Source of the DNA: Streptomyces sp. NBC_00440
Lineage (GTDB): Bacteria > Actinomycetota > Actinomycetes > Streptomycetales > Streptomycetaceae
Length of the DNA: 64,000 nt
Direction: 5' to 3'
Assembly: GCF_036014215.1 (NCBI RefSeq)
Contig: NZ_CP107921.1
Location: forward strand, 7,437,501 to 7,501,500
Within the stretch, counting starts at the first letter, position 1. Each line of letters opens with the position of its first letter. Below the pieces are notes generated by a model. That model did no database searches. It worked only from the letters and a program-made list of their open reading frames with translations, and had not been told where the DNA came from. The position numbers and the translations under genes are program-made. Shown in pieces: positions 1-64,000 of this stretch.

Positions 1-479
1 TGACGCATGAACACGTCGACCACGCGGACATCCTGCGCCTCCGCGGCCTGGGCGTGCCGGTGTACGCACCCAAGGGGGCGGATTTCGGCGGGCGCCTCGA
101 CGTCATCGAGGTCTCCCCGGACGAGGAGTTCACCGCGGCGGGCTTCCACGTCACGGCGCACGGCGGCCGGCATGCCCGGATCTACGGACAGCTCCCTGAC
201 TGCGCCAACCTCGCTTACCTCGTCGACAGCAGCGTCTACCACCCCGGCGACTCGCTGCATGTGCCCGACCGGCCCGTCGAGACGCTTCTCGTACCGCTTC
301 AGGCTTCGTGGATGCGTACGTCGGAGGCCATCGACTTCGTCCGCGCCGTCGCACCGGAGCGCGCGTACGGAATCCACGACGCGCAGATCAACGAACGGGG
401 TCTGCACAGTGTGAACGGCTGGCTGGAGGAGGAGGCGGGCGGCTGCTACAGCTGGCTGGCCCCCGGCGCGCACGCCTGA
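1..479 (+). CDS. MBL-fold metallo-hydrolase, C-terminal part (5' end outside window)
   Basis: The frame is open from the window edge (first full codon at base 3) and stops at 477-479. The first visible residues are THEHVDH, the metal-binding HxHxDH signature of the metallo-beta-lactamase fold, so only the N-terminal strands before this motif are missing. Downstream metal-ligand candidates are the Asp of YLVDSS and the His of GIHDAQ. The GRHARIYG and VYHPGDSL segments resemble UlaG/YcbL-like hydrolases that act on phosphoesters or lactones. The true start lies upstream; the GTG at 54 is internal. Substrate unknown. Confidence 0.85.
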   Translation, partial: THEHVDHADILRLRGLGVPVYAPKGADFGGRLDVIEVSPDEEFTAAGFHVTAHGGRHARIYGQLPDCANLAYLVDSSVYHPGDSLHVPDRPVETLLVPLQASWMRTSEAIDFVRAVAPERAYGIHDAQINERGLHSVNGWLEEEAGGCYSWLAPGAHA

Positions 480-610
480 CGTCGCGGACGCCGGAGCGGG
501 AACCGCGCTCGCGTTCCGGCCGACGGCACCCTGTGTATCCCACGGCCCCTGTCTGCAACCGGCCATGGCTGTAACCGGACCTGTCCGCAACAGGCTTCGG
601 CTGCCAGAGG

Positions 611-973
611 CTAGAGCTGCAAGAGGTCGGCGAGGACCGTGGCCTGACTGATGTCGGAGCGCTTTGCCGCTGTCAGAAGCGTCAGTTTCCGCTCCTTCGC
701 CAGGTCGCGCAGATGGGACAGCGCCTCGGCCCGCTCGGTCTCCTCCAGCTCGCTCCGGTAACGCCGTCCGAACTCCTCGAACCTGTCGGGGTCATGGGCG
801 TACCACTTGCGCAAGTCGGTCGAGGGCGCGACGGCCTTGCACCACTCGTCCAGGTCCGCCTTCTCCTTCGAGATGCCCCGGGGCCAGATGCCGTCGACCA
901 GCACCCGCGCCCCGTCCCGGGCCGACGGGTCCTCGTACACGCGTCGTACTTGCACCTTCGGTCGGGCTGTCAT
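611..973 (-). CDS. DUF488 family protein
   Basis: The 120-residue protein has the DUF488 (YeaO-type) hallmarks: VRRVYEDPS near the N-terminus, VDGIWPRG at about 26-33, LDEWCKAVAPS, LRKWYAHDP, and a C-terminal LTLLTAAKRSDISQATVL. This length is usual for the short DUF488 branch. Molecular function is unknown; no catalytic role should be assumed. It is the last of three minus-strand genes (DUF6296, rpmE2, DUF488) separated by 60-75 bp, which could be co-transcribed. The start is the ATG at 973, in the conserved position before the V-R-R-V-Y strand. Confidence 0.85.
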   Translation of the reverse strand: MTARPKVQVRRVYEDPSARDGARVLVDGIWPRGISKEKADLDEWCKAVAPSTDLRKWYAHDPDRFEEFGRRYRSELEETERAEALSHLRDLAKERKLTLLTAAKRSDISQATVLADLLQL

Positions 974-1036
974 GGCCGCCGCCTCCTGCCTGCCGGTATC
1001 CGGGGCCGCATCCGGGGGAACGGAGGGCGCCCGGCC

Positions 1037-1297
1037 CTAGCTTCCCTGCTGCCCGCCGTCGCCGAACCGCTTCTCGAACTTGGCGACTTGCCCTTCCGAG
1101 TCGACCACCCGGGCCTTACCCGTGTAGAAGGGGTGGCTCTCCGCGGAGATCTCGACATCGATCACCGGGTAGGTCTGCCCGTCGTCCCAGGCGATGGTCT
1201 CGTCGCTCCCTGCCGTGGACCTGGTGAGAAACGCATATCCGGCGGAACGGTCGCGGAAGACGACCGGCCCGTATGAAGGGTGCTTGTCCTCTTTCAT
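1037..1297 (-). CDS. rpmE2: 50S ribosomal protein L31, type B
   Basis: The 86-residue protein shows the type-B L31 pattern: [16 protein letters not shown] at the start, [19 protein letters not shown] in the middle and VAKFEKRFG near the end. It contains no cysteine, so it is the zinc-free paralogue that replaces zinc-binding L31 on ribosomes when zinc is scarce. In Streptomyces such genes are commonly repressed by Zur, but I see no AT-rich Zur-type palindrome in the 72 bp before this gene; control could come from a promoter above the preceding gene. AAGGAG lies 7 bases before the ATG. Confidence 0.93.
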
Positions 1298-1369
1298 CTG
1301 CTGCTCCTTGCCGGTGATTCGCGGGGGACTGCTCGGCCCGGCCGCCGTGAGCGCAGGGCGGTGGCGGCC

Positions 1370-1609
1370 TCAGGATCTGTGCGGGTGTACTTCCAGCGGA
1401 GCCACATGCGCCTGATGGCCTCCGGATGCCAGCATGCGCACTTCGCCGCCCTGGTTGATCTCCGCGCGCACGATGCCCGTTCCGTCGGCGTAGACCGGGG
1501 CACCGCTCGCGCCCGTCATCGTGGTGCGCCGGACGAGGACGGTGTCGCTGCCTTCGCCCGTCGTCTCGAAGACGAGTTCGTAGCTGTCCGGAAAATCAGG
1601 TGTGTTCAT
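1370..1609 (-). CDS. DUF6296 family small protein
   Basis: A 79-residue protein starting at the ATG complementary to 1607-1609. It matches my recollection of DUF6296: YELVFETTGEGSDTVLVRRT, then GAPVYADGTGIVRAEI and a C-terminal VRMLASGGHQ. It has no signal peptide or membrane segment. The same frame stays open far upstream, antisense to the epoxide hydrolase, but that extension has no coding sense. GGGAAG lies upstream of the start. Family assignment is from memory; function unknown. Confidence 0.75.
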   Translation of the reverse strand: MNTPDFPDSYELVFETTGEGSDTVLVRRTTMTGASGAPVYADGTGIVRAEINQGGEVRMLASGGHQAHVAPLEVHPHRS

Positions 1610-1870
1610 GGTTGGCTCACGCTTCCCGGTTGAGCTGCGCTTTTCCGAGTACGCCCCAGCACGTGCGCCGGCGCACGCCGACCGGCCCCGTACCCGGACC
1701 ACGATGCCGGGTTTCGCCCGGACGCGCATGCCGAGCCACGACGAGCACCCGAGCTGTACGGAGAGTGAGAGGATCGAATGCCGTACATACGGTGCGTGAC
1801 CGTCTGGGATGCGACAGGAAGCGGTACCTGGTTCGCTGATGGGACCCCTTCCAGAACACCAGGAGCTGTG

Positions 1871-2062
1871 ATGAGCGGTGTGGGCGAGAGCGGCAAGCGG
1901 ATCCAGCAGATGCGCGCCAAGGCGCAGGACCTGAAGCAGGCGGCCGAGCGGACCACCGACCCGGAGGAGCGGCGCCGGCTGAAGGACAAGGCGAGCAGGC
2001 TGGACCGGCAGAGCGAGCAGGAGAGCGGCATGGCGGCCGGGGACATCTATCCGTCCGAGTGA
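1871..2062 (+). CDS. DUF6381 family small helical protein
   Basis: A 63-residue, highly charged protein. The start is the ATG at 1871, preceded by AGGAG at 1861-1865. The sequence is almost all predicted helix (IQQMRAKAQDLKQAAE, then EERRRLKDKASRLDRQSEQ) and ends with GDIYPSE, typical of the small actinomycete family DUF6381. A longer open frame begins at 1778, but its first 31 residues lack this character. No catalytic motif. Similar proteins are often found beside stress genes, but no function can be read here. Confidence 0.75.
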   Translation: MSGVGESGKRIQQMRAKAQDLKQAAERTTDPEERRRLKDKASRLDRQSEQESGMAAGDIYPSE

Positions 2063-2139
2063 CGGCCTCATCCGACGCGTCAGAACGGCAGGCGGGGCCT
2101 GAGCGAGAGCTGCCGGCCGGGCACGCAGGTGACGGGCCC

Positions 2140-3309
2140 TCACCCCGCCGGCCGGTAGGGGCGGAAGAACGCCCGCAGCTCCTCCGCGTAGAGCTCGGGC
2201 TCCTCGAACGGCGCGAAGTGCCCGCCGCGCTCGGGTTCGGTCACGCGCACGGCATTCGCCGTGCGATCGAGCCACGCCCGCGGCGGGCGGACGACATCGC
2301 CCCGGAAGAGCGAGAAGCCGGACGGCACCTCGACCCGGCGGGCGTGCTGCGCGGGCGGGATCGCTGCGTTCGCGCTGTACATGCGCATCGATGAGCCGAT
2401 GGTCCCGGTGAGCCAGTAGAGCGTGACGTTCGTGAGGATCTCGTCCTTGGTGAAGCTCCGCTCGATGTCGCCGTCGCAGTCGCTCCAGGCCCGGAGCTTC
2501 TCGACGATCCACGCGGCGAGACCGGCCGGTGAGTCGGTGAGCCCGAAAGCGGCGGTCTGGGGCTTCGTCCGGTGCATGGCGGCATAGGCGCCCTCTACCG
2601 CGCCCCAGGCCGCGGCGCCCTCCAGCCAGGCCCGTTCCTCGGGTGCGAGGTCCGCCGGGTCGCCGGTGAAGACGGGCAGGCCCGCATCGGTGCGGTGGAC
2701 GGCCACGACCCGGTCGGGGTGGTCGAGCGCGAGGTAGCGGCTGACATGGCTGCCGACGTCCCCGCCCGCCGCGCCGAACCGCTCGTAGCCGAGGGTGCCC
2801 ATGAGCTCGGCCCACAGACCGGCGACGGCGACAGCGTCGAGGGGCGGGCCGGTGGGACGCTCGGAGTACCCGTAGCCCGGCATGTCGGGCACGATCACAT
2901 CGAACGCGTCGGCGGGGTCGCCCCCGTGTGCGCCGGGGTCGGTCAGCAGCGGGATGACTTTCGCATAGCGCCAGAACGAGTCCGGCCAGCCGTGGCAGAG
3001 GACCAGCGGAAGGACGGGCCCGGCAGGCGCGACGGCCCGGGCGTGTACGAAGTGAATCCCGAGGCCGCCGACCGGGACCCGGAAACGGGGCAGCCGGGCG
3101 AGCGCCGCCTCCTGCGCGGGCCAGTCGAACCCGTCCGCCCAGTAGGCCACGAGCTCGCGGAGGTAGCCGAGGTCGGTGCCGAGCGACCACCCGGCGTCCT
3201 CGGGCGCATCCGGCCAGCGCGTGGCGCGCAGCCGCGCCCGGAGGTCCTCAAGAGCCGAGGGGGAGGTCCGCCGGGTGAACGGCTCGGGGCGGGGCGCGGC
3301 GTCAGGCAT
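2140..3309 (-). CDS. Epoxide hydrolase, alpha/beta hydrolase with EHN domain
   Basis: The 389-residue protein opens with the epoxide-hydrolase N-terminal region (FTRRTSPSALEDLRARLRATRWP, shown in part; W/P-rich lid anchor), followed by an alpha/beta-hydrolase core. The oxyanion motif HGWPDS is at 106-111, the nucleophile elbow GGDVGS at 172-177 (Asp174), and the catalytic His is His364 in GGHFAPFEEPE. Tyr residues in the lid (for example YGYSE) are available for epoxide activation. It probably opens epoxides to diols in the cytoplasm; the natural substrate is unknown. It is transcribed alone on the minus strand, downstream of the MFS exporter gene. Confidence 0.9.
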   Translation of the reverse strand: MPDAAPRPEPFTRRTSPSALEDLRARLRATRWPDAPEDAGWSLGTDLGYLRELVAYWADGFDWPAQEAALARLPRFRVPVGGLGIHFVHARAVAPAGPVLPLVLCHGWPDSFWRYAKVIPLLTDPGAHGGDPADAFDVIVPDMPGYGYSERPTGPPLDAVAVAGLWAELMGTLGYERFGAAGGDVGSHVSRYLALDHPDRVVAVHRTDAGLPVFTGDPADLAPEERAWLEGAAAWGAVEGAYAAMHRTKPQTAAFGLTDSPAGLAAWIVEKLRAWSDCDGDIERSFTKDEILTNVTLYWLTGTIGSSMRMYSANAAIPPAQHARRVEVPSGFSLFRGDVVRPPRAWLDRTANAVRVTEPERGGHFAPFEEPELYAEELRAFFRPYRPAG

Positions 3310-3471
3310 GGGGCTCAGCCTATGCGCGTGCTACGGGGAGTTCGAGCGGTATCCCGTGCGAGGCGAGGGGGCCGGGGCGGCCTCGGGCCGGCAGCAGAAC
3401 AGGTGAGGATTGCCGCCTCCCCCGTCGATGCAGCGAGGGGCCCCGGCAGCCGGCAGTGCGGCAGCCCCCTG

Positions 3472-4926
3472 TCACTCCCGCTTGAGGCGGTTCGTGCTGA
3501 TGTCCGCCAGGGCCGCGATCAGCGCGGCGACCACGAACGCGACCGACACGATGAGGCCGTGGTCGTACGCGGTCGGCCAGCCGTCGGCCACCTGGGCGAA
3601 GAACACAGAGCCCACAGCGGCGATACCGACCGCCGAGCCCACCCGCTGGCCGGTCTGGAGTGTGCCGCCCGCGCTGCCACCCATCGCCACCGGAACCTCC
3701 GACAGCGTCAAGGTCTGGTTGGGGGCGATGACCAGGCCGCTCCCAAGGCCTGCCAGCAGCAGTGGCGCCGCCATGGCCCAGCCCGCTCCGTGGCCCGGCA
3801 CCATGTGTACCGCCAGGGCTGTGCCGCCAAGGCCGACCGCCACCATGGCCAGCCCGATGGCGATGAGCGGCCTGCCGAAACGGCCCACCAGCCGGCCCCC
3901 CACGGCGGCCGTGGCTCCCGAGCCGAGCGCGAAGGGGGTGATGGCCAGCCCGGCGAGCAGTGCGCTGTAGTGCAGCCCGCTCTGCAGATAGAGCGTGCTG
4001 ATGAAGAAGATGGAGGTGAAACCGGCGAAGTACAGCAGGATCAGTAGACACCCCAGCCAGTACGAACGCACACGGAAGAGCTCCATGTTCAGTACGGGCT
4101 GGATGCCACGCCGGGAGCAGCGGGACTCCCACCACGTGAAACCGCCGAGCAGCAGCAGCGCGGCCGGCAGCAGCAGCCACTTCTGCTCGCCGTGCCACTG
4201 CTGGGCCTGAACGAAGGGCAGGAGCAGCGCCAGCACACCGGCGCCGAGCAGAAACACACCGAGGGGGTCGAGGTCGCGCAGTCGCACATGGCCGGCGGTC
4301 GGGGTGTCGGGCAGGAGCCGTCGGGCCAGCGGGAGGCAGATGGCGCCCAGCGGAAGGTTCACGTAGAAGACCCACCGCCAGCCCTCCTCCGGACCGGCCG
4401 CCTGGATCAGCAGGCCGCCCAACAGCGGTCCCACGGCTGTGGAGATGCCCACCACGGTGCCGAACATCCCGAAGGCCCTGCCGCGTTCGCGGCCGGAGAA
4501 CATCTGCTGGATCAGTGCGGAGATCTGCGGCGAGATCAGACCGCCCGCCACGCCCTGCATCAGCCGTGCGATCACCAGCCACGTACTTGACTGGGCCGCG
4601 CCACAGGCCGCCGACGCGAGGGTGAAGACAGCAAGGCCCACCATGAACACCGCGCGGCGGCCTCTCGCATCACCCAGTCGTCCCGCCGGGATGAGGAACA
4701 GACCGAAAGCGAGCGCGTACCCGGACAGGACCCACTGCAGATCGGATTCCGGGGTGTGCAGTCCTTCGCGGATCGAGGGCAGCGCGACGTTGACGATGGA
4801 TACGTCCAGGAGCGTCATGAAGCCGGCGATCAGGCACACACCGAGCGCTGTCCAACGCCGCGGGTCCGGGGCTCCGGATCCGTCGCCCCGACCGGGATCC
4901 GCATCGCTCACGGGCTGTGAAGCCAC
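3472..4926 (-). CDS. MFS transporter, DHA2 (EmrB/QacA) family
   Basis: The 484-residue membrane protein has the DHA2 hallmarks: the first helix reads GFMTLLDVSIVNVALPSI (motif D1), followed by LGDARGRRAVF (motif A) and RLMQGVAGG. About 14 hydrophobic segments fit drug:H+ antiporters of this size. The GTG start has AAAGGAA just upstream. It most likely exports a small toxic or drug-like molecule. Nearby genes (epoxide hydrolase, VOC protein) fit a detoxification theme, but no regulator sits beside it to suggest the substrate. Confidence 0.9.
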   Translation of the reverse strand: MASQPVSDADPGRGDGSGAPDPRRWTALGVCLIAGFMTLLDVSIVNVALPSIREGLHTPESDLQWVLSGYALAFGLFLIPAGRLGDARGRRAVFMVGLAVFTLASAACGAAQSSTWLVIARLMQGVAGGLISPQISALIQQMFSGRERGRAFGMFGTVVGISTAVGPLLGGLLIQAAGPEEGWRWVFYVNLPLGAICLPLARRLLPDTPTAGHVRLRDLDPLGVFLLGAGVLALLLPFVQAQQWHGEQKWLLLPAALLLLGGFTWWESRCSRRGIQPVLNMELFRVRSYWLGCLLILLYFAGFTSIFFISTLYLQSGLHYSALLAGLAITPFALGSGATAAVGGRLVGRFGRPLIAIGLAMVAVGLGGTALAVHMVPGHGAGWAMAAPLLLAGLGSGLVIAPNQTLTLSEVPVAMGGSAGGTLQTGQRVGSAVGIAAVGSVFFAQVADGWPTAYDHGLIVSVAFVVAALIAALADISTNRLKRE

Positions 4927-4966
4927 AGAAGTTCCTTTGCACCGTCGGCCTCACGGCCGGGGTCGC

Positions 4967-5173
4967 TCAGCCGCCGCCGGACTGCAGGTCGGGGGCGTCC
5001 GGATGGGAGGACTTCTGAGGCTTGATGGATGTGTCGGACTTTTCGTCCCCTGTGCCGGCCGGCCTGTCCGCCGGTCCGCCGGAGGGTTCGTCCGAGCCCG
5101 TGTCGCGGGACCCCTTCGCCCCGCGCTCTTCTTGCGGCTCTTCCTGGACCCCTGCACCTTTTCTCTCCGACAT
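4967..5173 (-). CDS. Small hydrophilic protein, function unknown
   Basis: A 68-residue protein rich in Gly, Ser, Asp, Glu and Lys with no hydrophobic stretch, likely disordered (MSERKGAGVQEEPQEE at the N-terminus). The ATG at 5173 is chosen because AAGGAAGGG lies 7 bases upstream; a longer in-frame start 27 bases earlier lacks such a site. Small acidic, disordered proteins like this are common in Streptomyces, but I do not recognise a family. Confidence 0.55.
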   Translation of the reverse strand: MSERKGAGVQEEPQEERGAKGSRDTGSDEPSGGPADRPAGTGDEKSDTSIKPQKSSHPDAPDLQSGGG

Positions 5174-5336
5174 GAGAACCCTTCCTTGCTGCCATCGCAC
5201 ATCCGCGGTTGTCCGCGAGTGCTGGGCCGGCTGCTGACCCGGAGAGTCGCCCCCGGGCCGAGAAGCGCGGAGGGAACCCCGTCACACCATCCTTCACCCT
5301 TGTGCACCGGCGTCGCATCCGGAGCACATCGGGGAG

Positions 5337-5711
5337 CTACCGGCGGCGGCAGAGACAGAAGGGGTGCCCGGCCGGATCGGCGTAGACCCGGAAACCGCGC
5401 TCGCCGTCCGCGTCATCCAGATCCAGGGGGGTGGCGCCCAGCGCGAGCACTTGCTCCTGTGCCTGTTCGATATCGTCGACGTCGAAATCCAGGTGTGCCT
5501 GCTGGGAGTTGTCACCGGCCTGCGGCCAGTCGGGCGGGCGGTATCCGGGAGCCCGCTGGAAAGCGAGCCGTACACCACCGGGGGCATACAGGTCGTACCA
5601 GTTTTCCGCGTACTGCTCGACCTTCCCGCCGAGCACATCCGCGTAGAAGCGGGCCAGCGACTCCGGCTCGGAGCAGTCCAGAGCCACCAGACTGTACGTG
5701 GCGACAGGCAT
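5337..5711 (-). CDS. VOC family protein (glyoxalase/bleomycin-resistance fold)
   Basis: A 124-residue single-domain VOC protein. The pattern is ALDCSEPESLARFYADVLGG (first beta-alpha-beta unit), AHLDFDVDDIEQAQEQVLALG (second unit) and the C-terminal VYADPAGHPFCLC typical of this superfamily. His73 (of AHLDF), a Glu in the first unit and the His of GHPFC are possible metal ligands. The ATG is preceded by AGGAGG. Could be a lyase, dioxygenase-like or binding protein; substrate cannot be read. Confidence 0.85.
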   Translation of the reverse strand: MPVATYSLVALDCSEPESLARFYADVLGGKVEQYAENWYDLYAPGGVRLAFQRAPGYRPPDWPQAGDNSQQAHLDFDVDDIEQAQEQVLALGATPLDLDDADGERGFRVYADPAGHPFCLCRRR

Positions 5712-5911
5712 CGCGTCCTCCTGAACATCGAAATCTGTACGAAGAACGAGTTCCCGCTACGTTTAACGTAAACCTTCAGCCAACAGCCCGCTGCGGCGGA
5801 AGAGCGGTAAGGGCAGCGGCCCGCACGGCGGAAAGGCCGACCGGGAACAGCGGGCGTCTGTACACACCTGCATGAGGCGCCGGAGAAGACGGCCCGATCA
5901 AGGAGTGAAAA

Positions 5912-6889
5912 GTGCAGATCGGCTACAAACTCGCAGCGGAGTCCTTCGGCCCCAAGGAACTTGTACGGCAGGCCGTGCTCGCGGAGCAGGCAGGGTTCGA
6001 CTTCGTGGAGATGAGCGACCACTACCACCCCTGGCTGGATGCGCAGGGCCACTCACCGTTCGTCTGGACGGTGCTCGGGACGATCGCCGCCAAGACCGAA
6101 CACATCGGTCTGGCAACCGGAGTGACCTGCCCGACGGTCCGCTACCACCCGGCGGTCGTCGCCCAGGCGGCGGCGACCCTCGCGCTGGTGTCCGACGGCC
6201 GTTTCACGCTCGGTGTGGGCTCGGGGGAACGGCTCAACGAGCACGTCACGGGAGAGGGCTTCCCCAACTCCGTGTCCGAGCGGCACGCACGGCTGCGGGA
6301 GGCGCTGGAGATCATCAGGCTGCTGTGGAGCGGCGGCTACCGCTCGTACGACGGCCGGTACCTGAAACTGGACGACGCCCGCGTCTTCGACCTCCCGCCG
6401 GAGCTCCCGGACATCGTGGTGGCCGCCGGCGGCCCCGCTGCGGCCCGGATCGCCGCCGAACTCGGTGACGGGCTCTTCGCCACTGAGCCGAAGGGCGAGA
6501 CGGTGGAGGCATACCGCAGCGCGGGGGGTGACGGTCCGCGGTACGCCGAGGTGCCGATGGCCTGGGCCCGCAATGCGCACGTCGGCGCCAACGCCGCCCT
6601 GGCGACGTCGCGTTGGGCGGTGACCGGGTGGAAGGTGATGAGCGAACTGCCCAACCCGGCGAACTTCGAGGCCGCCACCGCCACCGTGCGTGAAGAGGAC
6701 ATCCTGTCCACGTTCGCCTGCGGCACCGACCCCGGGCGGTTCCTGGAGAAGGCACAGCCCTTCGTGGACGCGGGCTTCGAACGGCTGGTGACACAGAACG
6801 CCGGGCCGGACCCGGACGGGTTCATGGACTTCTACCGGAGTGAACTGGATCAGCAGCTGCGCGACCTGAGGCCCACCACCGGTTCCTGA
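5912..6889 (+). CDS. LLM class F420-dependent oxidoreductase (TIGR03557-like)
   Basis: A 325-residue luciferase-like TIM-barrel protein. It begins IGYKLAAESFGPKELVRQA and continues EMSDHYHPW, ATGVTCPTVRYHPAVVAQAAAT and RFTLGVGSGERLNEHVTG, the pattern of F420-dependent glucose-6-phosphate-dehydrogenase relatives in actinomycetes. Such enzymes transfer hydride to or from coenzyme F420; the substrate is unknown. The GTG at 5912 has AGGAG at 5901-5905. Transcribed alone and closed by a strong hairpin at 6957-6987. Confidence 0.88.
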   Translation: MQIGYKLAAESFGPKELVRQAVLAEQAGFDFVEMSDHYHPWLDAQGHSPFVWTVLGTIAAKTEHIGLATGVTCPTVRYHPAVVAQAAATLALVSDGRFTLGVGSGERLNEHVTGEGFPNSVSERHARLREALEIIRLLWSGGYRSYDGRYLKLDDARVFDLPPELPDIVVAAGGPAAARIAAELGDGLFATEPKGETVEAYRSAGGDGPRYAEVPMAWARNAHVGANAALATSRWAVTGWKVMSELPNPANFEAATATVREEDILSTFACGTDPGRFLEKAQPFVDAGFERLVTQNAGPDPDGFMDFYRSELDQQLRDLRPTTGS

Positions 6890-6956
6890 GGCACCCGTTG
6901 GGGGCTGAGCCGTCTCTCTCAGCCGCTCAGGTGGGGGGCGAGCCGGAATGCCCCGT

Positions 6957-6987
6957 CACCGGGCCCGCCGGACGGGCGGGCCCGGTG
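6957..6987. terminator. Bidirectional hairpin terminator
   Basis: A perfect 13-bp inverted repeat (CACCGGGCCCGCC / GGCGGGCCCGGTG) with a 5-base loop lies between the convergent LLM oxidoreductase and the sugar-porter gene. It has no T-run, which is usual for GC-rich actinomycetes. It can serve both strands. Confidence 0.8.
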
Positions 6988-7024
6988 AAGGGGCGAACTC
7001 CGGTCAGGACAGGGGCATCCGCGG

Positions 7025-8422
7025 TCACTTCGGCAGCAGTTCCTGCTCGATCTGCTCCAGGCTCTTGCCCTTGGTTTCGGGGATGCAGCGGAGGGCGAAC
7101 AGGGTCAGCAGCGCGCACACCACCGCGTACAAGGTGAACGTGCCCGCCCCGCCGAAGGTGTTGAGCAGGGTGAGGAAGGTGAGGGAGACGAGGAAGTTCA
7201 TCGCCCAGTTCGAGAACATCGTGGCGCTCATCGCCGTCCCGCGGATGCGCAGCGGGTAGAGCTCGGAGGGGATGATGAAGACCACCACGTTGAGCGTCGT
7301 GGCGACGGCGGCGACGAACACGACCACGAACAGCACCGCGAGCCAGGCAACCGATGAGCCCCGGCCGCCGGCCGCGAGGGTGACCGCCAGACCGGCCAGC
7401 GCGAGGGTCATGACGGCGGCGCCGGAGGCCAGCAGCTTCTTGCGGCCGAAGCGGTCCACGGCGAACATGCCGACCGGCGTCATCAGGAGGTTGACCACAC
7501 CGACACCCACGGTCGCGAGGATGGACGAGGAGGAGCCGAGTCCACTGCTCTCGAAGATCTTCGGGGCGTAGTAGATGACGGTGTTGACGCCGGAAGCCTG
7601 TCCGAGGATCTGGAGGCCCACACCGGCGATGATCACCGGCCGCACCGAGCGGTCGGTCAGCGCCCGCCACCGGCCCCTACGGGGTGCGCGGGCCTCTGTC
7701 CTGCCCGCACCGGCCATCGCCTCGGCCAGTTCGGCTTCCACCCCGGCCGGGTCGCCCGGCCCCCGCAGGCGGGTGAGGACGGACCGGGCGCGGTCGGTGT
7801 GGCCGCGCAGGGCCAGCCAGCGCGGGGACTCGGGCATCGACAGCATGCCCACGCCGAAGAGCACGGCAGGCACGGCGGCGAGGCCGAACATCCAGCGCCA
7901 GCTGTCGGTGACGTTCTCCAGCGAGTAGTTGGCCGCGTACGCAAGGACGATGCCCAGCGTGATCATCAACTGGTTGAGGCCCACCAGCCGTCCCCGGTAG
8001 AGGGGCGGGGCGGCCTCGGCGATGAAGACAGGCACCAGGTTCGATGCCACGCCGATGCCCAGCCCGAGCACGACCCGCGCCGCTGTGAGCATCGCCGCCG
8101 AGGGGGCGAAGGCCGCCATCGCGGCGCCGACCGTGAATATGGCCGCGGCTGCCACCAGGACGGGGCGGCGGCCGTAGCGGTCGGAGAGGTTGCCCGCCAC
8201 CGCCGCGCCGATCATGGCGCCCACCAGGATCGAGCTGACCACGACACCGGAGCTGAACGAGGAGAGGTGGAAGTCCGACTCGATCGTGAGCAGTGCTCCC
8301 GAGATGACCCCGGTGTCGTAGCCGAACAGCAGTCCGCCGAGAGCGGCGACCAGGGCGACGCCGATCACCGGCCGCAGACTGCCGCTGATCCCTTGCGTCA
8401 CAGTGGTGTCGGGTGACGCCAT
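7025..8422 (-). CDS. Sugar-porter family MFS transporter (candidate ManNAc/sialic acid uptake)
   Basis: A 465-residue, 12-helix transporter of the MFS sugar-porter family: GGLLFGYDTGVISGALL in helix 1, DRYGRRP between helices 2 and 3, PESPRWL after helix 6, GVNTVIYYAPKIFESSGL in helix 7, and PETKGKSLEQIEQEL near the C-terminus. The ATG at 8422 has AAGGA 9 bases upstream; a further in-frame extension adds no family sequence. It is divergent from gntR-rokK-nanE, so its likely cargo is N-acetylmannosamine or a related amino sugar. That cargo is an inference from context; the family usually carries neutral hexoses or pentoses. Confidence 0.88.
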   Translation of the reverse strand: MASPDTTVTQGISGSLRPVIGVALVAALGGLLFGYDTGVISGALLTIESDFHLSSFSSGVVVSSILVGAMIGAAVAGNLSDRYGRRPVLVAAAAIFTVGAAMAAFAPSAAMLTAARVVLGLGIGVASNLVPVFIAEAAPPLYRGRLVGLNQLMITLGIVLAYAANYSLENVTDSWRWMFGLAAVPAVLFGVGMLSMPESPRWLALRGHTDRARSVLTRLRGPGDPAGVEAELAEAMAGAGRTEARAPRRGRWRALTDRSVRPVIIAGVGLQILGQASGVNTVIYYAPKIFESSGLGSSSSILATVGVGVVNLLMTPVGMFAVDRFGRKKLLASGAAVMTLALAGLAVTLAAGGRGSSVAWLAVLFVVVFVAAVATTLNVVVFIIPSELYPLRIRGTAMSATMFSNWAMNFLVSLTFLTLLNTFGGAGTFTLYAVVCALLTLFALRCIPETKGKSLEQIEQELLPK

Positions 8423-8546
8423 GGCGCTTGTCCTTTCGAGACATGGAGACACGGACGGCCGGGTGGGGCGCCATGCGACCGGGACGTTCACAAACAGACG
8501 TTCACAAACATCGCCGACCGCGTAGAGGACGCAGCACTACCGCGAC

Positions 8547-8569
8547 GGTCCAAATTGGATGGGACCAAT
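8547..8569. promoter_or_regulatory. Overlapping palindromes, probable GntR operator
   Basis: The divergent intergenic region holds TCCAA-A-TTGGA (8549-8559, perfect 5-bp arms) overlapping ATTGG-N6-CCAAT (8554-8569) and GGTCC-N10-GGACC (8547-8566). It lies 127 bp upstream of the transporter start and about 92 bp before the gntR start. A partly similar TTGGTTGGTACC sits near 8619-8631. These are the only clear palindromes in the gap and fit binding of a dimeric GntR/HutC regulator. Confidence 0.5.
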
Positions 8570-8660
8570 CTGGCACTCAGCTTGGTCATGTGCAAGATCC
8601 GGCGTAATAATTGCCTTATTGGTTGGTACCTATCGTGGGTGCCCTTGGGATGTGGGAGTG

Positions 8661-9377
8661 GTGCGCGTGGCCAGACAGGCCAAACACGAAGAGCTCCGGC
8701 TGGCTCTGCTGACCGAATTCACCGGGGCCCCGCCGCACACCCCGCTCCCGACCGAGCGGGAGATCTCCGCCCGCCACGGTGTCTCACGCAACACCGTCCG
8801 GCAGGCCATGGACGCCCTGGAGGCCGCCGGGAACGTCTACCGCGTGCAGGGCGCCGGCACCTTCGTGTCACCCGCCGTGGTCTCCAAGTCGCTCACCCTC
8901 ACCTCCTTCTCCGAGGACATGCGCGAACGGGGCCTCGAACCCGGCACCCGGCTGCTGGCTGCCGAGACGGTACGGGCCGGACGGCACATCGCCGAGCGGC
9001 TCGACACCACACCCGACATGGAGGTGGTCCGCGTCTCCCGGCTCCGTCTCGCGGACGGCTCGCCCATGTGCCTGGAGACCGTCCACCTCCCGGCGCACCG
9101 GGTGCCCGGGCTCCTCGAAGCGGACCTGACCGGCTCGCTCTACACCCTGCTGAGCGAGCGCTATCAGCTCGACATCCGCTCGGCCCAGCAGATCGTGCGC
9201 GCCGCTGACCTGGACGACACCGAATCGGCGCTCCTGGGTGTGCCGCTGGGCAGTGCCGGGCTACGGGTCCAGCGCGTCGGCCTGGACCACCGCGAGACCC
9301 CTGTCGAGGCGACCACGACGACCTACCGGGCGGATCTCTACGACATCCGCTTCACCGTACGCAGGACACAGTCATGA
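8661..9377 (+). CDS. GntR family regulator, HutC subfamily (UTRA domain)
   Basis: The N-terminal winged helix has LPTEREISARHGVSRNTVRQAMDAL (shown in part), the classic GntR recognition element. A C-terminal UTRA effector domain follows (VVRVSRLRLADGSPM, then TTTTYRADLYDIRFTV). The start is uncertain: GTG codons at 8652, 8658, 8661 and 8667 are in frame; 8661 gives a 238-residue protein with the usual short lead before the helix-turn-helix. The stop overlaps the next gene's ATG, so it is co-expressed with the kinase and epimerase. It probably senses ManNAc-6-phosphate or a relative and represses this locus. Confidence 0.88.
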   Translation: MRVARQAKHEELRLALLTEFTGAPPHTPLPTEREISARHGVSRNTVRQAMDALEAAGNVYRVQGAGTFVSPAVVSKSLTLTSFSEDMRERGLEPGTRLLAAETVRAGRHIAERLDTTPDMEVVRVSRLRLADGSPMCLETVHLPAHRVPGLLEADLTGSLYTLLSERYQLDIRSAQQIVRAADLDDTESALLGVPLGSAGLRVQRVGLDHRETPVEATTTTYRADLYDIRFTVRRTQS

Positions 9378-10366
9378 CTCCTCCGCACCGGCCCGCCGCG
9401 GCCACATCCGTAGCCCGTTGCCTCCTCGGTGTCGATGTCGGCGGAACGAAGACCGCCGCCGGTCTCGTCTCGGCCGACGGCGCTCTGCTGACCTCCGTCG
9501 TACGGCCGACCCCCGCGGCCCAGGGGCCGGCCGCGGTGCTCGACGCCATCGCGGCGGCGGTCCGGGAACTCCCCGGCCATCACCTCGCCGAAGGTCTCGG
9601 CATCGGCACCGGAGGTGTCATCGACCGTGACAGCGGAGTCGTCATCTCCGCCAACGACCTGCTTCCGGGATGGGCGGGCACCCGCCTGAGCGAGGAGCTG
9701 ACCGCCCGGCTCGCACTGCCCGTGGCCGCCGACAACGACGCCAATGTCTTCGCCCTGGCCGAGCAGACCTACGGCGCCGGCGCGGGCTGCCGGTCCGCGC
9801 TGTACGTCAGTGTGGGCACCGGCATCGGCGGCGGACTGGTCACCGGCGGCCGACTGCTGCGCGGGGCCCACTCGACGGCCGGTGAGTTCGGCCATATCGC
9901 GGTGCCCGAGGCGACCGGGCTGGGCTGCAACTGCGGCCGTACGGGACATCTCGAAGCCGTCGCCTCCGGCCCGGCCATGACCGCACGCTTCCGTGAGCTG
10001 ACCGGACACGACGACGGCCGGGGCCTCCGGCAGGTCGCAGCCCTGGCCGAGAAGGACTCCGGTTCCGCCGGCGACACGGCCCGCGCGGTCCTCGCCGAGG
10101 GGGCCGGGGCGCTGGGGCGCGCGCTGGCAGGCCTGGTCAACACCATGGACCCGGAGCGGGTCGTGATCGGTGGCGGCGTGGCCTCGATCGGAGACGCGTA
10201 CTGGCGACCGCTGACCGAGGCGTTCGTGGCGGAGCTCCTGCCCGGTCCCTCCGGGCTGCGCCCCGTCCCGGCGAAGCTGGGCCCCCGTGCCGCCGTGGTC
10301 GGCGCGGCGGCCCTCGTCCTGGAGGACCGCGACGCCGCCGGCCGGCCGCTCCCGGCCACGTCCTGA
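9374..10366 (+). CDS. nanK: ROK family sugar kinase, probable N-acetylmannosamine kinase
   Basis: A 330-residue ROK kinase without a DNA-binding domain. LGVDVGGTKTAAGLV is the phosphate-1 loop, AADNDANVFALAE carries the catalytic Asp, and GTGIGGGLV is the phosphate-2 loop. The zinc site reads EFGHIAV ... CNCGRTGHLEAV; the third Cys of the usual CxCGxxGCxE is His here, which could still bind zinc. Its start overlaps the gntR stop by 4 bases and nanE follows 135 bases later. The neighbouring epimerase makes ManNAc kinase the best guess; glucokinase is the alternative. Confidence 0.82.
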   Translation: MTPPHRPAAATSVARCLLGVDVGGTKTAAGLVSADGALLTSVVRPTPAAQGPAAVLDAIAAAVRELPGHHLAEGLGIGTGGVIDRDSGVVISANDLLPGWAGTRLSEELTARLALPVAADNDANVFALAEQTYGAGAGCRSALYVSVGTGIGGGLVTGGRLLRGAHSTAGEFGHIAVPEATGLGCNCGRTGHLEAVASGPAMTARFRELTGHDDGRGLRQVAALAEKDSGSAGDTARAVLAEGAGALGRALAGLVNTMDPERVVIGGGVASIGDAYWRPLTEAFVAELLPGPSGLRPVPAKLGPRAAVVGAAALVLEDRDAAGRPLPATS

Positions 10367-10501
10367 CGGCACCCCCACGGCGTGCCCGGGGAAACCGGCA
10401 GATGCCACCAGAACCCAGTAGCCAGAGCCCAGCGAACCCAGAACACCCGCATCACTGGCAACACCCCGCACCAGCCGCACCAAAGGACCAAGGAACGACG
10501 T

Positions 10502-11248
10502 ATGACCAAGTCCGCCCCCTCCGACAGCGGGACCAGGCCCAGCCGGACCACGATGTCCGCCGAGCACGCCCGCCAACTGCTCGACGCGTTGCGCGGACGA
10601 CTGATCGTCTCCTGCCAGGCACCCCCGGGAGACCCGCTGCGTGCCCCCGAGCACATGGCGGCGGCCGCTGCGTCCGTCGCCGCCGGTGCGCCCGTCGCCG
10701 CGATCCGCGTGCAGGGTGTGGAGGACATCTGCGCGGTACGCGCCGTCGTCACACTGCCCCTCATCGGCCTGTGGAAGGACGGCGCTGAGGGCGTGTACAT
10801 CACGCCGACCGCGGCGCACGCGCGAGCCGTCGCTGAGGCAGGGGCCGAGATCGTAGCGATCGACGCCACCGGCCGCCCCCGGCCGGACGGCCGCCCCCTG
10901 CGCGACACCGTCGACGCGGTGCACCGGCTCGGCCGGCTGGTGATGGCCGACGTGTCCACCGCCGAGGAGGGTGTGGCAGCCGCCACGCTCGGCGTGGATC
11001 TGATCTCCACGACCCTCTCCGGTTACACCCCTTACAGCCGGCAGCAGTCAGGTCCCGACCTGGCGCTGATCGCCGAACTGGCGGACCGTGTCGACGTGCC
11101 GGTCCTCGCCGAGGGACGTCTGCACACCCCGGAAGAAGCGCGTGAGGCCATGGACTCGGGGGCCTGGGCCGTCGTCGTCGGCGGAGCGATCACCGCACCC
11201 GCCGCCATCGCGAGCCGGTTCGCGTCCGCGCTGCCGCAAGCTCAGTGA
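10502..11248 (+). CDS. nanE: N-acetylmannosamine-6-phosphate 2-epimerase
   Basis: A 248-residue TIM-barrel protein of the NanE family: GRLIVSCQAPPGDPLR at the first strand (catalytic region), AIRVQGVEDI, LPLIGLWK, IVAIDATGRPRP (Asp of the substrate site), ADVSTAEEG, STTLSGYT, and the C-terminal GGAITAP phosphate-binding loop. It converts ManNAc-6-phosphate to GlcNAc-6-phosphate, feeding amino-sugar catabolism. The ATG at 10502 is preceded by AAGGA; the open frame extends upstream without family sequence. It is the last gene of the gntR-nanK-nanE unit. No sialic acid lyase (NanA) is in the window. Confidence 0.92.
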   Translation: MTKSAPSDSGTRPSRTTMSAEHARQLLDALRGRLIVSCQAPPGDPLRAPEHMAAAAASVAAGAPVAAIRVQGVEDICAVRAVVTLPLIGLWKDGAEGVYITPTAAHARAVAEAGAEIVAIDATGRPRPDGRPLRDTVDAVHRLGRLVMADVSTAEEGVAAATLGVDLISTTLSGYTPYSRQQSGPDLALIAELADRVDVPVLAEGRLHTPEEAREAMDSGAWAVVVGGAITAPAAIASRFASALPQAQ

Positions 11249-11386
11249 GGCAGTTCTGACGCAGTTCTGAGGTAGCTCCGGGGGAGTTCTGCGGTGGATT
11301 CCCCTGGCTGGGAGAAGCGGCCCTCCGGATGACCGGCTGGTCCGGTCCCGCCCGCCGGCTCGCGCTCGGTACGTAAGCTGGCAGGC

Positions 11387-12280
11387 ATGCGGATGCGACC
11401 CACGCTGACCTGGGAGCCGACTGTCGGACTGCCCCCGGCCACGACCGACCTGAGCGCGGTGGCCGAGGCCGTGCGCGGGGGCAAGGTCGCCGTGCTGAGC
11501 GGAGCGGGGCTGTCCACCGAGTCGGGCATCCCGGACTACCGCGGGGAGCACGGCTCTCTGCAGCGGCACACCCCCATGACGTACCAGGAGTTCACCGGCG
11601 ACGAGCAGGCGCGGCAGCGCTACTGGGCCCGCAGCCAGCTGGGGTGGCGGGCCATGACCCGGGCCCACCCCAACACCGGTCACGGAGCCGTGACCGCCCT
11701 GGCCGGAGCGGGTCTCGTCACCGGGGTGATCACCCAGAACGTCGACGGGTTGCAGCAGTCCGCCGGATTGCGGGACGTGATCGAGCTCCACGGGAGCCTG
11801 AGCAGGGTGGTCTGCCTCGGTTGCCGGCGCGTCAGCACCCGCTCGGAGCTCGACCGGCAACTGCGGGAGGCCAACCCGCAGTTCGAGGCGGCCGCCGAGC
11901 GCCACCGGGCCGTACGGGTCAATCCGGACGGCGACGTGGACCTCCCCGAGGAAGCGGTCCGCGAGTTCCGGGTGGTGGCGTGTACGGCCTGCGGCACCGG
12001 CGTGCTCAAGCCGGACGTCGTCTTCTTCGGCGAGAACGTTCCGCCGGAGCGGGTGGAGGTGTGCCGGCGCCTTGTCGATGAGGCCGCCGCCCTTCTGGTG
12101 CTCGGATCCTCCCTCACGGTGATGTCGGGGCTGCGTTTTGTGCGCCGGGCGGCACAGACCGGTACGCCGGTCCTGATCATCAACAGGGGGCCGACCCGCG
12201 GCGACCGATGGGCGGCCCACCGCGTGGATCTGCCACTCGGCCAAGCACTGACCGCCCTCGTGGCACTGGCGTGTCCCTGA
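11387..12280 (+). CDS. NAD-dependent protein deacylase (Sir2 family)
   Basis: A 297-residue sirtuin: GAGLSTESGIPDYR (NAD-binding loop), TQNVDGLQQSAG, the catalytic His in ELHGS, and a zinc ribbon with Cys in VVCLGCRR and VACTACGTG (CxxC and CxxC separated by about 60 residues, longer than usual). LKPDVVFFGENVP and LGSSLTVMSGLRFV complete the core. It removes acyl groups from lysines using NAD+. The spacer between the two Cys pairs carries an insert (ANPQFEAAAERHRAVRV) seen in actinomycete class II-like sirtuins. Transcribed alone. Confidence 0.93.
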   Translation: MRMRPTLTWEPTVGLPPATTDLSAVAEAVRGGKVAVLSGAGLSTESGIPDYRGEHGSLQRHTPMTYQEFTGDEQARQRYWARSQLGWRAMTRAHPNTGHGAVTALAGAGLVTGVITQNVDGLQQSAGLRDVIELHGSLSRVVCLGCRRVSTRSELDRQLREANPQFEAAAERHRAVRVNPDGDVDLPEEAVREFRVVACTACGTGVLKPDVVFFGENVPPERVEVCRRLVDEAAALLVLGSSLTVMSGLRFVRRAAQTGTPVLIINRGPTRGDRWAAHRVDLPLGQALTALVALACP

Positions 12281-12450
12281 TCCCGGTAAGCGGTGCGCTT
12301 GGCGGGGTTATGTCGTGAATCCGTAACGGAGCCGAGCACGGCGCAACGGGCCGGCCACCCCCCTCATCTGGGTAGTCAGCGAGGCGCACCGAGCGCCTTC
12401 GCGAAGGGGTGGGTCTCACCAGGTGGGGAGATCCACGGGAGGGAAAGTCC

Positions 12451-12873
12451 ATGACCAGGACGGAGAAGACCGGGATGAAGTCGCGGGGCGGCCGTGTGGC
12501 CGTGATCAGTGCACTGGGTCTGGCATCAGTGGCTCTGGCCGCCGCGCCGGCGTTCGCCAAGGGCAGTGTGGACATCACGGCGCCGCACACGGCACACGTC
12601 GGCAAGACCATCACCATCAAGGCGCACGGTGGCGACGACAGCGCCGGCTATCTGCATCAGCTGTGCCTGGAGGAGAACGGCTTCGGCGAGGGGTGGCACC
12701 AGGAGAACTGCAGCGCTGCGGTCAAGGGCGATGCGCAGGTCACTGCACACGGCACGTCCGCGCGCCGCGGCAACCTGGAATTCCGTGCGGTGCTCTACGG
12801 CCTGACCAGCAAGCACGACCACCATGCCGTGCGTCTGCACGCTTCTGACGTGGTGACGGTGCGCGTTCGCTGA
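12451..12873 (+). CDS. Secreted protein of unknown function
   Basis: A 140-residue protein with a clear Sec signal: a KTGMKSRGGR n-region, a hydrophobic stretch (VAVISALGLASVALAAAPA, in part) and an AFA-K cleavage site. The mature part looks all-beta (VDITAPHTAHVGKTITIKA) with two cysteines (Cys of QLCLEE and ENCSAA) that could pair. It resembles secreted Ig-like small proteins of Streptomyces; I know no function. The ATG at 12451 is preceded by GGGAGGG. A hairpin at 12902-12929 follows the stop. Confidence 0.7.
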   Translation: MTRTEKTGMKSRGGRVAVISALGLASVALAAAPAFAKGSVDITAPHTAHVGKTITIKAHGGDDSAGYLHQLCLEENGFGEGWHQENCSAAVKGDAQVTAHGTSARRGNLEFRAVLYGLTSKHDHHAVRLHASDVVTVRVR

Positions 12874-12901
12874 TTCCGGCAACGCGGCCACGGATGCACC
12901 G

Positions 12902-12929
12902 GTGCCCCCGACCGTGCTGTCGGGGGCAC
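12902..12929 (+). terminator. Hairpin terminator
   Basis: A perfect 11-bp stem (GTGCCCCCGAC / GTCGGGGGCAC) with a 6-base loop, 28 bases after the stop of the secreted-protein gene. No T-run. Confidence 0.8.
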
Positions 12930-12990
12930 TGACCGGTTCGCGGGGGACGGCGGGTGCCGGTGCGGGGGGTGCGGTGGCGGGGAATGAGGA

Positions 12991-13034
12991 CGAGGGCTGG
13001 GACGGGTTCACTCATGAACCTGTTCCAGCCCTCG
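12991..13034. terminator. Long bidirectional hairpin (20-bp stem)
   Basis: CGAGGGCTGGGACGGGTTCA pairs with TGAACCTGTTCCAGCCCTCG around the loop CTCA; two of the 20 pairs are G-U on one strand (A-C on the other). It lies between the convergent genes ending at 12873 and 13120. Confidence 0.75.
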
Positions 13035-13039
13035 CCTGG

Positions 13040-13091
13040 ACCTGAGTCCTGCCGTCCCCGCTGGGGGGTTGGCCGTCCCACGGACTCAGGT
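13040..13091. repeat. Inverted repeat, 10-bp arms
   Basis: ACCTGAGTCC (13040-13049) and GGACTCAGGT (13082-13091) form a perfect inverted repeat around a 32-base GC-rich spacer, 28 bases downstream of the transglycosylase stop on the minus strand. Probably part of a terminator region with the adjacent hairpin. Confidence 0.55.
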
Positions 13092-13119
13092 GGTCGTGGG
13101 GTGTGGGGGTTCCGCTTGG

Positions 13120-13737
13120 TCAGTAGGCGGAGTTGACGTTGTCCATCGAGCCGTATTTGTCGGCGGCGTAGTTGGCTGCGGCGACGATGTTGGCGACGGG
13201 GTCGGTGAGGCTGTTCTTGGTGCCCTTGACGTGGTAGGTGTCGAAGGTGGGCTGGATGACCTGGAGGAGTCCCTTGGAGGGGATGCCGTTCTGGGCGTTG
13301 ACGTCCCAGTTGTTCTGGGCGTGGGGGTTGCCGCTGGACTCGCGCATGATGTTGCGGTGCAGGCCTTCGTAGCTGCCGGGTATGTGCTTGGCCTTCATGA
13401 TGGCCAGCGATTCCTTGATCCAGCCGTCGAGGTTGTTGCTGTACTTCGTGCTCTTGACGATCGCGGTGACGGCGTCGGCGTGCTTGGTGCTGGGGGCCTT
13501 CTTCGCCGCGGTGTGGTGGGCGGCCTGCTTGGCGTGGGCGGCCTTGGCTGCGTGGTCGGCCTGCTTGGTGATCTGGGCGGCGGTGGCGGCCGAGGCCGCG
13601 GCGGGTGCGGTGGGGGTGTGCTCGGCGGCGTGGGCGTGCGGGGCCAGGGTCAGGGCGCAGGCGGCGGCTGCTGCGGTGGCGATGGCGGTGATGGTGGTCT
13701 TGCGGAGGTTCAGGGTGTGGCGGGTGGTGGCAGTCAT
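13120..13737 (-). CDS. Secreted transglycosylase SLT-like protein
   Basis: A 205-residue secreted protein. A Sec signal (LRKTTITAIATAAAAACALT, to HAHA-A) is followed by an Ala/His/Lys-rich helical linker with repeated AAKAAHAKQAAH-like units. The C-terminal domain looks like a lytic-transglycosylase: IMRESSGNPHAQNNWD (catalytic Glu in RES), GIPSKGLLQVIQPTFDTYH and VANIVAAANYAADKYGS. It should cleave peptidoglycan glycan strands or remodel the wall. The ATG at 13737 has GGAGAGG upstream. A further-upstream frame to 14013 exists but lacks a signal peptide. Confidence 0.85.
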   Translation of the reverse strand: MTATTRHTLNLRKTTITAIATAAAAACALTLAPHAHAAEHTPTAPAAASAATAAQITKQADHAAKAAHAKQAAHHTAAKKAPSTKHADAVTAIVKSTKYSNNLDGWIKESLAIMKAKHIPGSYEGLHRNIMRESSGNPHAQNNWDVNAQNGIPSKGLLQVIQPTFDTYHVKGTKNSLTDPVANIVAAANYAADKYGSMDNVNSAY

Positions 13738-14309
13738 GGGTGTACCTCTCCATTCGGGGACGTCGTTTGGGGAGGCCGACTGGGGGGTCGGCGACACGGG
13801 TGGGCCGGTGGGGGCCGTGGTGCGTGTCGTGGGGCCGGTGTCTGGATGGCGGCGGTGTGTTCGCCCGGTCCGGCGCTCGGCTCCCCGGTACGTCCAACAC
13901 CTTGCGAGACCGCCTTGGGCGTTGGCAATTGTGTGACCTACTACCCCAGATAGCGACAAACCGGACAGGGGTGGGGTGGGGCCCGCAATGAGCGGGAAAG
14001 GTCCGCCGTGCATCTACTAGGTGTCGTCCTGTGTGACGCGGGCCCTATGCCCGGGCTCACACCTCACCGGTCCCGACACCCCGAATTACCACTCCGCGTC
14101 ACCACCCGTACACAGCAAAACCCACCCACTTGAGGCTCACGCCAACACCCGTGGGTGGGTCCAAGACAGCACACTCGGCGGCCGCGGGCCACAGGCTTGC
14201 GAGGGCTGCGCGGCGGCCGGTGGGCCAGTCAGCGCAGGATCGTCAACGGGATCCTGTACCGACAGCAAACCGGGGGAGGGGATACCTGCACGTCCCGGTG
14301 CGGCGGTGC
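13738..14309. other. Long gene-free region upstream of the SLT gene
   Basis: A 572-base stretch with no credible gene. It should hold the promoter and leader of the SLT gene (minus strand). A hairpin with 6-bp arms (GCCGAC / GTCGGC, 13775-13792) sits about 38 bases before that start codon. A less GC-rich patch around 13926-13960 (revcomp TTGTCGCTATCTGGGGTAGT) is the likeliest promoter area, but I cannot fix -35/-10 boxes. Cell-wall hydrolase genes in actinomycetes often have riboswitch leaders; I do not see a match I can defend. Confidence 0.4.
14235..14256. terminator. Small hairpin after methyltransferase gene
   Basis: A perfect 7-bp inverted repeat (CAGGATC / GATCCTG) with an 8-base loop lies about 55 bases beyond the methyltransferase stop on the minus strand. 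A modest candidate terminator. Confidence 0.4.
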
Positions 14310-15050
14310 TTACGGTTTGTGGGTGACCCAGAGGCTTTCTGCCGGCCAGTGGTGTGCCCAGTCAGGCGGGTCGGTTTGGTTGTAGCCGTTGGCTGTTCCG
14401 GGTTCGGGCCGGGGCTCGATGAGGTCGTCGATGACGAGACCTGCGCCGCGCAGGACCCTGATCCAGTCGCCGTAGGTGAGCTGATAGCTGACCGCGTCCT
14501 GGTCTTCGGCGATGGTGTCCAGCCCGAAGTAGTGCTGGTTCAGCGTCGTGGTTACGCGGCTGGCGGCTTCGTCGTAGCAGGCTTCGAACCATGGGCTGGC
14601 GACGTTGAACACCAGGCGCCCACCGCGGCGCAGGATGCGTGCGGCCTGCGGGACGGCCAGGTGCGGCGGCGCCCAGCTGAGCCCACCGTAGTCACAGAAC
14701 ACCAGGTCGAAGCTGTCGGCGGCGAACGGGAGGTGTTCGGCGGCCCCTTGCACCAGCGGGTAGCGGGCCGCTCCCATCGCGCCGGCTGCCGCGGCGAGTT
14801 GGGCTTCGGACAGGTCGAGCCCGACCACGGTGGCGCCCTCAGCGGCGAGCGCCCTGGACCACTGGCCGGCGCCGCAGCCCAGTTCGAGGACGCGCTTGCC
14901 GGTGACGTCGCCCAGGGCGCGCAGGTGCGCGTCGGGGATGGCGTATGTGCCCCACAGCCGGGGCGTTGCGCCGATCTGCGGGTCGTGCTTGTGCTGGTAG
15001 GCGCTGCTGAGCTGGTTCCAGAACCGCCTGTTGGCAGAAATGCTGTCCAC
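14310..15050 (-). CDS. Class I SAM-dependent methyltransferase
   Basis: A 246-residue protein. Motif I is VLELGCGAGQWSRAL, motif II is VVGLDLSEAQL, the LPFAADSFDLVFCDYG region matches the usual post-I/II segment, and ARILRRGGRLVFNVASPW is motif III. The N-terminus (NRRFWNQLSSAYQHKHDPQIG, in part) resembles UbiE/small-molecule methyltransferases. The GTG at 15050 fits the family's start; another GTG at 15089 is possible and neither has a strong RBS. Substrate unknown; no neighbour points to a pathway. Confidence 0.85.
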   Translation of the reverse strand: MDSISANRRFWNQLSSAYQHKHDPQIGATPRLWGTYAIPDAHLRALGDVTGKRVLELGCGAGQWSRALAAEGATVVGLDLSEAQLAAAAGAMGAARYPLVQGAAEHLPFAADSFDLVFCDYGGLSWAPPHLAVPQAARILRRGGRLVFNVASPWFEACYDEAASRVTTTLNQHYFGLDTIAEDQDAVSYQLTYGDWIRVLRGAGLVIDDLIEPRPEPGTANGYNQTDPPDWAHHWPAESLWVTHKP

Positions 15051-15359
15051 GCGCCGACTCAAGCACTGCCTGCCGGGGGCGGTCAACACGATTGGGCTGC
15101 GGCTGTGCTGCGCCCGTGACGGTGCACCGGTTCACGCCCGGAACACGATCCCGTTGATCACCTTGCGATGATCGCTCCAACGTCCGCCGCGCTGTCCCGA
15201 AGCCTGCACGTGCGGCTTCAGCCGGACCCGCTCGGCATTCGTCAGATCACCCCGCCCCATGCGAGTGCCCAGTTGGCATGTGGGAACCGGTGTCGATGAA
15301 CCTGTTCGAGACGCGCGGGCGAAGTCACCTCATCCGGCGGCTGGTGACTGCCGTGCACA
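15051..15359. other. Gene-free region
   Basis: About 310 bases between the methyltransferase start and the SDR remnant. I see no convincing gene, promoter or repeat in it. It may be degraded sequence, in keeping with the adjacent pseudogene. Confidence 0.4.
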
Positions 15360-15743
15360 TCACCAGGGCACTACGCCGGCGTCCTCGAAGAACTTGCCGG
15401 TCGGGCCGCCGTCGGGCAGGGGCGCGAGTTTGGTGGCGATCGCCGCGCCCTGTTCGGGGGTACGCACACCGCGGAAGCCGTTGAGGTCGGTCGCGACGTA
15501 GCCGGGGCAGCCGGCGTTGGTCAGGATGTTCGTGCCGTTCAGCTCCCGGGCGTACTGGAGGGTGACAGCGTTCAGAAACGTCTTCGACGGCGTGTACGCC
15601 ACGGCCACCGGACCCGTCGTCTGCTCGGCAGCGGTTCCCGACTGCCGGGTGAGGGAGCCGGCACTGCTGGGCATGTTCACGATCCGTGGTGAGGCAGAGC
15701 GGCGCAGCAGCGGCATCATCGCGTTGGTGACGCGGATGATCCC
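15360..15743 (-). pseudogene. SDR family oxidoreductase, N-terminal half missing
   Basis: The readable part (GIIRVTNAMMPLLRRS, PRIVNMPSSAGSLTRQ, VAYTPSKTFLNAVTLQYA, GCPGYVATDLNGFRG) is the C-terminal half of a classical SDR: catalytic Ser, YxxxK (YTPSK) and the TDLN substrate loop are present. The N-terminal Rossmann half with TGxxxGxG and NNAG is absent; the frame upstream of about 15743 is unrelated sequence. About 128 residues remain of an expected 230-250. The break abuts the sulfatase gene's promoter region, so a deletion or rearrangement probably removed the 5' half. Confidence 0.8.
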
Positions 15744-15829
15744 GGCACGTGAGGGGTGTGACGGATCATCGTTCGGGGTGTGTCCTGTCATCAGGCGTGG
15801 CGTGGGCGGGAGGTGTGACGATCGCAGGC

Positions 15830-17719
15830 ATGACCATGACTGAGCGGGACCCTCAGGACAGCGCCGACGGTGACAAGGCCCAGGACGACACCAGCGGCAG
15901 CCAGGACGCCGTGGACGCGGACCGTGGGTTCGTCGCGCGCCTGGAGCCGGGCGTGGTGCGGGACGACGCGGGCCGGGTGGTCTGGGACGCGGACGCGTAC
16001 GGCTTCCTGGACGGCGAATGCCCGCCCTCCGCGCACCCGTCGCTGTGGCGGCAGAGCAGGCTCGTGGCGCGGCAGGGCTTGTACGAGGTCGTGCCCGGCA
16101 TCTATCAGGTGCGCGGCCTGGACCTGTCGAACATCACCTTCGTCGAGGGCGGACGCGGCGTCATCGTCATCGACCCGCTGATCAGTGCGGAGGTCGCGGC
16201 CGCTGCCCTCGCGCTGTACCGCGAACACCGGGGCGAGCGGCCCGTGACCGCCGTGCTCTACACGCACTCGCATGTCGACCACTTCGGTGGTGTACGTGGC
16301 GTCACCGACCCCGGCGACGTGGCTGCGGGGCGCGTGCAGATCATCGCGCCGTCCGGGTTCATGGAGCACGCCGCCAGCGAGAACGTCTTCACCGGTACCG
16401 CGATGGCCCGCCGCGCGGGGTATATGTACGGCGCTTCCCTGCCCAAGGGACCGGCCGGGCAGATCGGCTGTGGCCTCGGCCAGACGACATCGACCGGCAC
16501 AGTCGGCCTGATCGCTCCGACGCTCGACATCACCCACACGGGACAGACCGAGACGGTCGACGGCGTCCGGATGGTCTTCCAGCTCACGCCCGGTACCGAG
16601 GCCCCGGCCGAGATGAACTTCCACTTCCCCGACCTGCGGGTCCTGTGTGTGGCCGAGAACGCCTGCCACACCCTGCACAACGTCCTGACCCTGCGCGGTG
16701 CACTCGTACGGGACCCCAGTGCCTGGGCCCGCTATCTGACGCAGACGCTCCGGCTCTTCGCCGATTCCACCGACGTCGTCTTCGCCTCCCACCACTGGCC
16801 CACCTGGGGCCGGGAGCGCGCCGTGCGGTTCCTGGAGGAGCAGCGCGACGCGTACGCGTATCTGCACGATCAGTCCGTTCGCCTGATCAACGCCGGGTAC
16901 ACGGGCGCGGAGATCGCCGAGGAGCTGCGCTTCCCGCCAGGTCTCGACCGGGCCTGGCACGCGCGCGGCTACTACGGCTCGCTGAGCCACAACGCGAAGG
17001 CGGTCTACCAGCGGTACATGGGGTGGTTCGACGGCAACCCGGCCCACTTGTGGCAGCATCCGCCCGTCGAAGCGGCGCTGCGGTACGTGGAGTTCATGGG
17101 CGGCGCGGACACCGTGGTCGCCAAAGCCAGGACGTCGTACGAGGCGGGGGATCTGCGGTGGGTGGCAGAGGTGCTGAGCCATGTGCTGTTCGCCGAGCCG
17201 GACCACTCCGAAGCCCGTGCGCTACAGGCCGAGACGTTCGAGCGGCTCGGCCAGGGGGCCGAGTGCGGGCCGTGGCGCAACTTCTACCTCATGGGAGCGG
17301 CCGAGCTGCGCGACGGCATTCTGGGCACCCCCACCCGCAGCGCACCGGACATCCTGGCCGCGCTCACCGCCGAGCAGGTCTTCCAGTCCATGGCCGTACG
17401 GATCAATGGACCGCGCGCCGCCGAGGCCGGACGGCTGCTGCTGCGCTGGGAGTTCACCGACACCGGTGAGACCTGGTCGCTACTGGTCTCCAACGGAGCG
17501 CTCACCTCGATGCCGGGGGACGCCCCGCGCGGCGAAGAGCCCCTGGCCACCCTCAGCCTGGCCCGCACCACCCTCAACGCGATCCTCGGCGGCGTCTCGA
17601 CCTTCGCCGACGAGATGGCGGGCGGCAGCGTGGCCATCGACGGTGACGTCCAGGCGTTGATCACTTTCGCCGGTCTGCTGGACCGGCCGGACCCGGACTT
17701 CGCCATCGTCACGCCGTAG
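15830..17719 (+). CDS. Alkyl sulfatase, SdsA1/BDS1-like MBL-fold enzyme
   Basis: A 629-residue enzyme. The metallo-beta-lactamase domain carries YTHSHVDHFGG (HxHxDH), ENVFTG, the AEMNFHFPDLRVLCVAENACHTLHN block (ligands Glu and His) and the FASHHWP loop, all hallmarks of Zn-dependent alkyl sulfatases. These are followed by the dimerisation/TPR-like domain (YMGWFDGNPAHLWQHPP) and a C-terminal SCP-2-like domain that binds the alkyl chain. It hydrolyses primary or secondary alkyl sulfates such as SDS to alcohol and sulfate. No signal peptide is visible, unlike secreted SdsA1. GTG at 15815 is an alternative start. Its last 11 bases overlap the convergent regulator gene. Confidence 0.92.
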   Translation: MTMTERDPQDSADGDKAQDDTSGSQDAVDADRGFVARLEPGVVRDDAGRVVWDADAYGFLDGECPPSAHPSLWRQSRLVARQGLYEVVPGIYQVRGLDLSNITFVEGGRGVIVIDPLISAEVAAAALALYREHRGERPVTAVLYTHSHVDHFGGVRGVTDPGDVAAGRVQIIAPSGFMEHAASENVFTGTAMARRAGYMYGASLPKGPAGQIGCGLGQTTSTGTVGLIAPTLDITHTGQTETVDGVRMVFQLTPGTEAPAEMNFHFPDLRVLCVAENACHTLHNVLTLRGALVRDPSAWARYLTQTLRLFADSTDVVFASHHWPTWGRERAVRFLEEQRDAYAYLHDQSVRLINAGYTGAEIAEELRFPPGLDRAWHARGYYGSLSHNAKAVYQRYMGWFDGNPAHLWQHPPVEAALRYVEFMGGADTVVAKARTSYEAGDLRWVAEVLSHVLFAEPDHSEARALQAETFERLGQGAECGPWRNFYLMGAAELRDGILGTPTRSAPDILAALTAEQVFQSMAVRINGPRAAEAGRLLLRWEFTDTGETWSLLVSNGALTSMPGDAPRGEEPLATLSLARTTLNAILGGVSTFADEMAGGSVAIDGDVQALITFAGLLDRPDPDFAIVTP

Positions 17720-18914
17720 CGCCCAGTGCCAGGGCGGCCAGGGCGAGCGCGGCGTCCCGCGGCGCGCCCAGGTCGAGGCCGGTCAGCTCCATGATCCGGG
17801 TGAGGCGGTTGTCCACGGAGTTGGGATGCAGGTTGAGGAGGCGGGCCGTGACCCGGCGGTCCTGACGCTGTGCCAGGTGGGTCCGGAGCGTCTCGACGAG
17901 CTCGGACCGGCCGGCGAGCGGCGCCAGCAGAGCGGCGATGCGATCACTGCCCTCATTGGGCCGTGAGAGGTGGTACTCCAGGAGTACGTCGTCGAGCAGA
18001 TGCAGCCCGGGCGGCCGGCCGCAGGCCTGGGCGATACGGACGACTTCGCCGACCATGTGAGCGGCACGCGGGATGTCGCCCGCCTCCGTCACCGCGCACG
18101 CGCCCAGCCGGGTGTCCGGTCCCGCGATCTCGCGCAGCAGCTCGGGGAGTTGGTCCGGTACCGCGGTGCACCCGGGAGCGATGGCGTGTCCGCCGGCGCC
18201 GTCGAGCAGGGTGAGCGCCTCGGTGCCGAAAGCCCGGTCCAGCGCGGCCTGAATGCGCCGCACCAGCCGCCGTACGGTGACGGGTGAACGCCCGCCGGGT
18301 CCCCCGGACCCGCCGCTCAGGTGCATGAACACCACAAGGGCGGGCCCGTCCGCGAGGGAACGCTCCGGGTGTGCGGTGCCGTCCAGCAGTGCCTGCGCCA
18401 ACGACCGGCGCCGCTCCCGCTGTTCAGCGGCCAGCGCGGACTGCTCGTCGAGATAGCTCTCGGTGACCGCGCCCACCACCCGGTCCTGGACGGCGAACAG
18501 GGCGTCGCCCAGCTCGACCAGCGCGCCCTCCTCTCCAGGTTCTGACAGTTTCCGCAACTCCCGCCACAGCTCACGGGTGCCCATGCAGTACGTCCGCAGC
18601 AACAGCTGCAGCGGCATTCCCTCCTCGGCCCGCTGGGCCGCCCGTGTCTGGAAGGTCTCCAGCCCGTCGTCCGACGGGCGCGGGCCACGGACCGCGCTGC
18701 GCAGGAAGAGCCGCATGGCGTGGCGTGCCGTCGCGGCGATCTCCACGTCCTTCACATCGGCAGGCAGTTCGGCGTAGCCGCCCAGGTTCTCGAAGGCCCC
18801 GCGGGCCATACGACGGGCCAGTTCGTTCACCTGCGGTTCGCACCGCGCGGCCAGCTTCCGTGCCCCTGCGGACAGACCGGGCACAGACCCCTCCGGCTCC
18901 TCTATGTACGTCAC
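17709..18914 (-). CDS. PucR/CdaR-type transcriptional regulator
   Basis: The C-terminus (LVETLRTHLAQRQDRRVTARLLNLHPNSVDNRLTRIMELTGLDL, in part) is the PucR-type helix-turn-helix found in CdaR/PucR regulators. The N-terminal half is a helical RsbRD-like domain (NELARRMARGAFENLGGYAE) followed by a divergent GGDEF-like region. The frame is open to a GTG at 18962, but that start lies inside a palindrome and has no RBS; the GTG at 18914 (MTYIEEPEG) has GAGGTGAGG upstream and gives 401 residues. Placed between the alkyl sulfatase and the MFS carrier, it is the likely regulator of both. Confidence 0.85.
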   Translation of the reverse strand: MTYIEEPEGSVPGLSAGARKLAARCEPQVNELARRMARGAFENLGGYAELPADVKDVEIAATARHAMRLFLRSAVRGPRPSDDGLETFQTRAAQRAEEGMPLQLLLRTYCMGTRELWRELRKLSEPGEEGALVELGDALFAVQDRVVGAVTESYLDEQSALAAEQRERRRSLAQALLDGTAHPERSLADGPALVVFMHLSGGSGGPGGRSPVTVRRLVRRIQAALDRAFGTEALTLLDGAGGHAIAPGCTAVPDQLPELLREIAGPDTRLGACAVTEAGDIPRAAHMVGEVVRIAQACGRPPGLHLLDDVLLEYHLSRPNEGSDRIAALLAPLAGRSELVETLRTHLAQRQDRRVTARLLNLHPNSVDNRLTRIMELTGLDLGAPRDAALALAALALGATA

Positions 18915-18947
18915 GGTCGGCCACCTCACCTCGCTCCACCCCGCACC

Positions 18948-18965
18948 ACTGTGATCCGTCACAGT
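18948..18965. promoter_or_regulatory. Perfect palindrome, probable operator of the PucR-type regulator
   Basis: ACTGTGA-TCCG-TCACAGT has 7-bp perfect arms and lies between the divergent regulator and MFS genes. A further half-site (CACTGTGACG) follows at 18979-18988. If the regulator starts at 18914 the palindrome sits 34 bases upstream, in the promoter region. Confidence 0.6.
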
Positions 18966-19099
18966 AGCCAGCCGCCATCACTGTGACGCAAGCGGATGGA
19001 GTGGCGCCCTGTCCCACCCGCAGGATCGACACCGTCCGCAGGCACCCGCGGCCCCTCACCCAGGAACCGGTTCTTCATGACGCAGCACAGGCAGGCAGA

Positions 19100-20485
19100 A
19101 TGAATCAGCGTTCACGGACTGAGCGTTCATGGGCACGGCGTTCATGGGCACGGCGTTCACGGACTCCGGGTTCACGGACTCCGGGTTCACAAGCTGAGCA
19201 GCGCCGCCGCGGCATGACCGGTTGGCGGACCACCTGGGCACTGCTGGCGTTCATGCTGGTCAACTTCGCGGACAAGACCGTGATGGGCCTGGCAGCCCGG
19301 CCGATCATGGACGATCTCGGTCTGACGCGGGAGCAGTTCGGCACGGCTTCGGCCGCCTTCTTCGCGCTGTTCAGCCTCTCGGCGCTCGCGGTGTCGTACT
19401 TGACGCGCACAGTGCGTACGACGGTTCTGCTGCTCGCCACGGCCCTGCTGTGGTCGGCCGCGCAACTGCCGCTGCTGTGGCAGGGGGCCGGTTTCGGCGT
19501 CCTCCTGGTCACCCGCGTTCTGCTCGGCGCCGCCGAAGGGCCCGCCGCTCCCGTCGCCACGCACCACCTGCACGGCTGGTTCGACCAGCGTGAGCGCACC
19601 CTGCCCACCGCAGTGCTGCTGACCGGCGCCGCAGCCGGCGTCGCGGTGGCCGCGCCCACCCTGACGTTCGTCATCGACCGCTTCGGCTGGCGCTGGGCGT
19701 TCGGCGCGGTCGGTGTGGCCGGGCTGGTGTGGGCCGGCTACTGGGCCCTGCGCGGCGCCGAAGGACCGTATGCTCCGGAAACCTCCGGGGACCGTGTCAT
19801 CGGCCAGGACACCGTGCCGTACCGGCGCATCCTGCTCTCCGGGACCTGGCTCACGGCCGCACTCGGGTCGTTCGCCGCGTACTGGATGCTGAGCACCAAC
19901 CTGACCTGGATGCCGGACTATCTGGAAGCGGTCTGCGGACTGAGTCTGCACCGGGCAGGGACCCTGGTGACCGTCGCCGCCCTCGCGAACGGCGTCGTCC
20001 TGGTCGCCCACGGCCTCCTGGCCCGCCGCCGCACGACACCGCCGCGCGGATCGGGCGCCGGCGTGGCGATGTGCCTCGCGGCCGGCGCCATCACCCTGTT
20101 CGCGATCACCGACACCACCTGGGTCAAGGTGCTGCTCATGCTCGGCCCGATGGCGCTGGCCAACGTCATCATGACCGTCGCGCAGACCGCCTGCGCACGC
20201 ATCACACCCCCGTCCCAGCGCGGCGCGGTCCTCGGCGCGCTTGCCTTCGTCTACGCCCTGGCGGGAGTGCTGTCGCCCTGGATCGTCGGCCACGTCGTCG
20301 ACAGCGCGGTATCGGTCACCGCCGGATACCGCACCGCCTTCCTGCTCACCGCGGCACTGGTCGGGCTCACCGGCCTGCTGGCCGCGGTATGGCTGCGCCC
20401 TGAGCGGGACGCACAAAGGGTGTCGGAAAAGCCGGCAACTGGTCAGCAATCGGTCCCCAAAACAATGGGCCGGCACGGCAATTGA
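19100..20485 (+). CDS. MFS transporter, ACS/phthalate-permease-like
   Basis: A 461-residue carrier with about 12 membrane helices: [19 protein letters not shown] (helix 1), [41 protein letters not shown] (typical ACS-family motif after helix 4) and [12 protein letters not shown]. It probably imports an organic anion. The N-terminal 38 residues are an unusual repeat (six 5-residue units, bases 19109-19198); the conserved core would begin at the ATG at 19214. The ATG at 19100 follows AGGCAGG. It is divergent from the PucR-type regulator, so a sulfatase-related substrate is plausible. Confidence 0.82.
19109..19198 (+). repeat. Six tandem 15-bp units in the MFS gene
   Basis: Six in-frame 15-bp units of the form CGTTCA(C/T)GGNNCNNG encode [25 protein letters not shown] and GSQAE. 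Adjacent pairs (units 2/3, and most of 4/5) are identical or nearly so, implying recent slippage. The segment precedes helix 1 and is cytoplasmic and strongly basic. Confidence 0.85.
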
Positions 20486-20622
20486 TCAGCACCGCGATGG
20501 ATCGGCGTCAGTTCTCAGAGCCCTGGTGGGAGCTGACCGGACATGCCACTCGCTGTAAGATGGCAAGCCAGCACTTGACCTGCAAAAGCGCAGGCAGGGA
20601 GCCTAGAACCAGGAGTGCCCCG

Positions 20623-21054
20623 ATGATGCGCACCATGTTCAAATCCAAGATTCACCGTGCCACCGTGACCCAGGCCGACCTGCACTATGTCGGGTCCGTC
20701 ACCATTGACGCCGCACTGATGGAAGCCGCCGACCTGCTGCCCGGCGAGCTTGTGCACATCGTCGACATCGACAACGGCGCCCGGCTGGAGACCTATGTCA
20801 TCGAGGGCGAGCGCGGCTCGGGCGTCATCGGTATCAACGGCGCCGCCGCCCACCTCGTGCACCCCGGCGACCTGGTGATCCTCATCAGCTACGCCCAGGT
20901 CGACGACGCCGAGGCGCGTACCCTCCGGCCGAGCGTCGTGCACGTCGACGCGGACAACCGGATCGTCGCCCTCGGCGCCGACGCGTCCGCGCCCGTACCG
21001 GGTACCGACCAGGTGCGTCCTCCGCACGCCCGGTCACTGGCCGCCGGGGCCTGA
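20623..21054 (+). CDS. panD: Aspartate 1-decarboxylase (pyruvoyl enzyme)
   Basis: A 143-residue PanD. Starting at the ATG at 20623 places the self-cleavage site HYVG24-S25VTID at the canonical position (residues 24/25); Ser25 becomes the pyruvoyl group. Lys9 ([17 protein letters not shown], in part), Tyr58 in [12 protein letters not shown] and [19 protein letters not shown] match the family. It makes beta-alanine from aspartate for pantothenate/CoA synthesis. AGGAG is 7 bases upstream. The gene stands alone here without panB or panC. The C-terminal about 25 residues ([15 protein letters not shown]) are a variable tail. Confidence 0.95.
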
Positions 21055-21154
21055 CGCACCGGGCGCCGGGGGCTGACGGCACGGGAACGCATCCTGCCGG
21101 ATGGCCCCCGACCTGCTCCGGCCGCGGCGCGGGGGCGTCGTTACCATCGCGGAC

Positions 21155-21772
21155 ATGCTCACGCTCCTGCACACCTCGCCCGTTCATGTCCCGGTCTTCG
21201 AAGAGCTGCGGGACCGGCACCTCCCGGGGCTTCCGATGCGCCACCTGGTGCACGAGAGCCTGCTGGCCGGTGCACGCGAGTCGGGTCCCGAATCGGTGGA
21301 CGGCGAGGTGCGGCGGGTACTGGCCGGAGCCGCGGCTTCGGGCGCCGGCGCCGTTCTCTGCACCTGCTCCACCATCGGCGGGGTCGCCGAGGCGGCCTCC
21401 GCCGCGACGGGGGTGCCGGTCCTGCGCGTGGACCGGCCGATGGCTGCCTCCGCAGTGGCCATCGGGCCGCGGATCGCCGTCGTCGCCACGGTGGAGAGCA
21501 CGCTGGCACCGACCACCGCGCTGCTCCACGAGGCGAACCCGGACGCCGATGTCTTCCCCCTGTTGGCGGAAGGCGCCTGGGAGCGGTTCGAGGCGGGGGA
21601 CCGCGACGGACATCTGGACATGGTGGCGCGCACCGCCGACGCCGTGCAGGGCGTCGACGTGATCGTGCTGGCCCAGGTCTCCATGGCGGACGCGGCCGCC
21701 CGTACGAGCACTGCGGTGCCGGTGCTGTCGAGCCCGCTTCCCGGGCTGCGGGCGGCGGCCGGACTGGTTTGA
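21155..21772 (+). CDS. Aspartate/glutamate racemase-like protein
   Basis: A 205-residue protein of the Asp/Glu/hydantoin racemase superfamily. The first catalytic Cys is in GAGAVLCTCSTIGGVAEAA; the second-half counterpart position reads DVIVLAQVSMADAA, where Ser/Ala replaces the usual second Cys, so a true two-base racemase mechanism is doubtful. IAVVATVESTLAPTTALL is the typical linker between the two pseudo-symmetric halves. ATG at 21155. It could be a lyase or isomerase relative. It follows panD by 100 bases on the same strand. Confidence 0.75.
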   Translation: MLTLLHTSPVHVPVFEELRDRHLPGLPMRHLVHESLLAGARESGPESVDGEVRRVLAGAAASGAGAVLCTCSTIGGVAEAASAATGVPVLRVDRPMAASAVAIGPRIAVVATVESTLAPTTALLHEANPDADVFPLLAEGAWERFEAGDRDGHLDMVARTADAVQGVDVIVLAQVSMADAAARTSTAVPVLSSPLPGLRAAAGLV

Positions 21773-21843
21773 CCCGGCGCGCGTGGGCAGGCGGAGCGGG
21801 AGACATTGGTCAGGACACGCAGCCGTACTGTGGGAGGTCCACC

Positions 21844-22086
21844 GTGACGCATCCGTATCCCCGCCCTGCCCCGCCGAATCCGGGCGGTCCGGATCCTGTG
21901 CCGCCCTCGCCGACCCCGCCGCCGGGCCCCGGTCCGGCCCCGGAGCCGCCGCCGCTGCCCGATCCGCTGCCCGACCCCGTACCGCCGTCGCCCGGCCCCG
22001 AGCCGACACCGTCGCCCGGACCTGGCCCCGGTCCCGGCCCGGACCCGACGCCGGAGCCGCAGCCCGGCCCGGTGTCACACCGCTGA
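21844..22086 (+). CDS. Proline-rich low-complexity small protein
   Basis: An 80-residue protein, about half proline with Gly, Glu, Asp and Ser (repeats of PGPGP, PDPVPPSP). The GTG start at 21844 is preceded by GGGAGGT with 6-base spacing, a strong reason to accept it as a gene despite its composition. No signal peptide or membrane segment. Function unknown. Confidence 0.55.
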   Translation: MTHPYPRPAPPNPGGPDPVPPSPTPPPGPGPAPEPPPLPDPLPDPVPPSPGPEPTPSPGPGPGPGPDPTPEPQPGPVSHR

Positions 22087-22150
22087 CCGGGCAGCCGGTC
22101 GGACCGCAGCGCGTCGTAGCAGGCGGGCACCGCTGAGGAGGCCGGCACGG

Positions 22151-22197
22151 GGACACCTGGCGCACGGCGGCAACAACCACCGCGCGCCAGGGTGTCC
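22151..22197. terminator. Hairpin terminator
   Basis: GGACACCTGGCGC pairs with GCGCCAGGGTGTCC (one bulged G) around a 20-base loop, 65 bases after the proline-rich gene. Confidence 0.65.
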
Positions 22198-22226
22198 TGA
22201 GCCCGCCGGTCTGCGGCGAACTTCTC

Positions 22227-22286
22227 GTCGACAGCAGTCGACAGCAGTCGACAGCAGTCGACAGCAGTCGACAGCAGTCGACAGCA
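22227..22286. repeat. Six perfect 10-bp tandem repeats (GTCGACAGCA)
   Basis: GTCGACAGCA is repeated six times without change. Each unit contains the palindrome GTCGAC, so the sites recur every 10 bp, close to one DNA helical turn. The array lies in the gap between the proline-rich gene and the end of gnd. Confidence 0.9.
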
Positions 22287-22359
22287 GGGGCCGCGGCGAC
22301 TGCTTCCGTTCGCGTATGCCCTTCCGTGTCACGGGCCGGTGCGGTGAGCTGCTGGTGGA

Positions 22360-23799
22360 TCAGCTTTCGATTTCGGTTTTGTCCGCGCCCCAGAGGGTGT
22401 GGAATACGCCGTCGCGGTCGGTGCGGCGGTAGGTGTGGGCGCCGAAGTAGTCGCGTTGGCCCTGGGTGAGGGCTGCGGGGAGGCGTTCGGCGCGCAGGGA
22501 GTCGTAGTAGGCGAGGGCGGCGGTGAAGCCGGGGGTGGGTACGCCCTGGATGACCGCGGTGGCGGTGACGGCGCGCCAGTCGTCCTGTGCGGCGGCGATC
22601 TCGTCGGCGAAGCCCTTGTCGGCGAGAAGACTCGGTAGCTTGGGCTGGGCTTCGTAGGCGCCGGTGATCCGGTCGAGGAAGGCGGCGCGGATGATGCAGC
22701 CGCCGCGCCAGATCGCGGCGATCCTGCCGAGGTCGATGTCCCAGTCGTACTTCCGGCTGCCTGCGGAGAGTTCGTGGAAGCCCTGGGTGTAGGAGACGAT
22801 CTTCGAGGCGTACAGGGCCTGTTCGACCTTGTCGGCGAAGGCCGCGGCTTCGTCCTCGCTCAGGGGCCGGGCGGTGGGACCCGCGAGATGCCGGGAGGCT
22901 TCGCGCAGGTCGGCGTGGCCGGAGACCGAGCGGGCGAAGACCGCTTCCGCGATACCGGAGACGGGCACGCCGAGGTCGAGGGCGATCTGGACGGTCCACC
23001 GGCCGGTGCCCTTCTGCTCCGCCTGGTCGAGCACGACGTCCACGAAGGGCTTGCCGGTCGCCGCGTCGACGTGCGAGAGCACCTCTGCGGTGATCTCGAT
23101 CAGATAGGAGTCCAGGCGCCCGGTGTTCCAGGTGCGGAAGATGTCCGCGATCTGCGCCGGGGAGTAGCCGGCCACGTCCCGCAGTAGTTGGTAGGCCTCG
23201 CCGATGAGCTGCATGTCGGCGTACTCGATACCGTTATGAGTCATTTTGACGAAATGGCCGGCGCCATCAGGGCCGATATGCGTGACGCACGGAGCCCCGT
23301 CCTTGGCCTTCGCCGAGATCTTCTCCAGCATCGGCCCGAGCGACTCGTACGACTCGGCGGAGCCGCCCGGCATGATGCTCGGTCCGTTGAGTGCGCCCTC
23401 CTCGCCGCCCGAGATCCCGGTGCCGACGAAGTGGATGCCCCGCTCGCGCAGCTCCTTCTCGCGGCGCCTGGTGTCCTCGAAGTGCGCGTTGCCGCCGTCG
23501 ATGATGACGTCGCCCTTCTCCAGCAGCGGGGCGAACTCCTGGATCACGGCATCGGTCGGGTCACCCGCCTTCACCATGATCACCAGCCGGCGCGGGCGCT
23601 CCAGAGCATCGACGAACGCCTCCGGGCTCTCCGCGGGCACGAAGGCGCCCTCCTCGCCGAACTCCTCCACCAGCTCGTGCGTCCTGGCCGCCGTGCGGTT
23701 GTGCAGCGCGACGGTGAATCCGTTGCGTGCGAAGTTACGGGCGAGATTGCGGCCCATCACCGCGAGTCCCGTGACGCCGATCTGGGCTGTTCCACTCAT
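22360..23799 (-). CDS. gnd: 6-phosphogluconate dehydrogenase, decarboxylating
   Basis: A 479-residue protein: IGVTGLAVMGRNLARNFARNG (NADP-binding motif), GGNAHFEDTRRREKEL, GTGISGGEEGALNGPSIMPGG (substrate loop), GHFVKMTHNGIEYADMQ (catalytic Lys and Glu region) and C-terminal YYDSLRAERLPAALTQGQRDYFGAHTYRR (shown in pieces). It oxidises 6-phosphogluconate to ribulose-5-phosphate, CO2 and NADPH. The ATG at 23799 has GAGGAG upstream. It lies 166 bases downstream of the GH1 gene on the same strand and may be read through from that operon, linking beta-glucoside use to the pentose phosphate pathway. Confidence 0.97.
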   Translation of the reverse strand: MSGTAQIGVTGLAVMGRNLARNFARNGFTVALHNRTAARTHELVEEFGEEGAFVPAESPEAFVDALERPRRLVIMVKAGDPTDAVIQEFAPLLEKGDVIIDGGNAHFEDTRRREKELRERGIHFVGTGISGGEEGALNGPSIMPGGSAESYESLGPMLEKISAKAKDGAPCVTHIGPDGAGHFVKMTHNGIEYADMQLIGEAYQLLRDVAGYSPAQIADIFRTWNTGRLDSYLIEITAEVLSHVDAATGKPFVDVVLDQAEQKGTGRWTVQIALDLGVPVSGIAEAVFARSVSGHADLREASRHLAGPTARPLSEDEAAAFADKVEQALYASKIVSYTQGFHELSAGSRKYDWDIDLGRIAAIWRGGCIIRAAFLDRITGAYEAQPKLPSLLADKGFADEIAAAQDDWRAVTATAVIQGVPTPGFTAALAYYDSLRAERLPAALTQGQRDYFGAHTYRRTDRDGVFHTLWGADKTEIES

Positions 23800-23965
23800 T
23801 GGCCGTGCTCCTCGGAATCGTGGGGGGATGCCACGCCTGGGCGTATACCCGGACCGTACGTCCGGCAGCCCGATCCCGTCGGGATCTGTGGGCCGGGCGG
23901 CGTACTGGTCAGCGCGGCCGTTCCGGGGATACGCCTGCCCCACTCCACGGGGGTCATCACACCGT

Positions 23966-25321
23966 TCACGCGGCCTTCCGCCCCCGGCCGCGGGTGGAGC
24001 GGACGATGTCCGCATACCGGTGCCCGCTGCTCTTGACGGTGCGCCGCTGCGTCGCGTAGTCGACGTGCACCAGGCCGAACCGCTTGTCGTAGCCGTACGC
24101 CCACTCGAAGTTGTCCAGCAGCGACCAGGCGAAGTAACCGGCCAGCGGGGCACCCCTGCGGGCGGCGCGGGCGCAGGCGGCCAGGTGCTCGTCGAGGTAC
24201 TGGACCCGCTCCGGGTCGTCGACCGAGCCGTCGGCGCGGACCACGTCGGGGTAGGCGGCGCCGTTCTCGGTGACGTAGATCTTCCGCGCCCCGTACTCGT
24301 TCGCCACCCGCAGCAGGATGTTCTCCAGACCGTCGGCGTTGACCTCCCAGTCCATCGCCGTGTGGCGGGCGCCGGGCAGATAGACCTGCTTGGCGTGCGG
24401 CGGCGGACCCGTCGGGTCGTCGGTGACGACATTGCGGAAGTAGTAGTTCACGCCGAGCCAGTCGAGCGGGGTGGCGATCGTGTCGAGGTCGCCGGCACGG
24501 ACCGGGAGGCGGACACCGTACAGATCGACCATGTCCTGCGGGTAGCCGAGCCCGTGGATCGGGTCGAGCCACCAGCGGTTGGTGTGTCCGTCGGCGCGGA
24601 CGGCCGCCGCCCGGTCCTCCTCGCGTTCGGTGGCCGCCTCGCAGGGGCTGAGGTTGTTGACGATGCCGACGCGGGCCCCGGGGACAGCTGCCCGTACCGC
24701 CTGCGTGGCCAGCCCGTGGCCCAGGTGGAGATGGTACGAGGCACGGACTGCGGCGGTGATGTCCGTGAGGCCGGGTGCCATCCGGCCCTCCAGATGGCCG
24801 ATCCACGACGAGCAGAGCGGCTCGTTCAGCGTCGTCCAGTCCTTCACGCGGTCGCCGAGCCGCCGGGCCACCACGGCCGCGTACTCGGCGAAGTGCTCGG
24901 CCGTCTCGCGGGCCGGCCAGCCGCCGCGGTCCTGCAGGGTCTGCGGAAGGTCCCAGTGGTACAGGGTCGGGAAGGGGGTGATGCCGGCTTCGAGCAGGCC
25001 GTCGACCAGCCGGTCGTAGAAGGCGAGCCCCTTCTCGTTGACCGGTCCGTCGCCGCCGGGCACGACACGCGGCCAGGCGACGGAGAACCGGTACGCGTCC
25101 ACGCCGAGCTGCTTCATCAGCCCGATGTCCTCGCGCCAGCGGTGGTAATGGTCGCAGGCCACATCGCCGTTGTCGGCGTTGTCGATCTTTCCGGGAAGGT
25201 GCGAGAACGTGTCCCAGATGGAAGGCGAACGGCCGTCCTCGGCCACGGCACCCTCGATCTGATATGCCGCCGTGGCCACTCCCCAGGTGAAGTCCGCGGG
25301 AAGGGAGTTGTACTCGTTCAC
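23966..25321 (-). CDS. GH1 family beta-glucosidase
   Basis: A 451-residue intracellular GH1 enzyme. [13 protein letters not shown] is the N-terminal signature, [10 protein letters not shown] the second strand, TLNEP (acid/base Glu167) and YVTENG (nucleophile Glu352) the catalytic pair, and [23 protein letters not shown] the aglycone end. No signal peptide. It splits beta-glucosides brought in by the adjacent ABC transporter. GTG start with AAAGGCAG upstream. The 121 bases between it and the permease gene contain an AT-rich CATATATAAG, so a second promoter is possible. Confidence 0.95.
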
Positions 25322-25442
25322 GGGCTGCCTTTCTGCTGCACGGTACTTATATATGCTGCTGTGCGCTGAGTTGTGATGAGCTGTGCCGAGCTGGGATGGG
25401 TCGGGATGAAATGAGCGCCACGGGAAGTGCTGGGCGGGGCGG

Positions 25443-26351
25443 TCACTTCACCGCGCCGGCGGTCAGGCCGGCGACGAGGTACCGCTGGAGGAGCAGGAAG
25501 CCGGCGACGACCGGCACGCTGACGACGAGTGAGGCGGCCATGATCTGGTTCCAGTACACGTCGTTCTGCGTCGAGTAGCCCTGGAGCCCCACGGCGAGCG
25601 TCCGCGTCGTGTCGTTGGTCATGACCGACGCGAAGAGCACTTCGCCCCACGCGGTCATGAACGCGTACAGGGTGACGGCGATGATGCCGGGGACCGCCGC
25701 GGGGACGATGATCCGGAAGAGCGCCCCGAGCGGCCCGCAGCCGTCCGTCATCGCCGCTTCGTCCAGATCCTTCGGGATGGAGTCGAAGTACCCGATGAGC
25801 ATCCAGATCGAGAACGGCAGCGAGAACGTGAGATACGTGAGGATCAGACCGCCGCGGGAGCCATAGAGGCTGAGGCCGGTCGAGTTCCCGATGTTCACGA
25901 AGATCAGGAACAACGGGAGCAGGAACAGGATGCCGGGGACCATCTGGGTGGAGAGCACCGCGACCGTGAAGACCCGCTTGCCGCGGAAGCGGTAGCGGCT
26001 CACCGCGTACGCCGCGAAGATCGCGACCACCACCGAGCAGACGCTCGCTGCACCCGCCACGATCAGCGAGTTCATGAAGTACCTGGCGAGCGGGATCGTG
26101 CTCCAGATGTCGATGTACGGGCGAACGGTGAACCCGGTGGGAATCCAGGAGAACTTGCCCGCCACATCACCCAGCGGCTTCAGCGAGCTGCTGATCATGA
26201 CGTACACCGGCACCAGGGTGAAGATCAACACCAGGGTGAGCAGCACGCGCCGGGTCCAGATGAAGGACCGCGGCGGCGCGGTGGGGGAGCGGTGGACGGT
26301 GGCCGGGCGCTGTGCGGCGGGGGAGTGTGGTGCGGTGCTGGTACTAGACAT
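25443..26351 (-). CDS. Carbohydrate ABC transporter permease (MalG-like)
   Basis: A 302-residue, six-helix permease. The EAA loop is [21 protein letters not shown], which contacts the ATPase. It also has [14 protein letters not shown] and [17 protein letters not shown], typical of CUT1 inner subunits. Its start overlaps the preceding permease gene by 8 bases. No ATPase gene is in this operon; CUT1 importers in Streptomyces share the distant MsiK ATPase. Confidence 0.93.
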
Positions 26352-27408
26352 CGGCGCTCTTCCTCCCGCGCGACGTGAAGATCAAGTAGACGGCTGTCAC
26401 CAGCAGCAGGAAGAGCAGGAGCAGCACGGACATGGCCGAGCCGCTGCCGAAGTTCCAGGTGTCGAACGAGGATTGATAGATGTGGATGGAGACCAGGTCG
26501 GCGGCTTCGGGTGCGGATTTGCCGAACAGGACGTACGGCGTGTTGAAGTCGTTGAAGGTCCACAGGAAGAGGACCAGGACCAGGACCTGATTGACGGAGC
26601 GCAGTGACGGCAGGGTGATCTTGCGGATCTGCTGCCACATCCCGGCGCCGTCGATCGCGGCCGCCTCGTACAGCTCGCGCGGAATGTTCTGGAGCGCCGC
26701 CATCACCATCAGGAAGGCGAACGGCCAGGACTTCCAGACGGCGACGATGACGAGGGCGTAGAAGCTGTTGTCGCCGATCAGCCAGAACGACGGCTTGTCG
26801 GTGATGCCCAGTTGGTCGTGGAGTACGTGGTTCACCAGCCCGTTGTCCCGCTGGAACATGAACGCCCAGGTGATGATCGCGGTATAGGCCGGCAGGGCGT
26901 ACGGGATGAGGAAGACGGTCCGCAGCAGTCCGCGGCCCCGGAAGTCCTCCTGGAGCAGGATCGCCACACCGGTACCGATCAGCCAGGAGAGGCCGACGGC
27001 CAGCACGGTGAACGCGCAGGTGACATAGAAGGAGTGGAGGAGGGCCTCGCCGATCGGGGCGTTGAAGTCGACGGCGATCCTGAAGTTGTGCAGGCCTGTC
27101 CAGGGCGCCCGGTTCCAGTCGCGGATGAAGAACTGAGTGAGGCCGCGGAAGCTCATCACGATGCCGATGACCATCGGCAGGATGTGGATGAGCAGTTCGA
27201 GTACGAGCGCGGGCAGCAGCAGCAGGTACGGCAGGCCGCCGCGGCGGATCCGGTCGGGGATGCGCGGGGTGCGTGGCCGCCGCGCACCCCCGGACTTCAG
27301 GGCATCGCCGCCGGCCGCCGGCGGTAGCTGGGACGTGCTCTCCAGAAGGAGGGGCGCGGCGGATCCTCGGGTGACGGACTGGGGCTCTGGCGACGGAGGG
27401 GAGGTCAT
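26344..27408 (-). CDS. Carbohydrate ABC transporter permease (MalF-like)
   Basis: A 354-residue CUT1 permease with a long cytoplasmic N-terminus (about 55 Pro/Arg-rich residues) and six helices. PYLLLLPALVLELLIHILPM is helix 1; YEAAAIDGAGMWQQIRKITLPSL is the EAA loop. Lies 13 bases after the binding-protein gene. Works with the MalG-like subunit as the membrane channel. Confidence 0.93.
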   Translation of the reverse strand: MTSPPSPEPQSVTRGSAAPLLLESTSQLPPAAGGDALKSGGARRPRTPRIPDRIRRGGLPYLLLLPALVLELLIHILPMVIGIVMSFRGLTQFFIRDWNRAPWTGLHNFRIAVDFNAPIGEALLHSFYVTCAFTVLAVGLSWLIGTGVAILLQEDFRGRGLLRTVFLIPYALPAYTAIITWAFMFQRDNGLVNHVLHDQLGITDKPSFWLIGDNSFYALVIVAVWKSWPFAFLMVMAALQNIPRELYEAAAIDGAGMWQQIRKITLPSLRSVNQVLVLVLFLWTFNDFNTPYVLFGKSAPEAADLVSIHIYQSSFDTWNFGSGSAMSVLLLLFLLLVTAVYLIFTSRGRKSADV

Positions 27409-27421
27409 CGGAGTCAGTGCC

Positions 27422-28747
27422 TCACTGGGTCATCTGCTGCTGCGCCTTGGTGAGCTTGGACTTGACCGAGGCCGTCGTGATGGTCTTTCCGGCAGCGGCG
27501 TCGGCCCACAGCTCCTTGATGGCGGTTCCGACGGTCGTCTCGAACTGGGACTCCGAAGCCACCTGCGGCAGCGGCGCCGCACTCTGGGTCAGCGTGTCCT
27601 TGAGGACCTTCACCCCGGGCACGTTGAAGGCGGGGTCGGACTGGGCGGCCGTGACGGGAGGCACGGCGCCATAGGCCTTGTTGAGGATCTTCTGCTCTTC
27701 GTCGCTGGTCATGAACTTCACGAACTTCAGCGCGCCCTTGGTGTTCTTCGTGTTCTTGAAGACGGCCATGTTGATGCCCGCCACCATGGAGTTGACGTTC
27801 TTCCCCTGCCCGGGGGTGCCGGACTCGACCGGCGCCGGAGCAGCCCCCCAGTCCTGCGGCTTCATCCCCTGGGCGGCGAAGGTGGAAGCGGCGGCCTGCC
27901 ACAGCACCATGGCGGTCCTGCCCTTGGAGAAATCGCTGAGCGACTGGTTCTGGGCGTACTCCGCGTTGCCCGGCGCGATGACCTTGTCCTTGCCCATGAG
28001 GTCGACGTACTGCTTCACGGCGGCCACGGCACCGGGAGAGGTGAAGGTCGGCTTGCCGGACGCGTCGAAGAAGTCGGCCCCGTGCTGCTTGCCGAGTACG
28101 AACGCCTGGTGGATGTTCTCCGAGAGGTTGCCGCCCTCGGCGCCGAGGCCCCACTTGCCGCTGGTGCCGTTCTTGGAGATCTTCCGGCCGTCGGCGACCA
28201 ACTCGTCCCAGGTGGCCGGGGGCTTGGCTATGCCCGCGTCGGCGAACATCTTCTTGTTGTAGTAGAGCGCGTACGAGAGGGAGTACAGCGGGACGGCCGC
28301 CGGGTCCTTCTTCGGGGCGCCCGCCGATGCCACGGCCGCTTCGACGAACCGGTCGCGGCCGCCGATCGCGGCGAAGTTGGCCTTGTTCCAGGGCAGCAGA
28401 GCGCCGGTGGCCTGCAGCGAGGCCGACCAGGTGTTGCCGATGTTGAGCACATCGGGACCCTGGCCCGAGGTCGTCGCCCCGAGGATTCGCTTGAGCAGGT
28501 CGGCCCAGGGCACGACCTCCAGCTTGACCTTGATGCCGGTCTGTTTCTCGAACTTCTTCAGTTCGGGCGTGAGGATCCGCTTGTCGGCGGGGATGTCCGG
28601 TCCCTGGTTGGAGGCCCAGTAGGTGAGCGTCTTGGGGGACGCGTTGCTGCCCCCGCCGCTGGGGTCACTGCCTCCGCCGCACGCCGTGGCTCCGGCGAGC
28701 GTGGTGAGAGTGACGGCGACTGCTGCTGCGGCTCTGATACTGCGCAT
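27422..28747 (-). CDS. Extracellular sugar-binding lipoprotein (CUT1 family)
   Basis: A 441-residue solute-binding protein. The signal ends in the lipobox LAGA-TAC (Cys23), followed by a Gly/Ser linker. TLTYWASNQGPD, FEKQTGIKVKLEVVPW, GQGPDVLNIGNTW and AMVLWQAAAS are typical of the MalE-like cluster. It captures a sugar, probably a beta-glucoside oligomer given the GH1 gene downstream. First gene of the operon; a 17-bp-spaced promoter lies at 28819-28847. Confidence 0.93.
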   Translation of the reverse strand: MRSIRAAAAVAVTLTTLAGATACGGGSDPSGGGSNASPKTLTYWASNQGPDIPADKRILTPELKKFEKQTGIKVKLEVVPWADLLKRILGATTSGQGPDVLNIGNTWSASLQATGALLPWNKANFAAIGGRDRFVEAAVASAGAPKKDPAAVPLYSLSYALYYNKKMFADAGIAKPPATWDELVADGRKISKNGTSGKWGLGAEGGNLSENIHQAFVLGKQHGADFFDASGKPTFTSPGAVAAVKQYVDLMGKDKVIAPGNAEYAQNQSLSDFSKGRTAMVLWQAAASTFAAQGMKPQDWGAAPAPVESGTPGQGKNVNSMVAGINMAVFKNTKNTKGALKFVKFMTSDEEQKILNKAYGAVPPVTAAQSDPAFNVPGVKVLKDTLTQSAAPLPQVASESQFETTVGTAIKELWADAAAGKTITTASVKSKLTKAQQQMTQ

Positions 28748-28797
28748 GTTCGTTGGCCCCTTCCCGGGGTGGCTGCGTTCAGGATTCGAACGGCCTT

Positions 28798-28826
28798 CAC
28801 GACTTAATTCAGGTCGTGAGTTAAGT
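28798..28826. promoter_or_regulatory. Probable ROK repressor operator
   Basis: Two nested inverted repeats: CACGAC-N9-GTCGTG (28798-28818) and ACTTAA-N13-TTAAGT (28802-28826). They cover the -10 region of the binding-protein promoter and lie 63 bases before the ROK regulator start. AT-rich palindromes of this kind are usual for ROK repressors. Confidence 0.6.
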
Positions 28827-28847
28827 AGTGAGAGAAGGTCGGGTCAA
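28819..28847 (-). promoter_or_regulatory. Promoter of the beta-glucoside operon
   Basis: On the minus strand TTGACC (28847-28842), a 17-base spacer and TTAACT (28824-28819) make a near-consensus vegetative promoter 72 bases before the binding-protein start. The -10 box lies inside the ACTTAA/TTAAGT inverted repeat. Confidence 0.65.
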
Positions 28848-28888
28848 GAGCTTTCACAGGGGTATGTTGCCTACCGGGAAGGAGCCAC

Positions 28889-30217
28889 ATGGCTGAACAG
28901 GGCAGACGAACAGTGCGTGACCTGCGGCGCGGCAACCGCGCAGAGGTAGTGCAACGGTTGTATTTCGACGGGCCGCTGAGCCGTCAGGAGCTCGGCGCGG
29001 CCACCGGTCTGAGCTCGGGTTCGATCAGCAATGTGGTCGCTGAACTGGCCGCCGACGGACTGCTCGAAGAGGCCGGGGTGGTCGAGTCGGAGGGCGGCCG
29101 TCCGCGTACGCTGCTGCGCGTCGCCCCCGCGAGCGGCCATCTGATCGGGATCGACGTGGGGGAGACCCGCGTCCGGGTCGAGCTCTTCGACCTGTCGCTG
29201 GGTGAACTGGCGCGTGCTGAACGTCCGTTGGTGCACCATGGCTATGACATCGGCCGGATCGTCGGCCATATCCGCGAAGCCGTCGCCGATGTGCTCCGGG
29301 AGGCGGACGTGAGCGCGGCCCGGCTGGTCGGCGTCGGAGTGGGCGTACCGGGGATCATCGACCGGGACGGGCCCGACGGCGTCGTCGTGCACGGCCAGAC
29401 CGTCGGCTGGGACGCCGTCCCGCTGGAGGCGATGCTCCGCGAGTCGGCCGAACTCCCGTCCTGGGTACCGCTCTTCATCGACAACGGGGCCAAGACCCTG
29501 GGCCAGGCGGAGATGTGGTTCGGCGGCGGGCGTGGTGCGAGCGACGCTGTCGTGGTGCTGTTCGGTTCCGGAGTCAGCGCGTGCGTCGTCGTCGACGGCG
29601 AGCTGTACGGCGGTGCGGACAGCAGGGCCGTCGAGTGGGGGCACACCACCGTACGGGTGGGTGGGCGGCGTTGCCGCTGCGGTTCGCCCGGCTGCCTGGA
29701 GGCATACGTGGGCGCCGAGGCCATCCGGGAGCGGTGGCTGGAGTCGGGCGGGCCTCCGGCCGCGGCAGCCGACGAGGAGACGGCCCTCGCCACCCTGCTC
29801 GCCGCGGCGCTGCCCACGGCCGGCGGCAGTGCGGGCGACACCGCCGCTGCCGGGCTGCTGGACGAGACCGCCGAGTATCTGGGGGCGGGCATCGCCGATC
29901 TGATCAACCTCTTCCGCCCCGAACGGATCCTGGTGGGGGGCTGGGCCGGCCTGCTCCTCGGTCCGGCACTGCTGCCCGCTGTGCGCCGGTACGCGAAGGA
30001 GTACGCGATGCACCACCCGGCCGGGCGCGTCACCATCGACCTGGGCACGCTGGGCGCCGACGCGGTGACACTGGGGGCGGCCACTCTGCCGCTCGCCGAT
30101 TTCCTCGCCCGCGGCGGCAGGCACCGCAGACACGATGCCCCGGACGCGGGCGCCGGACCTGCCGCGCTGCTGCGGGGGCAGGGGAACTGGCGGCCTGTCG
30201 TGGTCGAACGGCGATGA
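28889..30217 (+). CDS. ROK family transcriptional regulator
   Basis: A 442-residue ROK repressor. The N-terminal MarR-like wing has LYFDGPLSRQELGAATGLSSGSISNVVAEL (shown in full family order, two pieces) and GGRPRTLLRV. The ROK domain has IGIDVGETRVRVELFDL (a degenerate phosphate loop, so probably not a kinase), VGVGVPGIIDRDG, IDNGAKTLGQAE, and the intact zinc motif CRCGSPGCLEAY. It is divergent from the beta-glucoside operon and likely represses it until a sugar binds. GGGAAGGAG precedes the ATG at 28889. The C-terminal 40 residues are a low-complexity tail. Confidence 0.92.
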   Translation: MAEQGRRTVRDLRRGNRAEVVQRLYFDGPLSRQELGAATGLSSGSISNVVAELAADGLLEEAGVVESEGGRPRTLLRVAPASGHLIGIDVGETRVRVELFDLSLGELARAERPLVHHGYDIGRIVGHIREAVADVLREADVSAARLVGVGVGVPGIIDRDGPDGVVVHGQTVGWDAVPLEAMLRESAELPSWVPLFIDNGAKTLGQAEMWFGGGRGASDAVVVLFGSGVSACVVVDGELYGGADSRAVEWGHTTVRVGGRRCRCGSPGCLEAYVGAEAIRERWLESGGPPAAAADEETALATLLAAALPTAGGSAGDTAAAGLLDETAEYLGAGIADLINLFRPERILVGGWAGLLLGPALLPAVRRYAKEYAMHHPAGRVTIDLGTLGADAVTLGAATLPLADFLARGGRHRRHDAPDAGAGPAALLRGQGNWRPVVVERR

Positions 30218-30304
30218 GGCGGGGGTCGGCATCCCTCCACGGTCGCGCTCGGGCGGGTGCCGGACCTGCCGCTTTGCCAGGCCCTCGCCGGCCCGGCCCC
30301 GTTC

Positions 30305-31357
30305 TCAGGCGTGCGGGGCGGCGCCGGCGGCGGTGGCCTTCGTCCGCGCGAGCAGACCGCGGGTACCGCTGACCGTCAGCGTCGCCACCAGTGCGGCCAG
30401 GGCCGCCGCCTGGATCTCACCGCCGACGATGGTGGAGTACGGGGCCTGCGCCGACGTCAACAGGCCCATCAGGGCGCAGCGTTGGGCCAGAACGACGGTC
30501 CCGAGCACAGCCAGCGCGAGCGGCAGGGCCGGTTCCGGGGTCCCCGCGCCGCGCCGCGACGCCCGGATCCGTGCGACCCACCAGGCGCAGCCCGCCGCGA
30601 CGACGACGGTGCCACTGCCCCAGACCGAGTCCGCGCCCTGCGGCCACACCACCATCGAACCGCCCATGAGCACGCAGGTGCCCAGGAGCGCGGGGCCCGC
30701 CGGAGCGAACGGCAGCCGGGCGGGCGGGGCGTCCGAGTGGTACCCGCACCCGACGGCGGCGACCGTCAGCCAGGCCGTCGCGGCCGTCACGACCGTCAGC
30801 GCGGACGGCGCCACCCCGAGCCCCTGGCCCATCGGCCGGCCGACGAGGTACGACAGCGAGGGCGCAGCACCGAGCAGGGCGAGCGTGAACGCCGCCCGCC
30901 GGCGGTCCCGCAGCAGCGCGGCGTACGCCACCGGCCAGGCCAGCGGCAGCACCCAGAGCAGGGTCTGGGCCACCCCCATGAGCACCCCATTGCCGGTGAA
31001 TGTCCTCATGAAGTCGGCCCGGTCCTTGGGGGCGGCGCCGGTGAGCCAGGCGGCGGGAAGCGCCCGCTGGGTGAGGGCGTCGGCTGCCAGGAGCGCCACG
31101 CTCAGCAGGGCGAAGAGGCGTACCGCCGATCCGATGGCCGCGTAGCGGGGCGGGGCACCCGCGCTGCCGAGCCTGGTGCGGACCGAGAGGGCGACGATGC
31201 TTGCCACCTCTCCCCACGCGGGGCGCGCGAGGTCCTGATCGGCCTCGTCCATGTCGTCCAGATAGGTCTCGACCATCTCCTCCTCCCGCTCGGCCCGGTA
31301 GTACGCGGGCAGCATCCGCAGCACCGTCCGGTAGCGCTGTTCGAGCAGTGTGGTCAT
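30305..31357 (-). CDS. Integral membrane protein paired with PadR regulator
   Basis: A 350-residue protein. The soluble N-terminus (LEQRYRTVLRMLPAYYRAEREEEMVETYLDDM, in part) resembles the HAAS-type helical module seen beside PadR regulators; about 8 hydrophobic segments follow. It overlaps the PadR gene by 4 bases (ATGA). PadR-HAAS pairs commonly form sensing units in which the membrane protein links a signal to the regulator. No transport or enzyme motif is visible. Confidence 0.75.
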   Translation of the reverse strand: MTTLLEQRYRTVLRMLPAYYRAEREEEMVETYLDDMDEADQDLARPAWGEVASIVALSVRTRLGSAGAPPRYAAIGSAVRLFALLSVALLAADALTQRALPAAWLTGAAPKDRADFMRTFTGNGVLMGVAQTLLWVLPLAWPVAYAALLRDRRRAAFTLALLGAAPSLSYLVGRPMGQGLGVAPSALTVVTAATAWLTVAAVGCGYHSDAPPARLPFAPAGPALLGTCVLMGGSMVVWPQGADSVWGSGTVVVAAGCAWWVARIRASRRGAGTPEPALPLALAVLGTVVLAQRCALMGLLTSAQAPYSTIVGGEIQAAALAALVATLTVSGTRGLLARTKATAAGAAPHA

Positions 31358-31752
31358 GCGCCACCTCCTGCGAGGCCCGGGCGTCCTGGCCGGGTGGTGG
31401 GCTGCGCGCGGGCATCCGCCGGGCGGTGGGCGGCCATCCGGCGGGTCGCGGTACGCGCTCCGGCCGCCATCCGCTCGGCCTCGGCCGACAGCGCGGAGGC
31501 GCCGTCGTCGGTGAGGGCGTAGTACCGCCTGAGCCGGCCCTGCTGCGCCTCCTCGCGGTCCAGTTCGATGAGCCCGTCCGCCGCCAGCCGGTCCAGGACG
31601 CCGTACAGCGTCCCGACCCGGAGCTGGACCTCGCCGTCGGACAGCTCCTCGACCTCGCGCACGATGCCGTAACCGTGTCTCGGCTCGTCGATCAGTGCGG
31701 TCAGTATGAAGAACGCGGCCTGGGTCATGCCTCGGGAAGCCATGTGGGTCAT
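31354..31752 (-). CDS. PadR family transcriptional regulator
   Basis: A 132-residue protein with the PadR winged helix: AAFFILTALIDEPRHGYGIVREV, then VGTLYGVLDRLAADGLIEL and LRRYYALTDDG. The C-terminus is shorter than PadR-s1 proteins and ends in a basic, low-complexity tail. A near-perfect palindrome sits 3 bases upstream of the ATG at 31752, consistent with tight autoregulation. Forms one unit with the downstream membrane protein. Confidence 0.9.
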   Translation of the reverse strand: MTHMASRGMTQAAFFILTALIDEPRHGYGIVREVEELSDGEVQLRVGTLYGVLDRLAADGLIELDREEAQQGRLRRYYALTDDGASALSAEAERMAAGARTATRRMAAHRPADARAQPTTRPGRPGLAGGGA

Positions 31753-31754
31753 GT

Positions 31755-31773
31755 TATATCGGCTTCCGATATA
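31755..31773. promoter_or_regulatory. PadR operator palindrome
   Basis: TATATCGG-CTT-CCGATATA, with perfect 8-bp arms, lies directly upstream of padR. It is AT-rich in a very GC-rich setting and probably overlaps the promoter -10 and transcription start. Confidence 0.75.
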
Positions 31774-31827
31774 TAGCGAGAGGGCGAGTGAGCGCGCCGT
31801 CGCCCGCCGCGCGGGGCCCTTACGCCG

Positions 31828-32610
31828 CTACGGGACCAGCCCCACGCCGACATAGCCGGGATACGGGATGAGCTCGGGTGCGGGCGTGTCCTTGAACCAC
31901 TCGGGTGCCGTCACCACGCCCGGCTCCACCGGGTCGAGCCCGTCGAAGAACCGCACGATCTCGGCGCGCGCCCTGGGCCGGAAAGGGATGTGGCTGGAGT
32001 AGGTACGGGCCACATGCTCCTCGGCCTCCGGGAACGAGTCGAGACTGGCCTGCGCGAGGATGAGGCAGCTGCCGGACGGCAGCCGGCCGACCAGCTCGCG
32101 CACGATCGCGTGCGGGTCCTCCTCGTCCAGGATGAAGTGCATGATGGCGATGAGCGACAGGGCGACCGGCCGGCTGAAGTCCAGGAACGTACGGGCGTGT
32201 TCGAGGATCACCTGCGGTTCGCGGACATCGGCCTGGATGTAGTGGGTGGCGCCCTCCGGGGTGCTCACCAGCAGGGCCTCGGCGTGGCGCAGCACGATGG
32301 GGTCGTTGTCCGCGTAGACGACCCGGGCCGCCGGAATGATCTCCTGGACGATCTGGTGGAGGTTCGGCTCGGTCGGGATTCCGGTGCCGATGTCCAGGTA
32401 CTGGTCGATGCCCTGGTGCGCGGCCCAGGCGGTGGCGCGGTGCATGAACGCCCGGTTCTGTTCCGCTCCGACCCGGATGAAGTCGGCCAGCTGCTCGCCC
32501 AGTTCACGGTCGACGAGATAGTGGTCCTTGCCGCCCAGCAGATAGTCGTAGACACGCGCGGGGTGCGGCTTGCTGGTGTCGATCTGGTGCTTGGGGTTGC
32601 CTGCCGTCAT
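31828..32610 (-). CDS. SAM-dependent methyltransferase, DUF574 type
   Basis: A 260-residue protein of the actinomycete DUF574 (Methyltransf_19) family: PHPARVYDYLLGGKDHYLVDRE at the N-terminus, AFMHRATAWAA, QYLDIGTGIPT (SAM-binding), VVYADNDPIVLRHAEALL and PVALSLIAIMHFILDE. The ATG at 32610 begins just before the conserved N-terminal helix; a 20-residue extension exists but is not family-like. Substrates are unknown; such genes are very numerous in Streptomyces, often beside regulators. Confidence 0.9.
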   Translation of the reverse strand: MTAGNPKHQIDTSKPHPARVYDYLLGGKDHYLVDRELGEQLADFIRVGAEQNRAFMHRATAWAAHQGIDQYLDIGTGIPTEPNLHQIVQEIIPAARVVYADNDPIVLRHAEALLVSTPEGATHYIQADVREPQVILEHARTFLDFSRPVALSLIAIMHFILDEEDPHAIVRELVGRLPSGSCLILAQASLDSFPEAEEHVARTYSSHIPFRPRARAEIVRFFDGLDPVEPGVVTAPEWFKDTPAPELIPYPGYVGVGLVP

Positions 32611-32907
32611 GGGTGCTCCGTTGCGGGTCCGAAGGGGGCGGGAGGGCGGCGGAGCCAGGCGCTCACGCACCGCTCAGCCGCCCGTCCCCACCTCGAAGTC
32701 TGTCACTCCGGGGCCGGTCGGTGCCGGGGCACGGTCCGGGCGCCGGGACCGCGAGTCCCGCCGTGCGGCCGCCCGCCCATCGGATACGGCCAATGCCCGC
32801 AGCCCGGCTGGTGGTTCGGCGTGGGTCATCCGACCGGATGCGCCGTCAGCCGCGGCACTCCGACCGCTCTCCGGGACCGCCCGCGAAGTTACGGTGCACA
32901 CGCGCTC

Positions 32908-32936
32908 TTGTCATTCCCTCCACAGCGGCCTTACTT
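32908..32936 (+). promoter_or_regulatory. Probable promoter of the Rpf-LysM-M23 gene
   Basis: TTGTCA (32908-32913), a 17-base spacer and TTACTT (32931-32936), about 70 bases before the ATG at 33007. The rest of 32611-33006 shows no gene. Confidence 0.45.
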
Positions 32937-32967
32937 TTGCGCCCTGCGACGGGTCCGACGGACGTGA

Positions 32968-35291
<2,324 letters not shown>

Positions 35292-35463
35292 GTATCAACG
35301 ATCTCTCCTTTCGGCCGTAATGTCGTCGTACCCAGGCACCGAATCGTTCGTACTACCAGAGCAGTACGTGGCTGCCCGGGGCGTAGTCCTCGCGGCGGTC
35401 GTGCGGGAGGCCGGGATCCGTCCGGTGTGACGCCACGCGCCGCCCCGGGCGGCGGGCCGGGCT

Positions 35464-36483
35464 TCACAGCATCCTGCGGCGCCTGCCCAGCCAGGTCTGG
35501 GCGATGACCACGGCCGCCAGGAAGGCGCCGCTGACCACCTGCTGGTACGCGGAGTCCAGCGAGCCGATCTGGTTGATGACGTTCTGGATGACCTTCAGCA
35601 GCAGCACACCGACGAGCGAGCCGCTGATGAAGCCGAATCCGCCGGTCAGCAGGGTGCCGCCGATGACGACGGCCGAGATCGCCTCCAGCTCCATGCCCGA
35701 GCCGAGGATGGTGACACCGGAGACCAGCCAGGCCGCGTTGAGCGCCCCCGCGAGCCCCGCGCAGACCCCGGAGAGCGCGTACACGGTGGTCTTCGTACGG
35801 GCGACGGGGGCGCCCATCAGCGCTGCCGCGTCCTCGTTGCCGCCGACCGCGTACACGTACTGGCCGAAGCGGGTGCGGCGCAGCACCACCGCTCCCAGCA
35901 CGAAGAGCGCCACCGTGATCCAGACGGGCACCCCGACGCCGAGCAGCTTGTTCTGGCCGAGACGGGCGAAGAACGACGTGTCGTCGACCAGATAGGTCGT
36001 CGCGCCCTCATGGGTGATCGCCAGCAGAATGCCGCGGGCGGCGAGCAGCGACGCGAGTGTCACGATGAACGGTGCCAGCCTGGCCCTCGCGATCAACAGG
36101 CCGTTGACCAGGCCGATCAGCCCGCAGACCGCCAACGGGAGGAGCAGGGCCACCACGGTCCCGTACCGCGAGCCCCAGGCGCCGAGCACGCCCCCCAGCG
36201 CGAAGAGCGAGCCCACCGACAGGTCGATTCCGCCCGTGATGATCACGAAGGTCATACCGAGGGCCACGACGGCGAGGAAGGCCGAGGAGACGGCCATGTT
36301 GCCGAGGTTGTCGGTGGTGAGGAAGGTGTCGAAGCTCAGCGAGGCAGCGATCACGGCGACGACGAGTGTCACCAGCGCGCCGTGCTGCTGGGCGAGTGCG
36401 CTGATCCGCTCCCCGCGGGTCGGGCCGTCCGGCCCGGCCCCTTCGGTCGGCCGGCCGGTCCCGATGGTCTGCACGGCGGTCAC
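35464..36483 (-). CDS. Sugar ABC permease, YjfF-like (RbsC family)
   Basis: A 339-residue CUT2 permease: GMTFVIITGGIDLSVGSLFAL is the RbsC signature, followed by LAPFIVTLASLLAARGI, RRTRFGQYVYAVGGNEDAAAL and AISAVVIGGTLLTGGFG. It starts with GTG overlapping the preceding permease stop by 4 bases. Last gene of the four-gene importer; the second-permease position matches E. coli YjfF. Confidence 0.92.
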   Translation of the reverse strand: MTAVQTIGTGRPTEGAGPDGPTRGERISALAQQHGALVTLVVAVIAASLSFDTFLTTDNLGNMAVSSAFLAVVALGMTFVIITGGIDLSVGSLFALGGVLGAWGSRYGTVVALLLPLAVCGLIGLVNGLLIARARLAPFIVTLASLLAARGILLAITHEGATTYLVDDTSFFARLGQNKLLGVGVPVWITVALFVLGAVVLRRTRFGQYVYAVGGNEDAAALMGAPVARTKTTVYALSGVCAGLAGALNAAWLVSGVTILGSGMELEAISAVVIGGTLLTGGFGFISGSLVGVLLLKVIQNVINQIGSLDSAYQQVVSGAFLAAVVIAQTWLGRRRRML

Positions 36484-37442
36484 CGCTTCCCCCGTTCCCG
36501 TGCCGCGTACACCGCGAGCACGATCACCACGGCCTGAGCGATCTGCGTCCAGGACGGCGGCAGATCGTGCTTGATGAGCGTGGCGGTGAGCAGCTGGATG
36601 AGGACGGCCCCCGCCACGGTGCCGCCGATCCTGATGCGGCCGCCGCTCAGCGGCGTACCGCCGACGACCACCGCGGTGATCGCGGAGAGTTCCATCAGAG
36701 TGCCGAGCGAGGTCGGGTCACTGGCCTGCAGGCGCGCCGACGCGAGGACACCGGCGACGGCGGCCAGCACCCCGGAACAGACATAGACCAGGATCAGCAC
36801 CCGCCGGACCGGAAGTCCCGCCAGCTGCGCGGCCGGCCGGCTGTCGCCGATGGCCAGCAGCTGCCTGCCGAACGTCGTACGTCGCACGGTGAACGCGACG
36901 ACCAGGGCGAGGGCTGCCGCGATCAGCACCAGATAGGGGATGCCGAGCATGTCCCCCGAGCCCAGCGACGCCATCCCGGGGTCGTGGATGTCCTTGAGCT
37001 GGGGGAGCAGGACCAGGGCGACCCCGCGTCCGGCGACCATCAGCGCCAGTGTCGCGACGATGGGCTGGACACCGATGAACGCGATCAGCGAGCCATTGGC
37101 CACCCCCACCACGATTCCGCCGATGACGGCCGTGATGAGCGCGATCCACACCCCGTAGCCGAGATAGAGCGAGACCAGTGAGGTCGAGAGGGCCATCACC
37201 GAGCCCACCGACAGGTCGACGCCCTCGCTGCCGATCGCCAGCGCCATCCCGAGCGCCACGATGAGGACCGGTGCGACCTGCACGGCCTGGGTACGGAAGT
37301 TCTCCGCGGACAGGAAGTGCGGAGTGAAGGCGATGTTGGCCACGATCAGCACGGCCACCCCGGCGTACACCCCGTACTCCTGGAGGAGCCGCAGCAGCCG
37401 GTCGCGGTCGGCCGAAGTGCGCCGGAGCGCCAGGTCAGTCAT
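36480..37442 (-). CDS. Sugar ABC permease, YtfT-like (RbsC family)
   Basis: A 320-residue CUT2 permease: ALGMALAIGSEGVDLSVGSVMAL (the usual TGGIDLS is GSEGVDLS here), VQPIVATLALMVAGRGVA, RRTTFGRQLLAIGDS and ITAVVVGGTPLSGGR. The ATG at 37442 overlaps the ATPase stop by 8 bases. Importers with two different permeases are the exception in CUT2; the ytfT-yjfF pair is the best-known case. Confidence 0.92.
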   Translation of the reverse strand: MTDLALRRTSADRDRLLRLLQEYGVYAGVAVLIVANIAFTPHFLSAENFRTQAVQVAPVLIVALGMALAIGSEGVDLSVGSVMALSTSLVSLYLGYGVWIALITAVIGGIVVGVANGSLIAFIGVQPIVATLALMVAGRGVALVLLPQLKDIHDPGMASLGSGDMLGIPYLVLIAAALALVVAFTVRRTTFGRQLLAIGDSRPAAQLAGLPVRRVLILVYVCSGVLAAVAGVLASARLQASDPTSLGTLMELSAITAVVVGGTPLSGGRIRIGGTVAGAVLIQLLTATLIKHDLPPSWTQIAQAVVIVLAVYAARERGKR

Positions 37443-38994
37443 CGTCCCCGCCCTTCGCCGCGATGGCCCGCAGCAACTGCTCCCCGGTGACGGCGTCACC
37501 CGACAGCTCCGCGACGACGGCGCCGTCCCGCAGGACGACCACCCGGTCGGAGCCCTCGATCAGCTCCTCCAGGTCCGAGGAGATCAGCAGCACGCCCAGT
37601 CCGTCCTCGGCGAGTTCGTCGATGAGTCTCTGGACCTCGGCCTTGGCACCGACGTCGATGCCCCGGGTCGGCTCGTCGAGGAGCAGCACTTTGGGCCGCA
37701 TGGCGAGCCAGCGGGCGAGCAGCACCTTCTGCTGGTTGCCGCCGGAGAGTTCGCCCACCTTCTGGTGCGGGCCCGCGGCCTTGATCCGCAGACGCGTCAT
37801 GAAGGTCTCCACGATGCTGTCGATACGTTTCTCGTCGACCAGGCCGAAGCGCGAGAGCCCCGGCAGCGCGGCGAGTGCGATGTTCTCCCGGACCGAGAGC
37901 CCCGGCACGATGCCCTCGGCCTTGCGGTCCTCCGGCAGCAGACTGATGCCCGCCCGGATGGCCGCGGGGGTTGATCCCGTACGGACGGCGCCACCCGCGA
38001 CGAGCACTCGCCCCGATTCGGGCGACAGCGCGCCGGCGATGGCCTTGGCGGTCTCGCTGCGGCCCGAGCCGAGCAGCCCGCCGAGCCCGACAACCTCGCC
38101 GGGCCGGATGTCGATCGAAACATCCTTCAGGACATGGCGGATCGTCAATTCCTCGGCTCGCAGGACGGGTTCGGTCTCGTCGGCGTGCCCGCCGGTGAAC
38201 TGGGTGAGGCCTTCGCTGCGCACCTCGCCCATCTCGCGCCCGAGCATCATGGAGACCAGCCGCAGCCGGCCGAGCTCGGCGATCGGTCCGGTGTGTACGA
38301 CTTCGCCGTCCCGCAGCACGGTCACGGTGTCGCAGACCTCGTACAGCTCCTCAAGGCGGTGGCTGACATAGATCACCGCGATCCCGCGCTCGCGCAGCAT
38401 TCGGATCACCCCGAACAGGGTCCGGACCTCCGCCGGTTCGAGTGAGGACGTCGGCTCGTCCATGATGACCACCCGCGCGTCGACCGAGACCGCACGGGCG
38501 AGTGCCACCATCTGCTGCGTGCCGACGCCGAGCGAACGCAACGGTCTGCGGACGTCGGTCCGTACCCCCAGCGAGCACAGTGCCTCGTCCGCCTCGCGGT
38601 GCATCCGGCGGAAGTCGATCAGGCCGATACGGTTGCGGGGCTCGCGGCCGAGGAAGAGGTTGCGGGCCACACTCAGCAGCGGGACCAGATTCACCTCCTG
38701 GTAGATCGTGGAGATCCCGGCGTGCTGTGCGGCGAGCGGGGTGGCGAACGACACCGGCTTCTGACGGTAGGTCAACTCGCCCTCGTCGGGGCGGTAGACA
38801 CCGGTCAGCACCTTGATGAGGGTGGACTTCCCGGCGCCGTTCTCACCGATCAGCGCATGGACCTCGCCGGGCCGCACCGCGAAGTCCACCCCGTCGAGCG
38901 CACGGGCGCCCGGGAACGTCTTGGTCAGACCGGTGACGGACAGCACCGGCCGTTCCGGCGCCTCCCTGTTCACCGGCTGTTCCGGCGCCTCCAC
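37435..38994 (-). CDS. Sugar ABC ATP-binding protein, two NBDs (YtfR-like)
   Basis: A 519-residue protein with two ABC domains. NBD1: GENGAGKSTLIKVLTG (Walker A), LGVGTQQMVALARAVSVDARVVIMDEPTSSLE (signature and Walker B). NBD2: GLLGSGRSETAKAIAG (degenerate Walker A), ELSGGNQQKVLLARWL and LLLDEPTRGIDVGAKAEV. This is the RbsA/MglA/YtfR pattern. GTG start 2 bases after the binding-protein stop. Its first 17 residues hold a duplicated motif (EAPEQPVN/REAPERPV). Confidence 0.94.
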   Translation of the reverse strand: MEAPEQPVNREAPERPVLSVTGLTKTFPGARALDGVDFAVRPGEVHALIGENGAGKSTLIKVLTGVYRPDEGELTYRQKPVSFATPLAAQHAGISTIYQEVNLVPLLSVARNLFLGREPRNRIGLIDFRRMHREADEALCSLGVRTDVRRPLRSLGVGTQQMVALARAVSVDARVVIMDEPTSSLEPAEVRTLFGVIRMLRERGIAVIYVSHRLEELYEVCDTVTVLRDGEVVHTGPIAELGRLRLVSMMLGREMGEVRSEGLTQFTGGHADETEPVLRAEELTIRHVLKDVSIDIRPGEVVGLGGLLGSGRSETAKAIAGALSPESGRVLVAGGAVRTGSTPAAIRAGISLLPEDRKAEGIVPGLSVRENIALAALPGLSRFGLVDEKRIDSIVETFMTRLRIKAAGPHQKVGELSGGNQQKVLLARWLAMRPKVLLLDEPTRGIDVGAKAEVQRLIDELAEDGLGVLLISSDLEELIEGSDRVVVLRDGAVVAELSGDAVTGEQLLRAIAAKGGDDD

Positions 38995-38996
38995 GC

Positions 38997-40097
38997 TCAG
39001 AACGCCTTGCCGATGTCGGACTTGGCGTTGTCCTTGCTGTACTCGCTGTCCTGGATGATGATGTTCTGCGGGACCTTCTGGCCCTTGGTGAAGTTGTCGA
39101 GCGTCTCGAAGGCGAGCGGTCCGAAGCGCGGGTTGGACTCCACATCTCCGCTCATCCAGCCGTCCACGATCTGCTGGACGCCGTTGCGCGTACCGTCCAC
39201 GGTCACGATCTTCACCGCACCGGCCTTCTTGCCCGCGCCCTTGAGCGCGTTGACGGCGCCGAGGCCCATCTCGTCGTTCTCCGCGTAGATCCCGGCGATG
39301 TCCGGATTCGACTGGATGAGCTGCTCGGTGACCTGCTGGCCCTTCTCGCGGACGAACTCACCGGTCTGCTCGAAGACCACCTTGAGCCCGGGGGCCTTCG
39401 CCTTCAGCTCGTCCTTGAAGCCCTTGGTGCGTTCGGTCGTGACGTTGTTGCCCGCGGACCCGAGCAGAATGGCGAGTTTGCCCTTGCCGCCGGTCGACGC
39501 GATCATCTGGTCGGCCGCCCGCTTGCCCTGCTGGACGAAGTCGGAGCCGATGAAGCTGACGTAGTCCTTGCACGGGGTTGCGTTGATCTTGCGGTCGACG
39601 GTGACGATCGGGATGTGCTTCGCCCGCGCCGTGCGGAGCACAGGTCCCCAGCCGTCCGAGTTCAGCGGGGCGATGACCAGCAGGTCCGCGCCCTTGGCCA
39701 TCAGGTCCTGGACATCGCTGATCTGCTTGGAGAACTGCGACTGCGCGTTGGCCGTGAGCAGTTTCAGGCCGCGCTTGTGGGCCTCGGCCTTCATGGAGGC
39801 GGTCTCGGCGATCCGGAAGGGGTTGGCCTCCTTCTCGGACTGGGAGAAACCGATGGTGGCGCTCTTGATGTCGAGCTTCTTGCCGCCGAACTGACCGATG
39901 GTGCAGCTCTTGGCGTCCCCGGCGGACGGGGTGGCGACGACCTGGCCCGAATCGCCCTTGCCGGACGAGGCGGAGGTGTCCTTCGCGCCGTCGTCCTCCG
40001 ACTTGGCGCAGCCGGAGGCGAGCGCGAGGCTCGCGGCGAGACCGGTGGCGAGTAGGGCTTTGCTGGTGGTACGTCGAAGGAGCATGGTCGGATTCAT
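38997..40097 (-). CDS. Sugar-binding lipoprotein, YtfQ-like (RbsB family)
   Basis: A 366-residue binding protein. The lipobox is ALAS-GC (Cys30) followed by a Ser/Gly/Asp linker. TIGFSQSEKEANPFRIAETASMKAEA, ANAQSQFSKQISDVQDLMAKGADLLVIAPLNSDGW, IVTVDRKI and GIYAENDEMGLGAVNALKGAG (in pieces) closely follow the YtfQ pattern; SQSEKEANPFR in particular recalls E. coli YtfQ, the galactofuranose binder. ATG at 40097 with GGGGA upstream. First gene of the importer operon. Confidence 0.93.
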   Translation of the reverse strand: MNPTMLLRRTTSKALLATGLAASLALASGCAKSEDDGAKDTSASSGKGDSGQVVATPSAGDAKSCTIGQFGGKKLDIKSATIGFSQSEKEANPFRIAETASMKAEAHKRGLKLLTANAQSQFSKQISDVQDLMAKGADLLVIAPLNSDGWGPVLRTARAKHIPIVTVDRKINATPCKDYVSFIGSDFVQQGKRAADQMIASTGGKGKLAILLGSAGNNVTTERTKGFKDELKAKAPGLKVVFEQTGEFVREKGQQVTEQLIQSNPDIAGIYAENDEMGLGAVNALKGAGKKAGAVKIVTVDGTRNGVQQIVDGWMSGDVESNPRFGPLAFETLDNFTKGQKVPQNIIIQDSEYSKDNAKSDIGKAF

Positions 40098-40180
40098 GGC
40101 GTCCCCAGATGTGGCGCGGGCCCGTGGCAACGAGGCACGGGAGGCGGGCTCGTACGAGTCGACTCAGCGTTCCGGGCCAC

Positions 40181-40209
40181 TTTTTACAACGTTAGAAGAG
40201 TCCTGTAAA
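40181..40209 (-). promoter_or_regulatory. Promoter of the importer operon with LacI site in the spacer
   Basis: On the minus strand TTTACA (40209-40204), a 17-base spacer and TAAAAA (40186-40181). The spacer contains the operator-like CTAACGTTG. About 85 bases before the binding-protein start. Confidence 0.55.
40186..40195. promoter_or_regulatory. LacI-type operator, importer operon
   Basis: ACAACGTTAG shares the core CAACGTT with the sites before the GH2 and GH92 genes; one half is intact and the other has A for G. It lies within the predicted promoter. Confidence 0.65.
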
Positions 40210-40276
40210 CCCTTCGCGTACCTGACAACCCGATATCGGGCCCGGCGCCGGAGCCGATACCGGGCCTGATGCCGCG

Positions 40277-41374
40277 TCACCGGCGGCCCAGGGTGCTCTC
40301 CCGCTCCACCAGCCGGAATTCCGCGGCGAGTTCACGTCCGGCCGGCGCGTCGGCCACCTGCCCCGGGTGCCGGCCGGAGCCGCTGCCGGATCCCGTTCCG
40401 GGGCCCCTTTCGGAGTCCTGGAGACCGTCGATGACCGACTCGACCGCGAGCCGGGCGATGGACTGCTTGTCCGGCGAGACGGTGGTGAGGGTGACCGCGC
40501 CGAACCTGCCCTCCGCGATGTCGTCGAACCCCACCACCGCCACGTCCCAGGGCACCCGCAGTCCCCGTTCCGAGAGCACCCGCATCGCACCGACCGCGAC
40601 CAGGTCGTTATAGGCGAAGACCGCGTCCGGGCGCCGGCCCGAGTCCAGCAGCCAGGCCATCGCCTGCGCCCCGTCATCCCGGTCCCAGCCGCTGGTGGGA
40701 GCCACCAGAGTGTCCGGCGCCGGCAGACCGGCGGCGGTCAGCTCCTCGCGCCAGCCACGAAGCCGCAGCTGGGCGGGCCTGTTGATCCGGTCGGTGCGCG
40801 CGCCGAGGTACGCGATGCGGGTGCGGCCGAGTCCGATCAGATGCCGCACCGCGCTGCGCGACGCCGCGACGTTGTCGATCGCGATGTGGTCGTACGGCAG
40901 GTCGTACTCGCGCTCGCCGAGCAGCACCAGCGGGGCGTCGTGGATCCGGCTGCGCAGGTCGTCGGCCTCCAGCTCGATGGGGGAGAGGATCAGCCCGTCG
41001 ATGACCCGGCCCCGGAAGCCCTGGCTGACCAGGATCTCCTGTTCGCGTTCGCCCCGGGTGTGGTCGAGCAGCACCGTGTAGTCGTGCTCGGCCGCCGCGT
41101 CGATGACGGCCCCCGCCAGCTCGGCGAAGTACGGGTTGCCCAGTTCGGGCACCGCGAGCGCGAGGATTCCCGTACGGCCTTTCCGCAGGTGGCGCGCGGT
41201 GAGGTTCGGTACGTAGCCGAGTTCGTCGATCGCCGCCTGCACTCTGGCCCGCATGGCCGGAGTGACGTGCTGGTAGTTGTTCACCACGTTCGAGACGGTC
41301 TTGATCGAGACGCCCGCGAGCCCGGCGACGTCCTTGAGGCTTACGCCCACTGAGTCTCCCCTCCGAGTGGTCAT
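40277..41374 (-). CDS. LacI family transcriptional regulator
   Basis: A 365-residue LacI repressor: VSLKDVAGLAGVSIKTVSNVVNNYQHVTPAMRARV (HTH plus hinge; given in order), YVPNLTARHLRKGRTG hinge, then the periplasmic-binding-protein fold (LGNPYFAELAGAVIDAA, GLILSPIE, FAYNDLVAVGAMRVL, VVGFDDIAEGRF). A Gly/Ser/Pro-rich insert of about 25 residues interrupts the last segment. It lies between the importer operon and the GH2 gene and is the evident regulator of the CAACGTTG sites. The first residue is ambiguous (ATG at 41374). Confidence 0.93.
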   Translation of the reverse strand: MTTRRGDSVGVSLKDVAGLAGVSIKTVSNVVNNYQHVTPAMRARVQAAIDELGYVPNLTARHLRKGRTGILALAVPELGNPYFAELAGAVIDAAAEHDYTVLLDHTRGEREQEILVSQGFRGRVIDGLILSPIELEADDLRSRIHDAPLVLLGEREYDLPYDHIAIDNVAASRSAVRHLIGLGRTRIAYLGARTDRINRPAQLRLRGWREELTAAGLPAPDTLVAPTSGWDRDDGAQAMAWLLDSGRRPDAVFAYNDLVAVGAMRVLSERGLRVPWDVAVVGFDDIAEGRFGAVTLTTVSPDKQSIARLAVESVIDGLQDSERGPGTGSGSGSGRHPGQVADAPAGRELAAEFRLVERESTLGRR

Positions 41375-41424
41375 GCCGCTGGACAGCAGGCAGGAGTCGT
41401 GCTGTCATGCCAACTGCCGTTCCT

Positions 41425-41437
41425 TCCAACGTTGTAC
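41425..41437. promoter_or_regulatory. LacI-type operator, lacI-GH2 intergenic region
   Basis: CCAACGTTGTAC contains the perfect palindrome CAACGTTG (41427-41434). It lies 50 bases before the GH2 start and 53 bases before the lacI start, so it could control both. Confidence 0.75.
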
Positions 41438-41483
41438 AGACTGTCGCAACGAGCCGCCACCCTTCCTCACCAAAGGAGGATCC

Positions 41484-44093
41484 GTGCGCATCCGAAGAAA
41501 TCTGGCCCTACTCCTCGCCGCCGTCACCGGCTTCGCGGGGCTCTCCGCCCTGCCGGCCGCGTCCGCCACGCCCGCACACCCGAGTCCCGCCGTCACAGCC
41601 CACGGGCTGAAGGGGGAGTACTACACCCAATCGGCCCCGGGCGCCTTCGACTTCGGGCAGCTCAAGGCCACCGGGTTCGACCCGGATATCGACTTCCCCA
41701 CCCTGGAGTCACGGCTCCAGTCCGCCACCGGACAGTCGGACAACGACAGCGTCCGCTGGACCGGGAAGATCGTCCCGGAGAAGTCCGGCGCCCACACGTT
41801 CTCGATGATCGGCGACAACGGTTTCCGGCTCTGGATCGACGGAAAACCGGTCATCGACCACTGGGTGGACGACTGGGAGAAGGAACAGACCTCCCAGCCG
41901 GTCGAGTTGACGGCGGGCAGGGCCTACGACATCAAGATCGAGTACTTCGAGCACGAGGGCGGGTCCGACCTCCATCTGAAGTGGACCCCGCCGGGCGGTA
42001 CCAAGACGCCGGTCCCCCAGTCCGCGTTCCGGCTGCCCGACGGTTACGACTACGACGGTGCCATCGCCGCCACCGTCCAGAAGTCCGGCCGCACCCTCAA
42101 GCTGGACTTCGCGCAGAAGCTCGCGCCCCTGCCCGCCGGACTGGCGGGCCATCTCGATGCCGTCATCGGCGGCGCGACCTGGCCGCTGGGCGCCGTCAAG
42201 GCGGACCCGGCCGACCCGCGCAGCCTGATCGTGGCACTCAAGAAGCCCGTGGTGGGCAAGAAGGGCGGCGGCGCCAACGGCCTCGCGGACATCCGTTACG
42301 ACGGCAAGGGCGCGCTGAAGGGCCGGGACGGCAAGACGGTCGGAGCTTTCTGGTCGAGCGGCGGCAACGACTCCGAGTACGAACTGCGCACCAAGTGGGC
42401 GGACGACGTCAGCCCGTCCAACGCGCTCCCCGAGTACCCGAGGCCCCAGCTCACCCGGGACGACTGGCAGAACCTCAACGGCAGTTGGCAGTTCGCCGCC
42501 GCCAAGGCGGGCGAGAAGCCGCCGGTCGGCAAGAAGCTGGCGGAGAAGATCCTCGTGCCGTACCCGGTGGAGTCGCAGCTCTCCGGGATCGAGCGGCACG
42601 AGGACCGGATGTGGTACCGGCGTACGTTCACCGTCCCCAAGGGCTGGAAGGTCGGCTCGGGCAAGCGGCTCCAGCTCAACTTCGGGGCGGTCGACTGGCA
42701 GGCCGAGGTGTACGTCAACGGCACCAAGGTCACCGAACACAAGGGTGGCTACGACAAGTTCAGCGCGGACATCACCGACGCGCTGAAGCCGGGCCGCACC
42801 CAGGAAGTGATCGTCGGGGTCTATGACCCGACCGACGCCAAGGGCGGCGAGAATCCGCCGATGGGCAAGCAGCGCCTGGACCCGAGCGGCATCTGGTACA
42901 CCCCGTCGTCCGGCATCTGGCAGACCGTGTGGATGGAGCCGGTCGCGGCCGACCACGCGGACTCCCTCAAGCTCACCCCGGACATCACGGCGCAGCAGGT
43001 CGCCGTCGACGTGCGGGGCGTACGCGACGGGGTACCCGTCACGGCCACCGCGTACGACGGGAAGCGCAAGGTGGGCACCGCCACCGGCCGTACCGGTGCG
43101 GCACTGAACGTACCGGTGCCCGAGCCGCACCTCTGGTCGGCGGACGATCCGCATCTCTACCGGCTCAGGGTCACCGTCGGCTCCGACCGGGTCGGCAGCT
43201 ACTTCGGGATGCGCTCCATCGCCGTCGAGAAGGTGAACGGCACCCCGCGCACCGTACTCAACGGCAAGCCCGTCTTCATGATGGCCACCCTCGACCAGGG
43301 CTTCTGGCCGGACGGCCTGTACACCGCGCCCACCGACCAGGCCCTCGCGTACGACCTCAAGATGCACAAGGCGATGGGCTTCAACGCGGTCCGCAAGCAC
43401 ATCAAGGTCGAACCCGACCGCTGGTTCTACTGGGCGGACAAGCTCGGTCTGATGGTCTGGCAGGACATGCCGGCCATGGAGGCGGGCACCAACCCGTCCC
43501 CGGCCGCGCGCACCGAGTACGAGCACGAGATGAAGCAGATGATCGACCAGCACAGCAGCCATCCGTCGGTCGTCATGTGGGTGACCTTCAACGAGGGCTG
43601 GGGCCAGTACGACATGGCGCGCATCGCCGACCAGGCCAAGGCATGGGACCCGACGCGGCTGGTCAACAGCATGTCGGGCATCAACCTGGGAACGGACGGC
43701 GGCACCGGCGACATCATCGACGAGCACGGCTACCCGAGCCCGGCCCTGCCGGCGCCCGACGGGAGACGCGCGCTGGTCAGCGGTGAGTACGGCGGACTCG
43801 GACTGGCCGTCCCCGGGCACGCCTGGGCGGTGCAGCAGTCGTACGTCGCGGTCGACCCGGCCACGTACACCGACGACTACCTCGCCAAGCTGGACGAGGT
43901 GCGCAAGCTCGCCTGCCAGGGCAGCAACGGCGCCGTCTACACCCAGATCTCCGATGTGGAGGGCGAGTTGAACGGGCTGATGACCTACGACCGGAAGATC
44001 GTCAAGCCCGATGTGAAGCGGGTCAGGGCCGCCCAGCAGGCGCTGATCCACGACGCGTCGCAGGCGGTTCCGGCAGGGTGCCCGGCCTCCTGA
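41484..44093 (+). CDS. Secreted PA14-GH2 glycoside hydrolase (candidate beta-galactofuranosidase or beta-galactosidase)
   Basis: An 869-residue secreted enzyme. Signal peptide RRNLALLLAAVTGFAGLSAL to ASA. Residues about 38-180 form a PA14 domain (GLKGEYYTQ, FSMIGDNGFRLWIDGKPVIDHW, LHLKWTPPG). Then the GH2 sugar-binding domain (NLNGSWQFA, MWYRRTFTVP, VYVNGTKVTEHKGGY), Ig-like domain, and TIM barrel. The acid/base is Glu704 in FNEGWGQ and the probable nucleophile Glu768 in GEYGG. GH2 includes beta-galactosidases, glucuronidases, mannosidases and, as I recall, a Streptomyces beta-D-galactofuranosidase; the YtfQRT-type importer next door makes the last attractive. AAAGGAGGA fixes the GTG start. 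Confidence 0.9.
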   Translation: MRIRRNLALLLAAVTGFAGLSALPAASATPAHPSPAVTAHGLKGEYYTQSAPGAFDFGQLKATGFDPDIDFPTLESRLQSATGQSDNDSVRWTGKIVPEKSGAHTFSMIGDNGFRLWIDGKPVIDHWVDDWEKEQTSQPVELTAGRAYDIKIEYFEHEGGSDLHLKWTPPGGTKTPVPQSAFRLPDGYDYDGAIAATVQKSGRTLKLDFAQKLAPLPAGLAGHLDAVIGGATWPLGAVKADPADPRSLIVALKKPVVGKKGGGANGLADIRYDGKGALKGRDGKTVGAFWSSGGNDSEYELRTKWADDVSPSNALPEYPRPQLTRDDWQNLNGSWQFAAAKAGEKPPVGKKLAEKILVPYPVESQLSGIERHEDRMWYRRTFTVPKGWKVGSGKRLQLNFGAVDWQAEVYVNGTKVTEHKGGYDKFSADITDALKPGRTQEVIVGVYDPTDAKGGENPPMGKQRLDPSGIWYTPSSGIWQTVWMEPVAADHADSLKLTPDITAQQVAVDVRGVRDGVPVTATAYDGKRKVGTATGRTGAALNVPVPEPHLWSADDPHLYRLRVTVGSDRVGSYFGMRSIAVEKVNGTPRTVLNGKPVFMMATLDQGFWPDGLYTAPTDQALAYDLKMHKAMGFNAVRKHIKVEPDRWFYWADKLGLMVWQDMPAMEAGTNPSPAARTEYEHEMKQMIDQHSSHPSVVMWVTFNEGWGQYDMARIADQAKAWDPTRLVNSMSGINLGTDGGTGDIIDEHGYPSPALPAPDGRRALVSGEYGGLGLAVPGHAWAVQQSYVAVDPATYTDDYLAKLDEVRKLACQGSNGAVYTQISDVEGELNGLMTYDRKIVKPDVKRVRAAQQALIHDASQAVPAGCPAS

Positions 44094-44097
44094 CCGG

Positions 44098-44137
44098 TCC
44101 GGGTGCACCGGACCGCGCACGGCCCGGTGCACCCGGA
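44098..44137 (+). terminator. Hairpin terminator after GH2 gene
   Basis: A perfect 14-bp stem (TCCGGGTGCACCGG / CCGGTGCACCCGGA) with a 12-base loop begins 5 bases after the stop codon. Confidence 0.8.
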
Positions 44138-44172
44138 GCGTTGCGGTCGGAACTCTTGCGCGGTCGGAACTC

Positions 44173-44201
44173 TTGACGCGAGCGCGACAGGAATCAACAA
44201 T
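44173..44201 (+). promoter_or_regulatory. Promoter upstream of the GH92 gene
   Basis: TTGACG (44173-44178), a 17-base spacer and AACAAT (44196-44201). The LacI palindrome at 44213 falls about 12 bases downstream, near the transcription start. Confidence 0.6.
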
Positions 44202-44212
44202 GATCGCGTTCT

Positions 44213-44224
44213 GACAACGTTGTC
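44213..44224. promoter_or_regulatory. LacI-type operator, GH92 unit
   Basis: GACAACGTTGTC is a perfect 12-bp palindrome containing the shared CAACGTTG core, located just downstream of the predicted -10 box. Confidence 0.8.
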
Positions 44225-44242
44225 CAAAGGAGGCGGAGCGGC

Positions 44243-44428
44243 TTGTCCCATCACCCGTACGAGCTGAGCCCACGCCGCTTCGCCTACCGGCCGGCGGGTG
44301 AACTCTCCCGCCACGGCCAGGACAGCGCGCCGACCGCGGACGGGTCCGCCCGTTATGTTGCCCTTGCCCTTGCCGTTCCCGGCCGGCACTACGACGACGC
44401 GCCCCTCGTCCCGCTCGGCGCCTCCTGA
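44243..44428 (+). CDS. Possible small protein upstream of the GH92 gene
   Basis: A 61-residue frame opening with TTG (LSHHPYELSPRRFAYRPAGE). AAAGGAGG at 44226-44233 is an almost ideal RBS 9 bases upstream and has no other start to serve; third codon positions are about 80% G/C. It lies 18 bases after the LacI operator and 83 bases before gh92. No signal peptide or family recognised. It could be a translated leader. Confidence 0.35.
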   Translation: MSHHPYELSPRRFAYRPAGELSRHGQDSAPTADGSARYVALALAVPGRHYDDAPLVPLGAS

Positions 44429-44511
44429 CCCCGGCGCCCGCCATCCCCGAAAGCCCCCCCCACAGCCCCGTACACACAGCCCGCCCTTCTTCCCCGTGGA
44501 GGTCTCCACCC

Positions 44512-46854
44512 ATGTACTGGACACAACGGCTGCGCGGCGCAGGGACGGCCGTGGCCGCCGCCGCGCTGATCGGCGGGGCCCTCGCCGCGCCGACGGCCGA
44601 GGCGGCGGGAGCTCCTCACGGCGGCCAACTGACCGATCTGGTCAACCCGTTCATCGGCACGGAGAACGAGGGGAACACCTACCCGGGTGCCGCGGTGCCC
44701 TTCGGAATGGTGCAGCTCTCGCCGGACACCGGGCACAACACCGGCTACGACCACGCCCAGAACGAGATCCGCGGCTTCTCCAGCGTGCACATCTCGGGGG
44801 TGGGCTGCGGCCTCGGCGGCGATCTGCCGACCCTGCCGACCACCGGTGACGTCACCGAGACCGACTACGCCAAGTACGCGGCGAAGTTCAGCCACGACAC
44901 CGAGAAGGCGAGCCCCGGCTACTACAAGGTCGGCCTCGACTCAGGCATCACCGCCGAACTCACCGCCACCAAGCGCACCGGGGTGCAGCGCTACACCTTC
45001 CCCGCCACCGACAAGGCCAACGTCCTGCTGAACGCGGGCCAGTCGCTGCACAAGACGGTCTCCACCTCCGTCGAAGTGCTCGACTCCCGCACCATCCGCA
45101 CCACCATCACAGGCAGCGGTTTCTGCCAGGACACCAAGCCGTACACCCTCTACACGGTCACGCACTTCGACCGCCCCTTCACCACATCGGGCACCTGGAA
45201 GGACGGCACCGTCACTCAGGGCTCACGGAAGTCCACCGGGACCGGCGGCAACGGCGCCTGGGTGCGCTTCGACACGTCCAAGGACCGTACGGTCGAGGCC
45301 ACCACGGCCATCAGCTACGTCGACGCGACAGGCGCGGCCCGCAATCTGCGCGCCGAGGGCGGCAAGAGCTTCGACCGGGTCCACCGCGCCGCGCAGGCGA
45401 GCTGGGAGGACCGGCTCGACGACGTCCAGGCGCAGGGCGGCAGCGACACCCAGCGCCGGACCTTCTACTCCTCGCTCTACCGGTCGTTCCTCGCGCCCAA
45501 CATCGGCAGCGACACCGACGGCCGCTACACGGGCTGGGACCAGAAGATCCACCGCGCCAAGGGGTTCGACTACTACCAGAACTGGTCGTTGTGGGACACC
45601 TACCGCACCCAGACCCAGCTGCTCTCCCTCCTCGCGCCGCGCGAGGAACGGAACATGGCGATCTCCGTACTGAAGATCGACGAGCAGAGCGGCTGGCTGC
45701 CCAAGTGGGGCTACGGCACGGTCGAGACGAACATCATGACCGGTGACCCGGTCACCCCCTTCCTCACCAACGCCTACCGGCAGGGGCTGCTCAAGGGGTA
45801 CGAGGAGCAGGCCTACCGCGCGCTCAAGAAGAACGCCGACGGGACCCCGCCCGCGGACTCCCCGGCGGTCGGCCGTGAGGCCAACGTGCAGTATCTGAAG
45901 GACGGTTTCGCGCCGTACATCAAGGACCGTCCCCATGTGAAGCCCGGCGACTCGGACTTCGACCACGGTGCGTCGGCCACCCTGGAGTACGCGCTGTCCG
46001 ACGCCATGCTCGGTCAGATGGCGGGCGACCTCGGCCACCAGGCGGACGCCAAGCGCTACGCGGCCCGCGCCCAGAGCTACCGCAACATCTTCGACCCCTC
46101 GACCGGCTTCTTCCGTGCCCGCGACGAGAACGGCAACTTCACCGGTCCGGCCGACCCGGCGCAGGGCGAGGGCTTCCACGAGGGCACGGCCTGGCAGTAC
46201 CAGTGGATGGTCCCGCAGGACCTGTCCGGCATGGTCGGTCTGATCGGCGGCAAGGACGCGGCCAACAAGCGCCTCGACTCCTTCTTCGCCTACGACCAGC
46301 TCCTCGCCGACCCGGCGAAGACGGCCACCGACGTGTGGGTCAACGGCCCGTACGACTACTACAACGCGGACAAGTACAACCCGCAGAACGAGCCCGACCT
46401 GATCGCCCCGTACACCTATCTCTCCACCGGCCAGCCGTGGAAGACGACCGATGTGGTGCACGCCGCGCTGACCCTCTTCACCGACACCCCGACCGGTATG
46501 ACGGGCAACGACGACCTGGGCACCATGTCCGCCTGGAACGTCCTGTCCTCCATCGGTGTCTTCCCGGTCCAGCCGGGCACCGACACCTGGGGCCTGTCGA
46601 CGCCCGCCTTCCAGCGCGTCGATCTGAAGCTGGACCGCCGCTACTACCCGCACGGCGGCTTCACGGTGAAGGCGCCGGGAGCCTCGGACACCGACCGGTA
46701 CATCCAGTCGGCGGCCGTGGACGGCACGGCCCACGCCAAGACGTATCTCACCACCGACGAGATCCGCTCGGGCCGCACCCTCTCCTTCAACGTCGGAGCC
46801 AAGCCGTCCGACTGGGGTACGGACGCCTCCGCCGCCCCGCCCGCCGTTCGCTGA
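44512..46854 (+). CDS. Secreted GH92 alpha-mannosidase
   Basis: A 780-residue secreted enzyme. A Sec signal ends at about residue 32 (AEA-A). The GH92 blocks are clear: LTDLVNPFIGTENEGNTYPGA, GFSSVHISGVGCGLGGDLP, YQNWSLWDTYRTQTQLLSLL, EGTAWQYQWMVPQD (general acid Glu557) and GNDDLGTMSAWNVLSSIGVFPV (Asp667/Asp668, general-base region). GH92 enzymes are calcium-dependent exo-alpha-mannosidases (1,2-, 1,3-, 1,4- or 1,6-). Its likely targets are yeast or fungal mannans or N-glycans. The ATG follows GGAGG. It is the third unit carrying the LacI operator. Confidence 0.94.
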   Translation: MYWTQRLRGAGTAVAAAALIGGALAAPTAEAAGAPHGGQLTDLVNPFIGTENEGNTYPGAAVPFGMVQLSPDTGHNTGYDHAQNEIRGFSSVHISGVGCGLGGDLPTLPTTGDVTETDYAKYAAKFSHDTEKASPGYYKVGLDSGITAELTATKRTGVQRYTFPATDKANVLLNAGQSLHKTVSTSVEVLDSRTIRTTITGSGFCQDTKPYTLYTVTHFDRPFTTSGTWKDGTVTQGSRKSTGTGGNGAWVRFDTSKDRTVEATTAISYVDATGAARNLRAEGGKSFDRVHRAAQASWEDRLDDVQAQGGSDTQRRTFYSSLYRSFLAPNIGSDTDGRYTGWDQKIHRAKGFDYYQNWSLWDTYRTQTQLLSLLAPREERNMAISVLKIDEQSGWLPKWGYGTVETNIMTGDPVTPFLTNAYRQGLLKGYEEQAYRALKKNADGTPPADSPAVGREANVQYLKDGFAPYIKDRPHVKPGDSDFDHGASATLEYALSDAMLGQMAGDLGHQADAKRYAARAQSYRNIFDPSTGFFRARDENGNFTGPADPAQGEGFHEGTAWQYQWMVPQDLSGMVGLIGGKDAANKRLDSFFAYDQLLADPAKTATDVWVNGPYDYYNADKYNPQNEPDLIAPYTYLSTGQPWKTTDVVHAALTLFTDTPTGMTGNDDLGTMSAWNVLSSIGVFPVQPGTDTWGLSTPAFQRVDLKLDRRYYPHGGFTVKAPGASDTDRYIQSAAVDGTAHAKTYLTTDEIRSGRTLSFNVGAKPSDWGTDASAAPPAVR

Positions 46855-48124
46855 CCGGCTGATCAGGACCGCCCGCTCCCGTACCGCCCGCTCCGGTGCT
46901 GGGGGGCGGGCGGTCCCCGTCGCGTGCGGGCAGGACGCCCACCACAAGACCGGCCACGGCTGCGACCACCCCGGTGCCCACCACCGCGGGCCAGCCGCCG
47001 CCCGCCCACGCCAGCGAACCCACCAGTGAGCCGAGTGCGATTCCCAGGAAACGGAAGGTGAAGTAGAGGGTGTTGAGACGGCTGTGGATACGCGGGTCCA
47101 GGGTGAACAGCACGGTCTGGCTGACGGCCTGACCGCCCCAGACCCCCACATCGAGCACGATCACCCCGGCCACCAGCCACCAGAACCGGGTGCCGCCAGG
47201 CAGCAGGACCAGCCACCCCGCGACGACCAGCCCGATCAGCGCCGCCAGCGCGCCGCGCCGGCCGATCCGGTCGGCCAGCCGCCCGGCGAACGGCGAGAGC
47301 AGAGCACTGGCCGCCGCGACCAGACCGAAAAGCCCGATGCCGGTCGGACCGACGCGGTAGTGCTGCTCCAGCAGAAACGTCAGCGTGGTCCAGAAGGCGC
47401 CGAACGCGATCCCGACCAGCGCCCCCGACACGGTGATCCGGCGGACCAGCGGGTGGGCCAGGAACAGCCGCGGCAGTGAGGACAGGGTGGCCCGGTACGA
47501 GGCTGCGCCGGTGGCGGCCGGGACGTACGGCAGGGCCCCGCGCAGCACGAGCACCAGCAGCAGGGTCAGCAGGCAGGAGCATCCGAACACGGCGCGCCAG
47601 CCCGCCAGTTCGGCCAGGGAACCCGAGTAGGCGCGGGACGCGAGCACGCCCATCAGCAGGCCGCCCTGCACGGTGCCGACGATCCGTCCGGCCCCCGGCC
47701 CGGTCCGTCCGTCGCCCGCCAGGGCCACGGCGAGCGGAGTGACCAACTGCGGGACGGGCGAGAGCAGACCGACGGCGAACCCGGCGACGACGAGCCAGCC
47801 CACCGAAGGGGCCAGCGCGCACCCCGCGAGCGCGACGGCCGACGCCGTACCGAGTCCGAGGATCAGCCGTCGCCGGTCATGGCTGTCCCCGGCCGGCACG
47901 AGCAGCAGGATGCCTGCCGCATAGCCGAGCTGGGTGGCCGTCGGAACGGCCGCGAGGGCATCGGGCCCGGCGCGGAGCGAGGCGGCCGCCGCTCCCATGA
48001 GCGGCTGGCTGAGATAGACATTGGCAGCCGTGACAGCGCTGGTGGCGGTGAGCAGCAGGGTGAGCCGCCGGGTCCCGCCGCCGCTCGCACGGCTCTGGCC
48101 TGCGGAAACGTTGGATTCGATCAC
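46787..48124 (-). CDS. MFS transporter
   Basis: A 445-residue, 12-helix MFS protein: LTATSAVTAANVYLSQPLMGAAA (helix 1), GYAAGILLLVPAGDSHDRRRLI (motif A-like) and GRLADRIGRRGALAAL in the second half. It resembles small-molecule exporters often paired with AraC regulators. The GTG at 48124 is a reasonable start; a TTG at 48148 is also open. Its 3' end overlaps the GH92 gene by 68 bases. Divergent from the AraC gene with about 50 bases between, so probably controlled by it. Confidence 0.85.
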   Translation of the reverse strand: MIESNVSAGQSRASGGGTRRLTLLLTATSAVTAANVYLSQPLMGAAAASLRAGPDALAAVPTATQLGYAAGILLLVPAGDSHDRRRLILGLGTASAVALAGCALAPSVGWLVVAGFAVGLLSPVPQLVTPLAVALAGDGRTGPGAGRIVGTVQGGLLMGVLASRAYSGSLAELAGWRAVFGCSCLLTLLLVLVLRGALPYVPAATGAASYRATLSSLPRLFLAHPLVRRITVSGALVGIAFGAFWTTLTFLLEQHYRVGPTGIGLFGLVAAASALLSPFAGRLADRIGRRGALAALIGLVVAGWLVLLPGGTRFWWLVAGVIVLDVGVWGGQAVSQTVLFTLDPRIHSRLNTLYFTFRFLGIALGSLVGSLAWAGGGWPAVVGTGVVAAVAGLVVGVLPARDGDRPPPSTGAGGTGAGGPDQPVSERRAGRRRRPYPSRTAWLRR

Positions 48125-48176
48125 ATAGGTCGACGTTAGGGCGGGCAAACAGTGGCAGACTTTCTCTGCTACGCCA

Positions 48177-48971
48177 ATGTCTATCGAGAATGCGCCAATG
48201 TACGGGAAGAGCGAGCAGCGCGACGACTACCAGTCGGTCCCCAGACCGCTGGCGGCGATGGCCAGGGACCTGCCCGACGGCCACCACATCCCCCCGCACC
48301 ACCACCGGCGGGCCCAGCTGATCTATGGCACGACCGGTGCCATCACCGTGGTCACCGGCCACGGGGCCTGGGTCGTCCCGGCCACTCGCGGGGTCTGGGT
48401 GCCGGCCGGCCTCACTCACGAGATGAGCTGCGCCGGGGCGGTCGCCATGCGCACCCTGTACGTCGAGCCGCAGCCGGACCTGCCGCGGGAGCCGACCGTC
48501 GTCTCGGTCTCGCCGCTGCTGCGCGAACTGATCGAGGAGGCCGCGCGGCTGCCCGTGGAGTACGACCCGGAGAGCCGCGACGGCAAGGTCATGGAGCTGC
48601 TCCTCCTCCAGCTGACCCCGCACCCGGTCCCCGCACTGCATCTGCCCGCCCCCGCGGACGACGCTCTGTCGTCGCTCTGCGCTGCGGTCGTACGGGAGCC
48701 CGGAGCGGCCTGGGGGACGAAGGAGGCCGCGGCCTTCGCGCATCTGAGCCCGCGGACCCTGCAGCGCAGATTCCCGGCCGCAACCGGAATGAGCCTGGCC
48801 CGCTGGGTTCAGCAGGCCAGGCTCATTCACGCGGTGACACTTCTCGCCAGGGGAGTGCCGGTCACATCCGTGTCCGGCGCACTGGGCTATGCGACACCGA
48901 GCGCGTTCACCGCGATGTTCCGCCGCGCGCTCGGTACCAGTCCCACCGGGTACTTCACCCCGGGGCGCTGA
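48177..48971 (+). CDS. AraC family transcriptional regulator with cupin domain
   Basis: A 264-residue protein. The N-terminal cupin is HHIPPHHHRRAQLIYGTTGAITVVT and WVVPATRGVWVPAGLTHEM (in pieces). The C-terminal double helix-turn-helix is EAAAFAHLSPRTLQRRFPAATGMSLARWVQQARL and VTSVSGALGYATPSAFTAMFRRALGTSP. This arrangement and the divergent MFS gene match NimR-type local regulators of an efflux pump. ATG at 48177; another in-frame ATG at 48198 is possible. Confidence 0.9.
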   Translation: MSIENAPMYGKSEQRDDYQSVPRPLAAMARDLPDGHHIPPHHHRRAQLIYGTTGAITVVTGHGAWVVPATRGVWVPAGLTHEMSCAGAVAMRTLYVEPQPDLPREPTVVSVSPLLRELIEEAARLPVEYDPESRDGKVMELLLLQLTPHPVPALHLPAPADDALSSLCAAVVREPGAAWGTKEAAAFAHLSPRTLQRRFPAATGMSLARWVQQARLIHAVTLLARGVPVTSVSGALGYATPSAFTAMFRRALGTSPTGYFTPGR

Positions 48972-48973
48972 CA

Positions 48974-48998
48974 CGCCGGGGTGACGAGCATCCCGGCG
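48974..48998. terminator. Candidate hairpin terminator
   Basis: CGCCGGG and CCCGGCG form a 7-bp stem with an 11-base loop between the convergent AraC and SH3-like genes. Confidence 0.45.
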
Positions 48999-49018
48999 CG
49001 CTCAGCCGATGGGGCTGA

Positions 49019-49435
49019 TCAGCCCATGGCGCCCTTCGGCACCGAGTTGAGCATCTCGCGGCTGCTGCGGTCGACGTCCTTGCAGTACTTCACGAAGCCG
49101 TGGTTGTCCATGTAGCGCGCCGAGACCCACACCTGACGGTCACGGAGCAGGTACCAGACGGTGTTGCCCTCGATGTTCTGGGCGCGGACCTTGCACTTCA
49201 GGGCAACCGTCTGGCGGAAGTGCAGCGATCCCCGCACGGACGAGTCGGTGCTGGGGTACTGGCGCTCGATCAGGCCGGTGCGGGCGGTGACCGTGCCGTA
49301 CGGGCCGTGCGGATCGGCCTGGGCCGGGGCGGCGGCCATCAGCGTGGCTCCGAGGGCCACGGCGGTGGTCAGCGCGCCTGCGCCCGCGATGACGTTCCGG
49401 CCGCGGAGGGTACGGAGGACAGCGGTTGTGGACAA
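49019..49435 (-). CDS. Secreted SH3-like small protein
   Basis: A 138-residue protein with a twin-basic n-region (LRTLRGRN), a hydrophobic stretch and AQA-D cleavage. The mature part looks like a bacterial SH3-type domain: YGTVTARTGLIERQYPSTDSSVRGSL, ALKCKVRAQ, NTVWYLLRDRQVWVSARYM. Two cysteines (Cys of LKCKV and KYCKD) probably pair. The TTG at 49435 is preferred because AGGAGA lies 5 bases upstream; a GTG at 49468 has no RBS. Role may be cell-wall binding; otherwise unknown. Confidence 0.7.
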   Translation of the reverse strand: MSTTAVLRTLRGRNVIAGAGALTTAVALGATLMAAAPAQADPHGPYGTVTARTGLIERQYPSTDSSVRGSLHFRQTVALKCKVRAQNIEGNTVWYLLRDRQVWVSARYMDNHGFVKYCKDVDRSSREMLNSVPKGAMG

Positions 49436-49623
49436 GAGGGTCTCCTGGTTCGTGAAGCGCAATGACACTCATTGACGCGAGTGGGACATTACGCCGCAAA
49501 ACGCCCAACAAGTGGGATAAAACGCGGTGTTGGGCCGAACGTGTCAGGCCACATCCGGCCTTCGCCGGGCAGGAGGCACTGGCGTGTGGCCCGCGGGGCC
49601 GACCGGGTGTGCGGCCGCCGTTT

Positions 49624-49652
49624 TTGGTATCCCGCCCGGCTGCGTATATCTT
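49624..49652 (+). promoter_or_regulatory. Possible promoter of the zinc-ribbon SDR gene
   Basis: TTGGTA (49624-49629), a 17-base spacer and TATCTT (49647-49652), about 75 bases before the ATG at 49727. Confidence 0.4.
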
Positions 49653-49726
49653 CGTAAGTTGGTCGATGGCCGACTGCTGACCTGGGGCTCTGCTGACCTC
49701 GGGCTGGGGAACACAGAGGAACGACG

Positions 49727-51181
49727 ATGACGGTGACAGAGGACAGCCAGGCATTCGGCCCCGGCATTGATCCGGAGCGGCTGGCTCTCTGCCTCAGCGT
49801 GCTCGACGAGCTGGAGAAGATCGACGTCGACCACCCGGACGCCGTCGCGGTACGCCGTGCCACTGCCGGTGTCTACCGCACGGTGAAGCAGCGCCGCAGG
49901 CAGGAGCGCCGCGCCGCCAAGACCGCCCATGACAAGGCCGTCACCGAAGCCACCGCCACCGGCTCCGCCGAGCGCATCGACGACGAGACGCAGGGAGTGC
50001 TGCCCTCGTCGAGCGCCCAGGGCGAGATCGCGGGCGTACTCCAGCGCCCCCGCTCCTGCTACATCTGCAAGACCCGGTACGTCGAGGTCGACGTCTTCTA
50101 CCACCAGCTCTGCCGCGACTGCGCCGCCGAGAACCGCGCGCGCCGCGACGCCCGTACCGACCTCACGGGACGGCGGGCCCTGCTCACCGGCGGCCGGGCC
50201 AAGATCGGCATGTACATCGCGCTGCGGCTGCTGCGGGACGGCGCCCACACCACCATCACCACGCGTTTCCCGAAGGACGCGGTCCGCCGCTTCAAGGCGA
50301 TGCCCGACAGCGACGAGTGGATCCACCGTCTGAAGGTCGTCGGCATAGATCTGCGTGACCCGGCCCAGGTCGTGGCCCTGGCCGACTCGGTCGCCGCCGA
50401 AGGCCCGCTCGACATCCTGATCAACAACGCCGCGCAGACCGTGCGCCGCTCCCCGCAGGCGTACAGCGAGCTGATCGCCGCCGAGGCCGCGCCCCTGCCC
50501 GCGGGCGAGCTGCCCTCCTCGCAGGTCATCGGCGCGTTCGGCAGCGGGGCGCAGGTCTCGCTGCCCAGCGCCAGGCCCGGTGGGCTGAGCGCCCAGGACG
50601 TGGCCGAGCTCGCGCTGGTCACCGGATCCGCTTCGCCTGCCCGGATCGAGGCGGGCACCGCGATCGACGCGGGTGGACTCGTGCCGGATCTGCACGACAC
50701 CAACAGCTGGATCCAGACCGTCGAGGAGGTCGACGCGGTCGAGCTCCTGGAGGTCCAGCTCTGCAACTCCACCGCGCCGTTCATCCTGATCAGCCGGCTG
50801 CGCCCGGCGATGGCGGCAGCGGCGGCCGACCGTACCTATGTGGTCAACGTGTCCGCGATGGAGGGCGTCTTCAGCCGCGGCTACAAGGGGGCCGGCCACC
50901 CGCACACCAACATGGCCAAGGCCGCGCTGAACATGCTGACCCGCACCAGCGGCCAGGAGATGTTCGAATCGGACGGCATTCTGATGACCGCGGTGGACAC
51001 CGGCTGGATCACCGACGAGCGCCCGCACCCGGACAAGATGCGCCTCGCGGACGAGGGCTTCCACGCTCCGCTGGACCTGATCGACGGTGCGGCCCGGGTC
51101 TACGACCCCATCGTGCGCGGCGAGGCGGGCGAAGACCTGCACAGCGTCTTCCTCAAGGACTACGCGCCCGCGAACTGGTAG
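49727..51181 (+). CDS. Unusual SDR oxidoreductase with N-terminal zinc-ribbon-like region
   Basis: A 484-residue protein, about twice the usual SDR length. Residues 1-105 are helical (LCLSVLDELEKIDVD, RQERRAAKTAHDKAV). Cys111, Cys114, Cys129 and Cys132 (CYIC and CRDC) form a zinc-ribbon-like pattern. The Rossmann domain begins RRALLTGGRAKIGMYIALRL; DILINNAAQTVRR is the NNAG-like motif. An insert of about 90 residues follows. The active-site strand is YVVNVSAMEGVF, but the Tyr-x3-Lys position reads THR-N-M-A-LYS (HTNMAKAALNM), so the canonical Tyr is Thr or replaced by a nearby Tyr (RGYKG). Function unknown. A 56-residue peptide gene follows. Confidence 0.85.
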   Translation: MTVTEDSQAFGPGIDPERLALCLSVLDELEKIDVDHPDAVAVRRATAGVYRTVKQRRRQERRAAKTAHDKAVTEATATGSAERIDDETQGVLPSSSAQGEIAGVLQRPRSCYICKTRYVEVDVFYHQLCRDCAAENRARRDARTDLTGRRALLTGGRAKIGMYIALRLLRDGAHTTITTRFPKDAVRRFKAMPDSDEWIHRLKVVGIDLRDPAQVVALADSVAAEGPLDILINNAAQTVRRSPQAYSELIAAEAAPLPAGELPSSQVIGAFGSGAQVSLPSARPGGLSAQDVAELALVTGSASPARIEAGTAIDAGGLVPDLHDTNSWIQTVEEVDAVELLEVQLCNSTAPFILISRLRPAMAAAAADRTYVVNVSAMEGVFSRGYKGAGHPHTNMAKAALNMLTRTSGQEMFESDGILMTAVDTGWITDERPHPDKMRLADEGFHAPLDLIDGAARVYDPIVRGEAGEDLHSVFLKDYAPANW

Positions 51182-51506
51182 GACCTCCAGCTCCGCCGCT
51201 CCGTCCGACGCCACCGGTCCGTCCTCCCGGAGTGCCGTCGGGCGGATTCGAGCAGATCATGGCCGGATGGAAGTCCCTCTGAACGGAAGGCAAAGAAAAC
51301 TTGGCCATCCGACTGTCGCCCCTATCGAGCGGAACCCCGCTCATTTGGTTACTCTGATGCGGACGGACAGTCGATGGGGTTCCACCAAATCTCTCGTCCC
51401 GTCCTGGGACAGGTACGCACCACGGCCGCGGTCCCGCCCGAAAACCGGCGCCACCGCGTCCGAGCTGCCCCCGTCCATGCGGTTACGCGACACAAAGGAG
51501 TGCGCG
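51182..51506. other. Gap between SDR and peptide gene
   Basis: About 325 bases with a less GC-rich stretch near 51285-51365 (AAAGAAAACTTGG ... TTTGGTTACTCTGATG), which probably contains the promoter of the peptide gene. I cannot assign -35/-10 boxes with confidence. Confidence 0.35.
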
Positions 51507-51677
51507 GTGACATCAGAGACCATCACGAAGCGCGAGCAGCGCCCGGCGGAACGTACCGGGACTGTCCGGCCCGAGAAGCTCCTCAATCTCGACGTCTGGG
51601 CCAGGTCGGCCCCGATCAGGCTTGCGGGCTACGAGGACGACCTCGCCGAGCCCCACATCCTGCAGGGGATCGACTGA
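51507..51677 (+). CDS. 56-residue peptide of unknown function
   Basis: A GTG start at 51507 follows AAAGGAG with 6-base spacing, and a perfect 13-bp terminator hairpin begins 18 bases after the stop, so this is very likely a real, separately ended gene. The peptide has a polar, charged N-terminal half (TSETITKREQRPAERTGTVR) and a denser C-terminal half (LLNLDVWARSAPIRLAGYED, then a short acidic tail ending HILQGID). No Cys, no signal peptide, no membrane segment. The leader/core look recalls RiPP precursors, but no recognised modifying enzyme is adjacent except the unusual SDR. Confidence 0.65.
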   Translation: MTSETITKREQRPAERTGTVRPEKLLNLDVWARSAPIRLAGYEDDLAEPHILQGID

Positions 51678-51695
51678 CCGCTGCACGCACGCCCC

Positions 51696-51727
51696 AACGG
51701 CCCGCTCCGCATCCGGAGCGGGCCGTT
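51696..51727 (+). terminator. Strong hairpin terminator after peptide gene
   Basis: AACGGCCCGCTCC and GGAGCGGGCCGTT form a perfect 13-bp stem with the loop GCATCC. Confidence 0.85.
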
Positions 51728-51831
51728 CGCGTGGTGCGGACAGGGTTTTCGCCGGCCAGCTGAAATCGTCAGGCATCCGATGTCTGGTGGAGGATTATTT
51801 CTCCATGCCGCTTTCTGTGCTGTGAGGTGTA

Positions 51832-51860
51832 TTGACAGGCACTCGTCATGCTCCAATCAT
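51832..51860 (+). promoter_or_regulatory. Promoter of the fucosidase gene (leaderless transcript likely)
   Basis: TTGACA (51832-51837), a 17-base spacer and AATCAT (51855-51860). Transcription should start about 7-9 bases later, at or next to the ATG at 51869. Confidence 0.6.
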
Positions 51861-51868
51861 CGGACCTT

Positions 51869-54256
51869 ATGACCGAACTTCCAAGACGCCATGTACTCGG
51901 AATGACGGCGGGGGCGGCAGTCGGCGCCGCCCTGCTCGCCCCGGCCACGGCCGACGCGGACACCGGCACGCAGGGGGCCCGGACCCCCGGTACGGGAACG
52001 GCGGTTCCCGGCGCACGAACGAAAGGCGGCTGGGGGCAGGTTCCGGCCGCGGTCCCCGTACCGCTCGACCAGTGGTTCGACAACGACGGCATCGACACCG
52101 CGGACGCCCGCGGCGGCGATTTCGACGGCTCCGGATACACCTTCCCCGGCGAGGAACTTCCTTCCGGCGCCGTGCAGTTGAACGGCATCGCATTCGATTT
52201 CCCGGTCGCGACCGCGGGGGCCAAGAACAACGCCGTCGCCCTCGGGCAGCGGCTGGACCTGCCCCGGGGGCGCTATCTGTCCGGGGCGTTCCTCGTCGCG
52301 TGCAGTTACGGGGAGGCGTCAGGTCAGGCGACCCTGCACTACGCGGACGGCTCCACCGGCACCGCAGGTCTCGGCGGACCCGACTGGTACACCGGCAGCG
52401 GTCCGCTCTCGGCCCCCTACCGCTACACCTCGTCCGGCGCGAAGGACCAGCATCAGGTCGTCATCGGGGTCTCCGAACTGGCGGTGGACGCCGCCCGGGA
52501 ACTGGTGGGGATCACCCTGCCGAAGACGAATCCGGCCGAGGCCAACAAGGCTTCACTGCACGTCTTCGCCCTCTCTCTGCAGCCGGCGGCCGAGGGCCGC
52601 GTGCTGGCCGTACGTGACGCCCACTCCACCACCAGCCTGCTCGACTCGGGCGCCCAGAGCGTCGAGGCCACCGTCGTCAACGCGGGCACGGTCGCCGTGC
52701 TCGGCTCCGACGCCCTCACCCTCTCCGTCGATGTGCAGGGCGCCCGTACGGTCGATCCCGCTCGCGTCCCGCGGCTCGCCCCCGGCGACCAGGCGAGGGT
52801 CCGGATCGGTATCCGCAGCAAGCCCGGGGTCAAGCCGGGCACCGCGCGCGACGGCCGCGTCGTGGCGCACGGCCGCGGCTCCGACGCGGCCACGGCGGCG
52901 AGCAGGCTCACCCTCGGTGTTCCGGAGTTCGAGGCCACCGACGCCTCGCTCTCCACTCACCAGGCGCCGTACTGGTTCCAGGACGCCAAGTTCGGGATCT
53001 TCATCCACTGGGGTGTCTACTCGGTGCCCGCCTGGGCGCCGGTCGGCAAGCAGTACGCCGAGTGGTACTGGAACCAGATGCAGGACCCGAACAACCCCAC
53101 GTACGCCCACCACCGCGATGTCTACGGCGAGAACTTCAACTACGACGACTTCATCCCGAGGTTCACAGCCGAGAAGTTCGATCCGCGCTCCTGGGTCGAG
53201 CTGTTCCGGGACGCCGGAGCGCAGTACCACGTCCTCACCTCCAAGCACCATGAAGGCTTCGCGCTGTGGGACACCAAGGTCTCCGACCGCAACGCCGTGA
53301 AGATGGGGCCGAAGCGCGACCTGGTCAAGGAGCTGTTCGACGCCTCCCGCCGGTACGCGCCGGAGCTGCACCGGGGGCTGTACTTCTCGATGCCCGAGTG
53401 GTTCAACCCGGACAACCCCTGGAGCGGGCAGCTCTATCCGCCGCGCAATCCGTACACCCTGGAGCCCGTCCCGTACACCGGCTACACGGCGGGCAAGGAC
53501 TACATCAAGGACTACCAGGCCCCGCAGATGCTGGAGCTGATCCACGGATACGACCCCGAGGTGCTCTGGTGCGACATCGGCGGGCCGAACGACAGCCACC
53601 GGGTGATGGCCGAGTACTACAACAACGCCAAGGACCGGGCCCGGCCGATCGGGGTCGCCGTCAACAACCGCTCCGGCATCGGGCCGCACGACTTCACGAC
53701 CCCCGAGTACGCGACGTACGACTCGATCGTCACCGACAAGTGGGAGGCCAGCCGGGGGCTCGATCCCTACAGCTACGGCTACAACCAGGCCACCCCCGAC
53801 AGCATGTACATGTCGGCGGAGGAGATCGTGCACACGCTCATCGACACATCGAGCAAGAACGGCAACTTCCTCCTCGATATCGGGCCGCGCGCGGACGGCA
53901 CCATTCCGGAGATCATGCAGACCAGGCTGCGGCAGACCGGCAAATGGCTGGAGGTCAACGGCGAGGCCATCCACGGCAGCACCTACTGGGCGCGGATGCC
54001 CCAGCTCGGTGACGATCTGCGCTTCACGGTCCGGCCCGGCAAGGCGTTCTACATCCACTCGCTGGTCCGGCCGGGCGCCACGCTGACCGTCGAGGCGCCG
54101 GTGCCGATCCGCAGCGGGGACCGGGTGACCATGCTCGGTTACCGGCGGCCGCTCACCTGGCGTACGAGCGGGGACAAGCTGGTGATCGACGTACCCGCGG
54201 GTGCGCGCTCCGCCGGCGAGTACGCCTGGGTCTTCAAGGTCGAGCAGAGCAGGTAG
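51869..54256 (+). CDS. Secreted GH29 alpha-L-fucosidase
   Basis: A 795-residue enzyme. The N-terminus MTELPRRHVLGMTAGAAVG is a twin-arginine-type signal. An accessory beta domain (about 45-340; FDGSGYTFPGEELPSG, ending in an NPCBM/NEW3-like region) precedes the GH29 barrel: WFQDAKFGIFIHWGVYSVPAW, FTAEKFDPRSWVELFRDAGAQY, LTSKHHEGFALWDT, and nucleophile Asp569 in VLWCDIGGPN. A C-terminal beta-sandwich follows. It removes alpha-L-fucose from glycans outside the cell. An upstream ATG at 51848 lies inside the predicted promoter spacer, so 51869 is preferred. No RBS is needed if leaderless. A terminator follows. Confidence 0.93.
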   Translation: MTELPRRHVLGMTAGAAVGAALLAPATADADTGTQGARTPGTGTAVPGARTKGGWGQVPAAVPVPLDQWFDNDGIDTADARGGDFDGSGYTFPGEELPSGAVQLNGIAFDFPVATAGAKNNAVALGQRLDLPRGRYLSGAFLVACSYGEASGQATLHYADGSTGTAGLGGPDWYTGSGPLSAPYRYTSSGAKDQHQVVIGVSELAVDAARELVGITLPKTNPAEANKASLHVFALSLQPAAEGRVLAVRDAHSTTSLLDSGAQSVEATVVNAGTVAVLGSDALTLSVDVQGARTVDPARVPRLAPGDQARVRIGIRSKPGVKPGTARDGRVVAHGRGSDAATAASRLTLGVPEFEATDASLSTHQAPYWFQDAKFGIFIHWGVYSVPAWAPVGKQYAEWYWNQMQDPNNPTYAHHRDVYGENFNYDDFIPRFTAEKFDPRSWVELFRDAGAQYHVLTSKHHEGFALWDTKVSDRNAVKMGPKRDLVKELFDASRRYAPELHRGLYFSMPEWFNPDNPWSGQLYPPRNPYTLEPVPYTGYTAGKDYIKDYQAPQMLELIHGYDPEVLWCDIGGPNDSHRVMAEYYNNAKDRARPIGVAVNNRSGIGPHDFTTPEYATYDSIVTDKWEASRGLDPYSYGYNQATPDSMYMSAEEIVHTLIDTSSKNGNFLLDIGPRADGTIPEIMQTRLRQTGKWLEVNGEAIHGSTYWARMPQLGDDLRFTVRPGKAFYIHSLVRPGATLTVEAPVPIRSGDRVTMLGYRRPLTWRTSGDKLVIDVPAGARSAGEYAWVFKVEQSR

Positions 54257-54265
54257 CCGCACCGG

Positions 54266-54295
54266 GGCCCGCCGGGGTTCCGACCCCGGCGGGCC
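54266..54295 (+). terminator. Rho-independent terminator after the fucosidase gene
   Basis: GGCCCGCCGGGGT / ACCCCGGCGGGCC, a perfect 13-bp stem with a TCCG loop, followed by TTTCCCTTTTC. Confidence 0.9.
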
Positions 54296-54399
54296 TTTCC
54301 CTTTTCATCCTTCCTGACCCGCCGAAAATAGAACAACCATTCCCTTCTGAGGTGGTGAGACCTCTCGAAGAATTGGACAAACCATGACAGAGTGATCGC

Positions 54400-56472
54400 A
54401 TGGTTGAACGGGCAGAGGGCGCCCTGTCCCTACCGGCGGACTGGCCCGCCCACCCCGATCTGAGTCTTGCCCTCAACCGCATGGGCAGCTTCGACTGGGA
54501 TCTCGACACCGGGCTGATGCACCTCGATCAGGCCGCCCTCGACGTGTTCGACCTCTACGCCGACGAGTACGACGGCCGTCCGGCGACGCTGGCCCGGCGG
54601 GTGCCGCCCGATGAGTCGACCCGGCTGGACGCCATGGTGTCCCAGGCACTCAAGAGCGGGGCCGCCTTCTACGGCGCGTACTTCCGCATCCGCCGCCGCG
54701 ACGGTTCGCTGCGGTGGACCCATACGCAGGGCGCCGTCCGGCGTGACGTCTCGGGCCGGCCGCACCGGATCATCGGCATCGTCAGGCACGCGGCCCAGGA
54801 ACTCGCGGACGCCTCGGTCCGTATCGCCCTGGACGACGAGGGCCGCCGGAGAACCAGCGTCGTCGAGGGCACCACCGCGGCCCTGGCCCATGCCCGTACC
54901 GTCCAGGACGTCATCGATGTGCTCAACGACGCTCAGGGACTCGAATACCTCGGCGCGACCAGCCTGGTGGTGGGGCTCGTCGACGGCGGGCGGATCCGGC
55001 TGGTCGCGGACGGGCCCGAGGGGAGCTTCGTGCCCGGCACCCGCTACACCCGGGTGGACGAGCAGTACCCGATGGGTGAGGTGATCCGGACCTTCGCGCC
55101 CCGTTTCATCGAGTCGGCGCACGACTTCGCCGTCTCGTACCCGGGGCTGTGGCCCCACATCAAGGGCCTCGGCATCACGTCGGCCGCCTATCTTCCCCTG
55201 ATCGCGCAGGCCAGACCGATCGGCGCGATCGGCCTGCTCTACCGCGACAAGGTCGGCTTCAGCGCGGACGAACGCGACCTGCTGATCGCGCTCGGCAGCT
55301 CCATCGGGCAGAGCCTCCAGCGGGCCGTGCTCTACGAGCAGGAGCACGACCTGGCCCAGGGGCTCCAGCAGGCCATGCTGCCGCGCCGCATACCCGAGGT
55401 CACCGGCGGCCAGGTCGCGGTCCGCTACCGCTCCGCCGGGATGGGCCGTGACATCGGCGGCGACTGGTACGACGTGATCCCGCTGCCCAGCGGCAGATTC
55501 GGCATGATCATCGGGGATGTGCAGGGGCACGACACCCACGCGGCCGCCGTCATGGGCCAGCTGCGCATCGTGCTGCGGGCGTACGCCGCCGAGGGGCACA
55601 GCCCGGCGACCGTGATCGCGCGAGCCTCCGACTTCCTGCACGAGCTGGACACCGACCGCTTCGCCACCTGTCTGTACGCGGAGGTCGATCTGGCGACCGG
55701 AGTGGTCCAACTGGTCCGCGCCGGGCATGTCGATCCGCTGCTGCGGGCGCCCGACGGCACCTGTCGCCGGGTGCCGGTGGACGGCGGGCTGCCGCTGGGG
55801 CTCTCGGCGGAGTTCGCCCGGCTCGACTACCCGGTCACCACCCTGGAACTGGATCCGGGCCACACCCTGCTGCTCTTCACCGACGGGCTGGTCGAGGAGC
55901 CGGGTGCCGACCTGGACGACGGGATGCGACGGCTCGCCACGGTGGTCGAGCGCGGTCCCCGCGACCTGCAACTCCTCGCCGACCAGCTGTGCGAGGTGGC
56001 CCACGAGTGGAGTGGCCCCGACGATGTCGCGCTGCTCCTGCTGCGCAGACAGGGGCTGGACGCCCCGCAGAGCGGTGGCAGGCTCCAGCAGCACGTGGCG
56101 CAGTCCGACCCCGACGCGCTCACCGCCGCACGCCGCATGGTCCGTGCGGCGGTACGTGCCTGGGGTGCGGCGGAGCGCGCCGACGACATCGAGCTGGCAG
56201 CCGACGAGCTGATGACCAACGCCCTGACGCATACGGAGGGCGAGGCGGTGATCACCCTCAGAGTGCTCGCCCGGCCGCACCGACGGCTGCGGGTCGAGGT
56301 CGACGACTGCTCCAGCGCGCTGCCGCGCCGCCTGGACGCGGGGGAGACGGGGGTGTCCGGACGGGGCCTGCTGCTGGTGGACCGGCTCGCGGACCGGTGG
56401 GGGGTCGAGTCGCGGGGCGGCGGCAAGTGCGTCTGGAGTGAATTCGCGGTGCCGGAGAGGACGTCGATGTGA
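54400..56472 (+). CDS. PAS-GAF-PP2C phosphatase with C-terminal HATPase domain
   Basis: A 690-residue signalling protein. PAS domain at about 25-135 (MGSFDWDLDTGLMHLD, YFRIRRRDGSLRWTHTQG); GAF at about 150-310 (YLPLIAQARPIGAIGLLY); SpoIIE/PP2C phosphatase at about 335-550 (DIGGDWYDVIPLPSGRFGMIIGDVQGHDTHAA, VRAGHVDPLLR, LLFTDGLVEEPG with metal-binding Asp residues); HATPase_c of the RsbW/SpoIIAB type at about 575-685 (ELAADELMTNALTHTEG, GRGLLLVDRLADRWGV). Such proteins control anti-sigma-factor antagonists; carrying both phosphatase and kinase-like domains is common in Streptomyces. It acts in the cytoplasm. Confidence 0.93.
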   Translation: MVERAEGALSLPADWPAHPDLSLALNRMGSFDWDLDTGLMHLDQAALDVFDLYADEYDGRPATLARRVPPDESTRLDAMVSQALKSGAAFYGAYFRIRRRDGSLRWTHTQGAVRRDVSGRPHRIIGIVRHAAQELADASVRIALDDEGRRRTSVVEGTTAALAHARTVQDVIDVLNDAQGLEYLGATSLVVGLVDGGRIRLVADGPEGSFVPGTRYTRVDEQYPMGEVIRTFAPRFIESAHDFAVSYPGLWPHIKGLGITSAAYLPLIAQARPIGAIGLLYRDKVGFSADERDLLIALGSSIGQSLQRAVLYEQEHDLAQGLQQAMLPRRIPEVTGGQVAVRYRSAGMGRDIGGDWYDVIPLPSGRFGMIIGDVQGHDTHAAAVMGQLRIVLRAYAAEGHSPATVIARASDFLHELDTDRFATCLYAEVDLATGVVQLVRAGHVDPLLRAPDGTCRRVPVDGGLPLGLSAEFARLDYPVTTLELDPGHTLLLFTDGLVEEPGADLDDGMRRLATVVERGPRDLQLLADQLCEVAHEWSGPDDVALLLLRRQGLDAPQSGGRLQQHVAQSDPDALTAARRMVRAAVRAWGAAERADDIELAADELMTNALTHTEGEAVITLRVLARPHRRLRVEVDDCSSALPRRLDAGETGVSGRGLLLVDRLADRWGVESRGGGKCVWSEFAVPERTSM

Positions 56473-56552
56473 AGGATACCCAACGGTAACTGTCAGTATC
56501 GAGATCGTACTTGACCGTAACTGACCCATGGAGCTTGACTGCTGCTTCCCGG

Positions 56553-57980
56553 ATGTCTGTCCATGACATCGCGGCACCGGCTCCCGACGACATCGAGGTT
56601 CTGTTGAGCTCCGAGCTGCTGGCCCCGCTTGATCTCGCGTTCTGGCACCTCGAATCCGCCGAGCACCCCATGCATCTCGGGGCGCTCGCGGTCTTCGGGC
56701 CCGGTCCCGCCCCGGGGCCCGGCCCGCAGGAGGTCATGGACCTGCTGGCGGAGCGCGCCGCCGCGATCCCCCGGCTGCGGATGTGCGTACGCCCGGTACT
56801 GCTGCCGCTCGGCGGCGCGGCATGGTCCGAGGACAAGCACTTCGACGTACGCCGTCATGTGCGGCACGCCGTCCTGCCCGACGGCGACTTCGCCACCGGG
56901 GCCAACCGGCTCGCGGGCGAGCTGATGGAACGGCCGCTGGAACGCGGGCGCCCGCCCTGGGAGATGTACGTCCTGACCGGACGCTCCGGCGATCCCTTCG
57001 CCGTTCTGGTCAAACTGCACCACGCGCTCGCCGACGGGATGCGGGCCGTGGCGATCGGGGCCGGGATCTTCGACCAGATCGCGGGCGGTCACGGCGCGGA
57101 CGGCAGGAGGGCGCGTCCGGTGCCCCCGCGCTCATGGCTGCCGGGGCCCGGTCAGTTCGCGGGATTCGCCCGGGAGCGGATCGAGGAGCTGGGCCGGGCC
57201 GTGGGGATCGGCGCCTCCGTCATGCGGGCCAGCCGCATCGACCTGTGGGCCGGATCCGCACTGGCCGCCAGCTCCAGCGGCACCCGGCGGCTCGCCACCG
57301 CCGTGCTCGACCAGGACGACGTGCTGCGGGTGCGCAGGGAGGCGGGTGGCACCGCCAACGACGTGCTGCTCGCGGTGGTCGCGGGCGGGCTGCGCCGGTG
57401 GATGCTGGAGCGCGGTGAGCGGCTGCCCGGAGCCGATCCGCGGGCCCTGGTCCCGGTGTCCCGGCGCCGCCCCGGCTCCCCGCCCGGCTCGGCGAACAAA
57501 CTGTCCGCGTATCTGCTCGGGCTGCCGGTCTCGGAACCCGACGCGTGGCGCAGGCTCGGCCGGGTCCGGGCCGCCATGGACCGCAACAAGGCGGCGGGGC
57601 CCGCGCGCGGCGCCGGTGCGGTGGCCGTACTGGCGGACCGGCTCCCCCCGCTGGCTCACCGGGTGGGAGCCCAACTGGCCGGGAACGCGGCGCGGATGCT
57701 CTTCGACGTCCTGGTGACCAGCGTGCCGCTGCCGCGCTCCACGCTGTCGCTCGGCGGCTGCCCGCTCCGGGAGCTCTACCCGCTGGCGCCGCTCGCGCAC
57801 GGGCAGTCCCTCGCCGTCGCGCTCTCCGCCTACGGCGGGCGGGTCCATGTCGGCCTGGTGGCGGACGGCAAGGCGGTGCCGGACGCGGGACTGCTCGCCC
57901 AGTGTTTCTCGGACGAACTGGCCGAACTGCTGAAAGTGACGGACGAGAGATCATGCAAGGGTGTTGACGCCCTGAAGTGA
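56553..57980 (+). CDS. WS/DGAT family acyltransferase
   Basis: A 475-residue protein of the wax ester synthase/diacylglycerol acyltransferase family: LLAPLDLAFWHLESAEHPMHLG at the N-terminus, RPPWEMYVLTG, the catalytic HHALADG (156-162), GTANDVLLAVVAGGLRRWM and the C-terminal PLAPLAHGQSLAVALSAYGGRVHVGL. These enzymes make triacylglycerol storage lipid or wax esters from acyl-CoA. The ATG at 56553 is used; a TTG at 56511 is in frame and neither has a strong RBS. It follows the phosphatase gene by 80 bases. Confidence 0.9.
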   Translation: MSVHDIAAPAPDDIEVLLSSELLAPLDLAFWHLESAEHPMHLGALAVFGPGPAPGPGPQEVMDLLAERAAAIPRLRMCVRPVLLPLGGAAWSEDKHFDVRRHVRHAVLPDGDFATGANRLAGELMERPLERGRPPWEMYVLTGRSGDPFAVLVKLHHALADGMRAVAIGAGIFDQIAGGHGADGRRARPVPPRSWLPGPGQFAGFARERIEELGRAVGIGASVMRASRIDLWAGSALAASSSGTRRLATAVLDQDDVLRVRREAGGTANDVLLAVVAGGLRRWMLERGERLPGADPRALVPVSRRRPGSPPGSANKLSAYLLGLPVSEPDAWRRLGRVRAAMDRNKAAGPARGAGAVAVLADRLPPLAHRVGAQLAGNAARMLFDVLVTSVPLPRSTLSLGGCPLRELYPLAPLAHGQSLAVALSAYGGRVHVGLVADGKAVPDAGLLAQCFSDELAELLKVTDERSCKGVDALK

Positions 57981-57984
57981 TCCG

Positions 57985-58956
57985 ATGAATATTCGTGTCA
58001 TGCGGCGCAACAAGATCGGAAACAGCACGGTCGACATCACCGAACTGTCCTTCGGGGCAGCCGGGATCGGCAATCTCTTCACCCCGGTGGACCCGGCGGA
58101 GGCCGACGAGGCAGTGGATGCTGCCTGGGAAGCGGGGATCCGTTACTTCGACACCGCTCCGCACTACGGGCTGGGCCTCTCCGAGCGCCGGCTCGGCGGT
58201 GCGCTGCGCGACCGGCCCCGCGCCGAGTATGTGCTGTCGACCAAGGTCGGACGACTGCTGGAGCCGGGGCCGGGTCAGGGCGACGACATCGGAAACGGGT
58301 TCGCCGTCCCCGCGACCCATCACCGGGTCTGGGACTTCAGCGCGGACGGGGTGCGGCGCAGCATCGAGGACAGCCTGACCCGGCTCGGCACCGACCGGAT
58401 CGACATCGCCTATCTGCACGACCCGGACGATCACGCCGAAGACGCCTTCCGGCACGCCTACCCCATGCTGGAAAAGCTGCGCTCGGAGGGGATGCTCGGC
58501 GCGATCGGTGCCGGGATGAACCAGACGGCGATGCTCACCCGCTTCCTCCGCGACACCGATGCCGACGTGGTGCTCTGCGCCGGGCGCTGCACCCTGCTCG
58601 ACCGGTCCGCCCTCGACGCTCTGCTGCCCGAGGCGCAGGCGCGCGGCCGGAGCGTCGTCGTCGGAGGGGTCTTCAACTCCGGCCTGCTGGCCGACCCCAG
58701 GCCGGACGCCCCGTACGACTACGGGACGGCGCCGGCCGGCGTCCTCGACCGGGCGCTGCGGATGAAGGACGTCTGCGGACGGTACGGGATACCTCTGCGC
58801 GCCGCCGCCCTCCAGTTTCCCCGGCGCCACCCGGCGGTGGCGAGTGTGCTCGTCGGTACCCGCTCGGCCGCCGAGGTGCGCGACGCAGCCGAGATGCTGC
58901 GGCTCGGCATACCGGAGGCACTCTGGGACGACCTCACCGCACTGTGGGAGGGCTGA
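57985..58956 (+). CDS. Aldo/keto reductase, L-fucose dehydrogenase-like
   Basis: A 323-residue AKR: LSFGAAGIGNLF (strand 1), GIRYFDTAPHYGLGLSERRLGGAL (catalytic Asp and Tyr), LSTKVGRLL (Lys), DSLTRLGTDRIDIAYLHDPD (His) and VLVGTRSAAEVRDAAE near the end. The YFDTAPHYGLGLSE block is the pattern of D-threo-aldose 1-dehydrogenase (L-fucose dehydrogenase), which oxidises L-fucose to L-fucono-lactone with NAD(P)+. It lies 4 bases after the WS/DGAT stop and 6 before the lactonase gene. The first ATG is 57985; an in-frame ATG at 58000 is the usual family start. Confidence 0.9.
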   Translation: MNIRVMRRNKIGNSTVDITELSFGAAGIGNLFTPVDPAEADEAVDAAWEAGIRYFDTAPHYGLGLSERRLGGALRDRPRAEYVLSTKVGRLLEPGPGQGDDIGNGFAVPATHHRVWDFSADGVRRSIEDSLTRLGTDRIDIAYLHDPDDHAEDAFRHAYPMLEKLRSEGMLGAIGAGMNQTAMLTRFLRDTDADVVLCAGRCTLLDRSALDALLPEAQARGRSVVVGGVFNSGLLADPRPDAPYDYGTAPAGVLDRALRMKDVCGRYGIPLRAAALQFPRRHPAVASVLVGTRSAAEVRDAAEMLRLGIPEALWDDLTALWEG

Positions 58957-58962
58957 GAGCCG

Positions 58963-59802
58963 ATGCGGATCATCGACGCCCACCACCATGTGTGGGACCT
59001 CGCCGTACGGGACCAGGACTGGATCACCGGACCGGAACTCGCCCCGCTGCGACGGAACTTCACACTCGGTGACCTCGCACCGCAGGCCCGGGCCGCCGGC
59101 GTGGCGGCCACCGTCCTCGTCCAGACCGTCACCGTCGCCGACGAGACCCCCGAGTTCCTGGCCCTGGCCGGGCAGAGCGACCTGGTCGCCGGAGTCGTCG
59201 GCTGGACCGATCTCACCGACCCCGGGATCGCGGACACGCTCGCCGCGATGCGTGAACTGCCCGGCGGGGAGTGCCTGGTCGGCATCCGCCACCAGGTGCA
59301 GGGCGAACCGGACCCCGGCTGGCTGCTGCGCCCCGACGTCCGGCGCGGTCTCGCCGCCGTCGCGGCGGCCGGTCTCGCCTACGACCTGATCGTCCTCGAC
59401 CACCAGCTGCCCGTCGCCGCAGCGGTCGCCGCGCAGGTCCCCGAACTCCGCTTCGTACTCGACCACTTGGGCAAGCCGCCCATCGCCGACGGCGCACTCC
59501 AGCCCTGGGCATCCGACGTACGCGCCCTGGCGGCCCGCCCCAACACCGTCTGCAAGCTCTCCGGCATGGTCACCGAAGCGGGCGCGGACTGGACGACGGA
59601 CGGACTCCGCCCGTACGCCGACACGGTGCTCGAAGCCTTCGGCCCCGACCGGCTGATGTTCGGCTCGGACTGGCCGGTCTGCACCCTCGGCGCTTCCTAC
59701 GGCGAAGTCGTCGACACCACACACCGGTTGACCGGCCGGCTCAGCGAATCGGAGCGTGCCCAGGTACTCGGAGCCACCGCCGCACGGATCTACGGCATCT
59801 GA
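58963..59802 (+). CDS. Amidohydrolase-like lactonase, probable L-fuconolactonase
   Basis: A 279-residue TIM-barrel protein: IIDAHHHVWDLAVRDQDWI (His ligands), VLVQTVTVADETPEFLALA, VGIRHQVQGEPDPGWLLRPDV, FVLDHLGKPPIADG, and LMFGSDWPVCTLGASYGEVV with the metal-binding Asp. This is the COG3618 family of L-fuconolactonase/L-rhamnonolactonase. Following an L-fucose-dehydrogenase-like gene, it should open L-fucono-lactone to L-fuconate. Later steps (dehydratase, aldolase or hydrolase) are not in the window. Confidence 0.9.
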   Translation: MRIIDAHHHVWDLAVRDQDWITGPELAPLRRNFTLGDLAPQARAAGVAATVLVQTVTVADETPEFLALAGQSDLVAGVVGWTDLTDPGIADTLAAMRELPGGECLVGIRHQVQGEPDPGWLLRPDVRRGLAAVAAAGLAYDLIVLDHQLPVAAAVAAQVPELRFVLDHLGKPPIADGALQPWASDVRALAARPNTVCKLSGMVTEAGADWTTDGLRPYADTVLEAFGPDRLMFGSDWPVCTLGASYGEVVDTTHRLTGRLSESERAQVLGATAARIYGI

Positions 59803-59845
59803 GGCGCACACCGGCCCGTACACGCCTGGCCGTACACTCCGGGCC

Positions 59846-60598
59846 ATGCTGCGCGTACTGGCCGTGGACGACGAGGAGCCCGCCCTCGAAGAGCTTCTCT
59901 ACCTGCTCCGCAGCGACCCCCGTGTCCACAGCGCGGACGGCGCGCTGAACGCCACCGAGGCACTGCGCCGTATCGGTGACGCGCTCGGCCCGGGCGCCGA
60001 CGAGGCGCCGGCCGTCGACGTCGTCTTCCTCGACATCCACATGGCCGGGCTCACCGGCCTCGACATCGCCCGGCTGCTCGCGGGGTTCACCCGGCCCCCG
60101 CTGATTGTCTTCGTCACCGCGCACGAGGGGTTCGCCCTCCAGGCCTTCGACCTCCAGGCCGTCGACTACGTGCTGAAACCGGTGCGCAGAGAACGCCTCG
60201 CCGAAGCCGTGCGCCGGGTCGCCGAACTCGTCACCGACCGCGCGGCCCCCGTACTGGACGCCGCCGCCGACCAGATCCCGGTCGAACGTGGCGGTGTCGT
60301 CCGCTTCGTGGCCGTCGCCGACATCACCTATGCCGAGGCCCACGGGGACTACGCACGGCTGCACACCGCCGACGGCAGCCATCTCGTCCGCGTCCCGCTC
60401 TCCGCCCTGGAGGAGCGGTGGCGCTCACGCGGCTTCGTCCGGATCCACCGCAGCCATCTCGTCGCGCTGGACCGCATCGACGAACTGCGCCTGGACGCGG
60501 GCTCCATGAACGTCCGGATCGGTACGGCCGAACTCCAGGTGAGCAGACGCCATGCCAGGGCGCTGCGCGACCGGCTCATGCGGCGCCCCGGCCGCTGA
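59846..60598 (+). CDS. LytTR-type response regulator
   Basis: A 250-residue protein. The receiver domain has LAVDDEEPALEELLYLL, phospho-acceptor Asp63 (VVFLDIHMAGLTG), FVTAHEGFALQAFDLQAVDYVLKPV (Thr and Lys). The LytTR DNA-binding domain is VADITYAEAHGDYARLHTADG, LEERWRSRGFVRIHRSHLVAL and LRLDAGSMNVRIGTAELQVSRRHARALRDRL (in pieces). ATG at 59846. It partners the LytS-type kinase three genes downstream and probably controls the symporter between them. Confidence 0.93.
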   Translation: MLRVLAVDDEEPALEELLYLLRSDPRVHSADGALNATEALRRIGDALGPGADEAPAVDVVFLDIHMAGLTGLDIARLLAGFTRPPLIVFVTAHEGFALQAFDLQAVDYVLKPVRRERLAEAVRRVAELVTDRAAPVLDAAADQIPVERGGVVRFVAVADITYAEAHGDYARLHTADGSHLVRVPLSALEERWRSRGFVRIHRSHLVALDRIDELRLDAGSMNVRIGTAELQVSRRHARALRDRLMRRPGR

Positions 60599-60665
60599 AC
60601 CCCGCACGAGTGGTCCTTCGCCGTTTCCCTCCCGGCGGCTCGCCGCGCTGCGTACACTCCGCGCC

Positions 60666-61028
60666 ATGCCCGCAGAGCCGCCACCCCGACGCGAGACGGT
60701 GACGGGCGAGCCCCGGCGGGTGCGGCCGCTGCCCCGCCACCGGACGCAGTCCGAGATCGACGAACAGACCGCGCTGGGCGACGCCTACGTACGCTCCCTG
60801 ATGCGCGGTCAGCTCCGCGCCGGACTCGGTGCCTTCACGCTCGTCGCGCTCCTCGCCGGCACCCTGCCGCTCGCCTTCACCGCACTCCGCAGCGACCTGG
60901 CCGTCTGGGTCGTCCTGGGCCTCTGCGCCTACCCGTTGCTGGTGGCCGTCGCCTGGTGGTACGTGCGCCGCGCCGAACGCAACGAACAGGACTTCGCCCG
61001 TCTCGTGGAAGGCCGCCCCGCGCGGTGA
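60666..61028 (+). CDS. Small membrane protein of the acetate-type symporter unit (DUF485-like)
   Basis: A 120-residue protein with two membrane helices (AGLGAFTLVALLAGTLPLAF; LAVWVVLGLCAYPLLVAVAWW) and a charged tail. The stop overlaps the symporter's GTG start (GTGA). A small two-helix protein directly before an SSS-family symporter resembles the DUF485-ActP pair. Its exact role is not known. Confidence 0.75.
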   Translation: MPAEPPPRRETVTGEPRRVRPLPRHRTQSEIDEQTALGDAYVRSLMRGQLRAGLGAFTLVALLAGTLPLAFTALRSDLAVWVVLGLCAYPLLVAVAWWYVRRAERNEQDFARLVEGRPAR

Positions 61029-62515
61029 GCCGCACGTACGCCGTGGTGGCGGTGGCCGTCGTCGTCCTCGCCACCGTCCTCGTCGGAGGCTTCGGCCTGC
61101 GGATCTCCCGTACGACGTCCGACTTCTACGTGGCGTCCCGCACCGTGGGCCCACGGCTCAACGCCGCGGCGATCAGCGGCGAGTACCTCTCCGCCGCCTC
61201 GTTCCTGGGGATCGCCGGACTCGTCCTCGTCCACGGCCCCGACATGCTCTGGTACCCGGTCGGCTACACCGCCGGATATCTGGTCCTGCTGGTGCTCATC
61301 GCCGCACCGCTGCGCCGCTCCGGCGCCTACACCCTGCCCGACTTCGCCGAAGGACGGCTTGAGTCACGGCAGGTCCGCGGCCTGGTCGGGGTCCTCGTCA
61401 CCGGCGCGGGGTGGCTCTATCTGGTGCCCCAGCTCCAGGGCGCCGGGCTCACCCTGGAGATCCTCACCGGTGCGCCCGGCTGGCTGGGCCCGGTGATCGT
61501 CGCCGCGGTCGTCGTGCTCTCGGTCGCCGCGGGCGGAATGCGGAGCATCACCTTCGTCCAGGCGTTCCAGTACTGGCTCAAACTCACCGCGCTGCTGGTC
61601 CCCGCGCTCTTCCTGGTCCTCGCCTGGCAGGGCGACGGACGCCCGCGGGTGCCGTCCGTCGGCCCCCAACTGGCCGTCGCCGCAGGCTTCGACCGGGCAG
61701 GACACCCGCTGTACGCGACCTACGGACTGATCATCGCGACCTTCCTCGGCACCATGGGCCTGCCCCATGTCGTCGTCCGCTTCTACACCAGCCCGGACGG
61801 CCGCACCGCCCGCCGCACCACCGTCGTGGTCCTCGCACTGATCGGCGCCTTCTATCTGCTCCCGCCGGTGTACGGGGCGCTGGGACGGCTGTACGCATCG
61901 GAGCTGTCCCTCGGCGGTGACGCCGACGCGGCCGTGCTTCTGCTGCCGGGCCGGGTGATCGGCGGCACCGGCGGCGCCCTGCTCGGTGCGCTCGTCGCGG
62001 GCGGGGCCTTCGCCGCCTTCCTCTCCACGGCCTCGGGACTGACCATGGCGGTCACCGGTGTCCTCACCCAGGGGGCCCGCGGGGTACGGCACTTCCGCCT
62101 CGCGACGCTGCTGGCCATGGGCGTACCGCTCGGCGCCGCCCTGCTGGTCAGTGGCGTACCGGTCGCCGACGCCGTCGGGATGGCCTTCGCCGTGTCCGCC
62201 TCGTCCTTCTGCCCGCTGCTGGTCCTGGGCATCTGGTGGCGCCGCCTCACCCCGCCCGGCGCCGTCGCGGGACTGCTGCTCGGCGGGGGCTCGGCGCTGA
62301 TCGCCGTCTCGGTCACGATGGGCGGGGGCGTGCCGCCGGGCTGGGCGCACACCCTTCTCGCCTGGCCCGCCGTATGGTCCGTACCGGTGGGCTTCCTCGC
62401 GATGATCCTGGTGTCGCTGGCCACCCCTGGCCGTATCCCGCCGGGCACCAGCGCCGCCATGGCCCGCTTCCATCTGCCGGAGGCGCTGGCCGCGGCCCGG
62501 GGCGGCGGCCGGTGA
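61025..62515 (+). CDS. Sodium/solute symporter, ActP-like (SSS family)
   Basis: A 496-residue carrier with about 13 helices: TSDFYVASRTVGPRLNAAAISGEYLSAASFLGIAGLVLVHG (given across two segments) is the SSS signature; GAYTLPDFAEGRLESRQVRGL, GGMRSITFVQAFQYWLKL and GTMGLPHVVVRFYTSPDGRTARR match acetate/monocarboxylate permeases. It probably takes up acetate, pyruvate or a similar acid with Na+ or H+. The GTG overlaps the stop of the small membrane protein; the stop overlaps the histidine-kinase start by 4 bases. Confidence 0.92.
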   Translation: MSRTYAVVAVAVVVLATVLVGGFGLRISRTTSDFYVASRTVGPRLNAAAISGEYLSAASFLGIAGLVLVHGPDMLWYPVGYTAGYLVLLVLIAAPLRRSGAYTLPDFAEGRLESRQVRGLVGVLVTGAGWLYLVPQLQGAGLTLEILTGAPGWLGPVIVAAVVVLSVAAGGMRSITFVQAFQYWLKLTALLVPALFLVLAWQGDGRPRVPSVGPQLAVAAGFDRAGHPLYATYGLIIATFLGTMGLPHVVVRFYTSPDGRTARRTTVVVLALIGAFYLLPPVYGALGRLYASELSLGGDADAAVLLLPGRVIGGTGGALLGALVAGGAFAAFLSTASGLTMAVTGVLTQGARGVRHFRLATLLAMGVPLGAALLVSGVPVADAVGMAFAVSASSFCPLLVLGIWWRRLTPPGAVAGLLLGGGSALIAVSVTMGGGVPPGWAHTLLAWPAVWSVPVGFLAMILVSLATPGRIPPGTSAAMARFHLPEALAAARGGGR

Positions 62516-63699
62516 GCGGGGCCGCACTCGCCGCGCTGATCGTGCTCGGACCGCTGCTGGTGGCCGGCGGGTTCCTGCTCGGCCGGCGCACCCGCCCCGC
62601 ACGCGGCAGCGGCGTCGGAACGCCCGTCGAGCACGCGACGTTCGAGACGCTGCACGCCGCGTCGCTCGCCGCCCCGCCGCTGCGGGCCGGGCTCACCGGG
62701 GAAAGCGCCCGCAAGGCCGCACGCCGGCTGCGCTCCCTGCTCGGCACCGACGCGCTCTGCCTCACCGACGGCGAGCGCGTCCTCGCCTGGGACGGCATCG
62801 GTGACCACCACCGCGCCCCCGTCATGGAGCAGTTGGGCGCCCTCCTGGAGACCGGCAGGGACCAGGCGTTCAGCAGTGCCTGCGACGATCTGGACTGCCC
62901 GCTGCGCTGGGCGGTGGCCGTCCCGCTGACCGTCGACGGCGGGGTGCTCGGCGCGCTCGTCGCCTACGCACCGCGCGAGTCGGCGGTGCTCGCCCGGGCG
63001 GCCGGGGAGGTGGCCCGCTGGGTCTCCGTACAGCTGGAACTCGCCGAACTCGACCGTTCCCGCACCCAGTTGATCGAGGCAGAGATCAAGGCCCTGAGGG
63101 CGCAGATCTCCCCGCACTTCATCTTCAACTCCCTCGCGGCCATCGCCTCGTTCGTCCGCACCGACCCCGAGCGGGCACGCGAACTGCTCCTGGAGTTCGC
63201 CGACTTCACCCGTTACTCCTTCCGCAGCCACGGCGACTTCACCACGCTCGCCGAGGAGCTGCACTCCATCGACCAGTACCTGGCCCTGGTGCGGGCCCGC
63301 TTCGGCGACCGGCTGGGTGTCACGCTCCAGGTCGCGCCGGAGGTCCTGCCCGTGGCGCTGCCGTTCCTCTGTCTGCAGCCGCTCGTCGAGAACGCCGTCA
63401 AACACGGGATCGAGGGGGAGACGGGACAGAGCCGCGTCACCATCAGCGCGCTCGACGCGGGGGCCGAGGCCGAGGTGGTGGTCGAGGACAACGGCGTCGG
63501 CATGGAGCCGGACCGGCTGCGCCGGATTCTTCGCGGTGAGGCCGGGACCTCGTCCGGCGTCGGACTGCTGAACGTGGACGAACGGCTGCGCCAGGTGTAC
63601 GGGGACGAGTACGGCCTCGTGATCGAGACGGCGCGCGGCGCGGGGATGAAAGTGACTCTGCGCATCCCGAAATACCGTGCGGGCGTGCACGGTTCGTGA
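62512..63699 (+). CDS. LytS-type sensor histidine kinase
   Basis: A 395-residue kinase. One N-terminal helix (ALAALIVLGPLLVAGGFLLG), then a GAF-like domain at about 45-175 (CLTDGERVLAWDGIG, AVAVPLTVDGGVLGALVAY) and the His_kinase domain with phospho-acceptor His202 in QISPHFIFNSLAA, and a HATPase domain (LQPLVENAVKHGIEG, VVVEDNGVGM, GVGLLNVDERLRQVYGDEYG). The lone helix and GAF domain suggest it senses a cytoplasmic signal or the symporter. GTG start overlaps the symporter stop. It pairs with the LytTR regulator. Confidence 0.93.
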   Translation: MSGAALAALIVLGPLLVAGGFLLGRRTRPARGSGVGTPVEHATFETLHAASLAAPPLRAGLTGESARKAARRLRSLLGTDALCLTDGERVLAWDGIGDHHRAPVMEQLGALLETGRDQAFSSACDDLDCPLRWAVAVPLTVDGGVLGALVAYAPRESAVLARAAGEVARWVSVQLELAELDRSRTQLIEAEIKALRAQISPHFIFNSLAAIASFVRTDPERARELLLEFADFTRYSFRSHGDFTTLAEELHSIDQYLALVRARFGDRLGVTLQVAPEVLPVALPFLCLQPLVENAVKHGIEGETGQSRVTISALDAGAEAEVVVEDNGVGMEPDRLRRILRGEAGTSSGVGLLNVDERLRQVYGDEYGLVIETARGAGMKVTLRIPKYRAGVHGS

Positions 63700-63756
63700 T
63701 CCCCGCGCCACAGGGCCACGGGACGGGTGGTGGACCGGCGGCTCGTGGCGCCCGGG

Positions 63757-64000
63757 TCACCCCCTGGCGCGTTCGATGCGCAGTGCCACGCCGTCGAGGA
63801 AGGTCGACAGGACCATCTCGAAGACTTCCTCGTCCTTGCGGAAGAGTTCGGTGAGGCGGGCCGCGCTCTGCTGGAGCAGCGGGAAACGGTCGGCCGGCAG
63901 CAGGCCGTACTTGACGGCCCAGGCAGAGTCGTCCTTGGCCTGGGTGTCGGCGTCGAGGACGAGGAACGAGGCGTTGGTGTGGATGAACGCCAGCGTCAGG
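63757..64000 (-). CDS. TetR/AcrR family regulator, C-terminal part (continues past window)
   Basis: Reading the minus strand from the right edge gives an open frame ending at the stop 63757-63759, with helical sequence such as LTLAFIHTNASFLVLDAD, WAVKYGLLPADRFPLLQQS and MVLSTFLDGVALRIERARG. The last motif (LDGVALRI) is typical of the TetR_C_1 ligand domain. The DNA-binding half lies outside the window. Convergent with the kinase gene. Confidence 0.7.
   Translation of the reverse strand, partial: LTLAFIHTNASFLVLDADTQAKDDSAWAVKYGLLPADRFPLLQQSAARLTELFRKDEEVFEMVLSTFLDGVALRIERARG

Follow-up and report, generated by a model that had tools for sequence, protein, structure and literature searches.

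Two predicted LacI-family regulons, one for furanosides and one for mannosides, meet at a Streptomyces locus for a galactofuranosidase relative and a GH92 enzyme

Does a single LacI-family repressor govern the sugar importer, the secreted PA14-GH2 glycosidase, and the secreted GH92 alpha-mannosidase that lie together on the chromosome of Streptomyces sp. NBC_00440? We analyzed a 64-kb stretch of this genome (here called the window; contig NZ_CP107921.1, positions 7,437,501 to 7,501,500), in which a preliminary description had placed all three units in one LacI regulon. A Pfam scan bore out its domain and gene calls, with two BPD_transp_2 permeases, a double ABC_tran ATPase, Peripla_BP_4, LacI, PA14 with GH2, and GH92N with GH92 domains at the locus (Table 1). 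The Pfam and NCBIfam models for the YtfT-like permease were scored on 36480-37439, and its ATG at 37442 was read off the sequence. A scan for intrinsic terminators found two, which is at chance level (shuffle mean of 1.8).

Table 1. Features of the locus, in window coordinates
Feature	Position	Strand	Basis
Importer permease 2 (YjfF-like)	35464..36483	-	PF02653; best NCBIfam model YjfF, 229 bits vs cut-off 363
Importer permease 1 (YtfT-like)	36480..37442	-	PF02653; best NCBIfam model YtfT, 171 bits vs cut-off 535
Importer double ATPase (YtfR-like)	37435..38994	-	PF00005 x2; best NCBIfam model YtfR, 573 bits vs cut-off 850
Lipoprotein sugar-binding protein (YtfQ/GafA-like, Phe for Trp)	38997..40097	-	Best PDB matches YtfQ/GafA; lipobox-like LASGC
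Importer promoter-like pair TTTACA-17-TAAAAA, operator within	40181..40209	-	Regular expression
Type A operator of importer, TTCTAACGTTGTAAA	40183..40197	-	Genome search and conservation
LacI-1, predicted furanoside-module repressor	40277..41374	-	PF00356 and Peripla_BP_3; 80 relatives
Type A operator between lacI and GH2, TTCCAACGTTGTACA	41424..41438	+	Genome search and conservation
Secreted PA14-GH2 beta-D-galactofuranosidase relative (GH2_18-like), 869 aa	41484..44093	+	Domains, homology
GH92 promoter-like pair TTGACG-17-AACAAT	44173..44201	+	Scan vs shuffles; relatives
Type B operator of GH92, TGACAACGTTGTC	44212..44224	+	Genome search and conservation
Secreted GH92 alpha-mannosidase, predicted type B regulon member	44512..46854	+	Domains, motifs

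The PA14-GH2 protein matched the solved JHA19 galactofuranosidase with 601 bits and 51.7% identity, and all 17 mapped acidic residues needed in JHA19 ORF1110 are kept, including D423 and E464 (D336 was unmapped); a comparison with characterized galactofuranosidases, which had been proposed as a check, thus returned a close relative. The protein is nearer to structure 9J6M (599 to 601 bits) than to 7XYR (284 bits), which are labeled GH2_18 and GH2_19, respectively (PMC12243196). Assignment as a beta-galactosidase or glucuronidase was rejected: those NCBIfam models gave at most 125 bits, far under cut-off, versus 601 bits to the galactofuranosidase. A Streptomyces GH2 beta-D-galactofuranosidase has indeed been described, as the preliminary description noted; this enzyme type dates from 2017 (PMC5391426). 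Homology supports the assignment of the PA14-GH2 product as a beta-D-galactofuranosidase relative. The GH92 protein has the catalytic-site motifs FxEGxxW and GNDDxGxxSAW. Its loop aligned to His584-Glu585 of BT3990 reads DVWVNGPYDYYN; this pair is absent, which leaves an alpha-1,2 linkage of the BT3990 type unsupported.

Scored against NCBIfam, the four importer proteins match YtfQ, YtfR, YtfT, and YjfF best, in gene order and in agreement with the order first proposed, although all four scores are far under the curated equivalog cut-offs (193/510, 573/850, 171/535, and 229/363 bits). The binding protein is 34.7 to 37.5% identical to three YtfQ/GafA proteins, and in the alignment its pocket keeps Phe, Arg, and Asp and has Phe for the conserved GafA Trp, plus an insertion. 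The segment SQSEKEANPFR had been taken for a retained piece of YtfQ, but E. coli GafA/YtfQ reads SQVGSESG-WR; this sequence and the clade-specific distribution ruled it out as a YtfQ hallmark. GFSQSEKEANPFR is a signature of the protein's own clade, present in 65 of 80 loci. These comparisons support a furanose-type importer, for which D-galactofuranose (Galf) would be a likelier ligand than L-arabinofuranose (L-Araf).

As the preliminary description stated, AACGTT-centered palindromes precede the importer (40188) and GH92 (44216), and one lies between lacI and GH2 (41428). However, the palindrome core alone showed no enrichment above chance in the 64-kb window against 100 shuffles: CAACGTTG occurs twice (at least twice in 12/100 shuffles) and AACGTT five times (at least five in 20/100). 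The importer site on its gene strand is TTCTAACGTTGTAAA, not CAACGTTG, and the three sites split into two classes with different flanks. The type A consensus is about TTYYAACGWTRTAMA; type A sites occupy two places in the genome at no more than one mismatch. The site is kept in all 47 loci with divergent lacI/GH2, and a type A-like site is present in all 54 loci with this importer arrangement. Among 21 genomes, the pattern was found in 10/10 with a LacI-1 relative and 0/11 without one (3 rows for the reversed-pattern control versus 22 real), although such co-occurrence counts of operators and regulators, here and below, are weakened by kinship of the genomes sampled. Seven distinct type A sites lie away from LacI-1 relatives, four of them preceding PA14-GH2 and one a GH127-family gene. 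Besides the window, 38 of 65 upstream regions matched the regular expression for the importer promoter-like pair. LacI-1 very probably controls both the secreted galactofuranosidase and the sugar importer. GH127-family genes also occur at type A loci of relatives, and none is at the window locus; one such protein (L004) matched GH127 structures weakly (72 bits), and a PDB search with another (L268) gave no match.

It is unlikely, but a serious alternative, that this module serves plant-glycan L-Araf in place of Galf, with GH2 an arabinofuranosidase and L-Araf the imported sugar. GafA proteins are reported to bind L-Araf in addition to, or in place of, D-Galf (PMC10191376), and the GH2 groups with 9J6M and 7XYR include both galactofuranosidase and arabinofuranosidase activities (PMC12243196). 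The GH127 family is named for beta-L-arabinofuranosidase, and its genes at type A loci elsewhere fit L-Araf too, which counts against our own reading. So does the binding protein, which is without the Trp of known GafA proteins. Against L-Araf, published work describes the PA14-type and JHA19 enzymes as Galf specific (PMC5391426; PMC4560423; PMC7278926), no arabinose catabolic family appeared among the Pfam-scanned part of the neighbor clusters of at least five loci, and the window locus has no GH127 gene. An equally doubtful proposal is dedicated actinomycete furanose scavenging, separate from the adjoining genome-wide alpha-mannan regulon, in which the secreted galactofuranosidase and the Phe-for-Trp importer would capture Galf before it becomes a pyranose and LacI would sense the furanose. 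In that case, the GH127-family enzymes under type A operators in relatives would represent galactofuranosidases of a kind not yet described, which might cleave alpha-D-Galf. alpha-D-Galf has the same ring configuration as beta-L-Araf.

The GH92 site belongs to the second class. Type B, TGACAACGTTGTC, has eight exact places in the genome, adjoining five GH92 genes, a ROK/LacI-2 pair, a GxGYxYP protein, and a GH2. The LacI-2 gene, at C1:582 kb, and a ROK sugar kinase gene are divergently oriented, and type B precedes LacI-2 in 12 of 13 same-genus genomes. Of the 21 same-genus GH92 genes tested, 18 had type B close to their start (2.2% in the control). Among nine same-genus genomes that lack LacI-1, eight have type B, and four of the nine differ from the window in further respects too. 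Exact type B sites, flanks included, occurred in 13/13 loci with GH92 at this place, and the reversed-pattern control in the 21 genomes gave none. The promoter-like pair ahead of GH92 was found once (shuffle mean of 0.2), and the TTGACG pair stands ahead of the operator in 13/13 of the relatives' GH92 upstream regions. We predict that the GH92 operator is part of a distinct mannoside regulon, genome-wide and served by a LacI of its own, LacI-2. Against this prediction, only 5 of 19 GH92 genes tested in other genera have type B, and 2 of the genome's own 8 have no site at the start.

LacI-1 might instead recognize chiefly the core CAACGTTG and hence bind every one of the three palindromes, which we consider improbable. 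The core is common to the sites, GH92 adjoins GH2 in 13 of the 47 loci with divergent lacI/GH2, and both LacI-1 and LacI-2 have Lys in the recognition helix. With the LacI-1 matrix, moreover, the GH92 site reaches a score of 14.4, compared with 4.8 for the 95th percentile of tiles of the window; LacI-1 could thus cross-bind there, which tells against a strict two-regulon model. However, type B is found at 10 of 11 same-genus GH92 genes in genomes without LacI-1 and before LacI-2, and the GH92 site retains its type B flanks wherever it stands at this place. A single regulon deduced from the common core was rejected, with the core at chance in the window and the classes separate genome-wide: the importer and GH2 do have a common operator class, but GH92 belongs to the second regulon, and the one proposed regulon is therefore really two. 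That the AACGTT palindromes have no tie to regulation agrees with core counts inside the shuffle range but is already contradicted by same-place conservation (47/47, 54/54, and 13/13 loci) and the reversed-pattern counts, and its probability is close to nil.

We think it probable that two LacI-family regulons meet here, a LacI-1 furanoside module and a LacI-2 mannoside regulon that includes GH92. The genes and their homologies, the operator classes and how they are conserved, and the co-occurrence of operators with regulators are read from the sequence; DNA binding, repression, ligands, and substrate are what we infer. LacI-1 would repress its own gene, the secreted PA14-GH2, and the GafABCD-type importer by acting at the type A operators between lacI and GH2 and within the importer promoter. 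Basal GH2 would free terminal beta-D-Galf, the importer would take up Galf or a Galf product, and ligand binding to LacI-1 would then lift repression. LacI-2 would repress GH92 at the type B site directly downstream of the GH92 promoter and would also govern the majority of the genome's remaining GH92 genes, with a GH76 and importer genes as probable further targets. The adjacency of GH2 and GH92 would let the cell strip Galf and mannose off one glycan. Fungal galactomannan, our best guess, is a reasonable inference because the two activities lie side by side and the JHA26 PA14-type enzyme is reported to act on Aspergillus fumigatus galactomannan (PMC5391426).

The enzyme type is already known. 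Among the papers listed in searches of open-licence literature, we found no account of this LacI/importer/galactofuranosidase locus, of a TGACAACGTTGTC regulon, or of the two-regulator wiring; two listed papers that contain the 12-mer are indexed as concerning Streptococcus and E. coli. The model supplies an importer, a regulator, and an operator, all predicted, for the known PA14 galactofuranosidases, so that the use of fungal Galf by bacteria becomes directly testable, and if the importer is furanose selective, a single purified protein would tell whether soil bacteria import Galf as the furanose. It further places most GH92 genes in the genus sample under a predicted genome-wide LacI-2/ROK mannoside regulon. 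The case shows how two regulons can be mistaken for one when their operators have a palindrome core in common.

Among known systems, the PA14 GH2 galactofuranosidase JHA26 ORF0643 resembles the window enzyme in its 869-aa length and N-terminal PA14/GH2 plan, the two features compared. The AbfB-type GH2 JHA19 ORF1110 shares with the predicted window enzyme the identity and mapped acidic residues given above. The GafABCD importers (YtfQRT-YjfF) of E. coli, Mycobacterium smegmatis, and Shewanella share the gene order, the two permeases, the best models, and the pocket Phe, Arg, and Asp, whereas the window importer falls under the NCBIfam cut-offs, has Phe for Trp with an insertion, and has its own LacI operator. 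Bacteroides thetaiotaomicron GH92 enzymes (BT3130 clade) share the GH92N and GH92 domains and both motifs; the window gene, in contrast, is actinomycete, lies under a LacI-type operator, and is without the BT3990 His-Glu pair.

The window spans C1:7437501-7501500 in a genome of 8.68 Mb, and its region 35464-46854 contains the genes that the preliminary description had listed: two permeases, a double ATPase, a lipoprotein binding protein, the gene of a LacI regulator (LacI-1), a divergent PA14-GH2 gene (GH2) and a GH92 gene. The three palindromes said to share a core are all present, but the core by itself stays within the shuffle range: CAACGTTG occurs twice in the window (at least twice in 12 of 100 shuffles) and AACGTT five times (at least five in 20 of 100). 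In the whole genome, CAACGTTG has 30 places versus 15 for the reversed control. The argument therefore rests on the flanks and on relatives.

Features of the locus and related places (bare positions are those of the window)
Feature	Location	Strand	Remark
Importer genes	35464-40097	-	YtfQ/YtfR/YtfT/YjfF-like
Type A operator, importer	40183-40197
lacI (LacI-1)	40277-41374	-
Type A operator, lacI/GH2	41424-41438
GH2	41484-44093	+	secreted, PA14
Type B operator, GH92	44212-44224
63-codon open frame	44243-44431	+	GGAGG ahead; between GH92 operator and GH92 start
GH92	44512-46854	+
MFS protein	46787-48148
AraC-type regulator	48177-48971
Alpha-L-fucosidase gene (PF01120)	51848-54256	+	nearby; another secreted-glycan candidate
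ROK-family kinase gene / divergent LacI-2 gene	G000 (window's genome) C1:581960 (L128:3938-6075)		TGACAACGTTGTC between them
Paralogous system	L260:2643-9153 (G000 C1:4548.6-4555.2 kb)
GH127-family gene, relative	L004:4715-7111
Aldose 1-epimerase gene, relative	L049:11084-12148

We scanned the best 80 of 577 LacI-1 relatives, whose loci carry the names Streptomyces, Actinacidiphila, Kitasatospora or Wenjunlia only. Among these best 80, lacI stands divergent to a GH2 gene (at least 60% identity) in 47, with a type A operator between them in 47/47, and is followed by the importer in order in 54, each with a type A-like site, mostly CTTYCAACGATGTAAA, no more than 250 nt upstream of the importer; 39 loci have both arrangements, and the remainder have other arrangements or short contigs. 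These type A counts are regular-expression matches, and a background figure belongs only to matrix scoring, in which, with the LacI-1 matrix, the importer site scores 27.9, the GH2 site 26.5 and the GH92 site 14.4, against a window-tile 95th percentile of 4.8. At no more than one mismatch, KTNYAACGTTRTAMA has two places in the window's genome, the importer and lacI/GH2 sites only. Across 21 genomes, TNYAACGWTRTAMA occurs in 10/10 with a LacI-1 relative (E <= 1e-70) and 0/11 without; the chance of this co-occurrence is one in 352,716 for 10 of 21 genomes taken as independent and one in 715 inside the genus (4 of 13), both weaker given relatedness. The type A pattern gave 22 rows in the 21 genomes versus 3 for the reversed control, and of its 21 distinct places, 14 have a LacI-1 relative no more than about 6 kb away. 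The seven distant places fall before PA14-GH2 genes (four), before a GH127-family gene (one), at a GH65N/CBM6 protein (one) and between lectin-domain and sigma-factor genes (one); sites located by motif only thus lead mostly to the same kind of enzyme. By regular expression, the operator lies between and over both elements of a promoter-like pair, TTTACA/TAAAAA, at the importer in the window and in 38/65 upstream regions, the placement expected for repression. The paralogous system has a LacI 46% identical to LacI-1, a divergent GH2 gene 40% identical to GH2, a CUT1-type importer and a distinct, CTTTGCATCGATGCAAAG-like palindrome.

The importer order ytfQ-ytfR-ytfT-yjfF claimed earlier agrees with the top NCBIfam models along the genes, though all score under cut-off (bits/cut-off: YtfQ 193/510, YtfR 573/850, YtfT 171/535, YjfF 229/363). 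The segment GFSQSEKEANPFR, previously read as a YtfQ signature, is present in 65/80 loci (best 80 of 577) and therefore marks a binding-protein clade, not YtfQ. GafA proteins accept L-arabinofuranose (L-Araf) besides, or in place of, D-galactofuranose (D-Galf), according to an excerpt of PMC10191376, so the importer ligand may be either sugar. L-Araf as ligand of the furanoside module is also kept alive by the GH127-family genes at LacI-1 loci of relatives, which occur in the locus tabulated and 14 others of the best 80 of 577, and also in L270 and L268. At several loci they follow GH2 directly in the same orientation, or have a type A site of their own ahead of them. Thirteen of the 15 have a Cys-Cys motif, and the remaining two run off the end of the locus; GH127 enzymes employ such cysteines. 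An aldose 1-epimerase gene adjoins some more distant LacI-1 loci (the one tabulated and 10 others, best 80 of 577), a neighbor that would suit uptake of a furanose or of an unusual anomer.

The GH92 gene had been assigned to the LacI-1 regulon, and this assignment fails, as its site is of another class, type B, found at GH92 genes of genomes without LacI-1 and before the gene of a second regulator, LacI-2. The GH92 operator sequence, TGACAACGTTGTC, has eight exact places in the genome, adjoining five GH92 genes, the ROK kinase/LacI-2 pair, a GxGYxYP protein and another GH2; sites with one mismatch stand ahead of one more GH92 gene and probably of a GH76 and an importer gene, and the others among those examined lie within genes or next to unrelated genes. 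Counted by position, 6/8 GH92 genes of the genome have type B at their 5' end or close to it and 2/8 have none there; for the sites at C1:8070202, 6632535 and 6585715 it is uncertain where the gene begins, and they may extend over its first codons. In 13 LacI-1 loci (best 80 of 577), GH92 lies about 0.2-2.7 kb from GH2, with an exact type B site behind a TTGACG promoter-like pair in 13/13. The operator-to-start distance is ~290 nt in the window versus about 30-50 nt in most relatives.

Among same-genus GH92 genes (21/23 rows, the two left out being pieces of one frame in G002), 18/21 have type B near the start at no more than one mismatch (15 exact) versus 2.2% of 448 control windows. In six same-genus genomes with GH92 and without a LacI-1 relative, the figure is 10/11 versus 4.3% of 188, and in other genera (19/23 rows) only 5/19 versus 0.8% of 664. 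LacI-2 relatives (78-86% identity) occur in 12/12 same-genus genomes other than the window's own, and the LacI-2 promoter has an exact GACAACGTTGTC in 12/13; the exception, G012, has neither a GH92 match nor an exact type B site. Of the nine same-genus genomes that lack a LacI-1 relative, 8/9 contain the exact motif. GH92 matches occur in seven genomes of other genera, and in 7/7 a LacI-2 relative (49-64%) lies within ~1.2 kb of one; this copy is the genome's best LacI-2 match only in G016 and G020; the tested GH92 genes of the other five have no type B site, and therefore the operator there differs. LacI-2 is a candidate for the master regulator of a mannoside regulon that comprises GH92 and GH76 genes across the genome. 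Cross-binding of LacI-1 at the GH92 site is possible, that site's matrix score being above background. In their recognition helices, LacI-1 (GVSIKTVSNVVN) and LacI-2 (GVGLKTVSRVVN) have a common Lys and different neighboring residues, a pattern that fits the same core with different flanks.

In the two-regulator arrangement, LacI-1 would repress its own gene, GH2 and the importer, and LacI-2 would repress GH92 plus other mannoside genes; we infer Galf or a derivative as inducer of the first and mannose or a mannoside as that of the second. Adjacent removal of Galf and mannose fits fungal galactomannan as a candidate substrate. We found no report of this wiring, of the two operator classes or of the LacI-2 mannoside regulon in the open-licence literature searched; the enzyme, importer type and LacI fold are already known.

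With the GafA proteins of E. coli, Mycobacterium and Shewanella the binding protein shares 34.7-37.5% identity; in these three GafA proteins the binding residues are identical, with Phe and Trp holding the ring and an Asp/Arg pair also discussed (PMC10191376, excerpt). Phe, Arg and Asp are conserved in the window's protein, whereas Trp is replaced by Phe with a one-residue insertion. The solved enzyme closest to the window's GH92 is BT3130 (6f8z), whose clade has alpha-1,3 or mixed linkage, BT3965 excepted, in the available part of PMC5930347; unlike the alpha-1,2 enzyme BT3990, the window's GH92 does not have the His-Glu pair. Comparison with characterized galactofuranosidases supports the preliminary suggestion for GH2: its top solved relative is beta-D-galactofuranosidase 2 (9j6n, 601 bits), followed by 7sf2 (491) and 7xyr (284). 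9J6M is GH2_18 and 7XYR is GH2_19, the two subfamilies given furanosidase activities in the accessible portion of PMC12243196. GH2 is 51.7% identical over 582 columns to the chain of the Streptomyces strain JHA19 enzyme, in which 18 acidic residues were mutated (PMC4560423, in extract). Seventeen of these map to the correct residue of the chain, and 17/17 are conserved in GH2; the 18th, D336, has no mapping in the alignment, and its mutant had full activity (same extract). ORF0643 of strain JHA26 is a PA14-GH2 galactofuranosidase (PMC5391426) of 869 aa (PMC7278926, in part), and GH2 likewise has 869 aa and an N-terminal PA14 domain. PA14 is important for activity toward A. fumigatus galactomannan (PMC5391426).
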